From Deferrisoma camini S3R1 (GTDB lineage Bacteria; Desulfobacterota; Deferrisomatia; Deferrisomatales; Deferrisomataceae): DNA of 64,000 nt. Below are positions 1-64,000 of this stretch, piece after piece (the first letter of the stretch is position 1; each line of letters begins with the position of its first letter). The position numbers and the translations under genes are program-made. A model generated the notes under the pieces. That model made no database searches. It was given only the letters and a program-made list of their open reading frames with translations, and was not told the DNA's origin. Where the stretch lies: assembly GCF_000526155.1 (NCBI RefSeq), contig NZ_JAFN01000001.1, positions 2,629,014 to 2,693,013 on the forward strand, in the 5' to 3' direction.

Positions 1-3000
1 CCCGCGGCGATGCCCAGGGGGCTCATGCGCTCCAGCCCCACGGCCATCTCGAAGATGAGGGGGGTGAAGCCGATGACGGTGGATCCCGCGGTCATCAGGA
101 TCGGCCGCAGCCGCAGCCGCACCGACTCCACGATCGCCTCGTCCTTGGGGACCCCCTTCCTGCGGGCCTCGAGCACGAAGTCCAGGAGCAGGATCGCGTT
201 GTTCACGATGGTGCCCCCGAGCAGGATGATCCCCATGAATGCGGGCTTGCAGAAGGGCTTGTCGAACAGCAGGAGACCCCACATGGCCCCGGCCACGGCC
301 AGGGGGATCGCGGTCATGATCGTCACCGGGTGGCCGAACGACCGGAACATGGCCAGGAGCAGGATGTAGAGGAGCACGATCCCGACCACGAGGGCCCGCC
401 CCATCTCGGCCTGGCTCTCCCCCATGTCCCGCACGGTGCCGGCCACCGTGAGCGTGTAGCCGGCGGGAAGCTTCAGATCCGCGAGGCGGCGCCGGGCCGC
501 CGCGGTCACCTGGCCGATGGTGAGGCCGGTGTTGCCCGCCGTGATGTCGATGGTGGGCACGAGGTTCTCCCGGGTGATGAACGGCTGGATCCGGGACGAC
601 CCGGTGGTGGCCAGCGTGCGCAGGGGCACCAGGCCCTTGGCCGTGGGGATCATGGCCTCGGCCAGATGGGCCGGGTCGGCCACCTGGTCGGCCCGGTACC
701 GGACCCGGATGGGAATGTCCAGGTAGTCCGACAGCCGCAGCCGGGTGGCCGGGATCCCTTGCACGGCGGCCCGGAGGTTGCGGGCCACGTCCTCGGGGGA
801 GGTGCCGTACAGGCGCGCCAGGGCCGGGTCCACATGCACCCGGGTCTCGGGCTTGTCCAGGTACCAGCTTCGGCGCAGATCGACCAGGCCGGGGGTTCCC
901 CGCAGCCGGGCGATCACCCGGTCGGCCAGGCGGTCGAGCACCCGGGGGTCCGGGCCGGAGAGAATCAGGTCGAAGGGGGCCTTGGTCGTGGACACGGGCG
1001 TGGCGCCGTACTCCGAAACCCGGAAGGTGCGCACCCCCGGGATCGTCCGCAGGGCGTCCCGCCACCGGCTCTCGATCTGCCAGATCGTGTCGGAACGCCG
1101 GGTGCGGTCCACGAGGTGGACGGTGAGCCGGGCCGTCTGGGTGGTGGCCCCCCCGCCGCCGAAGCTCACGGCCCCCGGCTCCGACCCCACCACGGCGGAC
1201 ACGGCTTCCACCCCGGGCGTTTCGTAGATCATCCGCTCCACCCGCGCCAGGGTCCGCTCGACCTCCTCGGGGCGGGCGGAGGCCTCGGTGTCGAACTCCA
1301 CGATGGCGATGCCGGTGTCCATGGGGGGCATCTCCTCGGCCCCCAGGAGGGGCTTGACCTGGGTCCGGGTGACCGCGAGGAACGCCATCATGAGCCCCAG
1401 AAAGAGCCAGCGGTGGCGCAGCCCCAGGCGCACGAGCCCCACGTACAGATCGGTCAGACGGTCCACGGCCCATCCGACGGGCGAGACGAGGCGCTCGATC
1501 CGGTTCTTGCTCCCGTGGGGCCGGGCCAGGAGCCGGGAGGCGACAATGGGCACCACGGTGAGCGAGATCAGGAGCGAGGCCACCAGGGTGGAGATGATCA
1601 TGAGGTTCAAGGGGGCCATGATGCGGCCCGTGAACCCCTTGGTGAACAACACGGGCACCAGCACCACCACGGTGGTGAGCATGCCGGCCGTGATGGCCAG
1701 GGCCACCTCCCCGGTGCCCTCGATCGCGGCCCGCCGGGCGTCCGGAACCTCCATGGCCCCGTAGTGCCGGTACACGTTCTCGAGGACCACGATGGAGGCG
1801 TCCACCACCATGCCCACCGCGATGATGAGACCCGAGAGGGTCACCATGTTCAGCGTGTGGGGGCTGAACCACAGGACCACCAGGGAGGTCAGGAACGACA
1901 GGGGGATCGAGACGCTCACCACGGCGGCGGCCCGGAGATCCGCGAGGAACAGAAAGATCACCAGCACGGTGAGGGCCACGGCCTGCCACAGGGAGGTGCG
2001 CATGCCGTGGACATTGATGTCGATGATGGGCTGCTGGTCGTCCGTGACGGAGAAGGCGAGATCCGGGAACCTCCGCGCGATCTCGGGAAGGGCCGTTTTC
2101 GCGTTGCGGATCGCCTCCACGGTGTTCCCCCCGTCCGCCCGGAGCAGGTTGAGGGCGATGGCGGGTTTTCCGTTCCCGTGGTAGAAGCTGCGGGGGTCGG
2201 CTTCGTCGAGGGACACCCGGGCCACGTCGGCCAGGCGCACCTGACGGCCGTCCGGGGTGGAGGCCAGGGGGAGCTCCTCCAGGGCCCGGGCGTTGGGGAA
2301 CTCCCCGGACACCCGGACCAGGTACTCTCCCTTGGCCCCGTACACCACGCCGGCGGGGCTCGAGACGTTCTGTTGCGCCAACCGGGCCAGCACCTGGCCC
2401 AGGGAGAGCCCCCGGGCCGAGAGGGCGTCCCGGTCCACCCGGACCACCACCTCGGGCTGGTGCCCGCCGAACACGTCCACATCGGCCACGCCCGGAACCC
2501 CGAGGAAGAAGTCCTTGAGGTCGTTTTCCGCCAGGAGCCGAACGTCGGCCAGGGTCTTGAGGCTGCCGGGCTTCGGGCGCACCGCCAGGGTGAGGATGGG
2601 GCGGTTGGCGTCGGTGATCCGGTAGATCCGGGGCTCACGCACATCAGCCGGCAGGTCCCCGCGCACCCGGGCCACGGCGTTTTGCACGTCCACCACGGCC
2701 TCGCCCACCGGCTTCTCGTAGACGAACTCGGCGTTGATCGAGGAGACCTCGTCCCGGGACGTGGACACGATGCGTTTCAGGCCGGACAGGGTGTTCAGCT
2801 CCTTTTCGAGAACCTGGGTGATCTTGTCGGCCACGTCGTCGGCCGAGGCTCCGGGCTCCACCGTGACCACCACCACCTGCGGGGGCACGGTGTCCGGAAA
2901 CAGATCCGTGGGCGTGCGCCAGAAGGCGAAGGCCCCCAGGGCCACGACCACCAGCGACAGGGCGAGCACGGTGTAGGGGGTGCGAAGGGCAAACCGAGTC

Positions 3001-3008
3001 AGGTTCAT
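1..3008 (-). CDS. RND efflux permease, HAE1/CzcA class (3' end cut by window)
   Basis: Inner-membrane proton-driven pump subunit of a tripartite efflux system. About 1002 codons are visible, close to the 1020-1060 usual for the family, and the stop lies before base 1. The N-terminus (MNLTRFALRTPYTVLALSLV) is the typical first transmembrane helix. It is followed by a porter-domain region with 'VTVEPGASADDVADKITQVLE' type sequence, and further hydrophobic segments lie towards the window edge. The start ATG overlaps the adaptor stop (ATGA), so the two are translationally coupled. Whether it exports drugs or metals cannot be decided: the CzcA/CusA metal residues were not recognised. It is likely controlled by the MarR gene upstream. 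Confidence 0.9.
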   Translation of the reverse strand, partial: MNLTRFALRTPYTVLALSLVVVALGAFAFWRTPTDLFPDTVPPQVVVVTVEPGASADDVADKITQVLEKELNTLSGLKRIVSTSRDEVSSINAEFVYEKPVGEAVVDVQNAVARVRGDLPADVREPRIYRITDANRPILTLAVRPKPGSLKTLADVRLLAENDLKDFFLGVPGVADVDVFGGHQPEVVVRVDRDALSARGLSLGQVLARLAQQNVSSPAGVVYGAKGEYLVRVSGEFPNARALEELPLASTPDGRQVRLADVARVSLDEADPRSFYHGNGKPAIALNLLRADGGNTVEAIRNAKTALPEIARRFPDLAFSVTDDQQPIIDINVHGMRTSLWQAVALTVLVIFLFLADLRAAAVVSVSIPLSFLTSLVVLWFSPHTLNMVTLSGLIIAVGMVVDASIVVLENVYRHYGAMEVPDARRAAIEGTGEVALAITAGMLTTVVVLVPVLFTKGFTGRIMAPLNLMIISTLVASLLISLTVVPIVASRLLARPHGSKNRIERLVSPVGWAVDRLTDLYVGLVRLGLRHRWLFLGLMMAFLAVTRTQVKPLLGAEEMPPMDTGIAIVEFDTEASARPEEVERTLARVERMIYETPGVEAVSAVVGSEPGAVSFGGGGATTQTARLTVHLVDRTRRSDTIWQIESRWRDALRTIPGVRTFRVSEYGATPVSTTKAPFDLILSGPDPRVLDRLADRVIARLRGTPGLVDLRRSWYLDKPETRVHVDPALARLYGTSPEDVARNLRAAVQGIPATRLRLSDYLDIPIRVRYRADQVADPAHLAEAMIPTAKGLVPLRTLATTGSSRIQPFITRENLVPTIDITAGNTGLTIGQVTAAARRRLADLKLPAGYTLTVAGTVRDMGESQAEMGRALVVGIVLLYILLLAMFRSFGHPVTIMTAIPLAVAGAMWGLLLFDKPFCKPAFMGIILLGGTIVNNAILLLDFVLEARRKGVPKDEAIVESVRLRLRPILMTAGSTVIGFTPLIFEMAVGLERMSPLGIAA

Positions 3009-4168
3009 CGCACCGCCTCCACGAGCTCCCCGGCGGCCAGGCGGTTCCACCCGAGGTAGGTGCTCACCACGACCTCGGTGCCCGGCTCGACGCCTTCGAC
3101 CGCTGCGAGCCCCTCGCGGACGATCCGGGGCGTCACGGGGACCGGTCGGGTCCTCCCCCCGGCCACGGTGAACACCGCGGTTTTCCCGTCGGGCGTGCGC
3201 ACGAGGGAGGCCTCGGGCACGAGCACGGCGTTCTCGAACCGCTGGAGCACGACCTCCAGGGGATGGAACGTGCCCGAGGCCAGGGGGGCCTCGCCGGGCG
3301 CGTAAGCCTCCATCGTGCACGTGCGGTCGGGGTTGAGGGACGGGTAGACGCGGTCGACCCGGAGCGTCAGGTCGAGATCCCCGATCCGCACGGTTGAGCC
3401 CCGGCCGACCCGGCCCAGGTCTCCCTGGGGCACGTCGAACGCCACCCGCCACCGGGACGTGTCCTCGACCCTCACCAGGGGGCGGCCGGGAACCCCCAGG
3501 TCGCCGGGGTCGCACAGCCTCCGGGCGACCACGCCCGGGAACGGGCTTCGGATCCGGGTGTAGGCGAGCCGGGCGCTCACCTCCCCGAGGCGCCGGCGCA
3601 GCGCCTCGACCTGCCCCTGGGCCGCGGCCAGGGCCTTTCGCGCGGCTTCGAGCCGTCCCAAGGCCTCGTTCAGCCGGTCGGCCGTGGCGTCGGCCGCGGC
3701 CTGCGCGATCGCCCCTTCCCGAGCCAGGGCCGTGTCCCGCTCCACCTCCCGCTGCCAGTAGGCGGCGGTCCTCTCGAGCGAGGCCGCGGTGGCGGCCTGG
3801 GCCTCGGCCTGGGCCTCGGCCTGCCGGATCTGGGCCTCCACCTCGGCCACCGCGTTGCGGAGTTCGTCGTCGTCCAGGACCACGAGAACCTGCCCCTTCC
3901 GGACCCGGTCCCCTTCGCGGACCTTCACCTCCAGAACCCTCGCGCCGATCTGGGCCGACAGCTCGGCGGCCTGCCAGGGGAGCACCCGGCCGAGAAACGC
4001 ACGTCGGTCCTCGAGGGTGCCGATGGCGGCCCGGGCCACCCGAACGGGAGTGGGGCGCAGGGTCGGGGCCGGGGCAGCCGCCACCCGGGCCCTTTTGCTC
4101 TTCACGGCGAGAGCTCCGCCCGCCGCGAGGGGAACGAGCGTGAGAAGGAGGAAAAGCGTTCGACGCAT
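3005..4168 (-). CDS. RND efflux periplasmic adaptor (HlyD/membrane-fusion family)
   Basis: Periplasmic adaptor of 387 aa joining the RND permease to an outer-membrane channel. It has a signal/anchor segment at residues 1-20, a biotinyl-lipoyl-like half ('VREGDRVRKGQVLVVLDDDE'), a long Ala/Glu-rich coiled-coil hairpin at about 100-200, and a beta-barrel region. The ATG at 4168 is chosen over an upstream in-frame ATG at 4192 because AAGGAG sits 6 nt before it. It is the first gene after marR with a 57-bp gap, and overlaps the permease by 4 bp. Confidence 0.9.
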   Translation of the reverse strand: MRRTLFLLLTLVPLAAGGALAVKSKRARVAAAPAPTLRPTPVRVARAAIGTLEDRRAFLGRVLPWQAAELSAQIGARVLEVKVREGDRVRKGQVLVVLDDDELRNAVAEVEAQIRQAEAQAEAQAATAASLERTAAYWQREVERDTALAREGAIAQAAADATADRLNEALGRLEAARKALAAAQGQVEALRRRLGEVSARLAYTRIRSPFPGVVARRLCDPGDLGVPGRPLVRVEDTSRWRVAFDVPQGDLGRVGRGSTVRIGDLDLTLRVDRVYPSLNPDRTCTMEAYAPGEAPLASGTFHPLEVVLQRFENAVLVPEASLVRTPDGKTAVFTVAGGRTRPVPVTPRIVREGLAAVEGVEPGTEVVVSTYLGWNRLAAGELVEAVR

Positions 4169-4225
4169 GACAGACTCCTTGATTAGCAACACATTAATTG
4201 CCTAGCTAACTAATAGGACAAAAAC

Positions 4226-4666
4226 TCATTCCTCGTTCCCGGCCAGGTTCTCCCGCACCCGCTCCAGGGTCTGGATCGTCCGCCGGATCTCCTCCTCCGG
4301 GATGCCCCGGTAGGCCCTTTCGAGCAGGGCCCGGGCGTGGGCCGACAGGTCGTCCCAAACGGCAAGGGCCTTGGGTGTCGGCGCCACCAGGTTCACCCGG
4401 CGGTCCTCCGGGGCGGGGCGGCGCTCCACCCAGCCGTCCCTCTCCATGCGGTCGATGAGCCGCACGGCCGAGGCCGGGGTGATGCCCAGGTGGGCGGCCA
4501 GCTCCGCCTGGGGCATGGGGCCGACCCCCACCAGATGGGCCAGGGCCATGAACTGGGCCCGGCTGATCCCGGAGCCGCCGAGCCGACGGTCCAGGGCGGC
4601 GGTAAAGGCCCGCAAGGTGAGGGAGCACTGAAATCCGAGGCTCTCCCGGGGGTTGAACAAGGGCAT
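4226..4666 (-). CDS. MarR-family transcriptional regulator
   Basis: Winged-helix repressor of 146 aa. The recognition-helix region reads 'AELAAHLGITPASAVRLIDR' and is followed by the wing 'RDGWVERRPAPEDRRV', whose DxR motif is diagnostic of MarR proteins. It is first in an operon with the RND adaptor and permease. Its own promoter carries a perfect palindrome over the -10 box, so autoregulation is likely. The inducer is unknown. Confidence 0.9.
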   Translation of the reverse strand: MPLFNPRESLGFQCSLTLRAFTAALDRRLGGSGISRAQFMALAHLVGVGPMPQAELAAHLGITPASAVRLIDRMERDGWVERRPAPEDRRVNLVAPTPKALAVWDDLSAHARALLERAYRGIPEEEIRRTIQTLERVRENLAGNEE

Positions 4667-4693
4667 CGAAGGCTTCTCCGCACAGGGGTATAA

Positions 4694-4727
4694 TTAGCAT
4701 GCTAACGACATGCCGCCTCCTTGTCAA
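4694..4727 (-). promoter_or_regulatory. marR promoter with palindromic operator
   Basis: On the minus strand TTGACA (4722-4727), a 17-bp spacer and TAGCAT (4699-4704) form a sigma-70-like promoter. The perfect 12-bp palindrome TTAGCATGCTAA (4694-4705) covers the -10 box. Related TTAG/CTAA half-sites recur at 4183-4215 in front of the adaptor gene. Binding by the adjacent MarR protein is inferred. Confidence 0.6.
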
Positions 4728-4800
4728 CCCGCCCTGGGCCGGCAGACGACATCCCCCTGGGGGAGGCTCAGACGGGGCCACGGGCACCGGCCGGCTCCGC

Positions 4801-5883
4801 CTACAGCAGGGCGTTGAACAGGTACCCCACGATCAGGATCCCCACGGCCACCACCGAGATGAACGTGCCGATGAGCCGGGGTTTGAGAACCTTGCGCAGG
4901 ATCACCATCTCGGGCAGGGACAGGGCGATCACGCTCATCATGAACGCGAGCACCGTGCCCAGGGCCGCGCCCTTGCCCAGGAGGGCCTGGACCACCGGGA
5001 TGATGCCGGCCGCGTTGGAGTACATGGGCACCCCGATCACCACGGCCAGGGGCACCGACCACCACGCTCCCTTGCCCATGATCGAGGCCATGAAGTTCTC
5101 GGGCACGTACCCGTGGATGCCAGCGCCCACCGCAATGCCCAGCACCACGTAGATCCACACCTTGCCCACGATCTCGCGCACGGCAACGAGCCCGGCGCGC
5201 ACCCGGTCGGCCCAGACGAGCCCGGCTTCAGGAACCTGCGACCCGGAGCCGTCGAGCTCCTGCACCCAGTCCTCCACGTGCCGTTCCATGTGCATCCGGC
5301 CGATCACCCACCCGGCCACCACCGCCACGGCGAGCCCGGTCACCAGGTACAGGGCCGCGATCCTCCACCCGAACAGCCCGAACAGGAGCACCAGAGCGAT
5401 CTCGTTCACCATGGGCGCGGAGATCAGGAACGACAAGGTGACCCCCAAGGGGACTCCGGCGGTCACGAACCCGATGAACAGGGGCACGGCCGAGCATGAG
5501 CAGAAGGGGGTCACGATGCCCAGCAGCGCCGCGAGCACGTTGCCGACCGACTCCCGCTTCCCGGCCAGGATCGCGCGGGTGCGCTCGGGCGTGAAGAACG
5601 TGCGCACGATCCCGATTCCGAACACCACCAGGGTCAGCAGCATCAGAACCTTGGGCACCTCGAAGGCGAAGAAGACGACCGCCGAGCCCAGGCGGGTGGC
5701 GGGGTCCACGCCGAGAAGGTCCCGGGTGAGCCACCGGGTGGCGAGCTCCAGGTTCCCGTACAGGCCGAACCACACCAGCAGGCCGGCCCCGACGCCGGCC
5801 CAGAGGGTCAAAGGGCGGTTGGGCGTGGTCTCGGCGGTCGGGGGACCCTGGGGTAGCGGGCACGACGAGCGGGCAAACGGCAT
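4801..5883 (-). CDS. arsP: ArsP/DUF318-family permease
   Basis: Polytopic permease of 360 aa with roughly 8-10 hydrophobic segments. The family signature 'VTPFCSCSAVPLFIGFVTAG' is present, followed by 'SFLISAPMVNEIAL'. ArsP proteins export trivalent organoarsenicals, and related SO_0444 proteins export Cu or Zn. ATG 5883 is preceded by GGAGG; the longer reading starts at a TTG inside that site and is rejected. It is the last gene of the operon divergent from arsR, which supports an arsenic role. The substrate is inferred. Confidence 0.8.
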   Translation of the reverse strand: MPFARSSCPLPQGPPTAETTPNRPLTLWAGVGAGLLVWFGLYGNLELATRWLTRDLLGVDPATRLGSAVVFFAFEVPKVLMLLTLVVFGIGIVRTFFTPERTRAILAGKRESVGNVLAALLGIVTPFCSCSAVPLFIGFVTAGVPLGVTLSFLISAPMVNEIALVLLFGLFGWRIAALYLVTGLAVAVVAGWVIGRMHMERHVEDWVQELDGSGSQVPEAGLVWADRVRAGLVAVREIVGKVWIYVVLGIAVGAGIHGYVPENFMASIMGKGAWWSVPLAVVIGVPMYSNAAGIIPVVQALLGKGAALGTVLAFMMSVIALSLPEMVILRKVLKPRLIGTFISVVAVGILIVGYLFNALL

Positions 5884-5973
5884 GGAATAATCCTCCAAGC
5901 TCGGTTCTTCTTCGTGCAGGCCGGGGGGCGGGCGATGCCTCGGCCCGCCCCGACCCCTGGATTCGCGTGGGCC

Positions 5974-6579
5974 CTACCCTTGCAACGGCGGGGCGCAGCC
6001 CCCGCACAGGGTCTTGCCGTCCTTCTCGGTCACCGCGTTCGTGAACACGGCCTCGCCGCACCCATCGCACCGGACCACGTCGAAGCAGGCCTGCCCGCCC
6101 TCCCACGGGAAGTCGAAGGGATCGGAAATATCCAGAAACTGTTCCTCGGGCAGCGAGAGGACCCGTTGGAGCAGAGGCTCCAGCACCTCCGCCGGCACGT
6201 CCTGGGGCGGCACGCCCTTTCGGCGCTGCTGGACGAAGGGGGATTGCAGGGCCTGTTCGAAGAACTCGGGCTTCAGGCTCACCCGTACCGCCTTGCCCTT
6301 TCGGGTATCCACCAGGGTGAAGGCCATCTTGTTCCAGTACCTCTTCTCGATGTTCGACTTGCCGTAGGTGCAGCCCGTGGCCGCCATGATCCCGTCCAGA
6401 AAGCACCCGGCCGCGTGGCCCTTGCCGGTCTCGGAGATCACGTAGAGCTCCTTGTCCTGCGCCCGTTCGGCGCCGAGGACCTTCATGGCCGCAAGCCCCG
6501 CCCGCAGGCCCATGGGCATGGCCGGGCACCGATGTCCGTGGAACTTCACCGCCATGTCGAAAAGCTGCTCGAACTGCAT
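5974..6579 (-). CDS. FmdE-family protein with C-terminal zinc ribbon
   Basis: 201 aa. The N-terminal domain carries the FmdE signature '[20 protein letters not shown]' and a second conserved stretch '[20 protein letters not shown]'. FmdE was named for its link to molybdenum formylmethanofuran dehydrogenase, but its biochemical role is not settled. The last 40 residues hold a treble-clef-like Cys4 motif (CDGC...CGGC). It is placed between the small thioredoxin and the ArsP permease. A role in metal/thiol handling is inferred from context. Confidence 0.8.
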
Positions 6580-6624
6580 GGTGCACCTCCTTTAGTGGGT
6601 GAGAATGGGGTACCGGCCGCGGAA

Positions 6625-6855
6625 TCACCCCAGCATCCTGGCGATCTCGTCCGGCTTGAGCACCTTGCCCGCGGCCTTCACCTCGCCGTCGATCGCAAGG
6701 GCCGGGGTGAGCATGACGCCTCGCTTCATGATCTCGGCCAGGTCCTCTACCTTGACCACCGCTGCGTCCTTGCCCGACCGTCTCACGGCCTCCTGGGCCG
6801 CCTCGTAGAGCTTGTCGCACTTGGCACATCCGGTTCCCAGAACCTCGACCTTCAT
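6625..6855 (-). CDS. Small thioredoxin-like redox protein (CxxC, 76 aa)
   Basis: Single thioredoxin-fold domain with the active-site motif GTGCAKCDK near the N-terminus and a cis-Pro loop 'MLTPALAIDG'. It belongs to the small 'redox-active disulfide protein 2' type of cytoplasmic thioredoxins. It has no signal peptide. In the operon it sits beside ArsP and CcdA, an arrangement often seen with ArsR-linked permeases. It may deliver thiols or bind arsenite or metals. Confidence 0.85.
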   Translation of the reverse strand: MKVEVLGTGCAKCDKLYEAAQEAVRRSGKDAAVVKVEDLAEIMKRGVMLTPALAIDGEVKAAGKVLKPDEIARMLG

Positions 6856-6889
6856 GGCATCACCTCCGGTTGTAACGTGTTGGAACGGG

Positions 6890-7588
6890 TCAGGAACTCA
6901 CCAAAATTGCCACGCCCACACCGGCGATCAGCGCTCCCGCCACCCGCTTGAGCACGCGGTTGGCCCGGCCGAGGCCGCGGGACCGGATGAGCTGCTTCGC
7001 CACGCCCATGCTGGTGCCGGCCGCAACGATCAGCAGGCAGTGGCCCACGGCGTAGGTCCAAAGGAGGGCCAGGCCGTACGGCAGGTTTCCCTGCGACGCG
7101 ATGTAGGTGAGCACCACCACCAGGATCGGTGCGGCGCAGGGCGCCGACACGAGCCCGAACAAAAGCCCGAGGGTGAACGCCCCGATCACCCCGGCGTGCC
7201 TGGGCCGGTAGCGGGCGAGCCCCTCGGGCACCGAAAAGGTCCAAAGGTCCCAGAGGTGGGCGGCCATGGCCAGACACACCGCCGCGATGACCCACGGCCA
7301 GAACTCGCCCACATCGCCGAAGAGCCGCCCCAGGCTCACCGCGATCACCCCCATGGCCGTGAAGCTCACCGCCAGCCCGAACACGAACACGAGCGAGAAC
7401 CCGAAGCTGCGCTTCCAGCCTGAGATCCCGTCGTACCCGCCCACGAACCCGATCACCAGGGGGATCATCGCCAGCACGCAGGGGCTCGACGCGGTCAGCG
7501 CCCCGCCCACGAACACCGCCACGAACGCGAGCCAGGGGTTCGTCTGGATGTAGGTCTGGGCGTTGGCGAGGAGCCCCATGCCGGTCAT
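6890..7588 (-). CDS. CcdA-like cytochrome c biogenesis/disulfide-relay membrane protein
   Basis: 232 aa with about six hydrophobic segments. 'LTASSPCVLAMIPLVIGFVGG' near residue 35 and 'GLVSAPCAAPILVVVLTYIA' near residue 145 are the two PC-containing helices typical of CcdA/DsbD-beta. Those cysteines carry electrons from cytoplasmic thioredoxin to the periplasm. ATG 7588 follows GGAGGAA. Its neighbours include one cytoplasmic and two exported thioredoxin-like proteins, so a complete transmembrane thiol relay is encoded here. Confidence 0.85.
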   Translation of the reverse strand: MTGMGLLANAQTYIQTNPWLAFVAVFVGGALTASSPCVLAMIPLVIGFVGGYDGISGWKRSFGFSLVFVFGLAVSFTAMGVIAVSLGRLFGDVGEFWPWVIAAVCLAMAAHLWDLWTFSVPEGLARYRPRHAGVIGAFTLGLLFGLVSAPCAAPILVVVLTYIASQGNLPYGLALLWTYAVGHCLLIVAAGTSMGVAKQLIRSRGLGRANRVLKRVAGALIAGVGVAILVSS

Positions 7589-7603
7589 CTCACGGTTCCT
7601 CCG

Positions 7604-8389
7604 TCAAACTCCCCGCAGCACCGAGGCGGTCATCCACGCCGCGATCACCACGAGGAGGACCCCGAAGGCCCGTTTCAGGTGGCGCTTGTCCACCCGGACC
7701 GACACGCGCGACCCCACCTGGGCGCCCAGAAAGCCGCCGATCGCGAGCGGCAGGGCGAGGCGCAGATCGAAGTGGCCCGCTGCGGCGTGGCCCAGGAGCC
7801 CGGTCAGCGCGGTGAGCCCCACCATCAGGGAGCTCGTGCCCACGGCCACCTTCATGGGGATCCGGCAGGCCAGCACCATGAGCGGCACCTTGAGGAGGCC
7901 CCCGCCCACCCCGAGCATGCCGGCGAGTCCCCCGGCGAGGGTCATGAGGGGGATCGTGGCGACCCAGTTGACGCTGTAGGTCTCGCCCCCCATCGTGCGG
8001 GTCCAGTAGGCGAAGCCCCGCTTTGGCGGCTCCCGGCGCTCGGCCACGGGCCGGATCATGAAAAAGGCCCCCACTGCAAGGACCGCGGCGAAGATCACCT
8101 TGCCCACGTGACCGGGGACGTACTGGGAGAAGTAGCCGCCGAGCACGGCCCCCAGGTTGGTGGCGGGCTCGATCATGAGCACGAGCTTCCAGTCGAGAAA
8201 CCCCGCCCGGTGGAACACGAGCATGGCCGAGGCCGACACGGCCACGATCACGGCTTGGCTGGCGGTGGCCGCATGGTGGAACGGCACGCCCCACGCAAGG
8301 AGCAGGGGTACGTAGAACGCGCCGCCGCCCTGGCCCAGGGCCGAGAACGCCGCAGCCACGCCAAAAAAGACGAGCCCGAGCCAGATCAT
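7604..8389 (-). CDS. TauE/SafE-family membrane transporter
   Basis: 261 aa with about eight hydrophobic segments. The family hallmarks 'GQGGGAFYVPLLLAWGVPFHHA' near the N-terminus and 'MLGVGGGLLKVPLMVLACRIP' in the second half are both visible. The family exports sulfite, sulfoacetate and related anions. The start overlaps the preceding thioredoxin stop (ATGA). In an ArsR-type operon, transport of a sulfur or thioarsenic anion is conceivable but unproven. Confidence 0.85.
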   Translation of the reverse strand: MIWLGLVFFGVAAAFSALGQGGGAFYVPLLLAWGVPFHHAATASQAVIVAVSASAMLVFHRAGFLDWKLVLMIEPATNLGAVLGGYFSQYVPGHVGKVIFAAVLAVGAFFMIRPVAERREPPKRGFAYWTRTMGGETYSVNWVATIPLMTLAGGLAGMLGVGGGLLKVPLMVLACRIPMKVAVGTSSLMVGLTALTGLLGHAAAGHFDLRLALPLAIGGFLGAQVGSRVSVRVDKRHLKRAFGVLLVVIAAWMTASVLRGV

Positions 8390-8817
8390 CGCGGTCTCAC
8401 TCCCATCCGATGGAGCACGGCCTCCACCACGGGTAGGGGCAGGTACCCCTGGTGGCGGTAGAACTCGGTGCCGTCCGGTGCCAGGAACACCTGGGTGGGG
8501 ATCAACGTGACCCGGTACCTCCCGGCTACGCCAGGGTTCTTGCGCACGTCATAGAAGATCACCGTTACCTGGTCGTCATAGCGGTCCTTTACGGCCTGCA
8601 CCACGGGCTTCATCGCCTCGCAGGACTCGCAGCCCTCGCTGCCGAGCTCCAAAAACACCACCCTTTCACCCGGACCAAGAGCCTCCCGGGGTTCCGGAAT
8701 CCAAGCCGCATCGCTCAGCCCGGTCTCCGCCACCTGGCGGGCGGCCAGTTCCGGGAGGGACCAAAGCACCACGGCGGCCACGGCCAACCCCGCGAGGGCG
8801 AGGACAAAAGGCTTCAC
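8386..8817 (-). CDS. Exported/membrane-anchored thioredoxin-like protein (CESC)
   Basis: 143 aa starting at GTG 8817, which overlaps the upstream stop (GTGA). An N-terminal hydrophobic anchor (residues 3-22) precedes a thioredoxin domain with 'ELGSEGCESCEAMKPVVQAV' and the cis-Pro segment 'VTLIPTQVFLAPDGTEFYRH'. It is likely periplasmic and reduced through the CcdA-like protein two genes downstream. Confidence 0.85.
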   Translation of the reverse strand: MKPFVLALAGLAVAAVVLWSLPELAARQVAETGLSDAAWIPEPREALGPGERVVFLELGSEGCESCEAMKPVVQAVKDRYDDQVTVIFYDVRKNPGVAGRYRVTLIPTQVFLAPDGTEFYRHQGYLPLPVVEAVLHRMGVRPR

Positions 8818-9209
8818 TGGGACTCCTTTTTCTGACGATACTCGTTCCACTCCCGCAGGAGATGGCTTTCCTCCACGTAGCCGTAGAACCGGCCGAGCGC
8901 CTCGCCCTTTTCGTCCTGGAGGATCACCACGGGCACGGCAAAGGCCTTGTAGGTCTTCCCGGCCTCGGGGGTCCTGGCGAGGTCCACGATCACCAGGCCC
9001 ACCCGTCCCCCGGTGGCGGCCACGAAGTTCCGGACCTCCTGCTCGGCGGCCACGCATAGGCTCAGCTGGCAGGGGCACGCGTCACTCTTGGTCACAAGCA
9101 CGACCGTGGGTCCCCTCTGCTGCGCTTGGACGGCCGGGGCCAGGAACGCTGCGGATGCGGCCCAGAGGACCAGAGGAAAAATCCGTGGGACGCGGAAGCG
9201 GAGCGCCAT
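8814..9209 (-). CDS. Exported thioredoxin-fold-like protein with CPCQLSLC motif
   Basis: 131 aa, signal peptide at about 1-30 ending AVQA. The mature part begins with 'VVLVTKSDACPCQLSLC', where a CxCxxxxC cluster replaces the usual CxxC. It then runs 'AVPVVILQDEKGEALGRFYG', which resembles a cis-Pro/beta hairpin. ATG 9209 is preceded by GGGAGGAA. It is the first gene of the operon divergent from arsR, 174 bp apart. The fold assignment is by pattern only. The three close cysteines could bind As(III) or a soft metal. Confidence 0.65.
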   Translation of the reverse strand: MALRFRVPRIFPLVLWAASAAFLAPAVQAQQRGPTVVLVTKSDACPCQLSLCVAAEQEVRNFVAATGGRVGLVIVDLARTPEAGKTYKAFAVPVVILQDEKGEALGRFYGYVEESHLLREWNEYRQKKESQ

Positions 9210-9383
9210 GATTCCTCCCGGGGAGGCTGCATATCGTTGGATGCGCATGTAGACAAATGGTAACCATGGCATTTCCGCACGTCAACCGGAAAATTTGCTT
9301 TCTCTTTTTGGCCCACCAAAGGCTTGCGTGCAGGGTGTGGACCTGGTAGCTTTCGCCCATACAAATCGATGGAGGTCGATACG

Positions 9384-9725
9384 ATGCGAGAGATTCTCGC
9401 CCCTGCCAAGGCCCTGGCCGACGAGTCCAGGCTGAAGATCCTGTGGATGCTCGAGGGCCGCCGCCGGTGCGTCTGCGAGATCCAGGCGGTGCTGGGTCTC
9501 GCCCAGTCCACGGTGAGCCGGCACATGCAGGTTCTGGAGGACGCCGGCTTCGTGGTGGCGGAGCGAAACGGCCCCTGGAAGGACTACCGCCTCAACCCCG
9601 CCCCCCCGCCGTTCGTGCAGGGGCTTCTGGCCCAGGTCCGGATGGCAGGGGAGACCCACCCCGTGGCCCGCGAGGTGCGGGAGCAGGCCGCCGGGGTGAG
9701 CCGGGAGAACCTGTGTGCGGCGTGA
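9384..9725 (+). CDS. arsR: ArsR-family arsenic-responsive repressor
   Basis: 113-aa winged-helix regulator. 'RRRCVCEIQAVLGLAQSTVSRHMQVL' spans the As(III)-binding CVC motif in the helix next to the recognition helix, as in classical ArsR. ATG 9384 is chosen because GGAGG lies 8 nt upstream. It is divergent from the seven-gene thiol/ArsP operon and heads the arsC-acr3-arsD-arsA set, so it probably represses both directions and releases on arsenite. Confidence 0.9.
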   Translation: MREILAPAKALADESRLKILWMLEGRRRCVCEIQAVLGLAQSTVSRHMQVLEDAGFVVAERNGPWKDYRLNPAPPPFVQGLLAQVRMAGETHPVAREVREQAAGVSRENLCAA

Positions 9726-9859
9726 TTCGGAATCCAGAATTCGGAAGTCAGAAGTCGGCACCTGAACAGAGGCGCCGGGGAGAGGGTTTCGCGCGATGAG
9801 GGCTTTTGACTGATTCCTGTCCGCTGATTTCTGTTTTCTGGATTGGAGACCGACGACCG

Positions 9860-10324
9860 ATGACCAAAGGTTCTAAGAAGCGGGTGTTGTTCCTGTGCAC
9901 CGGGAACTCGTGCCGGAGCCAGATGGCCGAGGGGTGGCTGCGGCACCTGGCCGGCGACCGGTACGAGGTGTTCTCGGCCGGCACCCGGCCCCAGGGCCTG
10001 AACCCCCTGGCGGTGCGGGTGATGGCCGAGGCCGGGGTGGACATCTCGGGCCACACGAGCGACCCGGTGGAGAAGTACTTGGGCCAGGACTTCGACCTCG
10101 TGGTCACGGTGTGCGGCGGGGCCAAGGAGTCGTGCCCGGTGTTCGTCGGCCGGGTGAAGGACCGGCAGCACTGGCCCTTCGACGATCCAGCAGGGGCCAC
10201 GGGAACCCAGGAGCAGATCCTGGCCGTGTTCCGCCGGGTGCGTGACGAGATCCGCGCCCGGGTCGAGGCGTTTCTGAACGAGCCCCCCGCGTGCCCCGGT
10301 GGGGAGGGCCGGCGAGAAGGCTAG
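9860..10324 (+). CDS. arsC: Arsenate reductase, low-molecular-weight phosphatase type
   Basis: 154 aa cytoplasmic enzyme reducing arsenate to arsenite. The P-loop '[20 protein letters not shown]' (CX5R) and the acid loop '[11 protein letters not shown]' are intact. Distal redox cysteines occur in '[14 protein letters not shown]', as in thioredoxin-coupled ArsC. It sits between arsR and acr3. The 134 bp before it are repeat-like intergenic sequence and show no clear ribosome-binding site, so the start is slightly uncertain. Confidence 0.93.
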
Positions 10325-10354
10325 CCCCCGGGTCCGGGATCACGAGGGGTTTGG

Positions 10355-10422
10355 CCGCCAAGCCGCCCAGCGGGCCGAAGGCCCAAGACCGCGGATCGTA
10401 GACCGCAGACTGGAGACCGTTT
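10355..10422 (+). repeat. Intergenic repeat, copy A
   Basis: A roughly 65-bp stretch with the core CGCCCAGCGGGCCGAAGGCC, then several GACCG words, between arsC and acr3. A diverged copy in the same orientation lies at 18948-19010, before the reductase operon. The short GACCG/GACGACCG words also occur at 9848-9860 before arsC. Confidence 0.6.
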
Positions 10423-10443
10423 TTGTTGGGAGGAGGAGTAGAC

Positions 10444-11514
10444 ATGTCGCAGGGCGTTGCCAAGAAGCTCTCGTTCATCGACCGGTATCTCACGCTGTGG
10501 ATCTTCCTCGCCATGGCGGTGGGCGTGGGCTGGGGCTATTTCTTTCCCGGCATCCGCAACGTGATCAACGCGTTTCAGGTGGGCACCACCAACATCCCCA
10601 TCGCCATCGGGCTCATCCTCATGATGTACCCGCCGCTCGCCAAGGTGCGCTACGAGGAGCTGCCCCAGGTGTTCAAGAACACCAAGGTCCTGGCGCTGTC
10701 GCTCGTGCAAAACTGGGTCGTGGGGCCGGTGCTCATGTTCGTGCTGGCCGTCACCCTGCTGCAGGGCTACCACGAGTACATGGTGGGGCTCATCCTGATC
10801 GGGCTCGCCCGGTGCATCGCCATGGTGATCGTATGGAACGACCTGGCCGACGGCGACCGGGAGTACTGCGCCGGGCTCGTGGCGTTCAACTCGGTCTTCC
10901 AGGTGCTCTTCTACTCGGTGTACGCGTACTTCTTCATCACCTGGCTGCCGCCGAGGCTGGGCTTGGGGGAGGCGATCGAGGTGAACATCTCCATGGGGCA
11001 GATCGCCGAGAGCGTGTTCATCTACCTGGGCATCCCGTTCCTCGCCGGCATGATCTCCCGGTTTGCGGGCGTGAGGCTCAAGGGCCGCGAGTGGTACGAG
11101 ACCCGGTTCATCCCCAAGGTCAGCCCGATCACACTGATCGCGCTCCTGTTCACCATCCTCGTCATGTTCAGCCTGAAGGGCGAGTACATCGTGCAGCTCC
11201 CCTTCGACGTGGTGCGCATCGCGGTGCCGCTCACCATCTACTTCTTCGTGATGTTCTTCGTGTCGTTCTGGATGAGCCGCAAGGTGGGCGCGCCCTACGG
11301 CCAGACCGCGACCCTCTCGTTCACGGCCGCCTCGAACAACTTCGAGCTCGCCATCGCCGTGGCCGTGGCCGTGTTCGGCATCGACTCGGGTGAAGCGTTC
11401 GCCGCGGTGATCGGCCCCCTGGTCGAGGTGCCGGTGCTGATCAGCCTGGTGAACGTGGCCCTGCGCCTGAAAGAGAAGCATTTCACCCCCGAGGGGCTGG
11501 CCCAGAGGGCATGA
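10444..11514 (+). CDS. acr3: Arsenite efflux transporter, ACR3 family
   Basis: 356 aa with about ten hydrophobic segments. The ACR3 hallmarks '[20 protein letters not shown]' (with the essential Cys) and '[20 protein letters not shown]' are both present. ATG 10444 is preceded by GGGAGGAGG; the TTG-initiated longer form is rejected. It exports As(III) and is followed by arsD and arsA, so here the pump may be ATP-coupled. Confidence 0.95.
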
Positions 11515-11587
11515 ACGGAGAAGATGCAGTCCCCGAAGGGTGAGGCCGTCAAAAGCGACCCGTTCGACGGACGAGGGAGAGGCTTTC

Positions 11588-11968
11588 ATGGCCAAAACGC
11601 TCTACGTCTACGATCCGCCGCTGTGCTGCCCCACCGGCGTGTGCGGCCCGTCGGCCGATCCGGTGCTGGCCCGGTTCGCGGCTAACCTCCGGTGGCTCGA
11701 GCAGCAGGGGGTGCAGGTGGTGCGGAAGAACCTGGCCCAGGAACCCCAAGCGTTCGCGGCCGACCCGCGGGTGGCCGAGGTGCTCCGGACCGAGGGAACC
11801 GAGGGCCTGCCCCTCGTGCTCCTGGCCGAGCGCGAGGTGAGCCGCGGGCGCTATCCCGACCGCCGGGCGCTGGCCGAGGCCCTGGGCCTCGACCCGGCCG
11901 AGGCGGGCCCGGTGCTCGAGATGGCCGGCACCGGAGGCTGCGACCCCACCACCGGCTGCTGTGGGTAG
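11588..11968 (+). CDS. arsD: Arsenite metallochaperone ArsD
   Basis: 126 aa. It has an N-terminal 'DPPLCCPTGVCGP', in which the vicinal CC pair and third Cys form the As(III)-transfer site, and a C-terminal CC pair (CDPTTGCCG). It hands arsenite to ArsA, whose start codon lies within the last codons of arsD. It may also act as a weak repressor, as known for the family. Confidence 0.93.
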   Translation: MAKTLYVYDPPLCCPTGVCGPSADPVLARFAANLRWLEQQGVQVVRKNLAQEPQAFAADPRVAEVLRTEGTEGLPLVLLAEREVSRGRYPDRRALAEALGLDPAEAGPVLEMAGTGGCDPTTGCCG

Positions 11969-13709
11969 GCCGGCCGTGGAGGGGTTTCTGGATCGCGTGC
12001 CCCGGCACGTGTTTTTCACGGGCAAGGGCGGGGTGGGGAAGACCACCCTCGCGTCGGCAACGGCGGTGGCCCTGGCCGATGCGGGCCGTCGGGTGCTGTT
12101 GGTCTGCACCGATCCGGCGTCCAACCTGGACGAGGTCCTCGGCACCCCCCTGGGGCTCGCGCCCCGGCCGGTGAACGGGGTAGACGGGCTGTACGGGGTC
12201 AACGTGGACCCGGAGGAGGCGGCCCGGGCGTACCGGGAACGGGTGCTGGGCCCGGTGCGGGGGGTGTTGCCGGAGGAAGCGGTTCGCAGCATCGAGGAGC
12301 AGCTCTCGGGGGCGTGCACGGTGGAGATTGCGGCCTTTGGGGAGTTCGCCCGGCTCCTGGGGGACCCCGAGGCCACGGACGGGTTCGACCACGTGGTGTT
12401 CGACACGGCCCCCACGGGTCATACCCTGCGCCTCCTGGAGCTCCCAGCCGCCTGGACCCAGTTCATCGCCACCAACGTCACGGGCACCTCGTGCCTCGGC
12501 CCCCTTTCGGGCCTGCGGGAGCAGGAGGCCCGGTTCCGGGCGGCCCTCGAGCGGCTTGCGGACCCGGATCAGACGGAGGTGGTTCTGGTGGCCCGGCCCG
12601 ACCGGGCCTCCTTGGCCGAGGCGGGCCGGGCGAGCGCGGAGCTGGCGGCCCTCGGCCTTGGGAACCAGTGCCTGGTGGTGAACGGGGTGTTCCGGGCCCA
12701 GGATCCCGACGACCCCGTGGCCCGGGCCTGGGAGGCTCGGGTCCACGAGGCCCTGGAGGCCTTGCCCCCCGCACTCCGAGGCCTGCAACGCTGGGAGGTC
12801 AGCCTTCGGCCCTACGAGCTCGTGGGCGCCGGGGCCCTCCGATCCCTGTGGAACGGCCAGCGGCCTCCGGCAGAAGGGGATGCCGGGGCCTGGGACGCGA
12901 ACCATCAATCCCTCGATGCCCTCGTGGAAGGGATCGCCGCTCCGGGTCGGGGCCTCGTGCTGACCATGGGCAAGGGCGGAGTGGGCAAGACCACGGTGGC
13001 CCTCGAGCTGGTCCGCCGCCTGGCCGAAACGGGCCGGCCGGTGCACTTCACCACCACCGACCCGGCGGGCCGGCGCCCGCTGGACCTTCCGGCCGGGGTC
13101 ACGGCGACCCGCATCGACCCCAAGGCCGAGACCCGAGCCTATGCCGCCGAGGTGATGGAAACCGTGGGCGGAGAGCTCGACGAGGAGGGCCGCGCCCTGC
13201 TGGCCGAGGACCTCCGGTCACCCTGCACCGAGGAGATCGCCGTGTTCCGGGCCTTTGCCCGGGAGGCTGCACGATCCGAGCAGGGGTTTGTGGTGGTCGA
13301 CACGGCGCCCACGGGGCACACCCTCCTTCTGCTCGACGCTGCCCAGGCCTACCACCGCGAGGTCCTGCGGTCACGGGGCGACCTCCCCGAGACGGTGAGG
13401 CGGCTCCTTCCCCGACTCCGGGATCCCGAGCTGACCCGGGTTCTGCTCGTGACGCTTCCCGAGGCCACCCCGGTGCACGAGGCCGCGAGCCTCGAGGCGG
13501 ATCTACGCCGTGCCGGCATCGAGCCTTACGCCTGGGTGCTCAACCAGAGCCTGACGCCCCTGCCCGTCACGGACCCGTTGCTGCGGGCCCGCCGCCGGGC
13601 CGAGGCCCGGTACGTGAGAGACGTGCTTGAAAACCACCCGAGGGTCTTCGTTCTCCCGTGGTCTGCCGACCCACGGCCGGATCCGGATCCAGGAAAGGAG
13701 GGCCGATGA
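11961..13709 (+). CDS. arsA: Arsenite-transporting ATPase ArsA (two-halved)
   Basis: 582 aa with two homologous halves, each with a deviant Walker A (GKGGVGKTT at about 22 and 336). Each also has the switch/signature 'VVFDTAPTGHTLRLLELP' or 'VVVDTAPTGHTLLLLDAA'. A Cys in 'SGACTVEI' and in 'RSPCTEEI' matches metal-site positions. It starts with GTG 11961 overlapping arsD. It energises arsenite efflux, most often with ArsB but also with Acr3. It ends in ATGA overlap with cfa. Confidence 0.93.
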   Translation: MGRPAVEGFLDRVPRHVFFTGKGGVGKTTLASATAVALADAGRRVLLVCTDPASNLDEVLGTPLGLAPRPVNGVDGLYGVNVDPEEAARAYRERVLGPVRGVLPEEAVRSIEEQLSGACTVEIAAFGEFARLLGDPEATDGFDHVVFDTAPTGHTLRLLELPAAWTQFIATNVTGTSCLGPLSGLREQEARFRAALERLADPDQTEVVLVARPDRASLAEAGRASAELAALGLGNQCLVVNGVFRAQDPDDPVARAWEARVHEALEALPPALRGLQRWEVSLRPYELVGAGALRSLWNGQRPPAEGDAGAWDANHQSLDALVEGIAAPGRGLVLTMGKGGVGKTTVALELVRRLAETGRPVHFTTTDPAGRRPLDLPAGVTATRIDPKAETRAYAAEVMETVGGELDEEGRALLAEDLRSPCTEEIAVFRAFAREAARSEQGFVVVDTAPTGHTLLLLDAAQAYHREVLRSRGDLPETVRRLLPRLRDPELTRVLLVTLPEATPVHEAASLEADLRRAGIEPYAWVLNQSLTPLPVTDPLLRARRRAEARYVRDVLENHPRVFVLPWSADPRPDPDPGKEGR

Positions 13710-14947
13710 ACCCCCGTGCCGCACGCGACCTGCTTGCCGGGTTACTGCCGTCCGATGCGCCGGTGCCGGGCGCGGTGGAGCTGTGGGATGGAACGCGTCT
13801 GGCGGTAGGCGAGCCGGGCGCCGCGCCGGCCTTCACCGTGCGCGTAAAGAGGGCTTCGGCTCTGGATGCCCTGCTCGCCGAGCCGTCTTTGGGTTTTGGA
13901 GAGGCGTACGTCGGAGGCGACATCGAGGTCTCTGGAGACCTCGGAGCCGTCTTGGCCCTGGCCTTCCGCCAGGATCTGGCCAGCAGACTTTCCCTGCGTC
14001 AGAAGGCCCGGACCGGCTGGATGCGCGCCCGCCGGGGCCGCAGCGTGCGCCAGTCGCGCCGCGACATCGAGAGCCACTACGACCGGGGGAACGACTTCTA
14101 CCGGCTCTGGCTCGACGACGACATGAACTACTCCTGCGCCTACTTCCGAGACGAGGGCGACAGCCTCGAGACGGCGTAAAAGCAAAAGAACATGTACGTC
14201 CTCAACAAGCTGCGGCCCCGACCCGGCCAAAGGCTTTTGGACGTGGGGTGTGGGTGGGGCGCCCTCCTGCGCATCGCGGCCGAACACCACCGCCTCGAGG
14301 CGGTGGGTCTCACCCTTTCGCGCGAGCAGCACGCTTTCGCTCGCGACCGGCTGGCCGCCGCCGGTCTCGGCGGCCGGACCGAGGTCCGCCTCCAGGACTA
14401 TCGGGAGGTGCCGCCGGCAGAGGACGGAACCTACGACCGCATCGCCTCGGTGGGGATGTTCGAGCACGTAGGCCGCGCCAACCTCCCGGTGTTCTTCGAC
14501 CGGATCGCCGGACTGCTCAAGCCCGGCGGGATCCTGCTGCTGCACACCATCGGCCGGGTGCGGCCCGAGCCCGTAGACCCGTGGATCGAGAAGCACGTCT
14601 TCCCCGGGGGCTACGTTCCCGCCCTGGGCGAGACCGTGGAGGCGGCCGCACGGGCCGGCCTGGAGTTCTTGGACCTGGAGGACCTTCGGCCCCACTACGA
14701 CCGTACCCTCGGCCACTGGATCGGGCGGTTCGAAGCGCACGCGGCCCGGATCGCGGACACCATGGGTGGAGCGTTCGTGCGCCTGTGGCGCCTATACCTG
14801 CACGGCGCCCAGATGGCCTTCCGGCACGGCACGTTGCACCTGTTCCAGTTCGTATTCTCGCGAGGCCGCGTCCGCGGCTGGCCGATGACCCGGGAATGGA
14901 TGACGGCACCGGGACCTCCCCCAGCCGGTGGCGGGGCCCGAGGCTGA
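13706..14947 (+). pseudogene. cfa: Cyclopropane-fatty-acyl-phospholipid synthase, interrupted by in-frame TAA
   Basis: Reading through one stop gives a ~413-aa CFA synthase. The N-terminal part includes 'GEAYVGGDIEVSGDLGAVLA' and 'IESHYDRGNDFYRLWLDDDM'. The methyltransferase part includes 'RLLDVGCGWGALLRIAAEHH'. TAA at 14177-14179 splits it, and both halves are in the same frame with no indel. The residue after 'DSLETA' in homologues is commonly Gln, so CAA to TAA is the simplest explanation. The start follows AAAGGAGGG. It is translationally coupled to arsA. A functional product would need read-through or re-initiation at ATG 14192. Confidence 0.85.
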
Positions 14948-15093
14948 CACGGCCGGAGGGCTAACGGAAGCTACTGGAAACAGGCGACGGGGCCGAGGGG
15001 GGGCCGGTGCTTTCTGCAACCGTTCGGTACGGATGTTGCTTTAGGCCAAGGGGCATCGCAGGCTCCCTTGTCCCTTCCTCCCCATGTGTGCCC

Positions 15094-15975
15094 ATGCGCC
15101 CTCGGAACGCCGGATCGGCCGCTTTCCTCGTTTTCCTTCTGATCCTTCTGCCGGCGGGGCTCGCCCGGTCGGGTTCCAAACCGGTGGTTCGTTTCGGCGT
15201 GATCCCCCGGTACAACCCCCTGGTGATGTTCCGCAGCTACCAGCCGATCATGGACTACCTGACCGAGAGCACCCCGTATCGGTTCGAGCTCAAGGTGGCC
15301 CGAAGCTACGACGAGGCCGTTCAGTTCCTCGCCGATCGGGACGTGGAGCTGGCGAGCCTGGGGGACGTGACGTTCGTCGAGGCGTACCGCTCGTTCGGCG
15401 CGGTCCCCTTGGTGCGCCCCCTGAACGCCGACGGGCGCCCTTACTACCGCAGCGTGATCATCGTGCGCAAGGACAGCCCGATCCGAGATCTCTCGGACCT
15501 CAAGGGCAAGCGGGTGGCCTTCGGGTCGGTCCACTCCACCTCGGGAAACCTGATCCCACGGTTCTTCCTGTTCCGGCACGGAGTGCGGATCGAAGACTTG
15601 GCCTCGGCCACCAACCTGGGCAAGCACGACATCGTGGCCAAGGCGGTCCTGAAGGGGGAGTACGACGCTGGCGCCGTCAAGGACGTGGTGGCGGAGAGGT
15701 ACCGGAGGCACGGCCTGCGGTTCCTTGCTCGCAGCGATCCGATCCCCTCGGTGCCGATCGTGGCGCATCCGGCCACCGACCCTGCCGTGCGCGAAGCGGT
15801 GAAGCGGGCCCTGCTCGCCGTGGACCCCGAAAACCCCGTTTTCCAAGAGCGCCTGTCGCAGTGGGATCCCGAGTTTCGACACGGCTTCGTGGAAGCCCGG
15901 ACAGAGGACTACCGGCCGATCTTCGGGCTCATGGACTCCTTCGAGGGGACCTGCGGGGGGAGGTGCCACCGGTGA
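15094..15975 (+). CDS. PhnD-like periplasmic binding protein (sensor partner)
   Basis: About 293 aa with a signal peptide (1-26). The PhnD/TtrS/AioX-type fold is recognised from 'VVRFGVIPRYNPLVMFRSYQ', 'DLSDLKGKRVAFGSVHSTSG' and 'VAHPATDPAVREAVKRALLA'. No ABC permease or ATPase follows. Instead a sensor kinase begins in GTGA overlap, as in the AioX-AioS-AioR and ArxXSR systems. AioX binds arsenite through one Cys, but here the core has no Cys and only a C-terminal CGGRC, so the ligand may be an oxyanion. There is no clear ribosome-binding site at ATG 15094, and in-frame starts exist upstream. Confidence 0.8.
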   Translation: MRPRNAGSAAFLVFLLILLPAGLARSGSKPVVRFGVIPRYNPLVMFRSYQPIMDYLTESTPYRFELKVARSYDEAVQFLADRDVELASLGDVTFVEAYRSFGAVPLVRPLNADGRPYYRSVIIVRKDSPIRDLSDLKGKRVAFGSVHSTSGNLIPRFFLFRHGVRIEDLASATNLGKHDIVAKAVLKGEYDAGAVKDVVAERYRRHGLRFLARSDPIPSVPIVAHPATDPAVREAVKRALLAVDPENPVFQERLSQWDPEFRHGFVEARTEDYRPIFGLMDSFEGTCGGRCHR

Positions 15976-17429
15976 GGCTGGGGATCACCGGCAAGTTCGT
16001 CCTCCTGGCCACGGGCCTGGTGATCGCGACCACCGGGATCTGGGGCTCGTGGATCTGGCAACGGGAGAAGGCCCTCCTGGAGGAGCGGCTCGCCCAGAAG
16101 GGCCGGATCCTCCTCTCGTCCATGGCGATCCCCGTGATCCAGGCCCTTCTCTACGAGGAGATGGGGGTGATCGAGGAAGGGGGGCTCCTGGACAGCTTCA
16201 TCGCCGACATCATGGGACAAGACGACCTGGCGCCCGTGTACGCCATGGTGCTCGGGCCCGAGGGCCGGGTGCTCGCCCACAACCGCTATGCCGAGTACGG
16301 CAAGCTGTACCGCGACCCCATCAGCCAGGCCGCCCTGGCCGCTGGGGGGTTCGTGCGCCAGGTGACGGTGTGCCAGGGGGAGCCGATCTGGGACCTGTCC
16401 TACCCCCTGGCCATCCACGGCAAGTCCTGGGGGGTGCTGCGGGTCGGGATCTCGCTTGCTCCCCTGCGATCCGATCTCAGGACCCTCGAGAGGCAGATCC
16501 TGGCGTTCGGCTCGGCCTTCGCCCTGGGAGCCCTGGTGGTGTTCTGGCTCATCGGACGCGGCCTGGCCCGTCCCCTGCTCGAGCTCCGGGCCCACGCGGA
16601 GCGGGTGGGGGGGGAGGGGCTCCCCGAGGTGGCGACCTCGACCCGCGGGGACGAGATCGGGGATCTGGAGCGGGCCTTCGCCGACATGGTCCACAGGCTG
16701 CGGGCGAGCGAGGCCGAGCGGGAGCGGGCGACCCGCAAGCTTCTCGAAAACGAGCGGCTGGTGGCCGTCGGGCAGATCGTGGCCGGCGTGGCCCACGAGG
16801 TCAACAACCCCCTGGCGGCCATCGAGGGCGCCCTCTTCCAGGTGGAGCGGCGCTGCAGCGGCGACGGCAGCCGGTACGCAGGCGTGATCCGTGAGGGCCT
16901 CGAGCGCATCCGGCGGGTGGTGGGCCAGCTCGTGGACCTGACCCGCTCCGGCGACATCTCGCCCGAGCCGACCTTCCTGCCCGAGGTGTACCGGAGCGCG
17001 AGCCTGTTCGCCAAGATGGCCCTCAAGAGAAAGGGGGTGCGGCTCGACACGGCCGGGCCGGTGCCGGAGGTGGAGTTCTTCGCCGACCGTACGAAGGTTC
17101 ATCAGGTGCTCCTGAACCTTCTCGTAAACGCGGCCGATGCCGCGGGAAACGGCGGAACGGTGTGCTTGGAGGCCGGGGCTGGGGACCGTGGGGTGTGGTT
17201 CGCGGTGGAGGACGACGGCCCCGGCGTGCCCTCCGAGGACGCGGACAGGATCTTCGACCCGTTCTTCACCACGAAGCCCCCGGGCAAGGGGAGCGGCATG
17301 GGGCTTGCGATCTCCCGCCGGATCGCCGAGGGCCACGGCGGCACCCTGACCCTGGAGCGGGGCCGGCGTCTCGGCGGCGCCCGGTTCGTGTTGACCCTGC
17401 CCCGTCACGGCGGCCGAGAGGAGGGGTAG
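15972..17429 (+). CDS. Membrane sensor histidine kinase
   Basis: 485 aa from GTG 15972. There is a transmembrane helix at about 8-24, a periplasmic sensor of about 150 residues, a second helix at about 175-195, HAMP, a HisKA with 'AGVAHEVNNPLAAIEGALFQ' (phospho-His), and an HATPase with 'DDGPGVPSEDADRIFDPFFT' and 'GSGMGLAISRRIAEGHGG'. It overlaps the binding-protein gene and lies 3 bp from the response regulator. It probably reads the ligand state of the binding protein. Confidence 0.92.
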   Translation: MRLGITGKFVLLATGLVIATTGIWGSWIWQREKALLEERLAQKGRILLSSMAIPVIQALLYEEMGVIEEGGLLDSFIADIMGQDDLAPVYAMVLGPEGRVLAHNRYAEYGKLYRDPISQAALAAGGFVRQVTVCQGEPIWDLSYPLAIHGKSWGVLRVGISLAPLRSDLRTLERQILAFGSAFALGALVVFWLIGRGLARPLLELRAHAERVGGEGLPEVATSTRGDEIGDLERAFADMVHRLRASEAERERATRKLLENERLVAVGQIVAGVAHEVNNPLAAIEGALFQVERRCSGDGSRYAGVIREGLERIRRVVGQLVDLTRSGDISPEPTFLPEVYRSASLFAKMALKRKGVRLDTAGPVPEVEFFADRTKVHQVLLNLLVNAADAAGNGGTVCLEAGAGDRGVWFAVEDDGPGVPSEDADRIFDPFFTTKPPGKGSGMGLAISRRIAEGHGGTLTLERGRRLGGARFVLTLPRHGGREEG

Positions 17430-17432
17430 CCG

Positions 17433-18794
17433 GTGGAACCCCGAATCCTCCTGGTGGAGGACGACCCCCTGTACGCCGGGATGCTCTTCGAGGCACTGAC
17501 CCAGGCGGGCTACAAGGTCGAGCACGCCGACACCGTGGCCTCGGCCGTGGCCTGCCTGGAGCTGGAGTCGTTCGCTGTGGCGATCCTGGACGTGCGGCTG
17601 CCCGACGGCGACGGGCTCGACCTCCTCCGAACCCTGCTCGAGCTCCAGCCCGGGTGCTCGGCCCTGGTGATGACCGGCCACGCTTCGGTGGAGTCGGCCG
17701 TGGATGCCATGAAGATCGGGGCGGCAGACTACCTGCCCAAACCGTTCCCCACCGAGGTCATCCTCCTGAAGCTGAAACGCCTGCTCCGGGCCCGGCGGCT
17801 GGAAGAGGAGCTCGAGGGCCTCCGAGCGCGGGCGTCCGACACGCGGTTCGTGGGCCAGAGCCCCAGGGTGCGCCGCCTGCTGAGCACCGTTCGATCGGTG
17901 GCGCCCAAGAACGCCAACGTGCTGATCCAGGGGGAGAGCGGCACCGGCAAGGAGCTCATCGCCGAGATGCTCCACCGCCTGAGCCCCCGGGCGGAGGGAC
18001 CGTTCGTGCGGGTCAACTGCGGGGCCATCCCCGAAAGCCTCCTGGAGTCGGAGCTGTTCGGCCACGAGCGGGGCGCCTTCACCGGCGCCGACCGCCGGCG
18101 CAGGGGCATGCTCGAGCAGGCCCACGGCGGCACGTTGTTCCTGGACGAGGTGGGCGAGATCCCGCCGGCCATGCAGGTAAAGCTCTTAAGGGCCCTCCAG
18201 GAGCGCCGGATCCGACGGATCGGGGGGGAGAGCGAGATCGAGGTGGACTTCCGCCTCGTGGCCGCCACCAATCGAGACGTGGAGGATCTGGTCCGGGGGG
18301 GCGAGATGCGCGAGGACTTCTACTTTCGGATCGCCGTGATTCCCCTGGAAGTGCCCCCCCTGCGGGACCGGCCGGGGGACATCCCCCTCCTGGCCCAGCA
18401 CTTCGTCGCGAGGCTCAGCCGCATTCATGGGACCGAGCCCGTGCGTCTGAGCCCCGAAGCGCTGGATCTCCTGGCCGAGTACCCGTGGCCCGGCAACGTA
18501 CGGGAGCTGGAGAACGTGATCGAGCGGCTGCAGGTGCTCACCCCCGGCGACACGATCACCCCCCGCCATCTTCCCCCCGAGGTGCGCCGGGTGCGGCCCG
18601 CAACGGGCACGGTGTACGAAGTGGTGTCCACCCGGCTCACCCTGCGGGAGGCGGTGCATCGGTTCGAGCGCCGCTTCATCGAGCAGGTGCTGGCCGAGGA
18701 GGGAGGCAACCGCACCGCGGCCGCGGCCCGGCTCGGGATCTCCCGCAAGAATCTCTGGGAGAAGCTGGGGGGTGGGAGCGTTACCGGTAGGTAA
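17433..18794 (+). CDS. Sigma-54-dependent response regulator (NtrC type)
   Basis: 453 aa, GTG start. It has a receiver with Asp in 'AILDVRLPDGDGLDLLRTLL', an AAA+ domain with Walker A GESGTGKE, the sigma-54 contact loop GAFTGA and '[20 protein letters not shown]', then a Fis-type helix-turn-helix 'GGNRTAAAARLGISRKNLWE'. The 3' end runs into the first of two GTTACC-N4-GGTAAC dyads. The nearest sigma-54 promoter lies downstream, before the reductase genes. Confidence 0.94.
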   Translation: MEPRILLVEDDPLYAGMLFEALTQAGYKVEHADTVASAVACLELESFAVAILDVRLPDGDGLDLLRTLLELQPGCSALVMTGHASVESAVDAMKIGAADYLPKPFPTEVILLKLKRLLRARRLEEELEGLRARASDTRFVGQSPRVRRLLSTVRSVAPKNANVLIQGESGTGKELIAEMLHRLSPRAEGPFVRVNCGAIPESLLESELFGHERGAFTGADRRRRGMLEQAHGGTLFLDEVGEIPPAMQVKLLRALQERRIRRIGGESEIEVDFRLVAATNRDVEDLVRGGEMREDFYFRIAVIPLEVPPLRDRPGDIPLLAQHFVARLSRIHGTEPVRLSPEALDLLAEYPWPGNVRELENVIERLQVLTPGDTITPRHLPPEVRRVRPATGTVYEVVSTRLTLREAVHRFERRFIEQVLAEEGGNRTAAAARLGISRKNLWEKLGGGSVTGR

Positions 18795-18797
18795 CGC
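18778..18797. promoter_or_regulatory. Dyad operator 1 (GCGTTACC-N4-GGTAACGC)
   Basis: Perfect 8-bp inverted repeat with a 4-bp spacer, overlapping the last codons of the regulator gene. It shares the core GTTACC-N4-GGTAAC with site 2, 71 bp away centre to centre. It lies about 232 bp upstream of the sigma-54 promoter, a usual distance for enhancer sites. Binding by the adjacent regulator is inferred. Confidence 0.7.
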
Positions 18798-18850
18798 CTG
18801 GGGGCCTCGTTTCTCCTCTGCCGACAGGGCTCTCGTTCCCCTCCGCAACT

Positions 18851-18866
18851 GTTACCTCCCGGTAAC
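18851..18866. promoter_or_regulatory. Dyad operator 2 (GTTACC-N4-GGTAAC)
   Basis: Perfect 6-bp inverted repeat with a 4-bp spacer (TCCC), with the same arms as operator 1. It lies about 155-170 bp upstream of the predicted -24/-12 promoter at 19019-19034. Confidence 0.7.
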
Positions 18867-18947
18867 GCCCCACCCCGGACATGGCCGCGTCCGGCGCTCC
18901 GCCAGCCCCCCCGCCCCCGGGCCTTGGCGCGGCTCGAGAGCCGCTCG

Positions 18948-19010
18948 GCCGCCCAGTCGCCCAGCGGGCCGAGGCCCCAGACCGAAGACCGTTGACCGAC
19001 GACCGAAGTC
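18948..19010 (+). repeat. Intergenic repeat, copy B
   Basis: Diverged copy of the 10355-10422 element, sharing CGCCCAGCGGGCCGA and a run of GACCG words. It lies between operator 2 and the sigma-54 promoter, so it forms the spacer across which the enhancer would loop. Confidence 0.55.
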
Positions 19011-19018
19011 ACATTGGT

Positions 19019-19034
19019 CGGCATTGCCCTTGCA
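19019..19034 (+). promoter_or_regulatory. Sigma-54 (-24/-12) promoter of the reductase operon
   Basis: CGGCATTGCCCTTGCA fits TGGCACGN4TTGCA with the required 10 bp between GG (19020-19021) and GC (19032-19033). The transcription start would fall near 19045, about 84 bp before the iron-sulfur subunit start. The first-base C and the T/T after GGCA are the main departures from consensus. Confidence 0.65.
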
Positions 19035-19127
19035 GAGCAATCCGGCCGGAGTAGGGTTCCATCGGCCGCTCGATCGGGGACGGCCTTTCCTCACTTGCGC
19101 CCGGCGGAGAGCCGGCAGGAGGTGGTC

Positions 19128-19871
19128 ATGGCGGACATGGCGTTGCTCGAACAGATGCGGCAGGACGTCCTGCGGGCCCTGAAAAAGCCGCCGGAGGAGA
19201 GGCGGTGGGCCATGATCGTGGACATTCGAAAGTGCGTGGGGTGTCACGCGTGCACAGTGGCGTGCAAGTCGGAGAACAAGACCCCCCCCGACGTGGAGTA
19301 CCGCATCGTGCGCGAAGCGGAGGACGGGGCGTACCCCAACGTGCAGCACTACTTCATGCCGGTGCTGTGCATGCAGTGCGAGAACCCGCCGTGCGTGAAG
19401 GCCTGCCGGGACGGCGCGATCTTCAAGCGGCCGGACGGCGTGGTGCAGGTGGACTACAGCCGGTGCAACGGGTGCTCGAAGCCCTCGGCCTGCCCCTACG
19501 GGGTGCTCCACAAGGACGACGGCCGGTACTACACGGAGGGCACCCCCCGGCTGGAGCCTTACGAGACGGCCCCCACCTTCGAGTACGGGGAGCGGCAGTC
19601 GAGGAAGAACGGGGCCGCTCCCATCGGACGGTGCCGGAAGTGCCACTACTGCCTCCACCGCCTGGAGGCCGGCATGCTTCCGGCGTGCGTGACCACCTGC
19701 ATCGGCCAGGCGAACTACTTCGGCGACCTGTCGGACCCGGACAGCGTGGTGGCGAAGGTGGCAGGGGGGCAGCACATCTACCTGTTCGGCACCTCGTACA
19801 AGACCGGCCCGACCACCCGCTACGTGAGCTGGGGGCCGGGCGAGGACACCTGCGGCGCGTGCCACGACTGA
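19128..19871 (+). CDS. Four-cluster ferredoxin subunit of molybdopterin reductase (DmsB/TtrB/ArrB class)
   Basis: 247 aa electron-transfer subunit. Four cysteine groups for [4Fe-4S] clusters are visible: CVGCHACTVAC, CMQCENPPCVKAC, CNGCSKPSACPYG, and CRKCHYC followed by CVTTC. ATG 19128 follows AGGAGGTGG. It has no signal peptide and would be co-exported with the Tat-targeted catalytic subunit 33 bp downstream. The B-before-A gene order is as in ttrBCA and srdBCA clusters, but the NrfD-like C subunit is missing. Confidence 0.9.
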   Translation: MADMALLEQMRQDVLRALKKPPEERRWAMIVDIRKCVGCHACTVACKSENKTPPDVEYRIVREAEDGAYPNVQHYFMPVLCMQCENPPCVKACRDGAIFKRPDGVVQVDYSRCNGCSKPSACPYGVLHKDDGRYYTEGTPRLEPYETAPTFEYGERQSRKNGAAPIGRCRKCHYCLHRLEAGMLPACVTTCIGQANYFGDLSDPDSVVAKVAGGQHIYLFGTSYKTGPTTRYVSWGPGEDTCGACHD

Positions 19872-19904
19872 CCGCGTCCTCTTTCGACCGAAAAGGAGTG
19901 AACC

Positions 19905-22900
19905 ATGGATCGGAAACAGATCGCGGAGAACGCCCAGGTGGTGGACGAGAAAGGCGTAAGCCGCCGGGGCTTCCTGAAGTGCGGTGCGTTCCTGGGTGGC
20001 TCGGCCATCCTGGCCTCGAAGCTGGGCTGGGCCGTGGACCTGGTGCGCCGGGCCGAGGCCGGCCAGCTCAAGCCCGGCGAGGAGCTGGAGCTGGCCCGGG
20101 CCGAAAACGTGCTCTACTCCGTGTGCCTGCAGTGCCACACGGCCTGTACGATCCAGGGCCGGATCCTGGACGGGGTGCTCGTGAAGATCGGCGGGAACCC
20201 GTACAGCCCCATGAACCTGCTGCCCCAGCTTCCCTACGCGACGAGCCCTTTCGACGCGGCCCGGGTCGAGGCGCGGCTGTGCCCCAAGGGCCAGGCCGGA
20301 ATCCAGTCCCTTTATGATCCCTACCGCATCGTCAAGGTGCTCAAGCGGGCCGGGAAGCGCGGGGAGAACAAGTGGCGGGTCATCCCGTTCCACCAGGCCG
20401 TGGACGAGATCGTCAACGGCGGCTACCTGTTCTCCGACGTTCCCGGCGAGGAGCGCCGGTACGTGAAGGGGTTGAGGGAGACCTACGCCCTGCGCGACGC
20501 CAAGCTGGCCAAGGCCATGGCTGCCGACGCCAAGGCCGTGGCGAAGAAGAAGATGACCGTTGCGGAGTTCAAAAAGAGGTACGCCGACCACCTGGACCTC
20601 CTGATCGACCCGGATCACCCGGACCTGGGCCCGAAGAACAACCGGTTCGTGTTCATGGCCGGCCGGATCGAGCACGGCCGCAAGGAGTTCGCGAAGCGCT
20701 GGCTCAAGGACAGCTTCGGCAGTGTGAACTGGTACGAGCACACCACGATCTGCGAGCAGAGCCACCACATCGCCTACAACGAGATGACGAGGGCGTGGAA
20801 GAAGGGGAAATGGGGCAAGGGCAAGCACCACATGAAGCCCGACGCCTTGAACTCCCGGTACATCCTGTTCTTCGGCACGGGTGCGTTCGAGGCGAACTTT
20901 GGTCCCACGAACATGGCCGAGAAGATCACCGAGGGCATCGCCTCGGGCCGGCTCAAGATCGCGGTGGCCGACCCGCGGTTCTCCAAGACCGCGGCCAAGG
21001 CGTCGAAGTGGCTGCCCCTCAAACCCGGCACCGACGCGGCCCTGGCGTTCGGCATGATCCGCTGGATCCTCGACAGCAAGCGCTACGACGAGCGCTACCT
21101 GCGCTCCGCCAACAAGGCCGCCGCCCACGAGGCCGGCGAGACCACCTGGACCAACGCCACCTGGCTGGTGAAGATCGGAGAGGACGGCCCCGGGGCCCTG
21201 CTGCGGGCCGACGAGGCCGGCGTAGGCGACAAGGACGAGTTCGTGGTGGCGGTGGACGGCAAGCTGGCCGCCGTCGCCCCCAACAGCGGCAAGGACCCCG
21301 TGGTGGGCGACCTCTACCACGAGGGCGAGGTGAACGGCGTGAGGGTCAAGAGCGTGTTCCAGCTCCTGACCGAGCGGGCGAGCGCGCGCTCCGTGGCCGA
21401 GTGGGCCGAGGAGTGCGGGCTCCCGGCGTCGGACGTGGAGGCCGTGGCCAAGGAGTTCACCTCCTACGGCAAGCAGGCCGTGGCCGAGCTCTACCGCGGG
21501 CCCGTGCAGCACACCAACGGCTACTACAACGGCCAGGCCATCATCACCCTGAACCTGCTGGTGGGGAACCCCGACTGGAAGGGCGGGCTCCAGAAGGGCG
21601 GGGGCCACTGGCACGAGGACGGCAGCAAGAAGGACCAGCCGTTCAACCTGAAGAAGCTCTATGCTTCCAAGCTCAAGAGCTTCGGGGTCACCTTGACCCG
21701 GGAGAAGCACCGGTACGAGGAGTCCACCCTGTTCGAGGGCTATCCGGCCAAGCGCTGCTGGTACCCGTTCACGGGGAACGTGTACCAGGAGATCATCCCC
21801 TCGGCCGGCATGGGGTACCCCTACTCGATCGATGCTCTGTTCCTCCACAAGGGAACCCCTGCGTTCTCCGCACCGGCGGGCGACAAGAACATCCAGATCC
21901 TCCAGGACCTGGAGAGGGTGCCCCTGCTGTTCGCGTGCGACATCGTGATCGGCGAGACCTCCATGTACGCCGACTACCTGTTCCCCGACACAGCGATCTG
22001 GGAGCGCTGGGGAACCCCCCACATCACGCCCGACGTGGTGACCGCGGTGAGCAAGGTGCGCCAGCCCCTGGTGAACCCGCTGACCGAAGAGGTTTACGTG
22101 TACGGGGAGCGCCAGCACGTGGGCATGGAAGCCATCATGCTGGCGATCGCCGAGCGGCTGGATCTGCCGAACTTCGGCGAGGACGCTTTCGGCCCCGGCC
22201 AGCCCCTGAAGCGCGTGGACGACTGGTTCGTCCGGATGGTGGCCAACCTGGCCAAGGGCGACAAGCCCGGCACCGAGGTGCCGGATGCCTCGGCCGAGGA
22301 GATCGAGCTCTTCTACAAGGCCCGCCGGCATCTTCCGGCCCACGTGTTCGACCCGGACCGGTGGAAGGCGATCGTCGGAGAGAAGCTGTGGCCCAAGGTG
22401 GTGTACGTGCTGAACCGGGGCGGCCGGTTCGAGGACTTCGAGCGTGCCTACAAGGGCGACAAGGTGCGCCACCAGTACAAGGGCCAGTTCAACCTGTACG
22501 CCGAACACGTCGCGCTCGCCAAGCACCCGGGAACCGGCAAGCGGTTCTCGGGGCTTCCGGTGTACGAGCCGGTCAAGGACTTCCACGGCCGCCCCGTGGA
22601 CGACCCCGGCTATCCGCTGCACCTCATCACCTACAAGGAGATCGTCGGCGGTCAGTCCCGCACGCCGGGCAACTACTGGAGCCAGGGGCTGATGCTGCCC
22701 GAGAACTACATCCTCATGAACTCCCGGGACGCCGAGGCCTTGGGGCTCAAGAACGGGGATCGCGCCCGGATCGTGTCGGTCTCCAACTCCGACGGTGTCT
22801 GGAACCTGCGAAACGGCCAAAAGGTGCCGATCGCGGGCAAGGTCAAGGTGGCCGAGGGCATCCGGCCGGGCGTGGTGGCGGTGAGCTGGCACTCGGGCCA

Positions 22901-23090
22901 CTGGGCGTACGGGGCTTCGGACCAGATGGTGGACGGGCAGACGGTTCGGGGCGACCGCCGCCGGGCCAAGGGCCTGTGCCCCAACGCGGCCATGCGGGTC
23001 GACCCGGTCCTGGGCGACATGTGCCTCACCGACCCGATCGGCGGCTCCTCGTCGTTCTACGACACCAAGGTCAAAGTGATCCCAGCATGA
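19905..23090 (+). CDS. Tat-exported molybdopterin oxyanion reductase, catalytic subunit (TtrA/SrdA/ArrA-like)
   Basis: 1061 aa. Tat motif SRRGFLK at 19-25. The [4Fe-4S] ligands are C74, C77, C81 and C126 (CX2CX3CX44C). C283 in 'HTTICEQSHHIAYNEMT' is the likely Mo ligand. The C-terminal MGD-binding domain begins near 'PLHLITYKEIVGGQSRTPGN'. The family is the DMSO-reductase superfamily, arsenate/tetrathionate/selenate branch. The length fits TtrA/SrdA (about 1020) better than ArrA (about 850). Next to ars genes and an AioXSR-like regulator set, an arsenic, selenium or sulfur oxyanion is likely, but the substrate is not decided. No membrane anchor or TorD chaperone is encoded nearby. Confidence 0.88.
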   Translation: MDRKQIAENAQVVDEKGVSRRGFLKCGAFLGGSAILASKLGWAVDLVRRAEAGQLKPGEELELARAENVLYSVCLQCHTACTIQGRILDGVLVKIGGNPYSPMNLLPQLPYATSPFDAARVEARLCPKGQAGIQSLYDPYRIVKVLKRAGKRGENKWRVIPFHQAVDEIVNGGYLFSDVPGEERRYVKGLRETYALRDAKLAKAMAADAKAVAKKKMTVAEFKKRYADHLDLLIDPDHPDLGPKNNRFVFMAGRIEHGRKEFAKRWLKDSFGSVNWYEHTTICEQSHHIAYNEMTRAWKKGKWGKGKHHMKPDALNSRYILFFGTGAFEANFGPTNMAEKITEGIASGRLKIAVADPRFSKTAAKASKWLPLKPGTDAALAFGMIRWILDSKRYDERYLRSANKAAAHEAGETTWTNATWLVKIGEDGPGALLRADEAGVGDKDEFVVAVDGKLAAVAPNSGKDPVVGDLYHEGEVNGVRVKSVFQLLTERASARSVAEWAEECGLPASDVEAVAKEFTSYGKQAVAELYRGPVQHTNGYYNGQAIITLNLLVGNPDWKGGLQKGGGHWHEDGSKKDQPFNLKKLYASKLKSFGVTLTREKHRYEESTLFEGYPAKRCWYPFTGNVYQEIIPSAGMGYPYSIDALFLHKGTPAFSAPAGDKNIQILQDLERVPLLFACDIVIGETSMYADYLFPDTAIWERWGTPHITPDVVTAVSKVRQPLVNPLTEEVYVYGERQHVGMEAIMLAIAERLDLPNFGEDAFGPGQPLKRVDDWFVRMVANLAKGDKPGTEVPDASAEEIELFYKARRHLPAHVFDPDRWKAIVGEKLWPKVVYVLNRGGRFEDFERAYKGDKVRHQYKGQFNLYAEHVALAKHPGTGKRFSGLPVYEPVKDFHGRPVDDPGYPLHLITYKEIVGGQSRTPGNYWSQGLMLPENYILMNSRDAEALGLKNGDRARIVSVSNSDGVWNLRNGQKVPIAGKVKVAEGIRPGVVAVSWHSGHWAYGASDQMVDGQTVRGDRRRAKGLCPNAAMRVDPVLGDMCLTDPIGGSSSFYDTKVKVIPA

Positions 23091-23108
23091 GGCCCTCGGT
23101 CTATCCTA

Positions 23109-23139
23109 GCGAGGGGGCGGGGATCTCCCGCCCCCTCGC
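23109..23139 (+). terminator. Intrinsic terminator after the reductase operon
   Basis: 13-bp perfect GC-rich stem (GCGAGGGGGCGGG against CCCGCCCCCTCGC) with a 5-nt loop, followed by CTTTG. It ends 19 bp after the reductase stop codon begins and 22 bp before the next gene. Confidence 0.75.
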
Positions 23140-23160
23140 CTTTGCCGGAGGGACACGGGG

Positions 23161-23433
23161 ATGCGAGTAGGGAGAAAAAGGGGGCTCTGGTTTGCGCTGG
23201 TGGCCCTGCTTCTGTCGGCCCCAACGGGCTGGGCGGGCCAGGGAGACACCTCCACCCACAGGAAAGGGGCACCCGCCTTGGAGGAGCCTTCTCCGCCGAG
23301 GGACGTAGGGGGACCCGAGGGCAACGAGAACCACCAGCTGCGCGGGCGGCCGAAAGCGGTTTCACCGCCGTCGGCCCCTGCTGACCCAGGGCCGGAGGAC
23401 GACGGGGAAGAGGAAGAGGACTTCGGATGCTGA
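23161..23433 (+). CDS. Small secreted acidic-tailed protein, unrecognised
   Basis: 90 aa. Signal peptide at 1-25 (ends GWAG), then a low-complexity Pro/Gly/charged region and an acidic tail EEEEDFGC. The start follows GGAGGGAC. No domain is recognised. It lies between the reductase terminator and mobAB and is probably co-transcribed with mobAB (9-bp gap). It could be spurious, but signal peptide and ribosome-binding site both support it. Confidence 0.5.
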   Translation: MRVGRKRGLWFALVALLLSAPTGWAGQGDTSTHRKGAPALEEPSPPRDVGGPEGNENHQLRGRPKAVSPPSAPADPGPEDDGEEEEDFGC

Positions 23434-23442
23434 GAATGACCC

Positions 23443-26969
<3,527 letters not shown>

Positions 26970-27013
26970 GGCCTCCCCCGGCCCTCCTTCCCCCTGGGGA
27001 GGGCCGGGAGGCC
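26970..27013. terminator. Bidirectional terminator between katG and merA
   Basis: Near-perfect inverted repeat, GGCCTCCCCCGGCCCTCC (26970-26987) against GGAGGGCCGGGAGGCC (26998-27013), between convergent genes. There is no long T-tract on either side. Confidence 0.6.
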
Positions 27014-27037
27014 AGCTGCTCCGTTTGCCCGCCGGGT

Positions 27038-28444
27038 CTACTCCACGCAGCAGCTCATGCGGGTGATGTCGCGGCGGAACGCCTGGGCCGCGATCTTGAT
27101 CGCCTCCGAGTACGTGGGGAATACGTGCACGGTGTCGATCAGGTCGTCCACGGTGAGCCCGAACCGAACGGCCAGGGTGGCCTCGTGCACGATCTCGGAG
27201 GCGTGGGGGCCCAGGATGTGCACCCCCACGACCCGGCCGGTCTCGTGGTGGGCGATCATCTTCACCAAGCCCCGGGCGTCGTTCACGGCCAGGGCCCGGG
27301 GCACCCGGTCCAGGGGCACGGTGCGGCAGGTGCAGGTGCCGTGGCGGGCCAGGTACTCGGCCTCGGTGAGCCCCACGCCGGCCGCCTCGGGGTCGGTGAA
27401 CACGGCATAGGGCACGGTTCCCGGATCGATCGTTTTGTTCCCGCCCCCGAAGGCGTTCTCCACCGCGAGCTTCCCCTGCTTGGCCGCCACGGTCTCCAGG
27501 CACGGCGGGCCCGTCACGTCGCCGGCGGCCCACACGTGGGCGACGCTCGTGCGCAGGTGCTCGTCTACGTGCACGAACCCGCCTTGGGTCTCGACGCCCA
27601 CGGCGTCGAGATTCAGGTCCTCGATGTTTCCGGTGACCCCCGTGGCCACCAGGATCTCGTCGGCCGTCAGATCCTCCTCGGTTCCGCCCTTTTCCAGGAC
27701 GAGTCGTTTCCCGTCGCCCTGCCGCTCCACCCGGACGACCTTTGCGCCGGTGCGGAACCCGACCCCCTCGGCTTCCAGGGTTCCCTGGAGGGCCTCGGAG
27801 ATCTCGGGCTCCGCGGGCGGGAGGATCCGGTCGGCCGCCTCCACCACGGTCACCTCGGCCCCGAACCGGGCGAACAGTTGGGCGAACTCGAGGCCCAGGG
27901 CGCCTCCGCCGAGCACGGCAAGCGATCGGGGCAGCCGGTCCAAGGCCAGCGCCTCGCGGTTGGTGAGGTACCCGACCTCGGCGAGCCCCGGGACCGGCGG
28001 CACCCGGGTGCGGCAGCCCGTGGCGATCAGGACCTGCCCCGCCCGGATCTCGCGGTCCCCGACCCGGAGGACGTGGTCCGAAACGAACGCGCCCCGGCCC
28101 TCGGCCCAGGTAACGTGCCGGAGCCCCTGGAGCACGTTCCGGTAGTTCGCCTCCCGGGCCCCGGCCACGAGGCGGTCCTTGTCGGCAATCGCCTGCCGGA
28201 AGTCGAAGGCCGGGCTTGAGGCGCCCACGCTTCCGAAGCGGGGATGGCGCGCCGCATGGAGGGCACCGGCCGCGGCGAGGAGGTGCTTCGTGGGCATGCA
28301 CCCCACGTTGACGCAGGTGCCGCCCATGGGAAGCCCCTGGTTCACCAGCAGGGTGCGGATGCCGCGGCGGTCGGCCTCGGTGGCCGCGGCAAACCCCGCG
28401 GCACCGCCGCCCAAAATGACGAGGTCGTAGGAGTCATTGGGCAT
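27038..28444 (-). CDS. merA: Mercuric reductase (without N-terminal MerP-like domain)
   Basis: 468-aa FAD/NAD(P)-disulfide oxidoreductase. FAD motif GGGAAGFAAA, active-site pair C44/C49 in 'GGTCVNVGCMPTK', second nucleotide motif 'AVLGGGALGLEFAQLFARFG', and the C-terminal Hg-binding vicinal pair C465/C466 (MSCCVE) that separates MerA from lipoamide dehydrogenase. ATG 28444 follows GGAGGG. It reduces Hg(II) to Hg(0) in the cytoplasm. It is the last gene of the mer operon. Confidence 0.95.
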   Translation of the reverse strand: MPNDSYDLVILGGGAAGFAAATEADRRGIRTLLVNQGLPMGGTCVNVGCMPTKHLLAAAGALHAARHPRFGSVGASSPAFDFRQAIADKDRLVAGAREANYRNVLQGLRHVTWAEGRGAFVSDHVLRVGDREIRAGQVLIATGCRTRVPPVPGLAEVGYLTNREALALDRLPRSLAVLGGGALGLEFAQLFARFGAEVTVVEAADRILPPAEPEISEALQGTLEAEGVGFRTGAKVVRVERQGDGKRLVLEKGGTEEDLTADEILVATGVTGNIEDLNLDAVGVETQGGFVHVDEHLRTSVAHVWAAGDVTGPPCLETVAAKQGKLAVENAFGGGNKTIDPGTVPYAVFTDPEAAGVGLTEAEYLARHGTCTCRTVPLDRVPRALAVNDARGLVKMIAHHETGRVVGVHILGPHASEIVHEATLAVRFGLTVDDLIDTVHVFPTYSEAIKIAAQAFRRDITRMSCCVE

Positions 28445-28461
28445 GGTGTGCCCTCCTCGTG

Positions 28462-28758
28462 TCACCCGATCTCCACCGGCCGGCAGGTCATGGCGCCGCC
28501 GTCCACGGGGCAGACCTTGTGGCAGTGGCAGTCACCCATGCAGTTGCCGGGGTTCACGACCCGGGCTTTCTTCTCCCCCTCCACCTCGACCAGCTCGTAG
28601 CACCCGCCCAGGCACACCGCGACGCATTTGCCGCAGCCGACGCACTTGGCCGGGTCCACCTCCTGCACGTACATGGGGATCCAGGGCGAGCCGTCCTGGC
28701 GGCGGAAGGTGAGGTACGTCTTTTCGGAGCAGACCCCCCCGGAGCAGCAGTCGCTCAC
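28462..28758 (-). CDS. nif-type ferredoxin III-like 2x[4Fe-4S] protein in the mer operon
   Basis: 98 aa resembling FdxB (nif-specific ferredoxin III): 'GSPWIPMYVQEVDPAKCVGCGKC'-type lead-in, split here as GSPWIPMYVQEVD then CVGCGKCVAVC. The second group reads CMGDCHCHKVCP, spaced 4-2-4 instead of the usual 3-3-4. Extra N-terminal cysteines (MSDCCSGGVC) could bind Hg. It lies between merP (4-bp overlap) and merA, so an electron-transfer or Hg-binding role in mercury handling is inferred. Confidence 0.8.
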   Translation of the reverse strand: MSDCCSGGVCSEKTYLTFRRQDGSPWIPMYVQEVDPAKCVGCGKCVAVCLGGCYELVEVEGEKKARVVNPGNCMGDCHCHKVCPVDGGAMTCRPVEIG

Positions 28759-29078
28759 GGCTTCCCCCCCTCTCCCTCGGACACGGGCGCGGCCCGGAAC
28801 CCCGTGGAGTTCACGGCCTCGATCAGGGCTTTCTCGCTGGTCCGGGCGGGATCGTAGGTGACCACGGCCCGTTTCCCCTTGAAGCTCACCTCCGCCTCCT
28901 CAACGCCATCGACCCTCTTCAGGGCCGCCTTCACCGAAAACGTGCACGAGGGGCAGGTCATGCCCTCCACCCGGAGCACGGCGGTGCGGCTCTCGGCGCA
29001 ACCGGCGGGCCGGGGCGATGCCGCCAACGCACCGAGAACGAGCAGGAGAATGAACAAAGCCGGTCCGATCTTTCTCAT
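28755..29078 (-). CDS. merP: Periplasmic mercury-binding protein MerP
   Basis: 107 aa, signal peptide of about 27 residues, then one heavy-metal-associated domain with GMTCPSC and 'VDGVEEAEVSFKGKRAVVTY'. It captures Hg(II) in the periplasm and passes it to MerT. It lies directly downstream of merT, as in classical mer operons. Confidence 0.92.
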   Translation of the reverse strand: MRKIGPALFILLLVLGALAASPRPAGCAESRTAVLRVEGMTCPSCTFSVKAALKRVDGVEEAEVSFKGKRAVVTYDPARTSEKALIEAVNSTGFRAAPVSEGEGGKP

Positions 29079-29099
29079 CCCTTCACCTCTTGCTGCGCG

Positions 29100-29486
29100 T
29101 CAGCCCATCAACAGGGGCAGGAACCGGGGGAACAGGAACAGACCCGCGGCCAGGATCGTGGCGGTCCAGAGGATCACCCGCTGCACCCGAAGCGACGCAG
29201 GCGTGCAGCAGGCCTCGCCCCTCCGGGGTCGCCAGTACGCCCGGTAGAACCCGTAACCCAGAAACACCACCATCAGCCCGCCGAACCACGGCCGGTAGGG
29301 CTCGAACCGGGCCAGGGCGCCGGCCCCGCTCACGCCCAGGAACACGGCCAGAAGCGGCCCGATGCAGCAGGCCGAGGCCAAAAGCCCGCTCACCACCGCG
29401 CCCACAGCCCCCCAGGCCGTCCCCCGGGCCGACCGCGGGCGGGGCTCCACTGGCAGGGCGCAAGCCTTGTCTTCCTGACGACTCAT
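29100..29486 (-). CDS. merT: Mercuric ion transporter MerT
   Basis: 128 aa with three hydrophobic segments. The vicinal CC in the first helix ('LLASACCIGPLLAVFLG') and a second CC in the cytoplasmic loop (GEACC) are the MerT metal relay. ATG 29486 is chosen because GAGGAGG lies at proper distance; an ATG two codons earlier overlaps that site. Confidence 0.92.
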   Translation of the reverse strand: MSRQEDKACALPVEPRPRSARGTAWGAVGAVVSGLLASACCIGPLLAVFLGVSGAGALARFEPYRPWFGGLMVVFLGYGFYRAYWRPRRGEACCTPASLRVQRVILWTATILAAGLFLFPRFLPLLMG

Positions 29487-29545
29487 GAGCATCCTCCTCG
29501 GGTCGGGGAGGGCCCGGCACGCCGGGCCCTCCCCCCCCACCTACA

Positions 29546-29815
29546 TCAGGAACACGGCGTGCCAACTCCGGCGGCCTTGAGGGCGGCCTCGTCGATGCCC
29601 CGGCCGGCGCAGCAGCCCGCGAGCTTCCCGTCCACGGCCACGGCCGGCACCGAGCTCACACCCAGGGCCTTGGCCCGGGCGGCCACGGCCGGGTCGTTCA
29701 TGTCGAGCACCGTGACCTCGCAGTCCGGGCAGGCGAGCGCCCTCACCCGCTCCACCGCCTCCTGGCACACGGTACACCCCGCGCTGAACACCTCTACTTT
29801 GCGCTTCGCACTCAT
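29546..29815 (-). CDS. Thioredoxin/glutaredoxin-like Cys-rich protein of the mer operon
   Basis: 89 aa. The motif 'VEVFSAGCTVCQEAVERVRAL' is a thioredoxin-type CxxC. 'ACPDCEVTVLDMNDP', 'VSSVPAVAVDG' (cis-Pro) and a following LAGCCAG pair give seven further cysteines or redox features. It starts in ATGA overlap with the MerC-like gene. It is likely cytoplasmic. It may reduce or buffer Hg(II) between transporter and reductase; that role is inferred from position. Confidence 0.8.
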   Translation of the reverse strand: MSAKRKVEVFSAGCTVCQEAVERVRALACPDCEVTVLDMNDPAVAARAKALGVSSVPAVAVDGKLAGCCAGRGIDEAALKAAGVGTPCS

Positions 29816-30264
29816 GGCTTCACCTCCATCGGGTTTCGGTTGCGTTCCGCTGGGTGTGCTCCCTGGCCGGCCGGAACGCACGCCGGACAGGGGCCCGGCC
29901 GTTTGGGCCAGGCGTTCCAGATCGAGGCCCCGACCAGAAGAACGATGCCTGCGTACATGATCCCGTCGCTCTGCAGGCCGAACTTGCCAGCAAGAAGGAC
30001 TGCCGCCCCCACCGAGCCCAGGGCGAACGGCCCGTACCCCCTGCGGGTCCGGGCCCGAAACGCCAGGGCCCACAGGGCCACGGCCAGCCCCGCCAGGGTC
30101 AACGGCAGGAGGTAAGGGGTGTAGTTGAAGGCGCCCACGCCCAGGGCGCTCAGGAGCCCGGCGTAGGCCGGCCAGCAGGCCGGACACGTCACCTTGGGCA
30201 GGAGCGCCACGGCCACCGCAGCGGCCGTGGCCAGCACCCCTTTTCGGGCCGTCGGCGTGTTCAT
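29812..30264 (-). CDS. MerC-like mercury transport membrane protein
   Basis: 150 aa with about four hydrophobic segments and 'ALLPKVTCPACWPAYAGLLS' in the first helix, a CPxC pair comparable to MerC/MerH-type transporters. A second CPAC pair lies near the C-terminus. It overlaps both neighbours by 4 bp. The family assignment is by motif and operon only. Confidence 0.7.
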   Translation of the reverse strand: MNTPTARKGVLATAAAVAVALLPKVTCPACWPAYAGLLSALGVGAFNYTPYLLPLTLAGLAVALWALAFRARTRRGYGPFALGSVGAAVLLAGKFGLQSDGIMYAGIVLLVGASIWNAWPKRPGPCPACVPAGQGAHPAERNRNPMEVKP

Positions 30265-30713
30265 TCGTGCTCCTCCCCTTCCTCCATGGCCTCCAGGATC
30301 GGGCACTCGCTCGTGGGGCCTCGGCCCCGGCAAGCCGAGGCCAGGTCGGCCAGGGCCCGGCGCATGCGCCCGAGCGCCTCGATCTTGCGGTCGATGTCGG
30401 CCATCTTGGCCAGGGCCCGGGCGCGCACCTCGGCGCAGCTCTTCCCCGGGTCCATCCGCAGCTCCAGGAGCTCGGCGATCTCCTTGAGGGTGAACCCCAG
30501 CTCCTTGGCCCGGCGGATGAACCGGATGCGGGCCACGGTCTCGGGCGGGTAGGTCCGGCGGCCGAACATGGGCTTTTCCGGCTGCTCGATCAGGCCCCTG
30601 CGCTCGTAGAACCGCACGGTCTCCACGCCCACGCCGGCGGCCCGGGCCACCCCGCCGATGGTCAACCCTGTCCCTTCTGTTGCAGGGGGAGGGCTCTTCC
30701 GCGATCGCTCCAT
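30261..30713 (-). CDS. merR: Mercury-responsive regulator MerR
   Basis: 150 aa. It has an N-terminal winged helix ('TIGGVARAAGVGVETVRFYERRG'-type, seen as GVGVETVRFYERRG), a long dimer helix, and the three Hg(II)-binding cysteines: in DPGKSCAEVR, in ASACRGRG and in SECPILEAME. It is unusual in being the first gene of the operon it controls rather than divergent, so it is autoregulated from the promoter at 30752-30783. Confidence 0.94.
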   Translation of the reverse strand: MERSRKSPPPATEGTGLTIGGVARAAGVGVETVRFYERRGLIEQPEKPMFGRRTYPPETVARIRFIRRAKELGFTLKEIAELLELRMDPGKSCAEVRARALAKMADIDRKIEALGRMRRALADLASACRGRGPTSECPILEAMEEGEEHE

Positions 30714-30751
30714 GGTCGGTTCTCCCGGCGGTCAGGAGTTCGGTTGGGTTC

Positions 30752-30783
30752 ACCATAGCACCCGTACCTTGGTACGGAAGCAA
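30752..30783 (-). promoter_or_regulatory. mer promoter/operator
   Basis: On the minus strand: TTGCTT (-35, 30778-30783), an overlong spacer of 19-20 bp, and TATGGT (-10, 30752-30757). The spacer holds the dyad CCGTACC-TT-GGTACGG (30762-30777... arms 30762-30768 and 30771-30777). Overlong spacers with a GTAC dyad are the MerR hallmark. It drives merR and the genes after it. Confidence 0.8.
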
Positions 30784-30844
30784 GGGCCTAGGGCTCGGCT
30801 CGGTCACTTTTTCCGAAAAATGCCGGCCCAGCGCGGGGCAGGGG

Positions 30845-30886
30845 TTGACACGGCTCTATCGATATTGATACTCATTTGCATTATCG
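30845..30886 (+). promoter_or_regulatory. Promoter with Fur box for the porin operon
   Basis: TTGACA (30845-30850), 16 bp, GATACT (30867-30872). Overlapping it, TTGATACTCATTTGCATTAT (from 30865) resembles the Fur consensus GATAATGATAATCATTATC. The AT-rich tract stands out from the GC-rich surroundings. Iron repression of the porin is inferred. Confidence 0.65.
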
Positions 30887-30942
30887 ATTATCCAGATCCG
30901 GACCACCCCCCTTTCACCACCAAGAGCAAGGAGAGATCCATC

Positions 30943-32190
30943 ATGAACCTTCGCGTGATCCACGCGGCAGCGGCCTCGGTGTGCCTGCTGGCGGCGCCCA
31001 CCTGGGCGGCGGACAACGGTGAGCTGGAGCGCCGAATCCAGATCCTGTCGGAGGAGATCCAGAAGATCAAAAACGAGCTGGCCGTGTCGGAGGAGCCCGG
31101 GTACTCCAGCTCCTACGGCCTCGGGCCGGCGGCTTCCAAGATCTACAAGGTGTCCAAAGGATTGTCCGTGGGCGGGTACGGGGAGGGCTACTACAGCGCC
31201 CTCGTGTCGGACCGGAACGGCAGGGCCGACCGGGCGGACCTCCAGCGCTTCATCCTGTACGCCGGGTACAAGTTCACGGACCGCATCCTATTCAACAGCG
31301 AGATCGAGTTCGAGCACGCATCCACCGGGGAGGGCGGGGAGGTGGCCGTGGAGTTCGCCGCGTTGGACTTCCTGCTGAGCGACCGGGTGAACGTGCGGGT
31401 GGGAGAGGTCCTGATCCCCATGGGGCTCACGAACGAGCTGCACGAGCCCACCCTGTTTCACGGGGTGCAGCGCCCCCAGGTGGAACGGGACGTGATCCCC
31501 ACAACCTGGCGGGAGATGGGCGTGGGGCTGTTCGGCGACCTGGCCGATGCGGTCTCGTACAAGCTCTACCTGGTGAACGGCCTCGATGCGGCCGGCTTTG
31601 GGAGCACGGGACTCCGAAGCGGCCGGCAGAGCGCGTCCAAAACTCGGGCGGACGACTGGGCCCTGGTGGCCCGCCTGGACTACGAGCCCGTGCTGGGCCT
31701 GACGGTGGGAGGAAGCGCCTACTGGGGCGACTCCGGGCAGGGCCGGGAGTTCGCCGGGGACGAGCTGGACGTGTTCACCCAGATCTACGAGCTTCACGGC
31801 CAGTACCGGCGCCGGGGGCTCGAGCTCAAGGCCCTGGTCTCGTGGGTCGACGTGGACGACGCACGGGGGCTCAGCCGGGCCGCCGGAAGCGAGGTGGCCG
31901 AGGACGTGCTTGGCTGGTACGCCGAGGCAGCCTACGACGTCCTGCCCCTCCTTGTGCCGGGCACCCCAGCCTACCTCGCGCCCTTCTTTCGGTACGAGCG
32001 GGTGGAGTTCGATCAGGCCCGGGCCCCCGGTGTGGAGACCGGCCCCTCCCAGGACTACGACGTGTCCGTGGTAGGGCTCACCTACAAGCCCATCCCCAAC
32101 GTGGTCCTCAAGGCCGACTACCGCAACTTCGTGGCCGAGGGCGAGCCCCGGGCGGACGAGATCAACCTGGGCTTCGGGTTCATTTTCTGA
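30943..32190 (+). CDS. Outer-membrane porin with N-terminal coiled coil
   Basis: 415 aa. Signal peptide at 1-21 (ends TWAA), a short coiled coil 'LERRIQILSEEIQKIKNEL', then alternating beta-strand sequence ending in a C-terminal Phe (FGFIF), as in 16-18 stranded porins. The start follows AAGGAGAG. It lies behind a Fur-like box, so it probably takes up iron-related or other solutes under iron limitation. The substrate is unknown. Confidence 0.85.
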   Translation: MNLRVIHAAAASVCLLAAPTWAADNGELERRIQILSEEIQKIKNELAVSEEPGYSSSYGLGPAASKIYKVSKGLSVGGYGEGYYSALVSDRNGRADRADLQRFILYAGYKFTDRILFNSEIEFEHASTGEGGEVAVEFAALDFLLSDRVNVRVGEVLIPMGLTNELHEPTLFHGVQRPQVERDVIPTTWREMGVGLFGDLADAVSYKLYLVNGLDAAGFGSTGLRSGRQSASKTRADDWALVARLDYEPVLGLTVGGSAYWGDSGQGREFAGDELDVFTQIYELHGQYRRRGLELKALVSWVDVDDARGLSRAAGSEVAEDVLGWYAEAAYDVLPLLVPGTPAYLAPFFRYERVEFDQARAPGVETGPSQDYDVSVVGLTYKPIPNVVLKADYRNFVAEGEPRADEINLGFGFIF

Positions 32191-32198
32191 CCGAAGGA

Positions 32199-32234
32199 GT
32201 GCCGGGCGTCGGACCAAGGAGCCACGCCCGGCAC
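32199..32234 (+). terminator. Hairpin after the porin gene
   Basis: 11-bp perfect stem GTGCCGGGCGT / ACGCCCGGCAC with a 14-nt loop, 9 bp after the porin stop. No T-tract. Confidence 0.5.
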
Positions 32235-32326
32235 CCCAACAGGCCCCATGCCCCCGAGACCGTGAGGTGGCGCCAAAGAGGCGGGTCCATACTTGGAACA
32301 CTCTGGAATCAAGTAGGTTTTCATGC

Positions 32327-32358
32327 GTCCTAGCGTCCTAGCCTCCCAGCCTCCTAGC
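32327..32358 (+). repeat. Four tandem 8-bp units
   Basis: GTCCTAGC, GTCCTAGC, CTCCCAGC, CTCCTAGC in direct tandem just before the FMN-binding gene. Similar text-like short tandems occur at 38188-38213. Confidence 0.75.
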
Positions 32359-32381
32359 GGAAGTCACATGGAAGGACCGTC

Positions 32382-32987
32382 ATGAGATGGTGTGCCCCAT
32401 TCCTGCCCCAGCGGCAAAACAGACGCGCGTGGCACCTGGCGTGGAGAAGCGCCGGGTTCGTCGCCGGGTTGGCCGTGACCCTCGGCTTGTCCGTCCCCGG
32501 CGCGTGGGCCCGCACGTATCTCACCAAGGCCCAGGCCCTGAACCTGGCGTTTCCGGACGCGGACCGGGTCGAGGCCCGGAGCCTGTTCCTGACGGAGGAG
32601 CAGGTCAGCCGGGTGGAGGCACGATCGGGGGCGACCCTGGACGGCCGATTGTTCACCCTGTACGTGGGTAAGAGGCGGGGGGAGGCCGTGGGGTATGCCG
32701 TCATCGAGGCCGCCCCGGTGCGCACCCTTCCCCAGACCCTTCTCGTCGTGCTGGGGCCGGACGGGGCGGTCCGCCTCGTGCGGGTACTGGCGTTCTTCGA
32801 GCCGGAGGAGTACCGGCCTCCCAAGCGGTGGCTCGACCAGTTTCGAGGACGGCGGCTGTCGCCTGGGTTGAGACTCGGCGGCGAGATCCAGGGGCTCACC
32901 GGAGCCACCCTGTCGGCCCAGGCCGTGGCCCGCCAGGTTCGCAAGGCAGCGGCCCTGTGCGAGCTCCTCCTGGAGGAGCGGCCGTGA
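32382..32987 (+). CDS. FMN-binding-domain membrane/exported protein
   Basis: 201 aa. An N-terminal hydrophobic signal/anchor (about 18-45) precedes a domain ending in 'GGEIQGLTGATLSAQAVARQ', where the Thr of the TGATLS motif is the site of covalent FMN attachment by ApbE (RnfG/NqrC type). It is likely periplasmic and takes part in flavin-based electron transfer. It overlaps the next membrane gene (GTGA). Tandem repeats and a hairpin separate it from the porin. Confidence 0.85.
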   Translation: MRWCAPFLPQRQNRRAWHLAWRSAGFVAGLAVTLGLSVPGAWARTYLTKAQALNLAFPDADRVEARSLFLTEEQVSRVEARSGATLDGRLFTLYVGKRRGEAVGYAVIEAAPVRTLPQTLLVVLGPDGAVRLVRVLAFFEPEEYRPPKRWLDQFRGRRLSPGLRLGGEIQGLTGATLSAQAVARQVRKAAALCELLLEERP

Positions 32988-33538
32988 CCGTGCTCACCAG
33001 GGGCCCCATGGGGCGCGGGCTGGGCAGGGCGGTCCTGGGGGGGTTCTACGCCTACTTTCTGGCCCACTGGCTCACCAGCCTCCTCATGTTCCGGCAGAAG
33101 CTCGGGTTCGGCTTCGAAGGGGTGGTCCGGTACTACCGGGGGGACCCCGAGCGGTTCCTGAACCCGCGGAGCTTCACCGGGCTGCTGGAGGTCACCCACT
33201 TCCACCTGTTCGCGTTCGGCATGTTCTTCGTGGTGTTCGGGCACCTCGCCGTGTTCTCCGGCCTGCCCCGGCGTCTGCAGGGTCTGCTGGTGGGGGCCCT
33301 GGGGCTCTTCCTCACCGGCGACCTGGCAGCGGGCTGGCTCGTCCGGTACGTGGCCCCCGGGTTCGCCTGGCTCAAGCTCGCGTGCTTCTGGGGGCTCCAG
33401 GCGGCATCCCTGGCGCTCGTGGGAGCGTTGCTGTGGCGCTGGTGCCGCCCGGGAGGACCGGGCCAGAGGGCGAGCGCGGCGGGCCGGCCTATTCCCCCTC
33501 GATCATACGATTTTTCAACCTCACGAATTCTCCGTTGA
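32984..33538 (+). CDS. Membrane protein of about 184 aa, partner of the FMN protein
   Basis: GTG start in overlap with the FMN gene. Four hydrophobic segments. 'GLLEVTHFHLFAFGMFFVVFG' and 'HLAVFSGLP' carry three conserved-looking histidines inside or near helices and could bind heme, which would suit electron flow to or from the FMN protein. No named family is recognised with confidence. Confidence 0.75.
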   Translation: MTVLTRGPMGRGLGRAVLGGFYAYFLAHWLTSLLMFRQKLGFGFEGVVRYYRGDPERFLNPRSFTGLLEVTHFHLFAFGMFFVVFGHLAVFSGLPRRLQGLLVGALGLFLTGDLAAGWLVRYVAPGFAWLKLACFWGLQAASLALVGALLWRWCRPGGPGQRASAAGRPIPPRSYDFSTSRILR

Positions 33539-33576
33539 CAACAGATAAATCGGCCCGCATAATGTGCATATACACA
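33535..33576 (+). promoter_or_regulatory. Promoter and dyad before the NifX-like gene
   Basis: TTGACA (33535-33540), 17 bp, CATAAT (33558-33563): a near-consensus sigma-70 promoter. The dyad TGTG-CATATA-CACA (33563-33576) lies on the expected transcription start, a position suited to repression. The DUF134 protein two genes on is a candidate binder. Confidence 0.7.
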
Positions 33577-33598
33577 AAACCCTTTCCGGAGGTGCCCC

Positions 33599-33988
33599 AT
33601 GAAGCTCTGCTTTCCCGTGGAACGTCCCGAAGGGCTCCAAAGCCGAGTGTACGGTCATTTCGGCTCGGCCCCGGCGTTCGTGATCGTGGACACCGAGACC
33701 TCCCAGGTGGACGCGGTGACGAACCGAGACCAGCACCACCAGCACGGCCGTTGCAGCCCCTTGAAGGCGCTGGACGGCCATGCGGTGGACGCCGTGGTGG
33801 TGGGCGGCATCGGCCGGGGAGCCCTGACCGGGCTCTCCCAAGCGGGCATCCGCGTTTTCGCGGCCCATCCGGGGACGGTGGCCGAGAACCTGTCCCTCTG
33901 GGAGGCGGGCCATCTGCCCGCCTGGGACCCCGACCAGGTCTGTGGCGGACACGGGCACGGCCACGGCTGCGCGCATCACGGCCCGTGA
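33599..33988 (+). CDS. NifX/NafY-type iron-molybdenum cofactor-binding-like protein
   Basis: 129 aa. 'RVYGHFGSAPAFVIVDTET' and 'VDAVVVGGIGRGALTGLSQA' are the Nitro_FeMo-Co domain. A His/Gly/Cys tail ('CGGHGHGHGCAHHGP') could bind metal. No nitrogenase genes are present. In non-diazotrophs such proteins occur with DUF134 regulators, exactly as here (GTGA overlap). Confidence 0.85.
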   Translation: MKLCFPVERPEGLQSRVYGHFGSAPAFVIVDTETSQVDAVTNRDQHHQHGRCSPLKALDGHAVDAVVVGGIGRGALTGLSQAGIRVFAAHPGTVAENLSLWEAGHLPAWDPDQVCGGHGHGHGCAHHGP

Positions 33989-34335
33989 GCCCCCGGCCCA
34001 AGAAGCCCAGGCGGTGCGGCTGTGCGGCCCGCCTGGGCTTCGACCTCGTGTTCAAGCCGGCAGGGATCCCTTTGTCCGACCTCGCGCCGGTGGTCCTGGA
34101 GCTGGACGAGCTCGAGGCCCTCCGCCTGTGCGATGCAGAGGACCTGACTCAGGAGGAGGCAGGGCGACGCATGGGCGTTTCGAGGGGCACGGTGCAACGG
34201 CTCCTGGCCACGGCCCGCAAGAAGACGGCCCTGGCCCTGTCCGAGGGGCGGGCCCTGGTGGTTCGGGCGCGGGGCACCGGGACCCGGCCCCTTTCGGCCC
34301 CCGAGCGGTGTCATCGTCCTCCCTGCGGGAGTTGA
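33985..34335 (+). CDS. DUF134-family helix-turn-helix protein
   Basis: 116 aa from GTG 33985. N-terminal PRPKKPRRCGC, then 'KPAGIPLSDLAPVVLELDEL' and the helix-turn-helix 'LTQEEAGRRMGVSRGTVQRL'. This is the DUF134 architecture. It is coupled to the NifX-like gene. It probably regulates the small operon, perhaps through the dyad at 33563-33576. Confidence 0.85.
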   Translation: MSPRPKKPRRCGCAARLGFDLVFKPAGIPLSDLAPVVLELDELEALRLCDAEDLTQEEAGRRMGVSRGTVQRLLATARKKTALALSEGRALVVRARGTGTRPLSAPERCHRPPCGS

Positions 34336-34361
34336 CGCCCCGCCAGATCGGAGTAGGGTTC
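34332..34361 (+). promoter_or_regulatory. Possible promoter before the SHOCT gene
   Basis: TTGACG (34332-34337), 16 bp, TAGGGT (34354-34359). The 14-mer CGGAGTAGGGTTCC here (34349-34362) is also found at 19047-19060, after the reductase sigma-54 promoter, where TTGCAG stands 16 bp upstream of TAGGGT. Weak -10 match. Confidence 0.35.
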
Positions 34362-34398
34362 CGATGGCGGAGGCGCAATCTCATCGGAGGGATGGGTT

Positions 34399-34629
34399 GT
34401 GGAGACACATGCAATGATGGACGGCGGCATGATGGGGTTCGGTTGGATGGTCATGATTCTCTTTTGGGGCGCGGTGGCGGTGGGGGTGGTGCTCGCGGTT
34501 CGCTGGTTCCTCGGGCAGAACCGACGGGCAGGAGGCGATACGCCCCTCGAGATCCTGAAGCGGCGCTATGCCGCAGGCGAGATCTCCCGCGAGGAGTACG
34601 AGCGGATGCGGCGGGAACTCGAAGCGTGA
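34399..34629 (+). CDS. Small SHOCT-domain membrane protein
   Basis: 76 aa. A Met-rich N-terminus, one transmembrane helix (about 14-36), then a SHOCT tail 'TPLEILKRRYAAGEISREEY'. GTG 34399 or ATG 34414 could be the start. The next gene starts in its stop codon (GTGA). SHOCT proteins are common next to metal-stress genes. Function unknown. Confidence 0.85.
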   Translation: METHAMMDGGMMGFGWMVMILFWGAVAVGVVLAVRWFLGQNRRAGGDTPLEILKRRYAAGEISREEYERMRRELEA

Positions 34630-35420
34630 CGCTGGAGCAGGCGGCCCTTGCGCGGGCCGGGTTCGTGTGGGGCGGGTTCGCACTGTTCCTGGGGCTCGAG
34701 CTTCTGGCCCCCTACCGGCCGAGTACCGTGCCCAAGGCGAGCCGGTGGCTCACCAACATCTCGCTCACCGTGTTGAACGGCGCGATTTTGAACCTCCTGT
34801 TCACCGGGGCGATCCTCGCCACCACGGCCTACGTGGCCCGGGAGCAGCAGGGCCTTTTGTACCTTTGGGGCCTGCCCGGGTGGGCTCGGATGGTGGTGGC
34901 CGTGGCCTTCCTCGACTTCATGCTCTACGTGTGGCACCTGCTCAACCACGAGATGCCGCTCCTGTGGCGGTTCCACCGGGTGCACCACTCCGACATCGAC
35001 ATGGACGTGTCCACGGCCACCCGGTTCCACCTGGGGGAGCTCACGATCTCGGCCGTGATCAAGCTGGGGCTGGTGTACTTCCTGGGGGTGCAGTTCGTGG
35101 AGCTGCTGGTGTTCGAGACCCTGCTGGTCCTCTCGGCCCAGTTCCAGCACAGCTCGGTGCGGGTGCCGTGGGCCCTGGAGCGGGTGTGGTGGCTCCTGTT
35201 CGTGCCGCCGTCCATGCACCGGATCCACCACTCGGTGATCATCCGAGAGCGGAACACCAACTACGGCACGATCTTCTCCCTGTGGGACCGGATCCTGGGA
35301 ACGCTCCTGACCGACGTGGACCAGGCCCGCATCCGGATCGGCATGGGCGCCTACCGGGACCCGGCCCGCCTGCGGCTCGCCCACCTCCTGGCGCTCCCGT
35401 TCACCCGGCCGGTGCGGTGA
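34626..35420 (+). CDS. Sterol desaturase/fatty acid hydroxylase-family membrane protein
   Basis: 264 aa with several transmembrane helices and the di-iron histidine boxes HLLNH, 'RFHRVHH' and 'HRIHHS'. Such enzymes hydroxylate or desaturate lipids with O2. GTG start overlapping the SHOCT gene. It is the last gene before the toxin-antitoxin island and is convergent with it. The substrate is unknown. Confidence 0.88.
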   Translation: MTLEQAALARAGFVWGGFALFLGLELLAPYRPSTVPKASRWLTNISLTVLNGAILNLLFTGAILATTAYVAREQQGLLYLWGLPGWARMVVAVAFLDFMLYVWHLLNHEMPLLWRFHRVHHSDIDMDVSTATRFHLGELTISAVIKLGLVYFLGVQFVELLVFETLLVLSAQFQHSSVRVPWALERVWWLLFVPPSMHRIHHSVIIRERNTNYGTIFSLWDRILGTLLTDVDQARIRIGMGAYRDPARLRLAHLLALPFTRPVR

Positions 35421-35502
35421 GACGGATACCTCTGTTTCATCGCGACCGGCACAGCGGCCCCGGCGCCCCGGGACGCCCCGCGGTCCGTCCCGGCCGGGCG
35501 GG

Positions 35503-35916
35503 CTACTCCTGTATCTCGGCCACGGGCAGTCCCATCTGCCGCGCGAGGGACGCAAGCTTGCGATCGGCCGTGCAGACCGCGCAACCGAACCGACGGGCGA
35601 GAACGAGGTACAAGAGGTCGTACACCGGGTGGGATCGGTTCGAGGCCTCCCAGAGGGCCTCGCGGGCCAGGTCTTCCGTAGGCACCTCCCGGTCCACGAG
35701 GGCCGCGGCCGTCTCCCGGTGGGCGAGCGCCTCCTCGACCCGTATGTGCTGCCCACGGCAGTACTTCCAAAGCGCGTTGGCCACCTCCGCGTGGAATAGA
35801 TCCGGCGCCAGCACAACGGCCGCCCTCTCGAGCACCTCTGCAATGCTTTCGGCGCCCCCTAGGCCGAGGACCAGACGCACCGCTGCCGAGGCGTCAAGCA
35901 CCACCCTCCCCGTCAT
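35503..35916 (-). CDS. PIN-domain toxin (VapC/FitB type)
   Basis: 137-aa ribonuclease toxin. The acidic residues expected of PIN domains are in VVLDASAAV, 'DLFHAEVANALWKY' and 'VYDLLYLVLARRFGCAVCTADRKL'-type sequence near the end. It starts in ATGA overlap with the antitoxin. It looks intact, unlike the other PIN-type toxins in this island. Confidence 0.88.
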   Translation of the reverse strand: MTGRVVLDASAAVRLVLGLGGAESIAEVLERAAVVLAPDLFHAEVANALWKYCRGQHIRVEEALAHRETAAALVDREVPTEDLAREALWEASNRSHPVYDLLYLVLARRFGCAVCTADRKLASLARQMGLPVAEIQE

Positions 35917-36155
35917 CGCTCACGGTCCTCCCGAACGAGGGTCTCCGGCGGAGGTAGCGTGCACGGTCGATCCGGGGAGAGGCGCGCCTTGATACGCCGG
36001 ACCACCGCGAGCCGTCGCCTGCGGGCCTCCAGCTCGGGCATCTTCTCGAGCTCGGCAACGGCCTGCTGGGCCAGGCTGCGGTGCTCGGCCTTCGCCCGCA
36101 GGGCCAATGCCTCGTAAACCTCGGGGGGCAGGTTTCGGATCTGCAGTGTGGGCAT
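35913..36155 (-). CDS. FitA-like ribbon-helix-helix antitoxin
   Basis: 80 aa. 'MPTLQIRNLPPEVYEALALR' and 'AEHRSLAQQAVAEL' are the FitA RHH signature. ATG 36155 is chosen by this conserved start. It neutralises and autoregulates with the PIN toxin. A triple TGCAT array lies about 90 bp upstream. Confidence 0.85.
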   Translation of the reverse strand: MPTLQIRNLPPEVYEALALRAKAEHRSLAQQAVAELEKMPELEARRRRLAVVRRIKARLSPDRPCTLPPPETLVREDRER

Positions 36156-36244
36156 GGGATGTCTCCTGGCGGCCCCCCGACGGCCTCGGAAGGAAAAGGG
36201 GCGGGCTGGGGATACGTCCAAAGCGATCCGGCTCCTACATACTA

Positions 36245-36272
36245 ATGCATGAACACTGCATGCGCAATGCAT
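36245..36272. promoter_or_regulatory. Three TGCAT sites at exact 11-bp spacing
   Basis: TGCAT at 36246, 36257 and 36268, two of them in the palindrome ATGCAT. One-turn periodicity on the same DNA face suits cooperative RHH binding, so this is a candidate FitA-type operator. Confidence 0.5.
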
Positions 36273-36403
36273 ATGAACAGGTCAGAGTGGGTGACGATGA
36301 ACACGGTCTTGCCCCGGGCGTGCACGGCCCGGGCCAGATCCATGTGCCTCTCTCCTCGGATCGGCTGTCCAGGTTGCCGGTGGGCTGGACGGCGTGGTCG
36401 TGT

Positions 36404-36423
36404 GGACTAACCTGTGTTAGTCC
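36404..36423. promoter_or_regulatory. Dyad operator before the Phd antitoxin
   Basis: Perfect inverted repeat GGACTAAC-CTGT-GTTAGTCC, 22 bp before the antitoxin ATG and just ahead of GAGGAGG. This is typical of Phd autoregulatory sites. Confidence 0.65.
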
Positions 36424-36445
36424 GAATACGAGGAGGTGGTGACCC

Positions 36446-36694
36446 ATGCGCACCGTGAACATCCACGAGGCGAAGACCCATCTTTCCCGGCTGGTCCGGG
36501 AAGCCGCACAGGGAAAACCCTTCGTCATCGCGCGGGCCGGCAAGCCCCTGGTCAAGGTCATCCCTTATCATGGAGAAAAGCCGACCACGCGGCGACTGGG
36601 CTTCATGAAGGGGGAGATCGAGGTCCCGGACGACTTCGACGAGATGGGCGCGGAGGCGATCGAGACGATGTTCGGGGGCGAAGACGAACGATGA
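36446..36694 (+). CDS. Phd/YefM-family antitoxin
   Basis: 82 aa. 'TVNIHEAKTHLSRLVREAAQ' and 'FVIARAGKPLVKVIPY' are the DNA-binding Phd domain; the tail 'GEIEVPDDFDEMGAEAIETM' is the toxin-neutralising part. Intact and with a good ribosome-binding site, but its toxin partner is truncated (next entry). A copy of its 3' part lies at 39538-39597. Confidence 0.88.
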   Translation: MRTVNIHEAKTHLSRLVREAAQGKPFVIARAGKPLVKVIPYHGEKPTTRRLGFMKGEIEVPDDFDEMGAEAIETMFGGEDER

Positions 36695-36825
36695 GTGCGC
36701 TCCACAGGGACCCGTTCGATCGCATCCTGCTGGCCCAGGCCCAGGCGGAGGAGCTTTGTCTCCTGACGGCAGACCGGAAGCTGTTGCAGTACGGCGAGTC
36801 GGCGCTCGATTTATCCGGGTTTTGA
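36691..36825 (+). pseudogene. PIN-domain toxin remnant (C-terminal third only)
   Basis: 44 codons beginning in ATGA overlap with the antitoxin, then 'HRDPFDRILLAQAQAEELCL' and LLTADRKLLQYG. This is the normal end of a PIN toxin. About 80-90 N-terminal residues, including the first catalytic Asp, are missing although the start codon and coupling are kept. An internal deletion is the simplest explanation. Confidence 0.75.
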
Positions 36826-36947
36826 GAAACCGGCGAGACAGGGAAATGGCCGGCCTCTGCGGTGACGTCTTGGACCGGGAGGCGAAGACGGCGGTTCGAC
36901 CGCCCCCTGTCCGGCGCCCACGGCGCGCCCTACGCCTGGCGATGACC

Positions 36948-37016
36948 CCATAGGGCGGCCCGTGGCCGCCGGACAAGAGAGTGCGCGGGGATCGCGCGTT
37001 TGCGCAACCCGGCAGC
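36948..37016. repeat. Palindromic island repeat, copy 1
   Basis: About 68 bp containing the hairpin GGCGGCC-CGT-GGCCGCC, then GACAAGAGAGTGCGC, GCGCGTTTGCGCAACCCGGC. A close copy lies at 40376-40443. Both copies begin CCATAGGGCGGCC. The region 36826-37075 around it has no gene. Confidence 0.85.
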
Positions 37017-37075
37017 AGCGTTATCCTTACTCCCCTCCCCGTTTCTTACCCGCAAGCCCAACGCGAAAACCGGTG

Positions 37076-37115
37076 TTGACGGGACCACCGATGAGCTGTA
37101 CCGTAACCATGTACA
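37076..37115 (+). promoter_or_regulatory. yefM-yoeB promoter and TGTAC operator
   Basis: TTGACG (37076-37081), 17 bp, TACCGT (37099-37104). The two hexamers TGTACC (37097) and TGTACA (37110) resemble the TGTACA boxes bound by YefM in other bacteria. Confidence 0.6.
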
Positions 37116-37132
37116 ACTCTCGGGAGGTGTCC

Positions 37133-37417
37133 ATGCCGATCCAAACCACGTACAGCGATGCCCGGGCCCACCTGGCAAAGTACCTGGACGAGGCCGCCTC
37201 CACGCGGGAACCGATCATCATCCGTCGCCGGAACCGCGAGGACGTGGCGCTCATTGCGGCCGATGAGCTCTCGAGCCTGCTCGAGACCGCTCACCTGCTC
37301 CGCTCGCCCCACAATGCCGAGCGTTTACTTCGGGCTCTGATCCGGGCGCGCAAGGGAGAAGGTGACCCCACCTCCTTGGAGGAACTGCGGCGGGAGGTGG
37401 AGGGTGCCGCCAAGTGA
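37133..37417 (+). CDS. yefM: YefM antitoxin
   Basis: 94 aa. 'TTYSDARAHLAKYLDEAAST' and 'EPIIIRRRNREDVALIAADE' are the YefM DNA-binding domain, followed by an extended C-terminal tail. ATG 37133 follows GGGAGGTG. Its last 14 bases overlap yoeB. Confidence 0.9.
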   Translation: MPIQTTYSDARAHLAKYLDEAASTREPIIIRRRNREDVALIAADELSSLLETAHLLRSPHNAERLLRALIRARKGEGDPTSLEELRREVEGAAK

Positions 37418-37673
37418 GCGGGTCGCGGTCTTCCATCCGGAGTTTCGGGAGGATCTTCACTGGTGGGTGAGAACCCACCGAAAAACCGCCCTGCGCGTGC
37501 TCGATCTTGTGGAGGCCGTGCTGCGCGATCCCTTCCAGGGGCTGGGGAAGCCCGAACCTCTGAAATACCTCGATCCCAACGTCTGGTCCCGTCGGATCAC
37601 CCAGGAACACCGCCTGGTGTACCGCGTAACAGCGGACCGCGTGGACTTCCTCCAAGCCCGATACCACTACTGA
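37404..37673 (+). CDS. yoeB: YoeB mRNA-interferase toxin
   Basis: 89 aa from GTG 37404, overlapping yefM. 'DPFQGLGKPEPLKYL', 'WSRRITQEHRLVYRV' and the C-terminal ARYHY are diagnostic. The catalytic Glu, Arg and His-Tyr end are intact. It cleaves mRNA on the ribosome when YefM is degraded. Confidence 0.93.
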   Translation: MPPSERVAVFHPEFREDLHWWVRTHRKTALRVLDLVEAVLRDPFQGLGKPEPLKYLDPNVWSRRITQEHRLVYRVTADRVDFLQARYHY

Positions 37674-37857
37674 CCCGGGCCGGTAGACTGCCGCGAATCG
37701 TGCCCCGAGAATCGTTGCCGGGGACCGCTGGGACGAGGGGCAGCCGGGCGCGCTGGCCCACATCGGTAGGAGCCCGCTCCCGCAGGCCATCCCGGGCAGC
37801 AGGCCCGGCCGACTCGCCGGTCAGCGTTCCAGCTCGCCAGGGCTCGGCATCAGGCAA

Positions 37858-38050
37858 CTACGCAGCAGCGTCCTCCTGCTCGAAAAGCCGGTGGAGCACT
37901 GGTTGGGCCCTTGACAAAGGCCTGCAGATCAGCGGCTTCTGACGTTTTTTCCAAAACATACGTCAGGCGGTCGGCATGCAAACGTGCCCACCGATCCGAC
38001 AGAGAAATGAGTTCTTCGAGTCGGTCCGGAGGATGCCAGGCCCAGGTCAC
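37858..38050 (-). pseudogene. Unrecognised small ORF, apparently frameshifted near its 3' end
   Basis: GTG 38050 begins a coherent helical sequence ('DRLEELISLSDRWARLHADR', 'YVLEKTSEAADLQAFV'). One base later in another frame it continues AQPVLHRLFEQEDAAA and stops at 37858. The shift lies near 37912 (GTCAAGG). No family is recognised. It is the only coherent coding signal in the 535-bp gap 37674-38208. Confidence 0.35.
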
Positions 38051-38187
38051 CCCGAACAGAAGCGGTTATAGGGCGCTTACTTTTCGACCAGCCCCCTGCC
38101 TTCCCCGGGGGCGGAGCATGCTGGTTTCCTAGGGTCAGCCAGTGGCAGGCCATGGCGGTCTCAAAACTTTAAAACTTGCCTGCGTCC

Positions 38188-38213
38188 CTCCTCACTCACA
38201 CTCCTCACTCACA
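38188..38213 (+). repeat. Two tandem 13-bp units CTCCTCACTCACA
   Basis: Exact direct tandem overlapping the 3' end of the ATPase gene. Confidence 0.8.
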
Positions 38214-39393
38214 TGGCGGCCTTGAGGAATGCAGGCACCTGGGTCCAGGGCACCACCCGCCACCCGTGCTGCACGCGGCTTTCCTGCCCGGCGTACACCA
38301 CGGCCCCGTCCAAGGGCAGGGGCCCAAAAGCCTTCTCGAAGGACCGGAGTCCCCGAAAGTAATCGGGGGCCACGGTTTGGCCGGCCTTGATCTCCACGGG
38401 AACCGGCACCCCCTTCACTTCGATCACGAGATCTACCTCGTTCCCCTTGCGATCGCGGTAGAAGAACAGGTTGGGTCTCTGACCCCGGTGGAGGCGGTGT
38501 TTCAACGCCTCGGACACCACGAGGTTTTCGAACAGGGGGCCGCGCAGCGGGTGGCGAACCAACTGCCCCTCTTCCTCGATCCCCAACAGGAAACCCGCCA
38601 GCCCCACATCGTGGAAGTAGAGCTTGGGGCGCTTTACGAGCCGCTTGGCCACGTTGGCGTGATACGGTTGGAGCAGGAACACCACATAGCTCGCCTCGAG
38701 CGCGGCAATCCAGGCCCGCGCCGTGGTTCGACTCACCCCCGTGTCCGCTGCCAAAGCATCCAGGTTGAGCAGTTGACCGATCCGACCGGCGCACAGCCCC
38801 ACGAAACGCTGGAACAGGTGGAGATCGCGGATGTTCACGATCTGCCGCAGGTCCCGCTCCACGTATGTCTCGAAATAATCGCCCAAAGCCACCGTGGGGT
38901 CGAGGCGATCCCGGTGGATCCGGGGGTAGAACCCGGCGTACAAGGCCCGTTCCACCGACGGGGGAAACCAGGACGTGCCCTCCAGTTCCTCCATGCCGAA
39001 AGGAAGCAGCCGAAGCACCGACGTGCGCCCCGCCAACGACTGGGTGACCCGGGCCGAGACGTCGAGCTGCTGGCTGCCGGTGAGAATGAAAAGCCCCTTC
39101 CGGGGGGTCTCGTCCACCCGGGCCTGGATGTACGACACCAAGTCCGGCGCCCTTTGTATCTCGTCGATCACTGCGCCATCGGGAAACTGGGCCAGGAACC
39201 CCAGGGGGTCCTCCAGGGCAAACCGCCTCACGTCGGGCCGCTCCAGGTTGGCGTACCGTTTGTCTGGGAAGACCATCCGGCAGAGCGTGGTCTTTCCGCT
39301 CTGCCGGGGCCCGGTAAGGGTGACCACCGGGTAGGACTGGAACCGGGAGGCCAAGACCGGGGCGAGTGTCCGGGGAACGAGGGGCGACGTCAT
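38209..39393 (-). CDS. AAA+ ATPase with DUF4143 domain
   Basis: 394 aa. Walker A 'LTGPRQSGKTTLCRMVFPDK', Walker B 'FPDGAVIDEIQRAP', sensor 'GLFILTGSQQLDVSA', winged-helix segment near 220-250, and C-terminal DUF4143 ending in a nuclease-like 'YRDRKGNEVDLVIEVKGVPV' (E-x-K). These ATPases are common in toxin and defence islands with unproven roles. A 15-bp inverted repeat lies 56 bp upstream. Confidence 0.9.
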   Translation of the reverse strand: MTSPLVPRTLAPVLASRFQSYPVVTLTGPRQSGKTTLCRMVFPDKRYANLERPDVRRFALEDPLGFLAQFPDGAVIDEIQRAPDLVSYIQARVDETPRKGLFILTGSQQLDVSARVTQSLAGRTSVLRLLPFGMEELEGTSWFPPSVERALYAGFYPRIHRDRLDPTVALGDYFETYVERDLRQIVNIRDLHLFQRFVGLCAGRIGQLLNLDALAADTGVSRTTARAWIAALEASYVVFLLQPYHANVAKRLVKRPKLYFHDVGLAGFLLGIEEEGQLVRHPLRGPLFENLVVSEALKHRLHRGQRPNLFFYRDRKGNEVDLVIEVKGVPVPVEIKAGQTVAPDYFRGLRSFEKAFGPLPLDGAVVYAGQESRVQHGWRVVPWTQVPAFLKAAM

Positions 39394-39448
39394 GGGGCCG
39401 GCTCCTGCACGTCATCGTTTTCCATCGGGGTTTCAGCAGGATACCCGG

Positions 39449-39491
39449 GTATGGGGCTATTCGCAACGACAACTTCCGAATAGCCCCATAC
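39449..39491. repeat. 15-bp perfect inverted repeat
   Basis: GTATGGGGCTATTCG (39449-39463) and CGAATAGCCCCATAC (39477-39491) with a 13-nt loop, upstream of the DUF4143 ATPase. It could be an operator, a hairpin terminator or the scar of an inserted element. Confidence 0.8.
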
Positions 39492-39537
39492 GCCGCCCGG
39501 ATCCCTCCCGGGTCACCCAAACAGAGCCCCATCGCCC

Positions 39538-39710
39538 CGCACCCATCTCGTCGAAGTCGTCCGGAACCTCGATCTCCCTTTTCATGAAGCCCAATTGCCG
39601 CGGCACCGGCGCCTCTCCGTACATCTCGGCCGCGACCGGGTACAGGGGAAGCGCCCGAAACGACACCGCGAGCCGCACCCCCGAGCCCCGGGCCATCTCC
39701 AGGGCGTGCC
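39538..39710 (-). pseudogene. Chimeric scrap: selD fragment joined to phd fragment
   Basis: On the minus strand, 39710-39617 matches about 94 bp of selD (45842-45935) with about 4 mismatches (residues ARGSGVRLAVSFRALPLYP). It then switches directly to about 58 bp matching the 3' part of the Phd gene at 36596-36655 (LGFMKxEIEVPDDFDEMGA). Neither has a start or a natural end. The 388-bp gap 39394-39781 contains nothing else recognisable. Confidence 0.8.
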
Positions 39711-39781
39711 TGGGGAGTGCGTCGCTCCTGCGTAGGCGCTTAGCAACAGGACAGTAGCGCCCCCTTCCGCCTCTCCACCCC

Positions 39782-40154
39782 TCACGACCCGGCCGGCAGC
39801 CGATGGATCCGGATGGAGGTGTCGGTGATGGAAACCATTGCGCCAGCCTGAAGATCCTTCTCGATTTTGGGCCAGCAGCGCAGGAGTAACTCCGCCACGT
39901 CGGCCCCGGTCATCCCTTCGCGGCGAATCCGAATCACCGAAGGGCCTTTTCGGCCGCTCGTCGCCAAGATCGCGTGGAAATCGGCGTCGAGCGTGACAAC
40001 CACCCGCTCATCCTCGTCTGCCACCGAGAGAATGTGCGCGTCCGACGCTCTTGCGAGGCCCACATTCCCCACATGAACCGCGTCCCACCCGTGCCCTCGT
40101 GAGGGTTCTTGCCGTGGAACGGGGTAATCCTTGATCCAAGAGCACCCGTCTCAC
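39782..40154 (-). pseudogene. DUF5615 PIN-like toxin, frameshifted
   Basis: GTG 40154 overlaps the DUF433 antitoxin stop and opens the DUF5615 start 'RRVLLDQGLPRSTARTLTRA'. The expected continuation GWDAVHVGNVGLARASD is one base out of frame: an extra C near 40096 in GCACGGGTGGG. The rest ('VADEDERVVVTLDADFHAIL') is intact to 39782. The open part from 40072 would lack the N-terminal strand and first acidic site. Confidence 0.8.
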
Positions 40155-40378
40155 GCCGCGTCCAAGTCGATGGTCTCGTCACAAAGATTGTGGGCCGCGA
40201 AGTCCAGGGCCTCCCGGATGTCCTCCTCTTCGAGTTCCGGATATTCCTGGAGCACCGCGGCAAGGTCAGGGAGCGTGGACAGAGCTTCGAGGACCCTGCG
40301 CACCGTGATCCGCATGCCTCGGATACAAGGTTGTCCGTTCATGGTGGCCGGGTCCACGGTGATGCGTCTCCAGTCCAT
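40151..40378 (-). CDS. DUF433-family antitoxin
   Basis: 75 aa. 'ITVDPATMNGQPCIRGMRIT' and 'VRRVLEALSTLPDLAAVLQE' are the DUF433 signature. It normally pairs with a DUF5615 PIN-like toxin, which follows in overlap but is broken. The start ATG lies inside the palindromic repeat copy 2, so its promoter region was replaced or supplied by the repeat. Confidence 0.85.
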   Translation of the reverse strand: MDWRRITVDPATMNGQPCIRGMRITVRRVLEALSTLPDLAAVLQEYPELEEEDIREALDFAAHNLCDETIDLDAA

Positions 40379-40443
40379 AGGGCGGCCTGTGGCCGCCGGA
40401 CAAGAGAGTGCGCTGGGAGCGCGCGTTTGCGCAACCCGGCAGC
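40376..40443. repeat. Palindromic island repeat, copy 2
   Basis: Close copy of 36948-37016 in the same orientation, 3.4 kb away: CCATAGGGCGGCC-hairpin, GACAAGAGAGTGCGC, GCGCGTTTGCGCAACCCGGC. The start codon of the DUF433 gene is at its edge. Confidence 0.85.
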
Positions 40444-40579
40444 GCTCCGTTCCCCCGTTCCCCCCCCTCACGACCCGGCCGGGCCCCGGGGCTGTCGCCG
40501 ACACTTGAGCGGGCACAACGTCCCCGAGACCGCGGCGTCTCCTCCCCACGCCGTGGGCGGGGTTGAGGGAGGTGTGAGA

Positions 40580-40596
40580 ACAACTTTATAAGTTGT
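40580..40596. repeat. Short AT-rich palindrome
   Basis: ACAACTT-TAT-AAGTTGT, a perfect 7-bp dyad between the DUF433 gene and the 3' end of the giant lipoprotein gene. It may be a terminator or a regulatory site. Confidence 0.5.
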
Positions 40597-40649
40597 CCCC
40601 TGTTGGCCCCCTCCCCAGAACCTCTGTTATTCGTTTTTGGACACCAGTG

Positions 40650-43600
40650 TCATTGCCTCCCCCACCAAAACGGCGCATGACCGGTCATGTCTGTCACTTT
40701 GTAGAGGCCTGTTCCATCTCTATTCATGACATAAATATATGTATTATAGTTATTGTATCCAGGGTCAATAACAACACGCGACCCATCTGGAGAGAAAGTG
40801 GGGTCATCGACATCGTCGGTTCTTCTAGGTCTAGATATGTCCCACGTGTTAGTATCAATGATGGCCAACTGCTCCGGGTACGGGTGTTCTACGGTCACTA
40901 AGTATCGACCGTCTTGTGTAAAGTCTATCCCCCCCTTTGCACGAAATTCTACGGGCAAGTACGCACTTTGATCGCTACCGTCTTCATTCATAACGTAGAT
41001 CTCATACTGCAGGCCATTTCTCGCAGTGAGAAAAACTATTTTTCCAGTCTGTGGGTGAAAAATAGGAAGCTGGTCTATTGACTCGTTGTTTGTCAACTGC
41101 GTCACTACGCCCGTTTCGACATCTACGGTATATATTTCATACGTCTCACCTCGCCCCGGAACCCCAGCATTAAACACTATCTTTGTATCGTCCGGGGACC
41201 AAGAAGGCCAATAAGCACTTTTTCCATCTTCCGATAAGTACGTCAACCTCCTTACAGATCTACCATCCGGATCCATGATATAGATGTCTGCCTTGTCGTC
41301 GCTATTCTCGATACGAGAAAAGGCGACCATAGTTCCATCATGGCTCATTGCCGGACTGAACGAGATCTCATTTGGATCCGTTAACATCGTCAACTCACTC
41401 CCATCGGGTCTTACTTTCCAGATCGTTCTGTGGACCCGATCCTCTTCGAAATGGTCGAAGAGAATCCACTCGTCTAGATCCGATCGAACCGAATTCAATC
41501 TCGCCAATTGAGCAATTTCTTCAGGCGACAACGCAGTACTGTATATCCGCACTTCATCCAAAGCACCCCGGAAGTACACATCCCGCCCCTCTGGTTGATA
41601 TACATACCTTCCAAACATCACAAAACTTTGGGGAGATACAGCAATTTCAGAGTCAACATCTGTAGATTCTGCCACCAAGACTCCATCATAATATAGGTAT
41701 GCCTTTGAATTACCTGTGTCTCTTACCATTGCCACATGGTGCCACTCCCCTGTATCGTCATCGACTGTCGCACCAAGTTCCACCTTCCCGGGGTAACGTG
41801 CACGGTATCCCCCAATGATAAAAGTGCTATTTCTCCGAACGACACTGAATCCTGTAAGCCCCCAAGCACTACCATCGGTCGATGTAATTAATCCGCTATA
41901 GTACCTATCGTCATCGGCCCTGTACCACAAAGAAATCGTAAAATCCCCCAGAGCCAATGTTGATTCATTTAAGGATTCCACCGATACAAAATCATCACCG
42001 CCGTCCAGATAAATCGCTCCGTTTGCCACACCGCTTCGATCTGCCGTGAACGACGGACTTCCCTGCAAAGTTCCGTGATACCCGTTGCCACTCGCATCGT
42101 CGGCGTCACCGTCGAAGGGGTAGTACGCAATCAAGCCGTCTGTTGGGATACTGCTCCCACCCCCACTCCCCACGGTGACGGTCACCGCCTCCGACATCGG
42201 GCTCGCGCGGCCGTCCTCGTCCACCGCCGAAACGCTGAACGCGTACTCTTTCCCGTCCTCCAATCCTGTGACCGTCGTGAAGGTCGAGGGCGTGTTCCGC
42301 CACTCGATGAGACCACCGTTTGCGTCATACACGCGAATCACGTACGAGGTAGCGCCTTCTACCGCGTTCCACACGAGGTCCACCTGGCCGTCCCCCGGTG
42401 TGGCCTGGAGCCCGGTCGGGGCGCCCCACTCGGTGGTCCCCCGCGCCACGCACAGGGCTTCCGCCCGGTTCCCGGCGAGGTCCTCAGCCACAATCTTAAC
42501 CGTGAACACGTCGAACTCGTCGTCCGGGTACACCAACTCGAACATGCCGCCGGCCCCGACACTCGTTGCTGCAGCCTGAGCCCCCGGGGCAGGGGTCGGA
42601 TAGACCGTTGTCCGGGTCACCAAGTCCCCCGGATCCGGGTCCTGGAACTCCGCCCGCACCCCAACACGCCACTCGCCGCGCGTTGCGTCGTAACTCGCGG
42701 CGCACTCCGGCTCGAACACGGGCTCCGGCGGACGGCCGTTCCTGACAACCACTTGGAGCGTCTTCTCGTCGTATTGCCCCAGCCCGTCCTCCACACGGAG
42801 CCGGATCGTCTGTTCGCCTGCGGCCGAAAAGGTGTGGTCCACCACTGCATCGGTGTAGGTGACCCCCTCGATCGTCCATGTGTAACTCGGTGTGCCTGCC
42901 AGGTCGACCCGAGAGCCCGTGGCGTCGAACCGATAGGTGAGGCCGCTTTGTTGCTGGTACGTGAAGGCCGCAACCGGCGACTGGTATACAGCATTGCCCT
43001 CCTCGTCCACCGCCGCCGGAGCTTCGTCGTTCCGCTCGACCGTAGTGAAAGTTCCCTCCGTCCACACCACGTCGTACCCCGGGTTCTTCGGCGCCCCCAC
43101 AACCGAGGCGGTATACGGGGCTAACCCGTTCGCCGCGTCAAAGAGGATTGCCGCCCATCCGGCCGGGTTGGAGACTTTGGCGGAGATCTTCCCTGCTATC
43201 TTTGCGACCCAGGTTCCTTGCAACAGTTTCCCAGCAGCTTCTCTCACGCATCCCCAAGGAACAAAGTCTTCCACCGCCCATTCGAAGATGCTAGGAAGCT
43301 GACTTGCAACAGACGACAGGAACCCATCTCGGTCTCCGTAGCTAATCGTGCTCAGCAGATCAACGCCATCCTTCGCAAGGGCTGTCAGTTTCGTCGCATC
43401 TTTTATTATGCTCTCTGCCGTACACTCAACTGTCTCCTTCACTGGTTTCGCATCTGCAAGAATATCCATAATATACACGCCACCGGTCAGCACGTTGAGA
43501 GCGGCCACCGGCCAGGGACTCCACTTGCTGAACTGGACGTGCACCACTTCCGGGTTCCACTCCCTGGGCGTGTACGCCCAGTCGCGCCGCGGCGCGATCA

Positions 43601-45263
43601 CGAACTGCTCCGCCCCGGAGTTCCGAAGCTTCTGTATGAGGCTCGTCGCCCGAGGAACCAGGATCCAGTCGTCCGGCTTCACGATCTGGCCGCCGGTGTC
43701 CCGGTAGTACTCCATGGCGTAATACGTCAGCGTCGGGTTGCCCACGGCCATCTTGTTACCCTGGGGCGCATAAGCCAAAAACGGCGGCGCCGCCGAATTG
43801 ATTGTCAGCCATCCGACGCTGTTGTCGGTGTACCACGTCCAGGGTTCGTCGTTGTCCCAGACGCTCCCCCACCAAAAATCGTCAATGACCGCGGCAAACA
43901 AGGACCGCGGAGCCCGTCGATCCGCCTGTTGCAACGCCGAGAGGCTTTCGCCCGTCACTTCCTCCACGTACGCATTGAACACGTCGTCTGCGATGCGCCC
44001 GATGCGCTGGACGATGCCGTCATACGTCATGAGCCGATCGAGCACGAAAGCGTCCGCCTTGTAGGCCTCCTCCAGATCCGACACCAGTGCCTCGAATTCT
44101 TCGTGGGCCAACACGTCGGCGGCCAACATGGCCTTTTCTTCCGGCGCCAAGTCCCCGCCGATACGGAGCATCACCAGAGCCAATGCCGTGGAGCGGACCG
44201 AGAGTTCCACCTCCGTCTCGCCCGCAAGGTCGTACAGACGCCCCAATCGCGCCCCGCGACGCCCCGCCACCCGGTTCTGGAGTTCGGTGGGCACGTGGTA
44301 ACTGAGCAGCAGGGTGTTGCCATCGGCGTCCTCGGCCATGACGAGTGAGGGCTTCGTGTCGGAGACCACTACGCCCTCGGTATCCGTTTCCTCCCCCGCC
44401 GCCGGGGCAAAACTCGTGATCTGAACATCCTCTGCGGTCACACCGTCCCGATTCGCCGGCACTTGCACCTGGGCCGCCACGGTCACCGGGGCCCCGATCT
44501 CGAACGCGCTCGGCTCGACCCCGGCTTGGGCCCGGAGCCACGCCAGGAATTCCTCCGGCGCAGCCCCCCGGTGCACCAGATCTACCCAGCCCGTCTCGTC
44601 CCGGTTCGGCAAGAACCGTTCGTAGGGAACCTTCAGCGCGGCACGGTCGGCCTCCTGCCGCGGGTGGAAGCGAAGGAGATCCCGGTATGAGATCTCGCTC
44701 GCCCCGGGCTCCAGGGGCTCTTGCAGCAGCGCCCCCGCCACCACCGCCAGATCCGACTCGAGTGCGCTCGGATCTGTGTAGAGCCTCCGTTCCAGGTTGC
44801 TACGAAGCACCTGGTACGCCGCTTCCGTGAGGGCATTCACGAACACACCCGCTCGCACATCCTTTGCCTTGGCAACCGCGCGCACCGCCCCCTGATTGGC
44901 TGTGCCCGGATCGTCCCGCACCCCGTCGTCGTCCGGATCCACGTCGGTACCCCCACGCACCTCCACGAGAACCCACTCTTCGTCGTCAACCCCTGGCAAC
45001 GGAAGATCGAACGTGCCCGCCACCGAGAGGTCGGGGGCGTCCATTGTGGTGACCGACCCCGCCACTGGGGTGGATAGGTCCGTCAGGAGATACGCGCGCA
45101 CCTCCGCCCCGACCAAGGGGCCCAGAATCGCCTGGTTCGCGCCGGCCACGATGCGGTCCGACACTCCCCCGGAACTCGATCCTCCCCCACCCCCGCCGCC
45201 GCATCCGGCCACGGCCAGTGCCCAGATCAGCAGGATCGTCACCCATGCGAGGCTGCGCTTCAT
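40650..45263 (-). CDS. Giant mosaic lipoprotein: PKD-like, fibronectin III, LamG and TolB-type propeller
   Basis: 1537 aa. Signal peptide and lipobox AVAGC at about 17-21, then a Gly8 run. After about 800 residues without a recognised domain come a PKD-like domain ('GTPSYTWTIEGVTY', 'RLRVEDGLGQYDEKTLQVVV') and a fibronectin III domain ('PTGLQATPGDGQVDLVWNAV'). They are followed by a LamG/concanavalin domain ('LIAYYPFDGDADDASGNGYH', 'DFTISLWYRADDDRYYSGLI') and a six-bladed TolB-like propeller with DG/SPD repeats. The last about 500 codons (40650-42150) are clearly AT-rich compared with the rest, suggesting a recent graft. Likely surface-exposed adhesion or carbohydrate binding. Confidence 0.85.
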   Translation of the reverse strand: MKRSLAWVTILLIWALAVAGCGGGGGGGSSSGGVSDRIVAGANQAILGPLVGAEVRAYLLTDLSTPVAGSVTTMDAPDLSVAGTFDLPLPGVDDEEWVLVEVRGGTDVDPDDDGVRDDPGTANQGAVRAVAKAKDVRAGVFVNALTEAAYQVLRSNLERRLYTDPSALESDLAVVAGALLQEPLEPGASEISYRDLLRFHPRQEADRAALKVPYERFLPNRDETGWVDLVHRGAAPEEFLAWLRAQAGVEPSAFEIGAPVTVAAQVQVPANRDGVTAEDVQITSFAPAAGEETDTEGVVVSDTKPSLVMAEDADGNTLLLSYHVPTELQNRVAGRRGARLGRLYDLAGETEVELSVRSTALALVMLRIGGDLAPEEKAMLAADVLAHEEFEALVSDLEEAYKADAFVLDRLMTYDGIVQRIGRIADDVFNAYVEEVTGESLSALQQADRRAPRSLFAAVIDDFWWGSVWDNDEPWTWYTDNSVGWLTINSAAPPFLAYAPQGNKMAVGNPTLTYYAMEYYRDTGGQIVKPDDWILVPRATSLIQKLRNSGAEQFVIAPRRDWAYTPREWNPEVVHVQFSKWSPWPVAALNVLTGGVYIMDILADAKPVKETVECTAESIIKDATKLTALAKDGVDLLSTISYGDRDGFLSSVASQLPSIFEWAVEDFVPWGCVREAAGKLLQGTWVAKIAGKISAKVSNPAGWAAILFDAANGLAPYTASVVGAPKNPGYDVVWTEGTFTTVERNDEAPAAVDEEGNAVYQSPVAAFTYQQQSGLTYRFDATGSRVDLAGTPSYTWTIEGVTYTDAVVDHTFSAAGEQTIRLRVEDGLGQYDEKTLQVVVRNGRPPEPVFEPECAASYDATRGEWRVGVRAEFQDPDPGDLVTRTTVYPTPAPGAQAAATSVGAGGMFELVYPDDEFDVFTVKIVAEDLAGNRAEALCVARGTTEWGAPTGLQATPGDGQVDLVWNAVEGATSYVIRVYDANGGLIEWRNTPSTFTTVTGLEDGKEYAFSVSAVDEDGRASPMSEAVTVTVGSGGGSSIPTDGLIAYYPFDGDADDASGNGYHGTLQGSPSFTADRSGVANGAIYLDGGDDFVSVESLNESTLALGDFTISLWYRADDDRYYSGLITSTDGSAWGLTGFSVVRRNSTFIIGGYRARYPGKVELGATVDDDTGEWHHVAMVRDTGNSKAYLYYDGVLVAESTDVDSEIAVSPQSFVMFGRYVYQPEGRDVYFRGALDEVRIYSTALSPEEIAQLARLNSVRSDLDEWILFDHFEEDRVHRTIWKVRPDGSELTMLTDPNEISFSPAMSHDGTMVAFSRIENSDDKADIYIMDPDGRSVRRLTYLSEDGKSAYWPSWSPDDTKIVFNAGVPGRGETYEIYTVDVETGVVTQLTNNESIDQLPIFHPQTGKIVFLTARNGLQYEIYVMNEDGSDQSAYLPVEFRAKGGIDFTQDGRYLVTVEHPYPEQLAIIDTNTWDISRPRRTDDVDDPTFSPDGSRVVIDPGYNNYNTYIYVMNRDGTGLYKVTDMTGHAPFWWGRQ

Positions 45264-45315
45264 GAACGGCTCCTTTCTCCTTCGCCCCTCCCGGGGCCTG
45301 CCTGGGGGATGGCAC

Positions 45316-45362
45316 AAAAAAGCGGCAGGCGGCTCAGGGCGGGTGCCCTGGCCGGCTGCCGC
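45316..45362 (-). terminator. Intrinsic terminator after selD
   Basis: Minus-strand hairpin of about 18 bp (GCGGCAGCCGGCCAGGGC paired with GCCCTGAGCCGCCTGCCGC) followed by TTTTTT (45316-45321). It lies between selD and the lipoprotein gene, 53 bp before the latter's start, so it could also act as a leader attenuator. The rest of the gap 45363-45588 shows nothing recognised. Confidence 0.8.
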
Positions 45363-45588
45363 TTCGTGTCGTTACGTGTTTGGGATCTGTTGTTGCCCGT
45401 CCGTGGGCCGGTGGATCATCCGGATTCCCCCCGGTCCTCTACTCTTGGCGCTCTCCCCTTGTCATCCGGCGCAACATCCTGCCAAACCCTTTCCCACGGC
45501 GTCAACACCCGATTTTATCAGACCAAACGCGCCGACAGCGCCCCCCCCGGCAATCCGGGAGGACTTCCACTCCCCCCACCATCCGGCA

Positions 45589-46644
45589 TCAGTCCTTGAT
45601 CACCAGGGCGGGCTCCCCCTCCTCCACCCGGCCCACCACAGCGGCCCAGGGAACACCGGCCGCGTGGAGTTCTGCCACGAGGGCCTGGGCCTTCCCCTCC
45701 GGCAGGGCGATCAGGAGCCCTCCCGAGGTCTGGGGGTCCACCAGGAGCTCCTCCTGCTCCGGCCGGAGCGGGGCCCGGACGATCAGTTGATCGCCGCAGA
45801 CCCGCCGGTTGCCCGCGTTGGAGCCCGTGGTCACGCCCGCTGCGTACATCTCGGCCGCGGCCGGGTACAGGGGAAGCGCCCGGAACGACACGGCGAGCCG
45901 CACCCCCGAGCCCCGGGCCATCTCCAGGGCATGGCCCGCGAACCCAAACCCCGTGATGTCGGTGAGGGCGTGCACCCCGTGCCGGAGGGCCGTCTCCAGC
46001 GGAACCCGGTTCAAGGCGGCCGCCACGGGCAGGACCGCGCCCTCCAGCAGGTCCTTCGGGTACTTCCCCGCCCGGTTGGCGTTGAAGATCACGCCCGTGC
46101 CCAGGGGCTTAGTGAGCACCAGGGCGTCGCCCGGCCGGGCGCCCCGGTTCGTGAGCACCCGGTCCGGGTGGACCACGCCGGTGACCGCCAGGCCGTACTT
46201 GGGCTCGGGGTCGTCCACGGTGTGACCCCCGGCCAGGCAGGCGCCGGCCTCGGCCACCTTCTCGGCCCCGCCCCGGAGCATGTCCCGCAGGATCCCCGGG
46301 TCCAGGGTGCCGGCCGGGAAGTTCACCAGGTTCAAGGCGGTCACGGGCCGGCCGCCCATGGCCCACACGTCCGACAGGGAGTTGGCCGCCGCGATCCGGC
46401 CGAACCACACCGGGTCGTCCACCACCGGCGTGATGTAGTCCACCGTGGTGACCAGGGCCACGTCTGGGGCCACCCGGTAAACGGCCGCGTCGTCCGAGGT
46501 CTCGAACCCCACCAGGAGGTCCGGGTCGTCGCACCGGGGCAGGTGCTTCAGCGCATCCGACAGGACCGTCGGATCCACCTTGGCCGCTCACCCGCAGGTG
46601 CGCGACACGCCCATCAGGGTCTTCTTCTTCCGAAAGGGATTCAT
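45589..46644 (-). CDS. selD: Selenide, water dikinase, itself a selenoprotein (UGA = Sec19)
   Basis: 351 aa if UGA at 46588-46590 is read as selenocysteine. ATG 46644 is preceded by AGGAG; translation gives SRTCG-U-AAKVDP, matching the catalytic Cys/Sec position (GCAAK) of SelD. The remainder includes 'VTTVDYITPVVDDPVWFGRI' and 'AGGHTVDDPEPKYGLAVTGV'. The enzyme makes selenophosphate for Sec-tRNA. The shorter GTG-initiated reading from 46578 would lack the active site. It is co-transcribed with the TauE-type gene 17 bp upstream. Confidence 0.92.
46555..46574 (-). promoter_or_regulatory. Bacterial SECIS-like hairpin
   Basis: ATCCGAC-GGTCCT-GTCGGAT, a 7-bp perfect stem with a GGUCCU loop, starting 14 nt after the UGA codon. 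Bacterial SECIS elements have a hairpin at this distance with a GGUC-type loop read by SelB. Confidence 0.65.
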
Positions 46645-46661
46645 GACCTTTCTCTCCTCAT

Positions 46662-47450
46662 TCAGCCCACGGCTCGGTCCACGAACAGGTCCCACGCGAT
46701 CCGCGTGCCCGCGGCCAGGAGCACCAGCCCCAGCACCAGCCGCAGCACCCGCGTCGAAGTGCGATGGTGCCACCAGGCCCCCACCCGCACCCCGGGCATC
46801 ACCCCGGCGATGAGTGCCAGAGCCAGGGGGAACGGCACCTGCCCCGTGGCGGCCTTCCCCAGAAACCCCGCAAGGGATGAGGCGCACACGATCACCAAGT
46901 TGCTCCCCATGGCCACCCGGAGCGGCACCCGCAGCAGCCCGGTCATAGCCGGGATGAGCAGGAACGACCCCCCCTGCCCGACGAGCCCGCCGACAACCCC
47001 CACCACCGAGGCGACGCCCGCCGCCCCCCGCCGGGAAAAACCGCCGGGCCTGCGCGGCCGATCCTCGGGCGCCCGCGGAGGCCGGAACAGCAGGACCCCT
47101 GCGGCAAGCACCAGCACCCCGAACACGGCCAGCAACCCGTCAGGGGAAACGTACCGCGATAGCAATGCTCCGGCCAAGGACGCTACGAATATCACCGACG
47201 CCATGATCCCGGCCAGCCCCGGGTCCACCGAGCCCCGCCGTGCGTGGGAGAACGCACCCAGGAACCCCGCAAACAGGGACTGCGCGATGGTGAGCCCGCT
47301 GACCTGGTGCATGGACAGCGCCGCAAGCCCCAGGCCCGGGGGGACGTACAGAAGAAGCGGGGCCGTGACGATGCCGCCGCCGATCCCGAGAAACCCCGAC
47401 ACGACCCCGCCCAACAGCCCGATCCCCAAAACGGCTGCCATCTGCTCCAT
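46662..47450 (-). CDS. TauE/SafE-family transporter linked to selD
   Basis: 262 aa, about eight hydrophobic segments, family motifs 'GVVSGFLGIGGGIVTAPLLL' and 'GLVGQGGSFLLIPAMTGLLR'. ATG 47450 is chosen; the longer frame runs into the LysR gene. Adjacent to selD and divergent from a LysR gene, it is a candidate selenium or sulfur oxyanion transporter; that is inference. Confidence 0.85.
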   Translation of the reverse strand: MEQMAAVLGIGLLGGVVSGFLGIGGGIVTAPLLLYVPPGLGLAALSMHQVSGLTIAQSLFAGFLGAFSHARRGSVDPGLAGIMASVIFVASLAGALLSRYVSPDGLLAVFGVLVLAAGVLLFRPPRAPEDRPRRPGGFSRRGAAGVASVVGVVGGLVGQGGSFLLIPAMTGLLRVPLRVAMGSNLVIVCASSLAGFLGKAATGQVPFPLALALIAGVMPGVRVGAWWHHRTSTRVLRLVLGLVLLAAGTRIAWDLFVDRAVG

Positions 47451-47526
47451 GGGACCAGGGTAGCCCCCGGACGAAGTAAAAGGAAATTGATTGTTTTTCT
47501 TCTTCTCATTCATGTAGTTTTGGTTC

Positions 47527-48514
47527 ATGGACCTTCGGCGTCTCACCCTCCACCAGCTTCGCGTATTCCGGGCCGTGGCCCGGCACCGCAGCTTCACCCG
47601 GGCCGGCGAGGAGCTCGGGCTCACCCAGCCGGCCATATCGGCCCAGGTGCGCAGCCTTACCGAGATCCTCGGCGTGCCCCTGGTGGAGCAAATCGGGAAG
47701 CGCGTGTTCCTGACGGATGCCGGCCGCACGCTGCTGAACCGGGTGGAGCGGATCGAGGCGGAAGTGGCAGAACTGGGAGAGGCGTTCGAAGCCCTGAGGG
47801 ACGGGCGCCGGGGGTCGGTGCGGGTGGGGGCCAGCACGTCCATCGGCACCTACTTCCTGCCCGGGCTCATCGCCCGGTTCACGGCCCGGCACCCGGGGAT
47901 CGACGTCACTCTGGAGATCGAGAACTCGGCGCACATCCTGGAGGGGTTGCTCCGAAACGTCTTCGACGTGGCGTACGTGGGCGAGGCCGTGGCCGCAGCC
48001 GAGCTCGTGGCCGAGCCGTTCCAAGAGGACGAGATCTTCTTCGCGTGCGCCCCCGGCCATCCCCTTGCCCCCCCTCCCCCTTTCCACCAGGCAGCGGGCG
48101 GGAGGGCGGGGGGCTCGGGGGGGGACTGGCGAGGCACCGGGACCCCGGACCGGAAAACAGGGGATGACCCTGGAGGAGATCTGGCGCTACCGGGTGTTCG
48201 TGCGGGAGCCCGGCTCGGCCACCCGCCGCACGGTCGAGGCGTACTGCCTTGGCCGCGGGCTGCCCTGCCCCGAGGGCGTGCAGTTGGGCTCGGTGGAGGC
48301 GATCAAACGCTCGGTGATCGCCGGGCTCGGGGTGTCGTACTTCTCGGAGCTCACGGTGAGGGACGAGCTGGCCCGGGGCGAGCTGGTGCGCCTGGCGGTG
48401 GAGGGTTTCCGGGTGCGGCGCACCTTCTTCGAGGTGCGGCTCCGGGCCAAGCGCCCGGCGCCGGCCCTGGAGAGGTTCCTGCGGTTCACGCGCGCGTACC
48501 GCTCCGAGGGTTGA
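47527..48514 (+). pseudogene. LysR-family regulator disrupted by an insertion with frame change
   Basis: The first frame gives a good LysR helix-turn-helix ('RSFTRAGEELGLTQPAISAQ') and the first half of the effector domain to 'FACAPGHPLA' (about 48068). The second half ('TLEEIWRYRVFVREPGSATR' to the normal end) is in another frame from about 48163. Between them about 95 bp of G-rich, non-LysR sequence intervenes. It would have controlled the divergent TauE-selD operon, 76 bp away. Confidence 0.8.
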
Positions 48515-48551
48515 GCCGCCCGGAGCTTGCCCCGGGCGGCTCAAGTCGGGT

Positions 48552-49008
48552 CTACCAGGGGCAGTCGTCCCCCCACGCCATCGTACCCCGGGCCATCTGC
48601 CGCGGCCCGGGTCCCCAGCCGTGGCCGTCGTGCCACCGGCACGCCCATGGCCCGGGCATCCACGCGCCAGCCACCCCGGCCCCTTCCAGCTCGGCCCACG
48701 CCTTGGCCCGCAGCCCGGCGTACTCCTTCTCCAGGTCGTAGAGCTCCTGCCGCAGCTCCTCGGCCCGGTCCGCCTCGCCCGCGGCCAGGGCCGTGTCCAG
48801 GTCCCGGGCCGTGGTGCGCATCTTGGCCGCCAGGGTCGTGAACTCATCCGCGTACTTCTGGTGGATCTCCGTGGCCTGGGCCTGCACCGCCGGGTCGGTC
48901 GGCGCCCAGGCGGGGTTGCAGCCCCAACAGGCCTCGGCCTTTCCGGCCAGGGCCGTTCCGGCGAGGGCCACGGTCAGGCCTCCGGCGATCACAGGTGCTT
49001 CGTTTCAT
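48552..49008 (-). pseudogene. ZraP-like periplasmic metal-stress protein, copy 1 (5' frameshift)
   Basis: From GTG 48992 an open frame encodes the end of a signal peptide, ACWGCNPAWAP, a helical hairpin ('EFTTLAAKMRTTARDLDTAL', 'RAEELRQELYDLEKEYAGLR') and a His/Trp/Gly-rich tail. This is a Spy/ZraP/CnrX-like layout. The expected ATG at 49008, with GAGGTG before it, is out of frame by one base relative to the body, so the signal peptide is broken. A paralogue lies at 52134-52751. Confidence 0.65.
48621..48989. repeat. Direct repeat copy 1 (about 370 bp)
   Basis: Aligns without gaps to 52362-52730 (constant offset 3741) with about 20 mismatches counted by eye, about 95% identity. Covers most of the ZraP-like gene. 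Confidence 0.9.
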
Positions 49009-49019
49009 GACGCACCTCT

Positions 49020-49135
49020 TTCTGGTTCGGGTTGGGTTCGGGGAGGGGCGCCTTCGGCGGGGCTCCGTCCGCAGTAGGGACAGAAGGTCCAGCCGGTGCC
49101 CGCCACCCGGCTGCGGCCGGAGTAGGGGCCCTGAG
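49020..49135 (-). pseudogene. Remnant of zinc-ribbon gene (3' part)
   Basis: Minus-strand translation gives 'GRSRVAGTGWTFCPYCGRSP', matching the C-terminal ribbon of the intact zinc-ribbon gene at 52748-53095 (SRVVETDWIYCPYCG). Only the 3' part was duplicated. The wider gap 49009-49464 also holds the dyad and sigma-54 promoter listed next. Confidence 0.7.
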
Positions 49136-49233
49136 GTCGCTGCCGCACCGAGGAAACCGGGAGAAAACAGACCCCGTTTCCCGAGGGTTCGGGGTTTCGA
49201 ACAAGAACGAGGCGTTGCCGAGGGGGTAGGCGT

Positions 49234-49250
49234 TTTCCGAAATACGGAAA
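49234..49250. promoter_or_regulatory. Dyad TTTCCG-N5-CGGAAA
   Basis: Perfect 6-bp inverted repeat 84 bp upstream of the sigma-54 promoter at 49334. Candidate activator site. Confidence 0.4.
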
Positions 49251-49333
49251 CCGGTACCACAGGCCGTTGGCGGAGATGGCTTGGGGTTGCCGGTTTTCCG
49301 CATCAAAACAGGAGAAAGTTGTTGTTCGTATCC

Positions 49334-49349
49334 AGGCACGACATTTGCG
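49334..49349 (+). promoter_or_regulatory. Sigma-54 promoter of the metalloprotease-like lipoprotein
   Basis: AGGCACGACATTTGCG: GGCACG-N4-TTGC with the correct 10 bp between GG and GC. Only the first and last positions depart from consensus. The transcript would start near 49360, about 105 bp before the ATG. Confidence 0.65.
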
Positions 49350-49464
49350 AGACTACACAGAATCCGTGCCCGAAACCCTGTCCGGGTGCAACTGGAGCGC
49401 AATCGTTTGCAGGCCCGCCCGTTGCCCCGGTGGCTCTCCACCGCCGTGACGAGGAGGGGTCGCG

Positions 49465-51828
49465 ATGACGAGACGAACGGTCGGTTCCCTGCTGTTGCTG
49501 CTTTCGGGGCTCGTTTGGACCGCTTCCTGCGGCGGGGGTGGTGGGGGCGGCGGCGCGACAGGGGCGCCGTCCGGCCAGGACGACGCGTTCCGTCCGGTGG
49601 CGTCCGCGGAGATCGGGGCCGGGGGCGGCGAGGTGAGCGACGAAGGGGTGACGGTCCAGGTGCCGGAGAACGCGTGGGCGGACGAGGCCACGGTCGTGCT
49701 GTCCCGCTCGGACGACGGGGCGCCGTTCGGGGAGGGGACGGGTGCCACGGCCCTGTACCGCATCGACGGGTTCCCGGCCGAACGCGACGAGCGGCCCCGG
49801 ATCGTGTGGCGCCCGCAGGGGGTTGCGCCGGGGACCGAGATGGCGGTGGCCCTCGGCCGGAACGCGTACGCCAGGAGCCTGGACGACGAAGTGTTGGGCT
49901 ACCGCCTGCTGGCGTGCGTGGTGGACGACGACGGCGTGTGCTCGGTGGAGCTGCCGGCGGCGCCGCCCGCCGCCGGAAGGACGGGCCGGGCCGCCCCGGA
50001 CGTCGGGGAGACCGCCTCCTGGTTCTTCCAGGGGCTCTGGGGGACTGTCACGCACGACACCGCGCACTTCGCGATCGCGTACGTCCCGGCGGCCAGCCCG
50101 TGGTCGGAGTCCCAGACGCAGGCGTACGTGGAGGCCCTGGGCGGATACCTGGAGGACGCGTATGGGGCGTACGAGGCGGCCGGGTTCGACTACAGCCCCC
50201 GCACCGAGTGGCCGGTGGCGGTCACGGTCAAACCGCTCCAGGACACCGTCTTCGGCTACAGCGTGTCGGGGGACGACAACGACCTGTATCTGGAGTTCAA
50301 CGCGAAGAAGCTCGACGACGCCTCGAACGTGCGGGCCACGGTGTTCCACGAGTTCCTCCACCTCGTGCAGGAGCTGTACGTGCCGGGGAGCGGCGCCAGC
50401 GACACGTTGTGGCTCGACGAGGCGTGCGCCGTGTGGGCCGAGGGCCGGTTCGCCGGGGGCGCGGGGTACGTCTCCACGGTGCGCGAGGGCAACGAGCACG
50501 AGCCGTTCCAGGGGATCGGCCGGGAGACCTCGCAAGGGGACAAGACCGCCCAGGCGTACGGGTACGGCATGGCCGCTGCGGTGGGGTACCTGGCGGACGA
50601 GCACGGTGACAGCGTGGTGGTGGGGATGTACGAGCGCATCCGCGACGGCGCCACCGCGATCCAGTCGTTCCTGGCGGCCGCGGAGGATCCCGTGGAGGCG
50701 TGGTGGCCCGAGTTCGTGGAACGCTACGCGACGGGACGGTTGTCCCCGGACGTGACCCCCCAGGTGCTCTCGGCCCTGGCGGGCTCGGCCCAGACGATGC
50801 GCCTCGCGCGGTCGACGCCCTCGGCCGAACTCACGGCTTCTTCCCCCGACCTGTCGGCGCAGGTGTTCAAGGTCCTGCTCACCGACCCGGGGGTGGGCGT
50901 CGGCGCCGTCCTGGCGGCCGAACTCAAGGGGGACCTGGCCGGGTTCCCCCTGCGCGCGCTCCGGTACCGGTACCGGCCGGACGCAGAGGTGGAACTGGTG
51001 GCCGAGGGCGCCGGGTCGGTCGCCGTGCCCGACGTGGCAGAGCTCGCCCTGGACGGGTGGCACCTGCTGTTCGTGGCCGTGGACCCGGCGTGCGAGGGGG
51101 ACGGTTGCGGGGGCACCCGCACCGCCGAACTGGACCTCTCCCTGACCACGGCGGTATCGGAGCGCGCGCCGCCGTGCCCGGCCAGCGGGCCGCTGTGGGA
51201 GGGATGGCCGCTGCCGGAGGAGTGCGATACGACCCTCTACCCCCTGGACGACCTGAGGGAGGAGATCTGCTACGAGGACGCCGACGACGACGGCGTGTGC
51301 GACGAAGGGTACCAGTGCATCTATTTCAACACGGGAGCGCTGGACAGGGAGATCGTCATCCGCGACGAGGCCAGAAACGGGTACGTGAAAAGCTACAGCG
51401 GCGACGGCTCCCTGTACGGCGCGCTGCACTACACGAACGGCACGGTGGACGGGAAGAAACGCACGTTCTACCCCAACCTGTACTACCGGGACGTGATCGA
51501 CTACGTGGACGGCGTGGCCGAGGGGGACGCCTGGAGCTGTTACGACAGCGGGTCCGCCGCAGCGGCCTACCACCTGGTGTCCGGCGCCTACGACGGCGTG
51601 TTCGCCACGTACTACGAGGACGGGACCCTCGCTTCTGTGGCCTTCTTCTCGGACGGGAAGCGCGAGGGGCTCACGACGAGCTACCACGAGAACGGCGTGG
51701 TCTCGCAGGTCGCGCCGTACGCGGACGGGGTGCTGGACGGCAAGGTGATCGAGTACGACACGAACGGCCGGCAGATCTCGTGCACGGTGTACGAGCAGGG
51801 GACGGAGGTGGGGCCGTGCGACGAGTGA
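49465..51828 (+). CDS. Lipoprotein with gluzincin-like protease domain and MORN-type repeats
   Basis: 787 aa. Lipobox TASC22 followed by Gly8. A beta-rich region (40-200) leads to a zinc-protease signature HEFLH (295-299) with E319 in 'LWLDEACAVWAE' as likely third ligand. The C-terminal 130 residues hold MORN-variant repeats (YYEDGTLASVAFFSDGKREG, SYHENGVVSQVAPYADG, EYDTNGRQI). Expected on the outer membrane or periplasmic face. It lies between the two copies of a 370-bp direct repeat and behind a sigma-54 promoter, so it probably answers envelope or metal stress. Confidence 0.85.
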   Translation: MTRRTVGSLLLLLSGLVWTASCGGGGGGGGATGAPSGQDDAFRPVASAEIGAGGGEVSDEGVTVQVPENAWADEATVVLSRSDDGAPFGEGTGATALYRIDGFPAERDERPRIVWRPQGVAPGTEMAVALGRNAYARSLDDEVLGYRLLACVVDDDGVCSVELPAAPPAAGRTGRAAPDVGETASWFFQGLWGTVTHDTAHFAIAYVPAASPWSESQTQAYVEALGGYLEDAYGAYEAAGFDYSPRTEWPVAVTVKPLQDTVFGYSVSGDDNDLYLEFNAKKLDDASNVRATVFHEFLHLVQELYVPGSGASDTLWLDEACAVWAEGRFAGGAGYVSTVREGNEHEPFQGIGRETSQGDKTAQAYGYGMAAAVGYLADEHGDSVVVGMYERIRDGATAIQSFLAAAEDPVEAWWPEFVERYATGRLSPDVTPQVLSALAGSAQTMRLARSTPSAELTASSPDLSAQVFKVLLTDPGVGVGAVLAAELKGDLAGFPLRALRYRYRPDAEVELVAEGAGSVAVPDVAELALDGWHLLFVAVDPACEGDGCGGTRTAELDLSLTTAVSERAPPCPASGPLWEGWPLPEECDTTLYPLDDLREEICYEDADDDGVCDEGYQCIYFNTGALDREIVIRDEARNGYVKSYSGDGSLYGALHYTNGTVDGKKRTFYPNLYYRDVIDYVDGVAEGDAWSCYDSGSAAAAYHLVSGAYDGVFATYYEDGTLASVAFFSDGKREGLTTSYHENGVVSQVAPYADGVLDGKVIEYDTNGRQISCTVYEQGTEVGPCDE

Positions 51829-51880
51829 CCGGCGGCGGGACGCGTGGGGCGGACGCCCCGGTTGCGTGACCGCGACGCGC

Positions 51881-52113
51881 TCAGGCGCGGACCAGGGGCC
51901 CGAAGAACGCCGCGGCTAGGGCGGCGAGCACGGGCTCCGGGGCGTCCGGGGCGAGAAGCGACGCGATCCGGTCCGGGGACGGAGGCTGCGCCTGCTTCAG
52001 GAACGCGCGCCGCACGGCCCGGTGGAACCGCTGGACCGCCGGCGGGAGTTGCCCGAGCCGGCGCGCCAGGGGAGCCGTTCGTTCAGTCTGCGGACCGCTT
52101 CCGGGACGTCCAC
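51881..52113 (-). pseudogene. Small helical ORF with one-base deletion
   Basis: GTG 52113, preceded by GAGGAGG, opens DVPEAVRRLNERLP. The coherent continuation ARRLGQLPPAVQRFHRAVRR, then 'AQPPSPDRIASLLAPDAPEP', is one frame off and stops at 51881. Adding one C to the CCCC run near 52075 restores a single ORF. The helix pattern faintly recalls the N-terminal domain of MerB-like lyases, but this is not secure. Confidence 0.4.
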
Positions 52114-52133
52114 GCCGCCTCCTCGACCGCTGT

Positions 52134-52751
52134 TCAGGGGGCCTCGCCCACCCGTTGGGCGCCCCGCTGTCGAGCATACCCCACCCCCCGCGCGGGGCAA
52201 CCGCGGAGGCGGCTGCGGCCGGTGCGAAACGGAAGCGCCCCCTTCCCCGGCAGCAGGGAACGGGGTGCTTCCGGCCGGCCGGGTCTACCAGCGGTAGCCC
52301 GGGACGTCGCAGCCCCAGGGGCCGCCCATCCCCCGGGCCATCTGCCGCGGCCCATGCCCCGGTGGCCGTCGTGCCACCGGCAGGCCCACGGCCCGGGCAT
52401 CCACGCGCCAGCCACCCCGGCCCTTTCCAGCTCGGCCCACGCCTTGGCCCGCAGCCCGGCGTACTCCTTCTCCAGGTCGTAGAGCTCCTGCCGCAGCTCC
52501 TCGGCCCGGTCCGCCTGGCCCGCGGCCAGGGCCTCGTCCAGGTCCCGGGCCGTGGTGCGCATCTTGGCCGCCAGGGTCGTGAACTCATCCGCGTACTTCT
52601 GGCGGATCTCCACGGCCTGGGCCTGAACCGCCGGGTCGGTCGGCGCCCAGGCGGGGTTGCAGCCCCAACAGGCCTCGGCCTTTCCGGCCAGGGCTGCACC
52701 GGCCAGGGTCACCACCAGGGCTCCCGCGATCCACAGACGTTTCGTGCTCAT
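52134..52751 (-). CDS. ZraP-like periplasmic metal-stress protein, copy 2 (3' end possibly shifted)
   Basis: ATG 52751 opens MSTKRLWIAGALVVTLAG, a good signal peptide, then the same ACWGCNPAWAP and helical-hairpin body as copy 1. After WHDGH a 4-base deficit relative to copy 1 changes frame: the open frame runs to 52134 with a long basic tail, whereas the other frame gives MARGMGGPWGCDVPGYRW and stops at about 52307, much like copy 1's ending. Third gene of the sigma-54 operon from 53281. It probably acts as a zinc-binding periplasmic chaperone. Confidence 0.75.
   Translation of the reverse strand: MSTKRLWIAGALVVTLAGAALAGKAEACWGCNPAWAPTDPAVQAQAVEIRQKYADEFTTLAAKMRTTARDLDEALAAGQADRAEELRQELYDLEKEYAGLRAKAWAELERAGVAGAWMPGPWACRWHDGHRGMGRGRWPGGWAAPGAATSRATAGRPGRPEAPRSLLPGKGALPFRTGRSRLRGCPARGVGYARQRGAQRVGEAP
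52362..52730. repeat. Direct repeat copy 2 (about 370 bp)
   Basis: Partner of 48621-48989. Together they bracket the lipoprotein gene and could recombine to delete about 3.7 kb. Confidence 0.9.
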
Positions 52752-53095
52752 GACGTACCTCCTTCTCGGGTTGAGGGTTGGGAAGATGTCCTTCCTGCGG
52801 CCTCGTGACCGCAGTAGGGGCAGTAGATCCAGTCCGTTTCCACCACCCGGCTGCACCCCGGGCAGTGGGTTTTGAGGGTGTGGCCGCACCGGGGGCACCG
52901 GAAGAACACCGGCTCCACCGCACCGCCGCACGCCGGGCACGTGGCCGCCCCGGGGGCCGGCCGCCCCCGCCGAAAGGCCCGCACCGCGAGCCATACGACC
53001 AGGCCGAGCACGGCCAGGGTAACCAGCCCTCCCCAGGGGCCCCACAGACCGTGCCAGGGCATCCAGCGCATCCATCCGCCGGGCGAGCACCACAT
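52748..53095 (-). CDS. Membrane-anchored double zinc-ribbon protein
   Basis: 115 aa. Trp-rich N-terminus, one transmembrane helix (about 22-41), then CPACG...CPRCG and CPGC...CPYCG, two Cys4 zinc ribbons. The start follows GGAGGAA. Its stop overlaps the ZraP-like start (ATGA). Likely a metal-binding membrane protein in the sigma-54 operon. Confidence 0.85.
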   Translation of the reverse strand: MWCSPGGWMRWMPWHGLWGPWGGLVTLAVLGLVVWLAVRAFRRGRPAPGAATCPACGGAVEPVFFRCPRCGHTLKTHCPGCSRVVETDWIYCPYCGHEAAGRTSSQPSTREGGTS

Positions 53096-53112
53096 GACCG
53101 GTTCCTCCGGGC

Positions 53113-53238
53113 TCAGTAAGGGCAGCTCGGGCCATGGCGATGGCCCGGTCCATAAGGGTGATGGGGGTAGCAGCCGGCCAGGGCGGTGGCCCCGGCGAGC
53201 AGGCCGACGACGGCCAGAACGGTCCAGAACGTTTTCAT
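53113..53238 (-). CDS. 41-aa His-rich lipoprotein
   Basis: MKTFWTVLAVVGLLAGATAL then the lipobox ALAGC, and a mature part of only about 19 residues: CYPHHPYGPGHRHGPSCPY. The ATG follows GGAGGTG. First gene after the sigma-54 promoter at 53281 and 17 bp before the zinc-ribbon gene. Four His and two Cys in 19 residues suggest metal binding. No known family was recognised. Confidence 0.8.
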   Translation of the reverse strand: MKTFWTVLAVVGLLAGATALAGCYPHHPYGPGHRHGPSCPY

Positions 53239-53280
53239 GGCAGCACCTCCTGTACGTTGCTTGGTGTTGCCCATGGGAAA

Positions 53281-53296
53281 AGCAGGGGGCGTGCCA
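53281..53296 (-). promoter_or_regulatory. Near-perfect sigma-54 promoter of the small metal-protein operon
   Basis: Minus strand TGGCACGCCCCCTGCT against TGGCACGN4TTGCT: one mismatch and correct spacing. It lies between the sigma-54 regulator gene (53433-54812) and the His-rich lipoprotein. The same layout, an NtrC-type regulator with a sigma-54 promoter for a ZraP-like protein, is known from ZraSR-zraP. Confidence 0.82.
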
Positions 53297-53432
53297 AGGC
53301 GGGAAATTTTTTGTAATTACTGGTTATCACTTGAAAAACAAAGACAGAGAAGGGAACCGGGAGGGAGCAGGCGTCAAGAAAGAAGACGCCAGGAGGCGGG
53401 CAGGCGGGCTCGGGTGTCCAAAAGCTGGACGG

Positions 53433-54811
53433 TCAGGAGCGGCCGTACTCCTTGAGCTTGTTGATCAGGGTCTGACGGGAGATGCCGAGGATCTGGGCGG
53501 CCCGGGTGCGGTTGCCCCCGGTCTGCTCCAACGTTCGCAGGATCAGCTCGCGCTCGGCGTCCTTGAGGGTGCGGGGGCCCGCCGGGATGGGGGCCTGGGG
53601 CGCTGCGGCCGCCGCCCCTTGCAAAGCGGGGGGGAGTTCCTGGGGGGTGATGCGCTCCCCCAGGCACAGGATCACGGCCCGCTCCACGGCGTTTTGGAGC
53701 TCGCGCACGTTGCCCGGCCAGTCGTGGCGCACCAGGAGGTCCATGGCCTCGGGGGTGAACCCGGCCACGGGCTTGCGGTTCTTCTCGGCGTAGATCCGCA
53801 GGAAGTGCTCGGCCAGGAGGGGGATATCCTCGGGCCGGTCCCTGAGCGGCGGCAGGTGCACCGGCACCACGCTCAACCGGTAGTACAGGTCCTGGCGAAA
53901 GGCGCCCTCGGCCACCATGGCCTCCAGGTCCCGGTGGGTGGCCGCGATCACCCGCACGTCTACACGCAGGGTGCGGGTTCCCCCCAGCCGCTCGAACTCC
54001 CCCTCCTGGATCACCCGGAGCACCTTGGCCTGGGTGGCCGGGCTCATGTCGCCGATCTCGTCCAGGAACAGGGTGCCGCCGTGGGCCAGCTCGAACCGGC
54101 CCTTCCTCTGGGCGGTGGCGCCGGTGAACGCGCCGCGCTCGTGGCCGAACAGCTCGCTCTCCAGCAGGTTCTCGTGGAGGGCGGCGCAGTTCACCTTGAC
54201 GAACGGCTTGTCCCGGCGGGGGCTGTTCTGGTGGATGGCGTTGGCCACCAGCTCCTTGCCCGTGCCCGACTCGCCCGTGATCAGCACGGTGGCGTCCGAA
54301 GGGGCCACCAGGGCCAGGGTCTCGAACAGCTCCCGCATGGGCCGGCTGCGGCCGATGATGCTCGAAAAGTCGAACCGCTCGCCCAGCCGCTCCCGAAGCA
54401 GCCGGATCTCCTCCTCCAGCCGGCGAAACTCCAGGGCCTTGTCCAGCACCCGGGAGAGATCGGCCGCGTCCACCGGCTTGGTCAGGTAGTCGAACGCGCC
54501 CTTCTTCATGGCGGCCACGGCCGTGTCCACCGAGGCGTAGGCCGTCAGAACGATCACCGGCAGATCCGGCCGGACCGCCTTGATCGCCTCCAGGGCCTCG
54601 ATGCCACCCACCCGGGGCATCCGCAGATCCAGGAGCACCGCGTCCACCGGGTGGGTGCGCACCGCGTCCACCCCGGCGTCGCCGTCGTCGGCCTCAAGGG
54701 TCTCGTAGCCGGCTCCGGCCAGGAGTGCCCGCAGCATGGTGCGGTGACCCCGGTCGTCGTCCACCACGAGGATCCGGGGCTTGGTCCCGGCAGGGGCGGC
54801 CTCGCTTCCCA

Positions 54812-54812
<1 letters not shown>
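53433..54812 (-). CDS. Sigma-54-dependent response regulator (ZraR-like)
   Basis: 459 aa. Receiver with Asp in '[20 protein letters not shown]', AAA+ with GESGTGKE and GAFTGA, '[20 protein letters not shown]', and a Fis-type helix-turn-helix '[20 protein letters not shown]'. Its ATG shares a base with the stop of the metal ATPase, so metal export and stress response are co-expressed. No kinase is adjacent; the kinase at 62468-64000 is a possible partner. Confidence 0.94.
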
Positions 54813-57094
<2,282 letters not shown>

Positions 57095-57096
57095 GG

Positions 57097-57441
57097 TCAT
57101 CCCTCCTTCACGTGGCGCAGCCCCTCGGCGAACAGGGTACGCACGTGGTCGTCGTCGAGCCGGTAGTACACGAGCCTGCCCTCCCGCCGGGGTCGCACCA
57201 GGCGGTGGGCCCGGAGGATCCGGAGCTGGTGGCTCACGGCGCTCTGGCTCACGTCGAACAACTCGGCCAGGTCGCACACGCATAGCTCCCGCACCGAAAG
57301 GGCCAGGAGAATCCGCACCCGGGTCGGGTCGCCCAGCACTTTGAACGTCTCGGCCAGGGCCTCCACCGGCGCCCCGCCGACGGCCTTCCGGGCCTCCGCC
57401 ACCGCCTCGGGGTGGACCAGGGTCTCGCTGCAGGTCTCCAT
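57097..57441 (-). CDS. CadC/SmtB-type ArsR-family metal repressor
   Basis: 114 aa. N-terminal METCSE plus 'VRELCVCDLAELFDVSQSAV' give the Cys set of CadC-type Cd/Pb/Zn sensors (N-terminal Cys and CVC in the DNA-binding region). ATG 57441. The longer frame is not used because the operator dyad lies upstream of it. It controls the ATPase-regulator operon. Confidence 0.9.
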   Translation of the reverse strand: METCSETLVHPEAVAEARKAVGGAPVEALAETFKVLGDPTRVRILLALSVRELCVCDLAELFDVSQSAVSHQLRILRAHRLVRPRREGRLVYYRLDDDHVRTLFAEGLRHVKEG

Positions 57442-57459
57442 GGCATCCCTCCGATCGAA

Positions 57460-57473
57460 TGAACGATTGCTCA
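57460..57473. promoter_or_regulatory. CadC-type operator dyad
   Basis: TGAACGATTGCTCA, an imperfect inverted repeat close to TGAACAATTGTTCA, 19 bp before the repressor start and next to the AT-rich ATATATAAAGAAG segment likely to hold the -10 region. Confidence 0.6.
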
Positions 57474-57526
57474 TATATAAAGAAGTTAAAGAGAGGATGC
57501 AAGCCCTGGTTGAACGCAACTCGGTA

Positions 57527-58366
57527 CTACGCCACCTGCCTTGCCGGCTCCACCGGGGCAGGGGGGCGCTCCCCCTCCGGGGAGAGGACCGTGGTGACCG
57601 AGATCGCCTCACAGGCGGTGCAGTCCAGGCACCGGATGCACTGGCCCGTGTTGGCGCCCTCGTACACCTTGATCTCCATGGGACACACCTCCAAGCACTT
57701 GTCGCAGTGGGTGCACTTGGCCGGCTCCCAACGCAGGCGCACCAGGCTCCACCGGTTGAACAGGCCGTACAAGGCGCCCAGGGGGCAGGTGGTCTGGCAG
57801 AACGGTCGCTTGGCGATCACGGACGACACGGTGAAAAAGATCAGGATCGAGATCTTGATCCAGAACAGATCGGTGATCATCCGGCGGATGTCTTCGCTGA
57901 TGGTGACCCAGGGGATCCCCCCCGTGAGCGTGCCCATCGGGCACAGCTTGGAAAACCAGTTCTCCGAGGTGATCCACGGAATCACGAAGACCAGCATGAC
58001 CAGCACGCTGTACCGGAACGGGCGCAGGTACTTGGGGATCGAGATCTTCACCGAGGGGAGCTTGTACAGCATCTCCTGGAAGTACCCGAACGGGCACAAC
58101 GTGCCGCACGGCATCCGCCCCACGAGCCCGCCGACCGCCCCAAGGAACCCGAGCACGTAGTACGGGATCGCCCGGATCACCATGAAGTGTTGGAGCGCCC
58201 CGACCGGACAGGAAAACACGGCCGAAGGGCAGGCATAGCAGTTGAGCATGGGCACGCAAAACCCCTTGGCCGCGCCCTGGTAGACCGCCTTCACCCAATA
58301 CCCCTTGATCCAGCCGTTGGCCCCCAGGCTCGCGCCCAGCTGGAAGTACCGCCGCATCCTCATCAT
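57527..58366 (-). CDS. NapH/YccM-like membrane ferredoxin
   Basis: About 279 aa. Several transmembrane helices, two CPxG-type pairs ('VGRMPCGTLCPFGYFQ', 'AKRPFCQTTCPLGALYGLFN') as in NosR/NapH, and two C-terminal [4Fe-4S] groups CTHCDKCLEVCP and CIRCLDCTACE. ATG 58366 follows GGAGG. It probably passes quinol electrons across the membrane to an unknown periplasmic acceptor. Last gene of the minus-strand operon. Confidence 0.88.
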   Translation of the reverse strand: MMRMRRYFQLGASLGANGWIKGYWVKAVYQGAAKGFCVPMLNCYACPSAVFSCPVGALQHFMVIRAIPYYVLGFLGAVGGLVGRMPCGTLCPFGYFQEMLYKLPSVKISIPKYLRPFRYSVLVMLVFVIPWITSENWFSKLCPMGTLTGGIPWVTISEDIRRMITDLFWIKISILIFFTVSSVIAKRPFCQTTCPLGALYGLFNRWSLVRLRWEPAKCTHCDKCLEVCPMEIKVYEGANTGQCIRCLDCTACEAISVTTVLSPEGERPPAPVEPARQVA

Positions 58367-58390
58367 GCCATCCTCCACAGCAAGCCTTGC

Positions 58391-58900
58391 TCAACCGACC
58401 CACTCGCCCCCACCCTTCTTTGACACCGGAACCAGAAGCACCGGCACGGGGGAGCGCAGAACCACCTTGTGCGCCGTGGTTCCCAGAACCATCTCTCCCA
58501 CGGCGGTGTGGCCGTGGGAGCCCATCACGATGAGGTCCGCCCCGCAGCTGTGCGCCTCCTCCAGCACCACCTCTGCGGGTTGACCCTCGACCACCAGGGC
58601 GACCCAGTCCGAATCCCCCTCGGGCTGTCTCTTCGTCTCTTCCCGGCAGACCCGGTCCATGTGCGCTCGGATCTGAGCGGCCGCCTGGTTTCGGAGCCGC
58701 TGCCGGATCTCTCCCATCTGCTCCGCGGAGAGGTGAATGCTCAGCAGGGCCTTCGCAGAAGGCCCCAACGGACGAACGGCGTGCACCACCACCAGCCGGG
58801 CCCCGAAGCTCTCGGCAAGGCCCGCGGCCTGGCGGAACACCGTGTCGGTACCGGCCTCAAGGTCCACAGCGCAAAGGATGGTCCGAACGGTGGGCAGCAT
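58391..58900 (-). CDS. Universal stress protein (UspA family)
   Basis: 169 aa. 'TVRTILCAVDLEAGTDTVFR' start and the ATP-binding 'ADLIVMGSHGHTAVGEMVLG...' region (GxxGHxxxGxxxxGT) are typical. It lies between the PhnD-like gene and the NapH-like ferredoxin, 24-31 bp from each. Confidence 0.92.
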   Translation of the reverse strand: MLPTVRTILCAVDLEAGTDTVFRQAAGLAESFGARLVVVHAVRPLGPSAKALLSIHLSAEQMGEIRQRLRNQAAAQIRAHMDRVCREETKRQPEGDSDWVALVVEGQPAEVVLEEAHSCGADLIVMGSHGHTAVGEMVLGTTAHKVVLRSPVPVLLVPVSKKGGGEWVG

Positions 58901-58931
58901 CTCGTTCCTCCTGATCTGCAGGACGTGGGAG

Positions 58932-59849
58932 TCAATACTCTTCGTAAGGGGGCATCTTCGCCAGCCGGGCCCAGCGACGCAGCTCGTCGTAGTCGACGTC
59001 CCTGGCCTCGTCGTACCCCCGGATCTGGGCTCGTTTGAGCACGAGGAGGGTCTCGTCGCCCACCCGCGCCGTGGTCTGCTCGTCGAGGGCCAGGAGGGCC
59101 TTCCGAACGCGGTCGGCCCAACGCCGGGGGACCTCTTTCGAAGCACCGAAGGTGCAGTAGGGCGCCAGGCCGCTCTGCCCAAGGATGACGAAGTCGTCGG
59201 GGGCGATCCTTCCGTCGGCGGCCATCTCCTCCAGGTCGATCAGGGGGGCGGTTCCCGCGTCGAAAGCGCCGTACAGCACGGAGTAGATGATCTTCTGGTG
59301 CTTCCAGCTCCCCCGGGGGATCGCGTAGTACCCCAGGTCCTTCTCCGGGTCCACGCCGGCCTCCAGCATCAAGGCGTACTGGGCGAGAAAACCGAACGGC
59401 GCCCACTGGGGGCCGAACACGAGCCGTTTGCCCCGGAGATCATTCAGGCTCCGGAGCCCGGAGTCCTTTCGGGCGATGATCACCCCCCGGGTCTTTGCGC
59501 CGAACGAGCCCCTCCGCTCCACAGCGATCGGCCGCACGCCGTACCGCTCCCGCAAGGTGATGTAGAGAAGGGAGTTCGTGTGGGTGAACTCGAACTCCCC
59601 CCGCGCGAACGCCTCTTCCACGTCGTAGGTGTTGAGGTACACGGGCTCGAACCGGGCGCCCGTGGCCTCCGAGAGGTATGCGGTCAGCGGGGCGAACCGC
59701 TCTCGGGTCTCCTCCACCGAGTTACAGATCATGTAACCGATCCGGAAGGTCTGGGAGGCGGAGCGCCCACCCACGGCGAGCAACGCCAGGCCGGCGAGAG
59801 CCCCCACAGCGGCCAGGAACACGACGGGACGGCGAGAGTCTCCCTTCAC
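58932..59849 (-). CDS. PhnD-like periplasmic binding protein
   Basis: 305 aa, signal segment at 8-30. 'FRIGYMICNSVEETRERFAP', 'SLNDLRGKRLVFGPQWAPFG' and 'DAGTAPLIDLEEM' fit the phosphonate-type binding fold. Two Cys (in MICNS and APYCTFG) are possible ligands. No ABC transporter is nearby; its neighbours are beta-helix proteins and a sensor kinase further upstream, so sensing is more likely than uptake. It overlaps the upstream gene by 4 bp. Confidence 0.85.
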   Translation of the reverse strand: MKGDSRRPVVFLAAVGALAGLALLAVGGRSASQTFRIGYMICNSVEETRERFAPLTAYLSEATGARFEPVYLNTYDVEEAFARGEFEFTHTNSLLYITLRERYGVRPIAVERRGSFGAKTRGVIIARKDSGLRSLNDLRGKRLVFGPQWAPFGFLAQYALMLEAGVDPEKDLGYYAIPRGSWKHQKIIYSVLYGAFDAGTAPLIDLEEMAADGRIAPDDFVILGQSGLAPYCTFGASKEVPRRWADRVRKALLALDEQTTARVGDETLLVLKRAQIRGYDEARDVDYDELRRWARLAKMPPYEEY

Positions 59850-60718
59850 GGCTGCGGCTTCTCCTTGGATTCCAGCAAGGGCCGGGGTTCGACAAGCACC
59901 CTCCCCACCCCCTCTGAGTCTGCTCCGTCGAAGATGCGCTCCGGAATGGTCGCCGCTTCGGCCGCGGCCCAGCGATTGCCCGTGGCGTCCACGTCGGTGG
60001 TCTGGAGCTCACCCAGCTTGATGTCGTACTCCCGATCGTCGAAGAAATTTCCCTTGATTACCGGTCGGTTCACCGCCTCCCGGAAAAAGATCCCGGTGAG
60101 GTTTCCCTTGAACACGTTGTCTCGAAACACGGGAGAGGCCTTCCAGAGCCGCGCTCCGATCCGGTTGTGTTCGAACCGGTTCCGCCGGAGGGTCACGGGC
60201 CCCCCTTTGAACCGGACGCCGCCGTAGTTGCCGCGGAACACACATCCCTCCACGAGCGCAGGCGTGTTGTGGAGGTGAAGCCCCCACGGCCCCCTGGTGA
60301 ACACCGCGTACCGGAACTCAGCGGAACGGGCCTCGCGTACGTCGATCATGTTCTCGAGCTCGTTCTCGCGCTCTCGAACCGAGATGAACCATACGGGCCG
60401 ATCCGAGGTGCCCTCTACCCGGATACGCCCCTCCACCAGGATCCACGCCGCACCCGGTTCGATCTCCGCCGGTTCCGGCAGGTCGAAGAAGACGCGGGTG
60501 CCAGGTCGCACGATCAGGGTGGCCCCAGCCGGAACCACCACCGGCCCGGTGATCCGGAGGGCCCCCGACCAGACGAGCTGCCCGGCCGAGAGGGTCTGGG
60601 CCCCCACGGCCCGCGCCTCGGGGGGCACGGCCGGGCCCTCCCAGGCCCAGCCTCCTGTCGCCCCGATCAGGACGAGGAGCAGGACCCCCGGCGCCCAGCA
60701 GACGCCCCCCCGTCTCAC
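59846..60718 (-). CDS. Secreted right-handed beta-helix protein (NosD-like repeats)
   Basis: 290 aa from GTG 60718 (overlap with the previous gene). Signal peptide to about 25, then 'VVPAGATLIVRPGTRVFFDL' and stacked coils such as 'ALVEGCVFRGNYGGVRFKGG' and 'SPVFRDNVFKGNLTGIFFRE'. Periplasmic beta-helix of the NosD/pectate-lyase-like kind. It shares architecture with its upstream neighbour. Confidence 0.8.
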   Translation of the reverse strand: MRRGGVCWAPGVLLLVLIGATGGWAWEGPAVPPEARAVGAQTLSAGQLVWSGALRITGPVVVPAGATLIVRPGTRVFFDLPEPAEIEPGAAWILVEGRIRVEGTSDRPVWFISVRERENELENMIDVREARSAEFRYAVFTRGPWGLHLHNTPALVEGCVFRGNYGGVRFKGGPVTLRRNRFEHNRIGARLWKASPVFRDNVFKGNLTGIFFREAVNRPVIKGNFFDDREYDIKLGELQTTDVDATGNRWAAAEAATIPERIFDGADSEGVGRVLVEPRPLLESKEKPQP

Positions 60719-61974
60719 GGCGTGCCCTCCCGGGGCAGGGTCCGCACCCTCAGCACCTGCATCTCGCCGCCGGCTAGTGTGACCACCACCCCGCCGCCCT
60801 CTGCAGGGGCGATGCCTGTGACCGCGTCGGGGCCGAACTCCCAAGCGTCGCGCTCGAACCCGGTCTGGGCGTCCAACAGGTAAAGCCTTCCGGCCCGGGT
60901 AGCCACGGCCACGAGACCGGGGCCGGCCGCCACGGGCCCGGCCACCACGGGGGCTCCGAGGCTCCGGCTCCAGAGCTCCCGGCCGGGCTCGCCCGCCATC
61001 GCCTGGATCCCATCCGACGGAGCCACCCGCAACCGCACGGCGTCGAGAACCAAATCGGCGCGCTGGCCGGTCGCTGCAGGCGGGTCGCCTCCGGGGTTCT
61101 CGGGCACGGCGGCAGCGGGCTCCCACCAGGGCCACTGCCTCGGCCCGGCCAGGCCGGCCTCGCCCGGCGCCTCCACCAGCTGGGCGTCCGGGCGATCCGC
61201 GGCAGAGCCCACCTCGCACGGCGGGGATCCACCCCAGTCGCTGGCCTCCACCTGGACCGTGCCGGTGAAAAAGTCGCCCAGCCGGAAGGGGTGATCGTTG
61301 GCTCGGAACGCGTTGCTCCGAAACACCGACCCCCGATCGCCTTCGAACAGAAACAGGCCGTTTCGGTTGTGATGGAACCGGTTGAGCTCCACCCGGTTCT
61401 GGCTCAGGCGCTGGTTCAGGCCTTTGCCGGGGTGGCCGTAGAAGAGTGAGTGCTCCACCGTGAGCACGTCCTGGCCCAGGCGGGTGCCGTCGATGTTTCG
61501 CCGCAGCACCGAGTCGGAGATCCGCCCCCGGGAGAAGTGCACGTGAAGCCCCCGGCTGCTTCCCTCCACCACGGTGTAGCGCAGGTCGATCTCCCCGAAG
61601 TCCACCCGCACGGCCCCCCACAACCCCGGCTCGGCCGGCTGGGCGTCCGAGGTGAACACCACGGGGGCCTCGGCGGTACCCCGGGCGACCAGCGCCCCTT
61701 GAACCCTCAGGACGGCGTCTCCCCACCCGTCTCCGTCGTCGTCCCGGAACGCGAACCGGACCACGGTGCCGGGCTCGATCATCAGGCGGGTCCCCCGGGG
61801 AATGATCACGTCATCGGTCACCCTCACCTGGCCCTGCCACACCACCGTCTCTTCGGTGGGCAGGGATGGAGAGACGGCGCACCCGGTCACCAGGACCAAA
61901 AGGGCGGCCGCCAGAGAGAGGGCGGCTGGAGCAGCCGCTCCCCCGACAGATCTCGAGGCCGTCGTTGTCGACAT
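60715..61974 (-). CDS. Lipoprotein with beta-helix and PQQ-like propeller segment
   Basis: 419 aa. Lipobox VTGC at about 29-32. 'IIPRGTRLMIEPGTVVRFAF' and 'RGLHVHFSRGRISDSVLRRN' form a beta-helix. The last 90 residues (RLYLLDAQTGFERDAWEFGP, GGGVVVTLAGGEMQVLRVRT) look like blades of a PQQ-type propeller. Probably faces the periplasm together with the next gene's product. Confidence 0.8.
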   Translation of the reverse strand: MSTTTASRSVGGAAAPAALSLAAALLVLVTGCAVSPSLPTEETVVWQGQVRVTDDVIIPRGTRLMIEPGTVVRFAFRDDDGDGWGDAVLRVQGALVARGTAEAPVVFTSDAQPAEPGLWGAVRVDFGEIDLRYTVVEGSSRGLHVHFSRGRISDSVLRRNIDGTRLGQDVLTVEHSLFYGHPGKGLNQRLSQNRVELNRFHHNRNGLFLFEGDRGSVFRSNAFRANDHPFRLGDFFTGTVQVEASDWGGSPPCEVGSAADRPDAQLVEAPGEAGLAGPRQWPWWEPAAAVPENPGGDPPAATGQRADLVLDAVRLRVAPSDGIQAMAGEPGRELWSRSLGAPVVAGPVAAGPGLVAVATRAGRLYLLDAQTGFERDAWEFGPDAVTGIAPAEGGGVVVTLAGGEMQVLRVRTLPREGTP

Positions 61975-62027
61975 GGATTCTCCGGAGAGGTACGGATGTC
62001 ACGGCGCCACGGGGCGCAACACGGCGG

Positions 62028-62056
62028 GCGTCCGCGGAGGGTACCTCCGCGGACGC
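62028..62056. repeat. 13-bp perfect hairpin
   Basis: GCGTCCGCGGAGG-GTA-CCTCCGCGGACGC between the Cys-rich gene and the beta-helix lipoprotein. No T-tract. It may attenuate or stabilise mRNA. Confidence 0.7.
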
Positions 62057-62075
62057 AGAAGCGTCGTACCGACTC

Positions 62076-62414
62076 TTAGGAGATGGCTATGGGGATGGGT
62101 GGGAGGGGTCTAGCGAAGAGCACCGGAATCCCGCGGGACGAGGGCGGGGGAGCCGGGCGGGGGGCGAGAACAAGGGGAAGGGTCACCGAGATTCCCGGAA
62201 GGCCCGGCGCGCAACAGGAGCAGCTCGCAAAGGAGCACTCCCCCTTGGACTGCGCCTTCTCGGAAAACAGACACGTCCGGGCACACCCGGGGCGCACCGT
62301 CGGGACCTGGGCCGACCAGGCGCAGGTGGGGATCGTGGCCGCCTGCAGGGCAAACACGACCAGGACGAAGACCAAGGCCACGTGGGCCTGACAGGAATCT
62401 CGAAGCAGACGCAT
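62076..62414 (-). CDS. Small exported Cys-rich protein, unrecognised
   Basis: 112 aa. Hydrophobic signal (about 10-35), then 'CARTCLFSEKAQSKGECSFA' and SCSCCAPG, seven cysteines in about 25 residues, and a Pro-rich tail. First small gene after the sensor kinase. Weak ribosome-binding site, so moderate support only. Possible metal or redox role. Confidence 0.5.
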   Translation of the reverse strand: MRLLRDSCQAHVALVFVLVVFALQAATIPTCAWSAQVPTVRPGCARTCLFSEKAQSKGECSFASCSCCAPGLPGISVTLPLVLAPRPAPPPSSRGIPVLFARPLPPIPIAIS

Positions 62415-62467
62415 CCCGGCACCGGATTGAGTGTGCTTCTTACTTTAGACAGAGCCCCTATGCCCGG

Positions 62468-64000
62468 TCAAGGGAACGGCCGACCCCGGGTCCGCAGCCA
62501 TACCGTGACCCGGGTGCCCCGGCCTCGGATGCTCTCCACCTGAATCCGACCGCCGTGCTGCTCCACGATCTGGTGCACCACGGCCAGCCCAAGGCCCGTG
62601 CCCGTGGGCCGGGTGGTGTAGAAGGGGTCGAACATGTGCTCTCGCTCCTCCGGCGTGAGTCCCCGGCCGGTGTCGTCCACGGCCACGGCCGCCTCGTCCC
62701 CTTCCTCCCACGCCGCGACCGACACCTCTCCCCCCGGCGGGGTGGCAGCGAGCGCGTTCTGGACGAGGTTCAGAAGCACCTGGGTCAGCAGGTCTGGGTC
62801 GGCGCGCACCGTGAGCTCGGCGGGCACGTCCACTCGAAGCGCGATCCCGGCCTGGGCCGCCTCGGCCTCGGCCAGGGCTCGCACCCGCTCGACCACGGAT
62901 GCCACGCCCACGTCCCGGGGCTCCGGCTCCCGGGGCCGCGCGAACTGCAGGAGCGCCGAGATCAGCCGGTCGAGCCGATCGATCTCCTCCACCATGACGC
63001 GGGCGTACCCGGCCGATTGCTCGTCGTCCCCGCTGCGGGCCCCGAAGTACTGGGCGAACCCCCTCAGGGTGCCCAGGGGGTTTCGGATCTCGTGGGCCAG
63101 CCCCGCGGCCATCCGGCCCAAGGCGGCAAGTCGACGGGAGCGTTCGAGCTGCTCCTCCGCGGCCCGCAGCTCGCGTACGTCCCGGATCAGGAGCACCGTA
63201 CCCGCCCGCCGTCCATGACGATCGGTCAGGGGGGCCGCGCTCACCCGCACCGGCACCACGGCGCCGTCGGCGGCCCGGCACTCGGCCGGCCGCTCCGACA
63301 CGCCCTCCTCTGAGCCGATCCAGGTCTCCAGGGCCTCGCAGGCCCCGGAGCCCACGAGCTCACGGAGCGCCCGGCCTCGAGCCTCCTTCTCGCTGGTTCC
63401 GAACAGCTCTTCGGCCCGCCGGTTCAGGCCGACCACCCGCCCCTGGCGGTCCAGGGTGACCAGGGCGTCGGGAAGGCTCTGGATCACGTCCCGGGTGTGG
63501 CTCTCCAGGTCCGCCAGGGCCGCGCGCACCCCTCGGACCCGGTGGGAGAGGAGCACCAGGTACAGACCGGCCGCACCGGCCACCAGGAGCACGCCGCCCA
63601 GGATCAGGCCCTGGCGCAGGTCCTGGGCGCGGGCCTCGGCAAACTCCCGGGTGTGAAGCCCCACGAAGATCGCCTGCCGGCAGGCCGGCGCGTCGGCGAC
63701 GACCCGGCCCCGACCGGCCGGCCCCATGGAGCACCAGCGTTCCCAGCGCCGACGCATGGGCGCCGCCCCCTGGCCCGCCAGGGGCTCGAACGGCCGGGCC
63801 ACCTCGAAGATCTCCTCGCCGGACCGGCTGGACACGAGACGACTCACCGGGCCCGTGGCCTCCAGCACTTCCCGCACCCTCTGCAGGGGGGCCGGGCCGC
63901 CGTCGGGGAGGTCCCCGGCCGAGGCGACCACTCGACCCTGCTCGTCCACCAGCCACACGTAGGCCACCAAGGGGCTGCGGGCCGTCTCCTCCACGAGCAC
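62468..64000 (-). CDS. Membrane sensor histidine kinase with PAS domain (5' end outside window)
   Basis: 510 codons visible, start beyond 64000. Extracytoplasmic sensor part, a transmembrane helix ('LILGGVLLVAGAAGLYLVLL'), PAS ('DALVTLDRQGRVVGLNRRAE'), HisKA with 'AGLAHEIRNPLGTLRGFAQY' and HATPase with 'DDTGRGLTPEEREHMFDPFY' and 'GTGLGLAVVHQIVEQHGG'. NtrB/ZraS class. No regulator is adjacent inside the window; the orphan ZraR-like regulator at 53433 could be its partner. Confidence 0.92.
   Translation of the reverse strand: MLVEETARSPLVAYVWLVDEQGRVVASAGDLPDGGPAPLQRVREVLEATGPVSRLVSSRSGEEIFEVARPFEPLAGQGAAPMRRRWERWCSMGPAGRGRVVADAPACRQAIFVGLHTREFAEARAQDLRQGLILGGVLLVAGAAGLYLVLLSHRVRGVRAALADLESHTRDVIQSLPDALVTLDRQGRVVGLNRRAEELFGTSEKEARGRALRELVGSGACEALETWIGSEEGVSERPAECRAADGAVVPVRVSAAPLTDRHGRRAGTVLLIRDVRELRAAEEQLERSRRLAALGRMAAGLAHEIRNPLGTLRGFAQYFGARSGDDEQSAGYARVMVEEIDRLDRLISALLQFARPREPEPRDVGVASVVERVRALAEAEAAQAGIALRVDVPAELTVRADPDLLTQVLLNLVQNALAATPPGGEVSVAAWEEGDEAAVAVDDTGRGLTPEEREHMFDPFYTTRPTGTGLGLAVVHQIVEQHGGRIQVESIRGRGTRVTVWLRTRGRPFP

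Follow-up and report, generated by a model that had tools for sequence, protein, structure and literature searches.

A candidate periplasmic satellite of the GeoRSP cell-envelope kit in Deferrisoma camini S3R1

A five-gene set of Deferrisoma camini S3R1, located at 57527-61974 of the 64,000-nucleotide stretch of DNA analysed here (the window), is identified from its sequence as a satellite paralogous to parts of the GeoRSP cell-envelope kit, an assignment that is well supported by homology, linkage, and trees. The wider reading, in which this set acts as a periplasmic redox and ligand-capture satellite of GeoRSP by the mechanism proposed below, is given a probability of roughly 0.5. GeoRSP is described by three NCBIfam models, namely, TIGR04302 (PqqD), TIGR04303 (radical SAM/SPASM), and TIGR04304 (SPASM). 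We know of no function for this named system; a literature search found no paper naming it, and, as far as could be found, neither a function nor a known substrate had been attached to this name in metal-reducing bacteria. From the operon, the analysis leads to a wider kit that co-occurs with GeoRSP almost without exception, to one candidate GeoRSP substrate whose C-terminus is strictly conserved, and to a receptor with a predicted pocket chemistry that speaks against phosphonates as ligands.

On the minus strand, the genes run from 61974 to 57527 in the order BH1, BH2, PhnD-like, Usp, and NapH-like ferredoxin (Table 1), with two 4-nt GTGA overlaps joining the BH1, BH2, and PhnD-like genes. 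Compared with the sister genome G001, in which the operon is complete, the five genes have dN/dS values of 0.11-0.33 (0.33 for BH1). This indicates purifying selection, and the set is therefore not a product of chance. The gene order and the overlapping genes from 61974 to 58932 reported in a preliminary description were confirmed by Pfam matches, the GTGA overlaps, and the signature of selection.

Table 1. Features of the operon and its surroundings (window positions) and loci of the own genome that carry parts of the kit.
Feature	Position	Strand	Basis or content
Sensor histidine kinase, ZraS/AtoS-like	62468..64000	-	Pfam HisKA, HATPase_c, PAS
Leader/intergenic stretch, conserved; includes 112-codon 'Cys-rich' ORF 62076-62414	61975..62467	-	
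BH1, beta-helix lipoprotein, shortened PQQ/BamB-type propeller tail	60715..61974	-	lipobox LVTGC; Pfam NosD/PQQ_2
BH2, secreted beta-helix protein	59846..60718	-	NosD 35.1 bits, cut-off 23.6
PhnD-like periplasmic binding protein	58932..59849	-	PF12974, 170 bits
Universal stress protein (Usp)	58391..58900	-	Pfam Usp
NapH-like membrane 4Fe-4S protein	57527..58366	-	Fer4_5 above Pfam cut-off
ArsR/SmtB regulator, neighbouring metal-response set	57097..57441	-	NF033788 above cut-off
P1B-type metal ATPase, ZntA/CadA-like, neighbouring metal-response set	54812..57094	-	sequence motifs
NtrC-type response regulator	53433..54812	-	RR tree
Locus A	5.6-13.9 kb		kit parts incl. BH1'
Locus B	the window, 57527-61974		duplicated satellite: PhnD, two beta-helices, NapH
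Locus C	near 3.10 Mb		GeoRSP core cassette
Locus D	near 2.26 Mb		lipoprotein/polyferredoxin locus

The link to GeoRSP is found across genomes. Among 148 relatives, the GeoRSP-associated PhnD family, defined in this analysis by linkage, is present in 17 genomes and the GeoRSP radical SAM protein (rSAM) in 16, all of which are shared (16/16, p ~1.6e-20), and the BH1 family was detected in 12 of 14 rSAM genomes when 59 genomes were scanned. In relatives, a single cassette encodes a polyferredoxin, two beta-helix proteins, PhnD, a TPR protein with the C-terminus G(G/S)CE, YedE, PqqD, and rSAM; the last four adjoin PhnD in most loci of sufficient length, and the G007 cassette has no TPR gene. Cassette rSAM and YedE score above the NCBIfam cut-offs, and PqqD and SPASM have the GeoRSP models as their best match. 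In D. camini itself, the parts of the kit are spread over four loci, A to D. The rSAM of locus C reaches 394.4 bits against the TIGR04303 cut-off of 400 and is accompanied by a PqqD homologue, and a SPASM partner sought at this locus was not found. In the window operon, there is no TIGR04303 rSAM, TIGR04302 PqqD, TIGR04304 SPASM, or YedE, so that a function assigned by association is indirect.

BH1 is a paralogue of the locus-A protein BH1', with further BH1 paralogues in GeoRSP-carrying genomes, BH2 is a paralogue of the GeoRSP cassette BH2 (53% in the own genome), and tree and alignment place the window PhnD within the clade of cassette PhnD proteins, all invariant residues being kept. The earlier view of an unassigned new system is thus replaced, since PhnD, BH1, and BH2 are paralogues of GeoRSP cassette components. 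In the PhnD and NapH trees, the window copies group with a satellite of genome G004, apart from the core copies, and the satellite clade to which the window NapH belongs is separate from the core NapH located at 1.17 Mb. The BH1-BH2-PhnD-NapH set occurs in three genomes only (two families), including this one. The suggested linkage of the beta-helix pair with PhnD-like and NapH-like genes in relatives holds, as the set is whole in G001 and rearranged in G004:C23 (PhnD-BH2-cyt-cyt-BH1-TlpA-TM73-NapH). Usp is present in G001 and absent from the G004 satellite, an addition seen in this genus alone. The G004 satellite encloses two multihaem c554-like cytochromes and TlpA redoxins, with orthologues elsewhere in the own genome (80% and 64% identity for the cytochromes). 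The described lack of a terminal reductase is hence true of the locus and does not extend beyond it, and the periplasmic redox or sensing role that had been suggested is a fitting one. That the set is a duplicate in decay, now without a role, might be suspected from the BH1 propeller, which is shorter than that of BH1', and from a locus without cytochromes and TlpAs. Five intact frames under purifying selection and the retention of every invariant PhnD residue make such decay very unlikely.

For the satellite reading, the following mechanism is proposed. The NapH-like protein would take electrons from membrane quinol and, through its own 4Fe-4S clusters, pass them to multihaem cytochromes and TlpA-type redoxins of the periplasm, the genes of which lie elsewhere. 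The two invariant cysteines of the PhnD-like protein may trap a small thiophilic ligand (a metal ion or a species of sulfur, selenium, or arsenic), and the beta-helix pair may serve as a ligand scaffold or relay at the membrane surface. The outcome would be supply or support for a protein modified by the GeoRSP enzymes, the candidate being the TPR protein with the G(G/S)CE C-terminus. YedE has been tied to selenium use in comparative genomics (PMC5322559). A bolder and distinctly tentative extension treats GeoRSP as a system for protein maturation. The PqqD-guided rSAM would modify the invariant G(G/S)CE at the C-terminus of the TPR protein, which would be anchored in the membrane, and so build a new redox or selenium/sulfur-bearing centre. 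In the periplasm, the PhnD-like carrier with its two cysteines, together with beta-helix lipoproteins and polyferredoxins, would feed and reduce this centre, and the window operon would be a duplicated delivery arm.

The model of the PhnD-like protein (pLDDT 91) has structural matches to ArrX, PtxB, and AioX, with ArrX on top (Z 28.1, tied with PtxB), and the protein scores 73.7 bits against a cut-off of 261.1 for the PhnD equivalog TIGR03431. C42 and C232 are invariant (22/22), with their positions taken from alignments of ~20% identity, in which C232 is placed at Asp205 of E. coli PhnD; H184 is kept. The STS oxyanion motif is lost, with A150-P151-F152 in the window protein and A-P-(F/S/T) in the family. 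Because of the lost motif and the two invariant cysteines, one of them at Asp205, the predicted ligand is more likely thiophilic than a phosphonate. The operon contains no phnC or phnE ABC partners. At L006:10428-12112, on the far side of the kinase and of a chemoreceptor gene in the opposite orientation, there is an ABC ATPase-permease pair that reads as ModB/TupB-like.

Orthologues of AioX lack ABC partners and are signalling proteins of the PhnD-like kind, and AioR/ArxR belong to the AtoC type (PMC5908839). With a kinase just upstream, a sigma-54-type regulator 4 kb downstream, and ArrX as the tied best structural match, this precedent brings up a three-component sensor of the AioX-AioS-AioR or ArrX-ArrS-ArrR type, where the PhnD-like protein would bind a periplasmic oxyanion and the adjacent kinase would act on the NtrC-type regulator controlling the operon. 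This alternative is considered unlikely, though it is the strongest of the rivals: the G004 satellite has no adjacent kinase (it adjoins the satellite in G000 and G001 only), the regulator groups with a ZraP/P1B/ArsR metal set and not with GeoRSP regulators, Ser161, Ser163, and Cys106 of AioX correspond to A150, F152, and N92, and the window holds a clearer receptor-kinase-regulator set at 15094-18794. The regulator was also considered as the GeoRSP regulator, being the best own-genome match of the cassette regulator, yet the RR tree places it outside the GeoRSP regulator clade. The full-length kinase (592 aa, L006:6482-8260) reaches outside the window and is scored below cut-off by the ZraS/AtoS models. 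A promoter-like site (62471-62442) lies directly at its stop and a 494-bp gap separates it from BH1, so the kinase may not share the transcript of the operon and its membership is uncertain. A scan for sigma-54 promoter motifs found none upstream of BH1, the sole match being at 53296.

The 'Cys-rich peptide' that had been listed at 62076-62414, inside this gap, is probably not a protein gene, judging from its substitution pattern. Its 21 substitutions relative to G001 are split 7/7/7 over the codon positions, whereas 61% fall at position 3 in the real genes of the operon (Fisher p = 0.012), and profile searches gave no family match. As a gene or a modified-peptide precursor it was rejected, for it has no codon signature and does not resemble the GGCE tail. 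The leader is complete in the genus only and folds with a z-score of -3.5; a riboswitch was discarded, as an Rfam search of the 494-bp leader gave no match and its strongest hairpin is altered in G001.

The genes downstream of NapH allow another reading, i.e., a metal-resistance operon with ZraSR-like control of ZraP-like proteins, the P1B ATPase, and a module for envelope stress made up of Usp, NapH, and the beta-helix proteins. ArsR, P1B ATPase, RR, and ZraP-like genes are contiguous with the operon in the window and in G001, and G003 (L075), which shares the NtrC-type regulator, has ZraP-RR-P1B-ArsR-TlpA-NapH with the satellite NapH and without PhnD and beta-helices. Other loci link the PhnD and beta-helix genes to GeoRSP genes and not to metal genes, and in G001 a FeoB gene stands between the two sets, which renders this reading improbable. 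The ArsR, ATPase, and regulator genes form part of a neighbouring metal-response set, to which the kinase probably belongs as well.

Lastly, the satellite can be compared with known systems. With NosD and NosR/NapH it shares the beta-helix type and the membrane 4Fe-4S type, and these family matches had suggested a set of accessory genes for a nos-like or Nap-like reductase. This likeness fails and such a role is hardly credible: no NosZ (TIGR04246) was matched in the genome at E 0.001, which excludes a nos set, NosF, NosY, NosL, and NapA are absent near the operon, and scores remain far under the cut-offs for the NosD equivalog TIGR04247 (23.6 vs 300 bits) and the NapH subfamily TIGR02163 (63.5 vs 213 bits). 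The BH2 AF2 model (pLDDT 87) consists of repeated short strands; its fold search was uninformative, with generic beta-helix matches only, including NosD, and none at E 0.001, and its sequence had no matches in the PDB. PhnD, PtxB, and HtxB, which bind phosphonate, phosphite, and hypophosphite, have the same fold and Pfam family (PF12974) but differ in the STS motif, in Asp205, in the equivalog score, and in that the operon has no transporter genes. The arsenic-oxyanion receptors AioX/ArrX (PMC5908839) share the PhnD/PtxB fold, an operon without ABC genes, a nearby kinase in this genome, and AioX His192 (H184 in the window protein); none of Cys106, Ser161, and Ser163 is kept, the window protein has two other invariant cysteines, and its kinase link is unconserved. 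Compared with GeoRSP, the window set stands apart as a locus that has a Usp and a NapH type of its own and lacks the PqqD, rSAM, SPASM, and YedE genes; it has in common with GeoRSP that its PhnD, BH1, and BH2 are paralogues of cassette genes and that both sets are found in the same genomes.

The genome of Deferrisoma camini S3R1 is a single contig of 4.24 Mb, with the window at 2,629,014-2,693,013. As the preliminary description stated, the beta-helix pair and the PhnD-like gene overlap, with GTGA at both the BH1/BH2 and BH2/PhnD junctions. The five operon genes have dN/dS values of 0.11-0.33 against the sister genome G001, where the only change in gene order is an extra FeoB gene on the opposite strand, between NapH and ArsR. 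The beta-helix pair, PhnD and NapH also occur together in another family at G004:C23, upholding their proposed linkage.

Features of the operon, of related loci and of other parts of the window
Feature	Location	Strand	Content
Sensor kinase	62468 to past window end	-	592 aa in full
Gap, kinase/BH1			494 bp
BH1	61974-60715	-	beta-helix lipoprotein
BH2	60718-59846	-	beta-helix
PhnD-like protein	59849-58932	-	
Usp	58900-58391	-	
NapH-like ferredoxin	58366-57527	-	
ArsR, P1B ATPase, NtrC-type regulator	in that order after NapH-like gene	-	
FeoB insertion, sister genome	L026:12468-14399		
Locus A	L126:5633-11601 + L124:2581-4884 (5.6-13.9 kb)		polyferredoxin, DUF362, OpuAC-type protein, BH1'; carboxypeptidase-regulatory-like lipoprotein, ArsP_1 permease, FmdE, AAA ATPase
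Locus B	window		
Locus C (core)	L007, near 3.10 Mb		short binding protein, PhnD, TPR, YedE, BH2, PqqD, rSAM
Locus D	L154, 2.26 Mb		EB_dh-like, carboxypeptidase-regulatory-like, HEAT, polyferredoxin, another beta-helix
Cassette of another genome	L035		NtrC regulator, EB_dh haem lipoprotein, carboxypeptidase-regulatory-like lipoprotein, HEAT lipoprotein, polyferredoxin, short binding protein, beta-helix, beta-helix, PhnD, TPR protein, YedE, PqqD, rSAM, SPASM, cysteine desulfurase
Set in another family	G004:C23		TlpA, PhnD, BH2, TlpA, two c554-like multihaem cytochromes, BH1, TlpA, 73-aa membrane protein, NapH
TPR protein (examples; other cassettes too)	L007:7976-8461; L035:10816-11355		
Permease row	4801-9209		ArsP_1-type permease, FmdE-like protein, several thioredoxin-like proteins, CcdA-like protein
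Arsenic resistance	9384-13709		ArsR, ArsC-like, Acr3, ArsD-like, ArsA
Reductase set	15094-23090		PhnD-like protein, histidine kinase, AtoC-type regulator, then directly Fe-S subunit and TtrA-like molybdoenzyme
Low-G+C stretch	40001-42000		over a 1537-aa lipoprotein gene
ZraP-like pair	48552-48992; 52134-52751		near-identical (CWGCNPAW...)

The Cys-rich peptide gene proposed upstream of BH1 did not hold up: ORF 62076-62414 (112 codons) carries 7/7/7 substitutions by codon position against G001, whereas 61% fall at position 3 in other genes (p = 0.012), and NCBIfam/Pfam-type family searches returned no match. The stretch around it, present in its entirety in this genus only, is read as a leader region; a promoter-like site, kept in the G001 alignment, lies exactly at the kinase stop. 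The leader (61975-62467) is 91% identical to the sister genome, has strong predicted folding (z -3.5) and has no match in Rfam.

In other genomes the PhnD-like homologues are located within a compact cassette. Its radical SAM protein (rSAM) exceeds the cut-off of the NCBIfam GeoRSP model TIGR04303 (452 bits), and its PqqD and SPASM proteins score 92.9 vs a cut-off of 100 (TIGR04302) and 97 vs 300 (TIGR04304), respectively. The name GeoRSP reportedly goes back to a computational survey of such radical SAM systems; none of the relevant papers in the library searched uses it. Of 148 relatives, Deferrisomatales MAGs among them, 17 carry PhnD (E <= 1e-40); the 16 that have rSAM (E <= 1e-80) all belong to these 17 (Fisher p 1.6e-20, which overstates independence as the genomes are related, yet many families are spanned); 12 of the 13 relatives with BH1 homologues, among 59, are rSAM genomes. 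The operon, earlier described as unassigned and possibly a new system, is probably (about 0.8) a satellite of the GeoRSP kit. The cassette YedE exceeds the cut-off of TIGR04112, a family linked to selenium (PMC5322559).

In the D. camini genome the kit is spread over four loci, inferred to act together because L035-type genomes hold a single cassette and locus-A-type and locus-C-type genes adjoin in L051. The locus C PhnD is 69% identical to the window copy, the locus A beta-helix lipoprotein BH1' has a full propeller, and locus D genes were named by likeness to those of L035. The locus A set is kept in several Deferrisomatales-type genomes, and its OpuAC-type protein has a Cys immediately past the signal peptide. 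ArsP_1 lies beside FmdE both there and in the window, where the permease is SaoE/SO_0444-like, under cut-off.

Peptides are the substrates of PqqD-guided radical SAM enzymes, and for this reason the C-terminus of the TPR protein may be a natural GeoRSP target. TPR proteins from different families share no more than 19-49% identity with the own-genome copy, but 22 of 23 homologues (tblastn, alignment) end exactly in G(G/S)CE. Exceptions are L036 and L051 (GGCG), and the G007 cassette, from which the gene is absent. Among 296 called genes at 14 loci, three have this ending, all of the TPR family.

The best own-genome match of the cassette regulator is the window regulator; a tree speaks against orthology, placing it outside a fully supported clade of the cassette regulators. 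The window regulator groups with that of a ZraP-RR-P1B-ArsR-TlpA-NapH set in G003, so the metal genes (ArsR, P1B ATPase, regulator) appear to adjoin the satellite without being part of it. That the operon with its upstream kinase forms a sensor system is unlikely; the kinase is absent from the G004 satellite. Compared with the operon, the reductase set is a more clear-cut combination of receptor, kinase and regulator serving a respiratory reductase; its molybdoenzyme scores 488 bits to TtrA, under the cut-off. Elsewhere in the window, Acr3 and ArsA exceed NCBIfam cut-offs, the 52134-52751 ZraP-like protein has no NCBIfam or Pfam match at the thresholds applied, and G+C falls to 0.525 inside a 0.70 region in the low-G+C stretch, possibly of foreign origin.

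As a GeoRSP satellite, the operon may pass electrons from NapH to cytochromes and redoxins, as suggested by the G004:C23 gene set, by the trees and by own-genome orthologues of the G004 cytochromes at 4.018 Mb (80%) and 0.373 Mb (64%), each with TlpA genes nearby. In the PhnD tree, the window, G001 and G004:C23 copies group together (with G007), separate from core copies; in the NapH tree they group with G003:C2, separate from core NapH, which lies in a ResB/CcsA-like/13-haem cytochrome/TlpA cluster. The reading as a redox satellite whose PhnD-like protein binds a thiophilic ligand is tentative, and the joint statement of this reading and of GeoRSP-kit identity is evenly balanced.

The structures nearest to the PhnD-like model (pLDDT 91) are those of ArrX, PtxB and HtxB, followed closely by AioX and PhnD; pocket roles were taken from PMC5908839. 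C42 and C232 are invariant in all 22 aligned family members. In AioX, arsenite is bound via a cysteine (PMC5908839), which is a precedent for a cysteine-bearing pocket, although the AioX cysteine lies at a position other than those of the window protein. H184 aligns with AioX His192 (PhnD His157). C232 aligns with Asp205 of E. coli PhnD (mature numbering), and the Ser-Thr-Ser motif, which holds the oxyanion in PhnD (PMC5908839), is replaced by A150-P151-(F/S/T)152.
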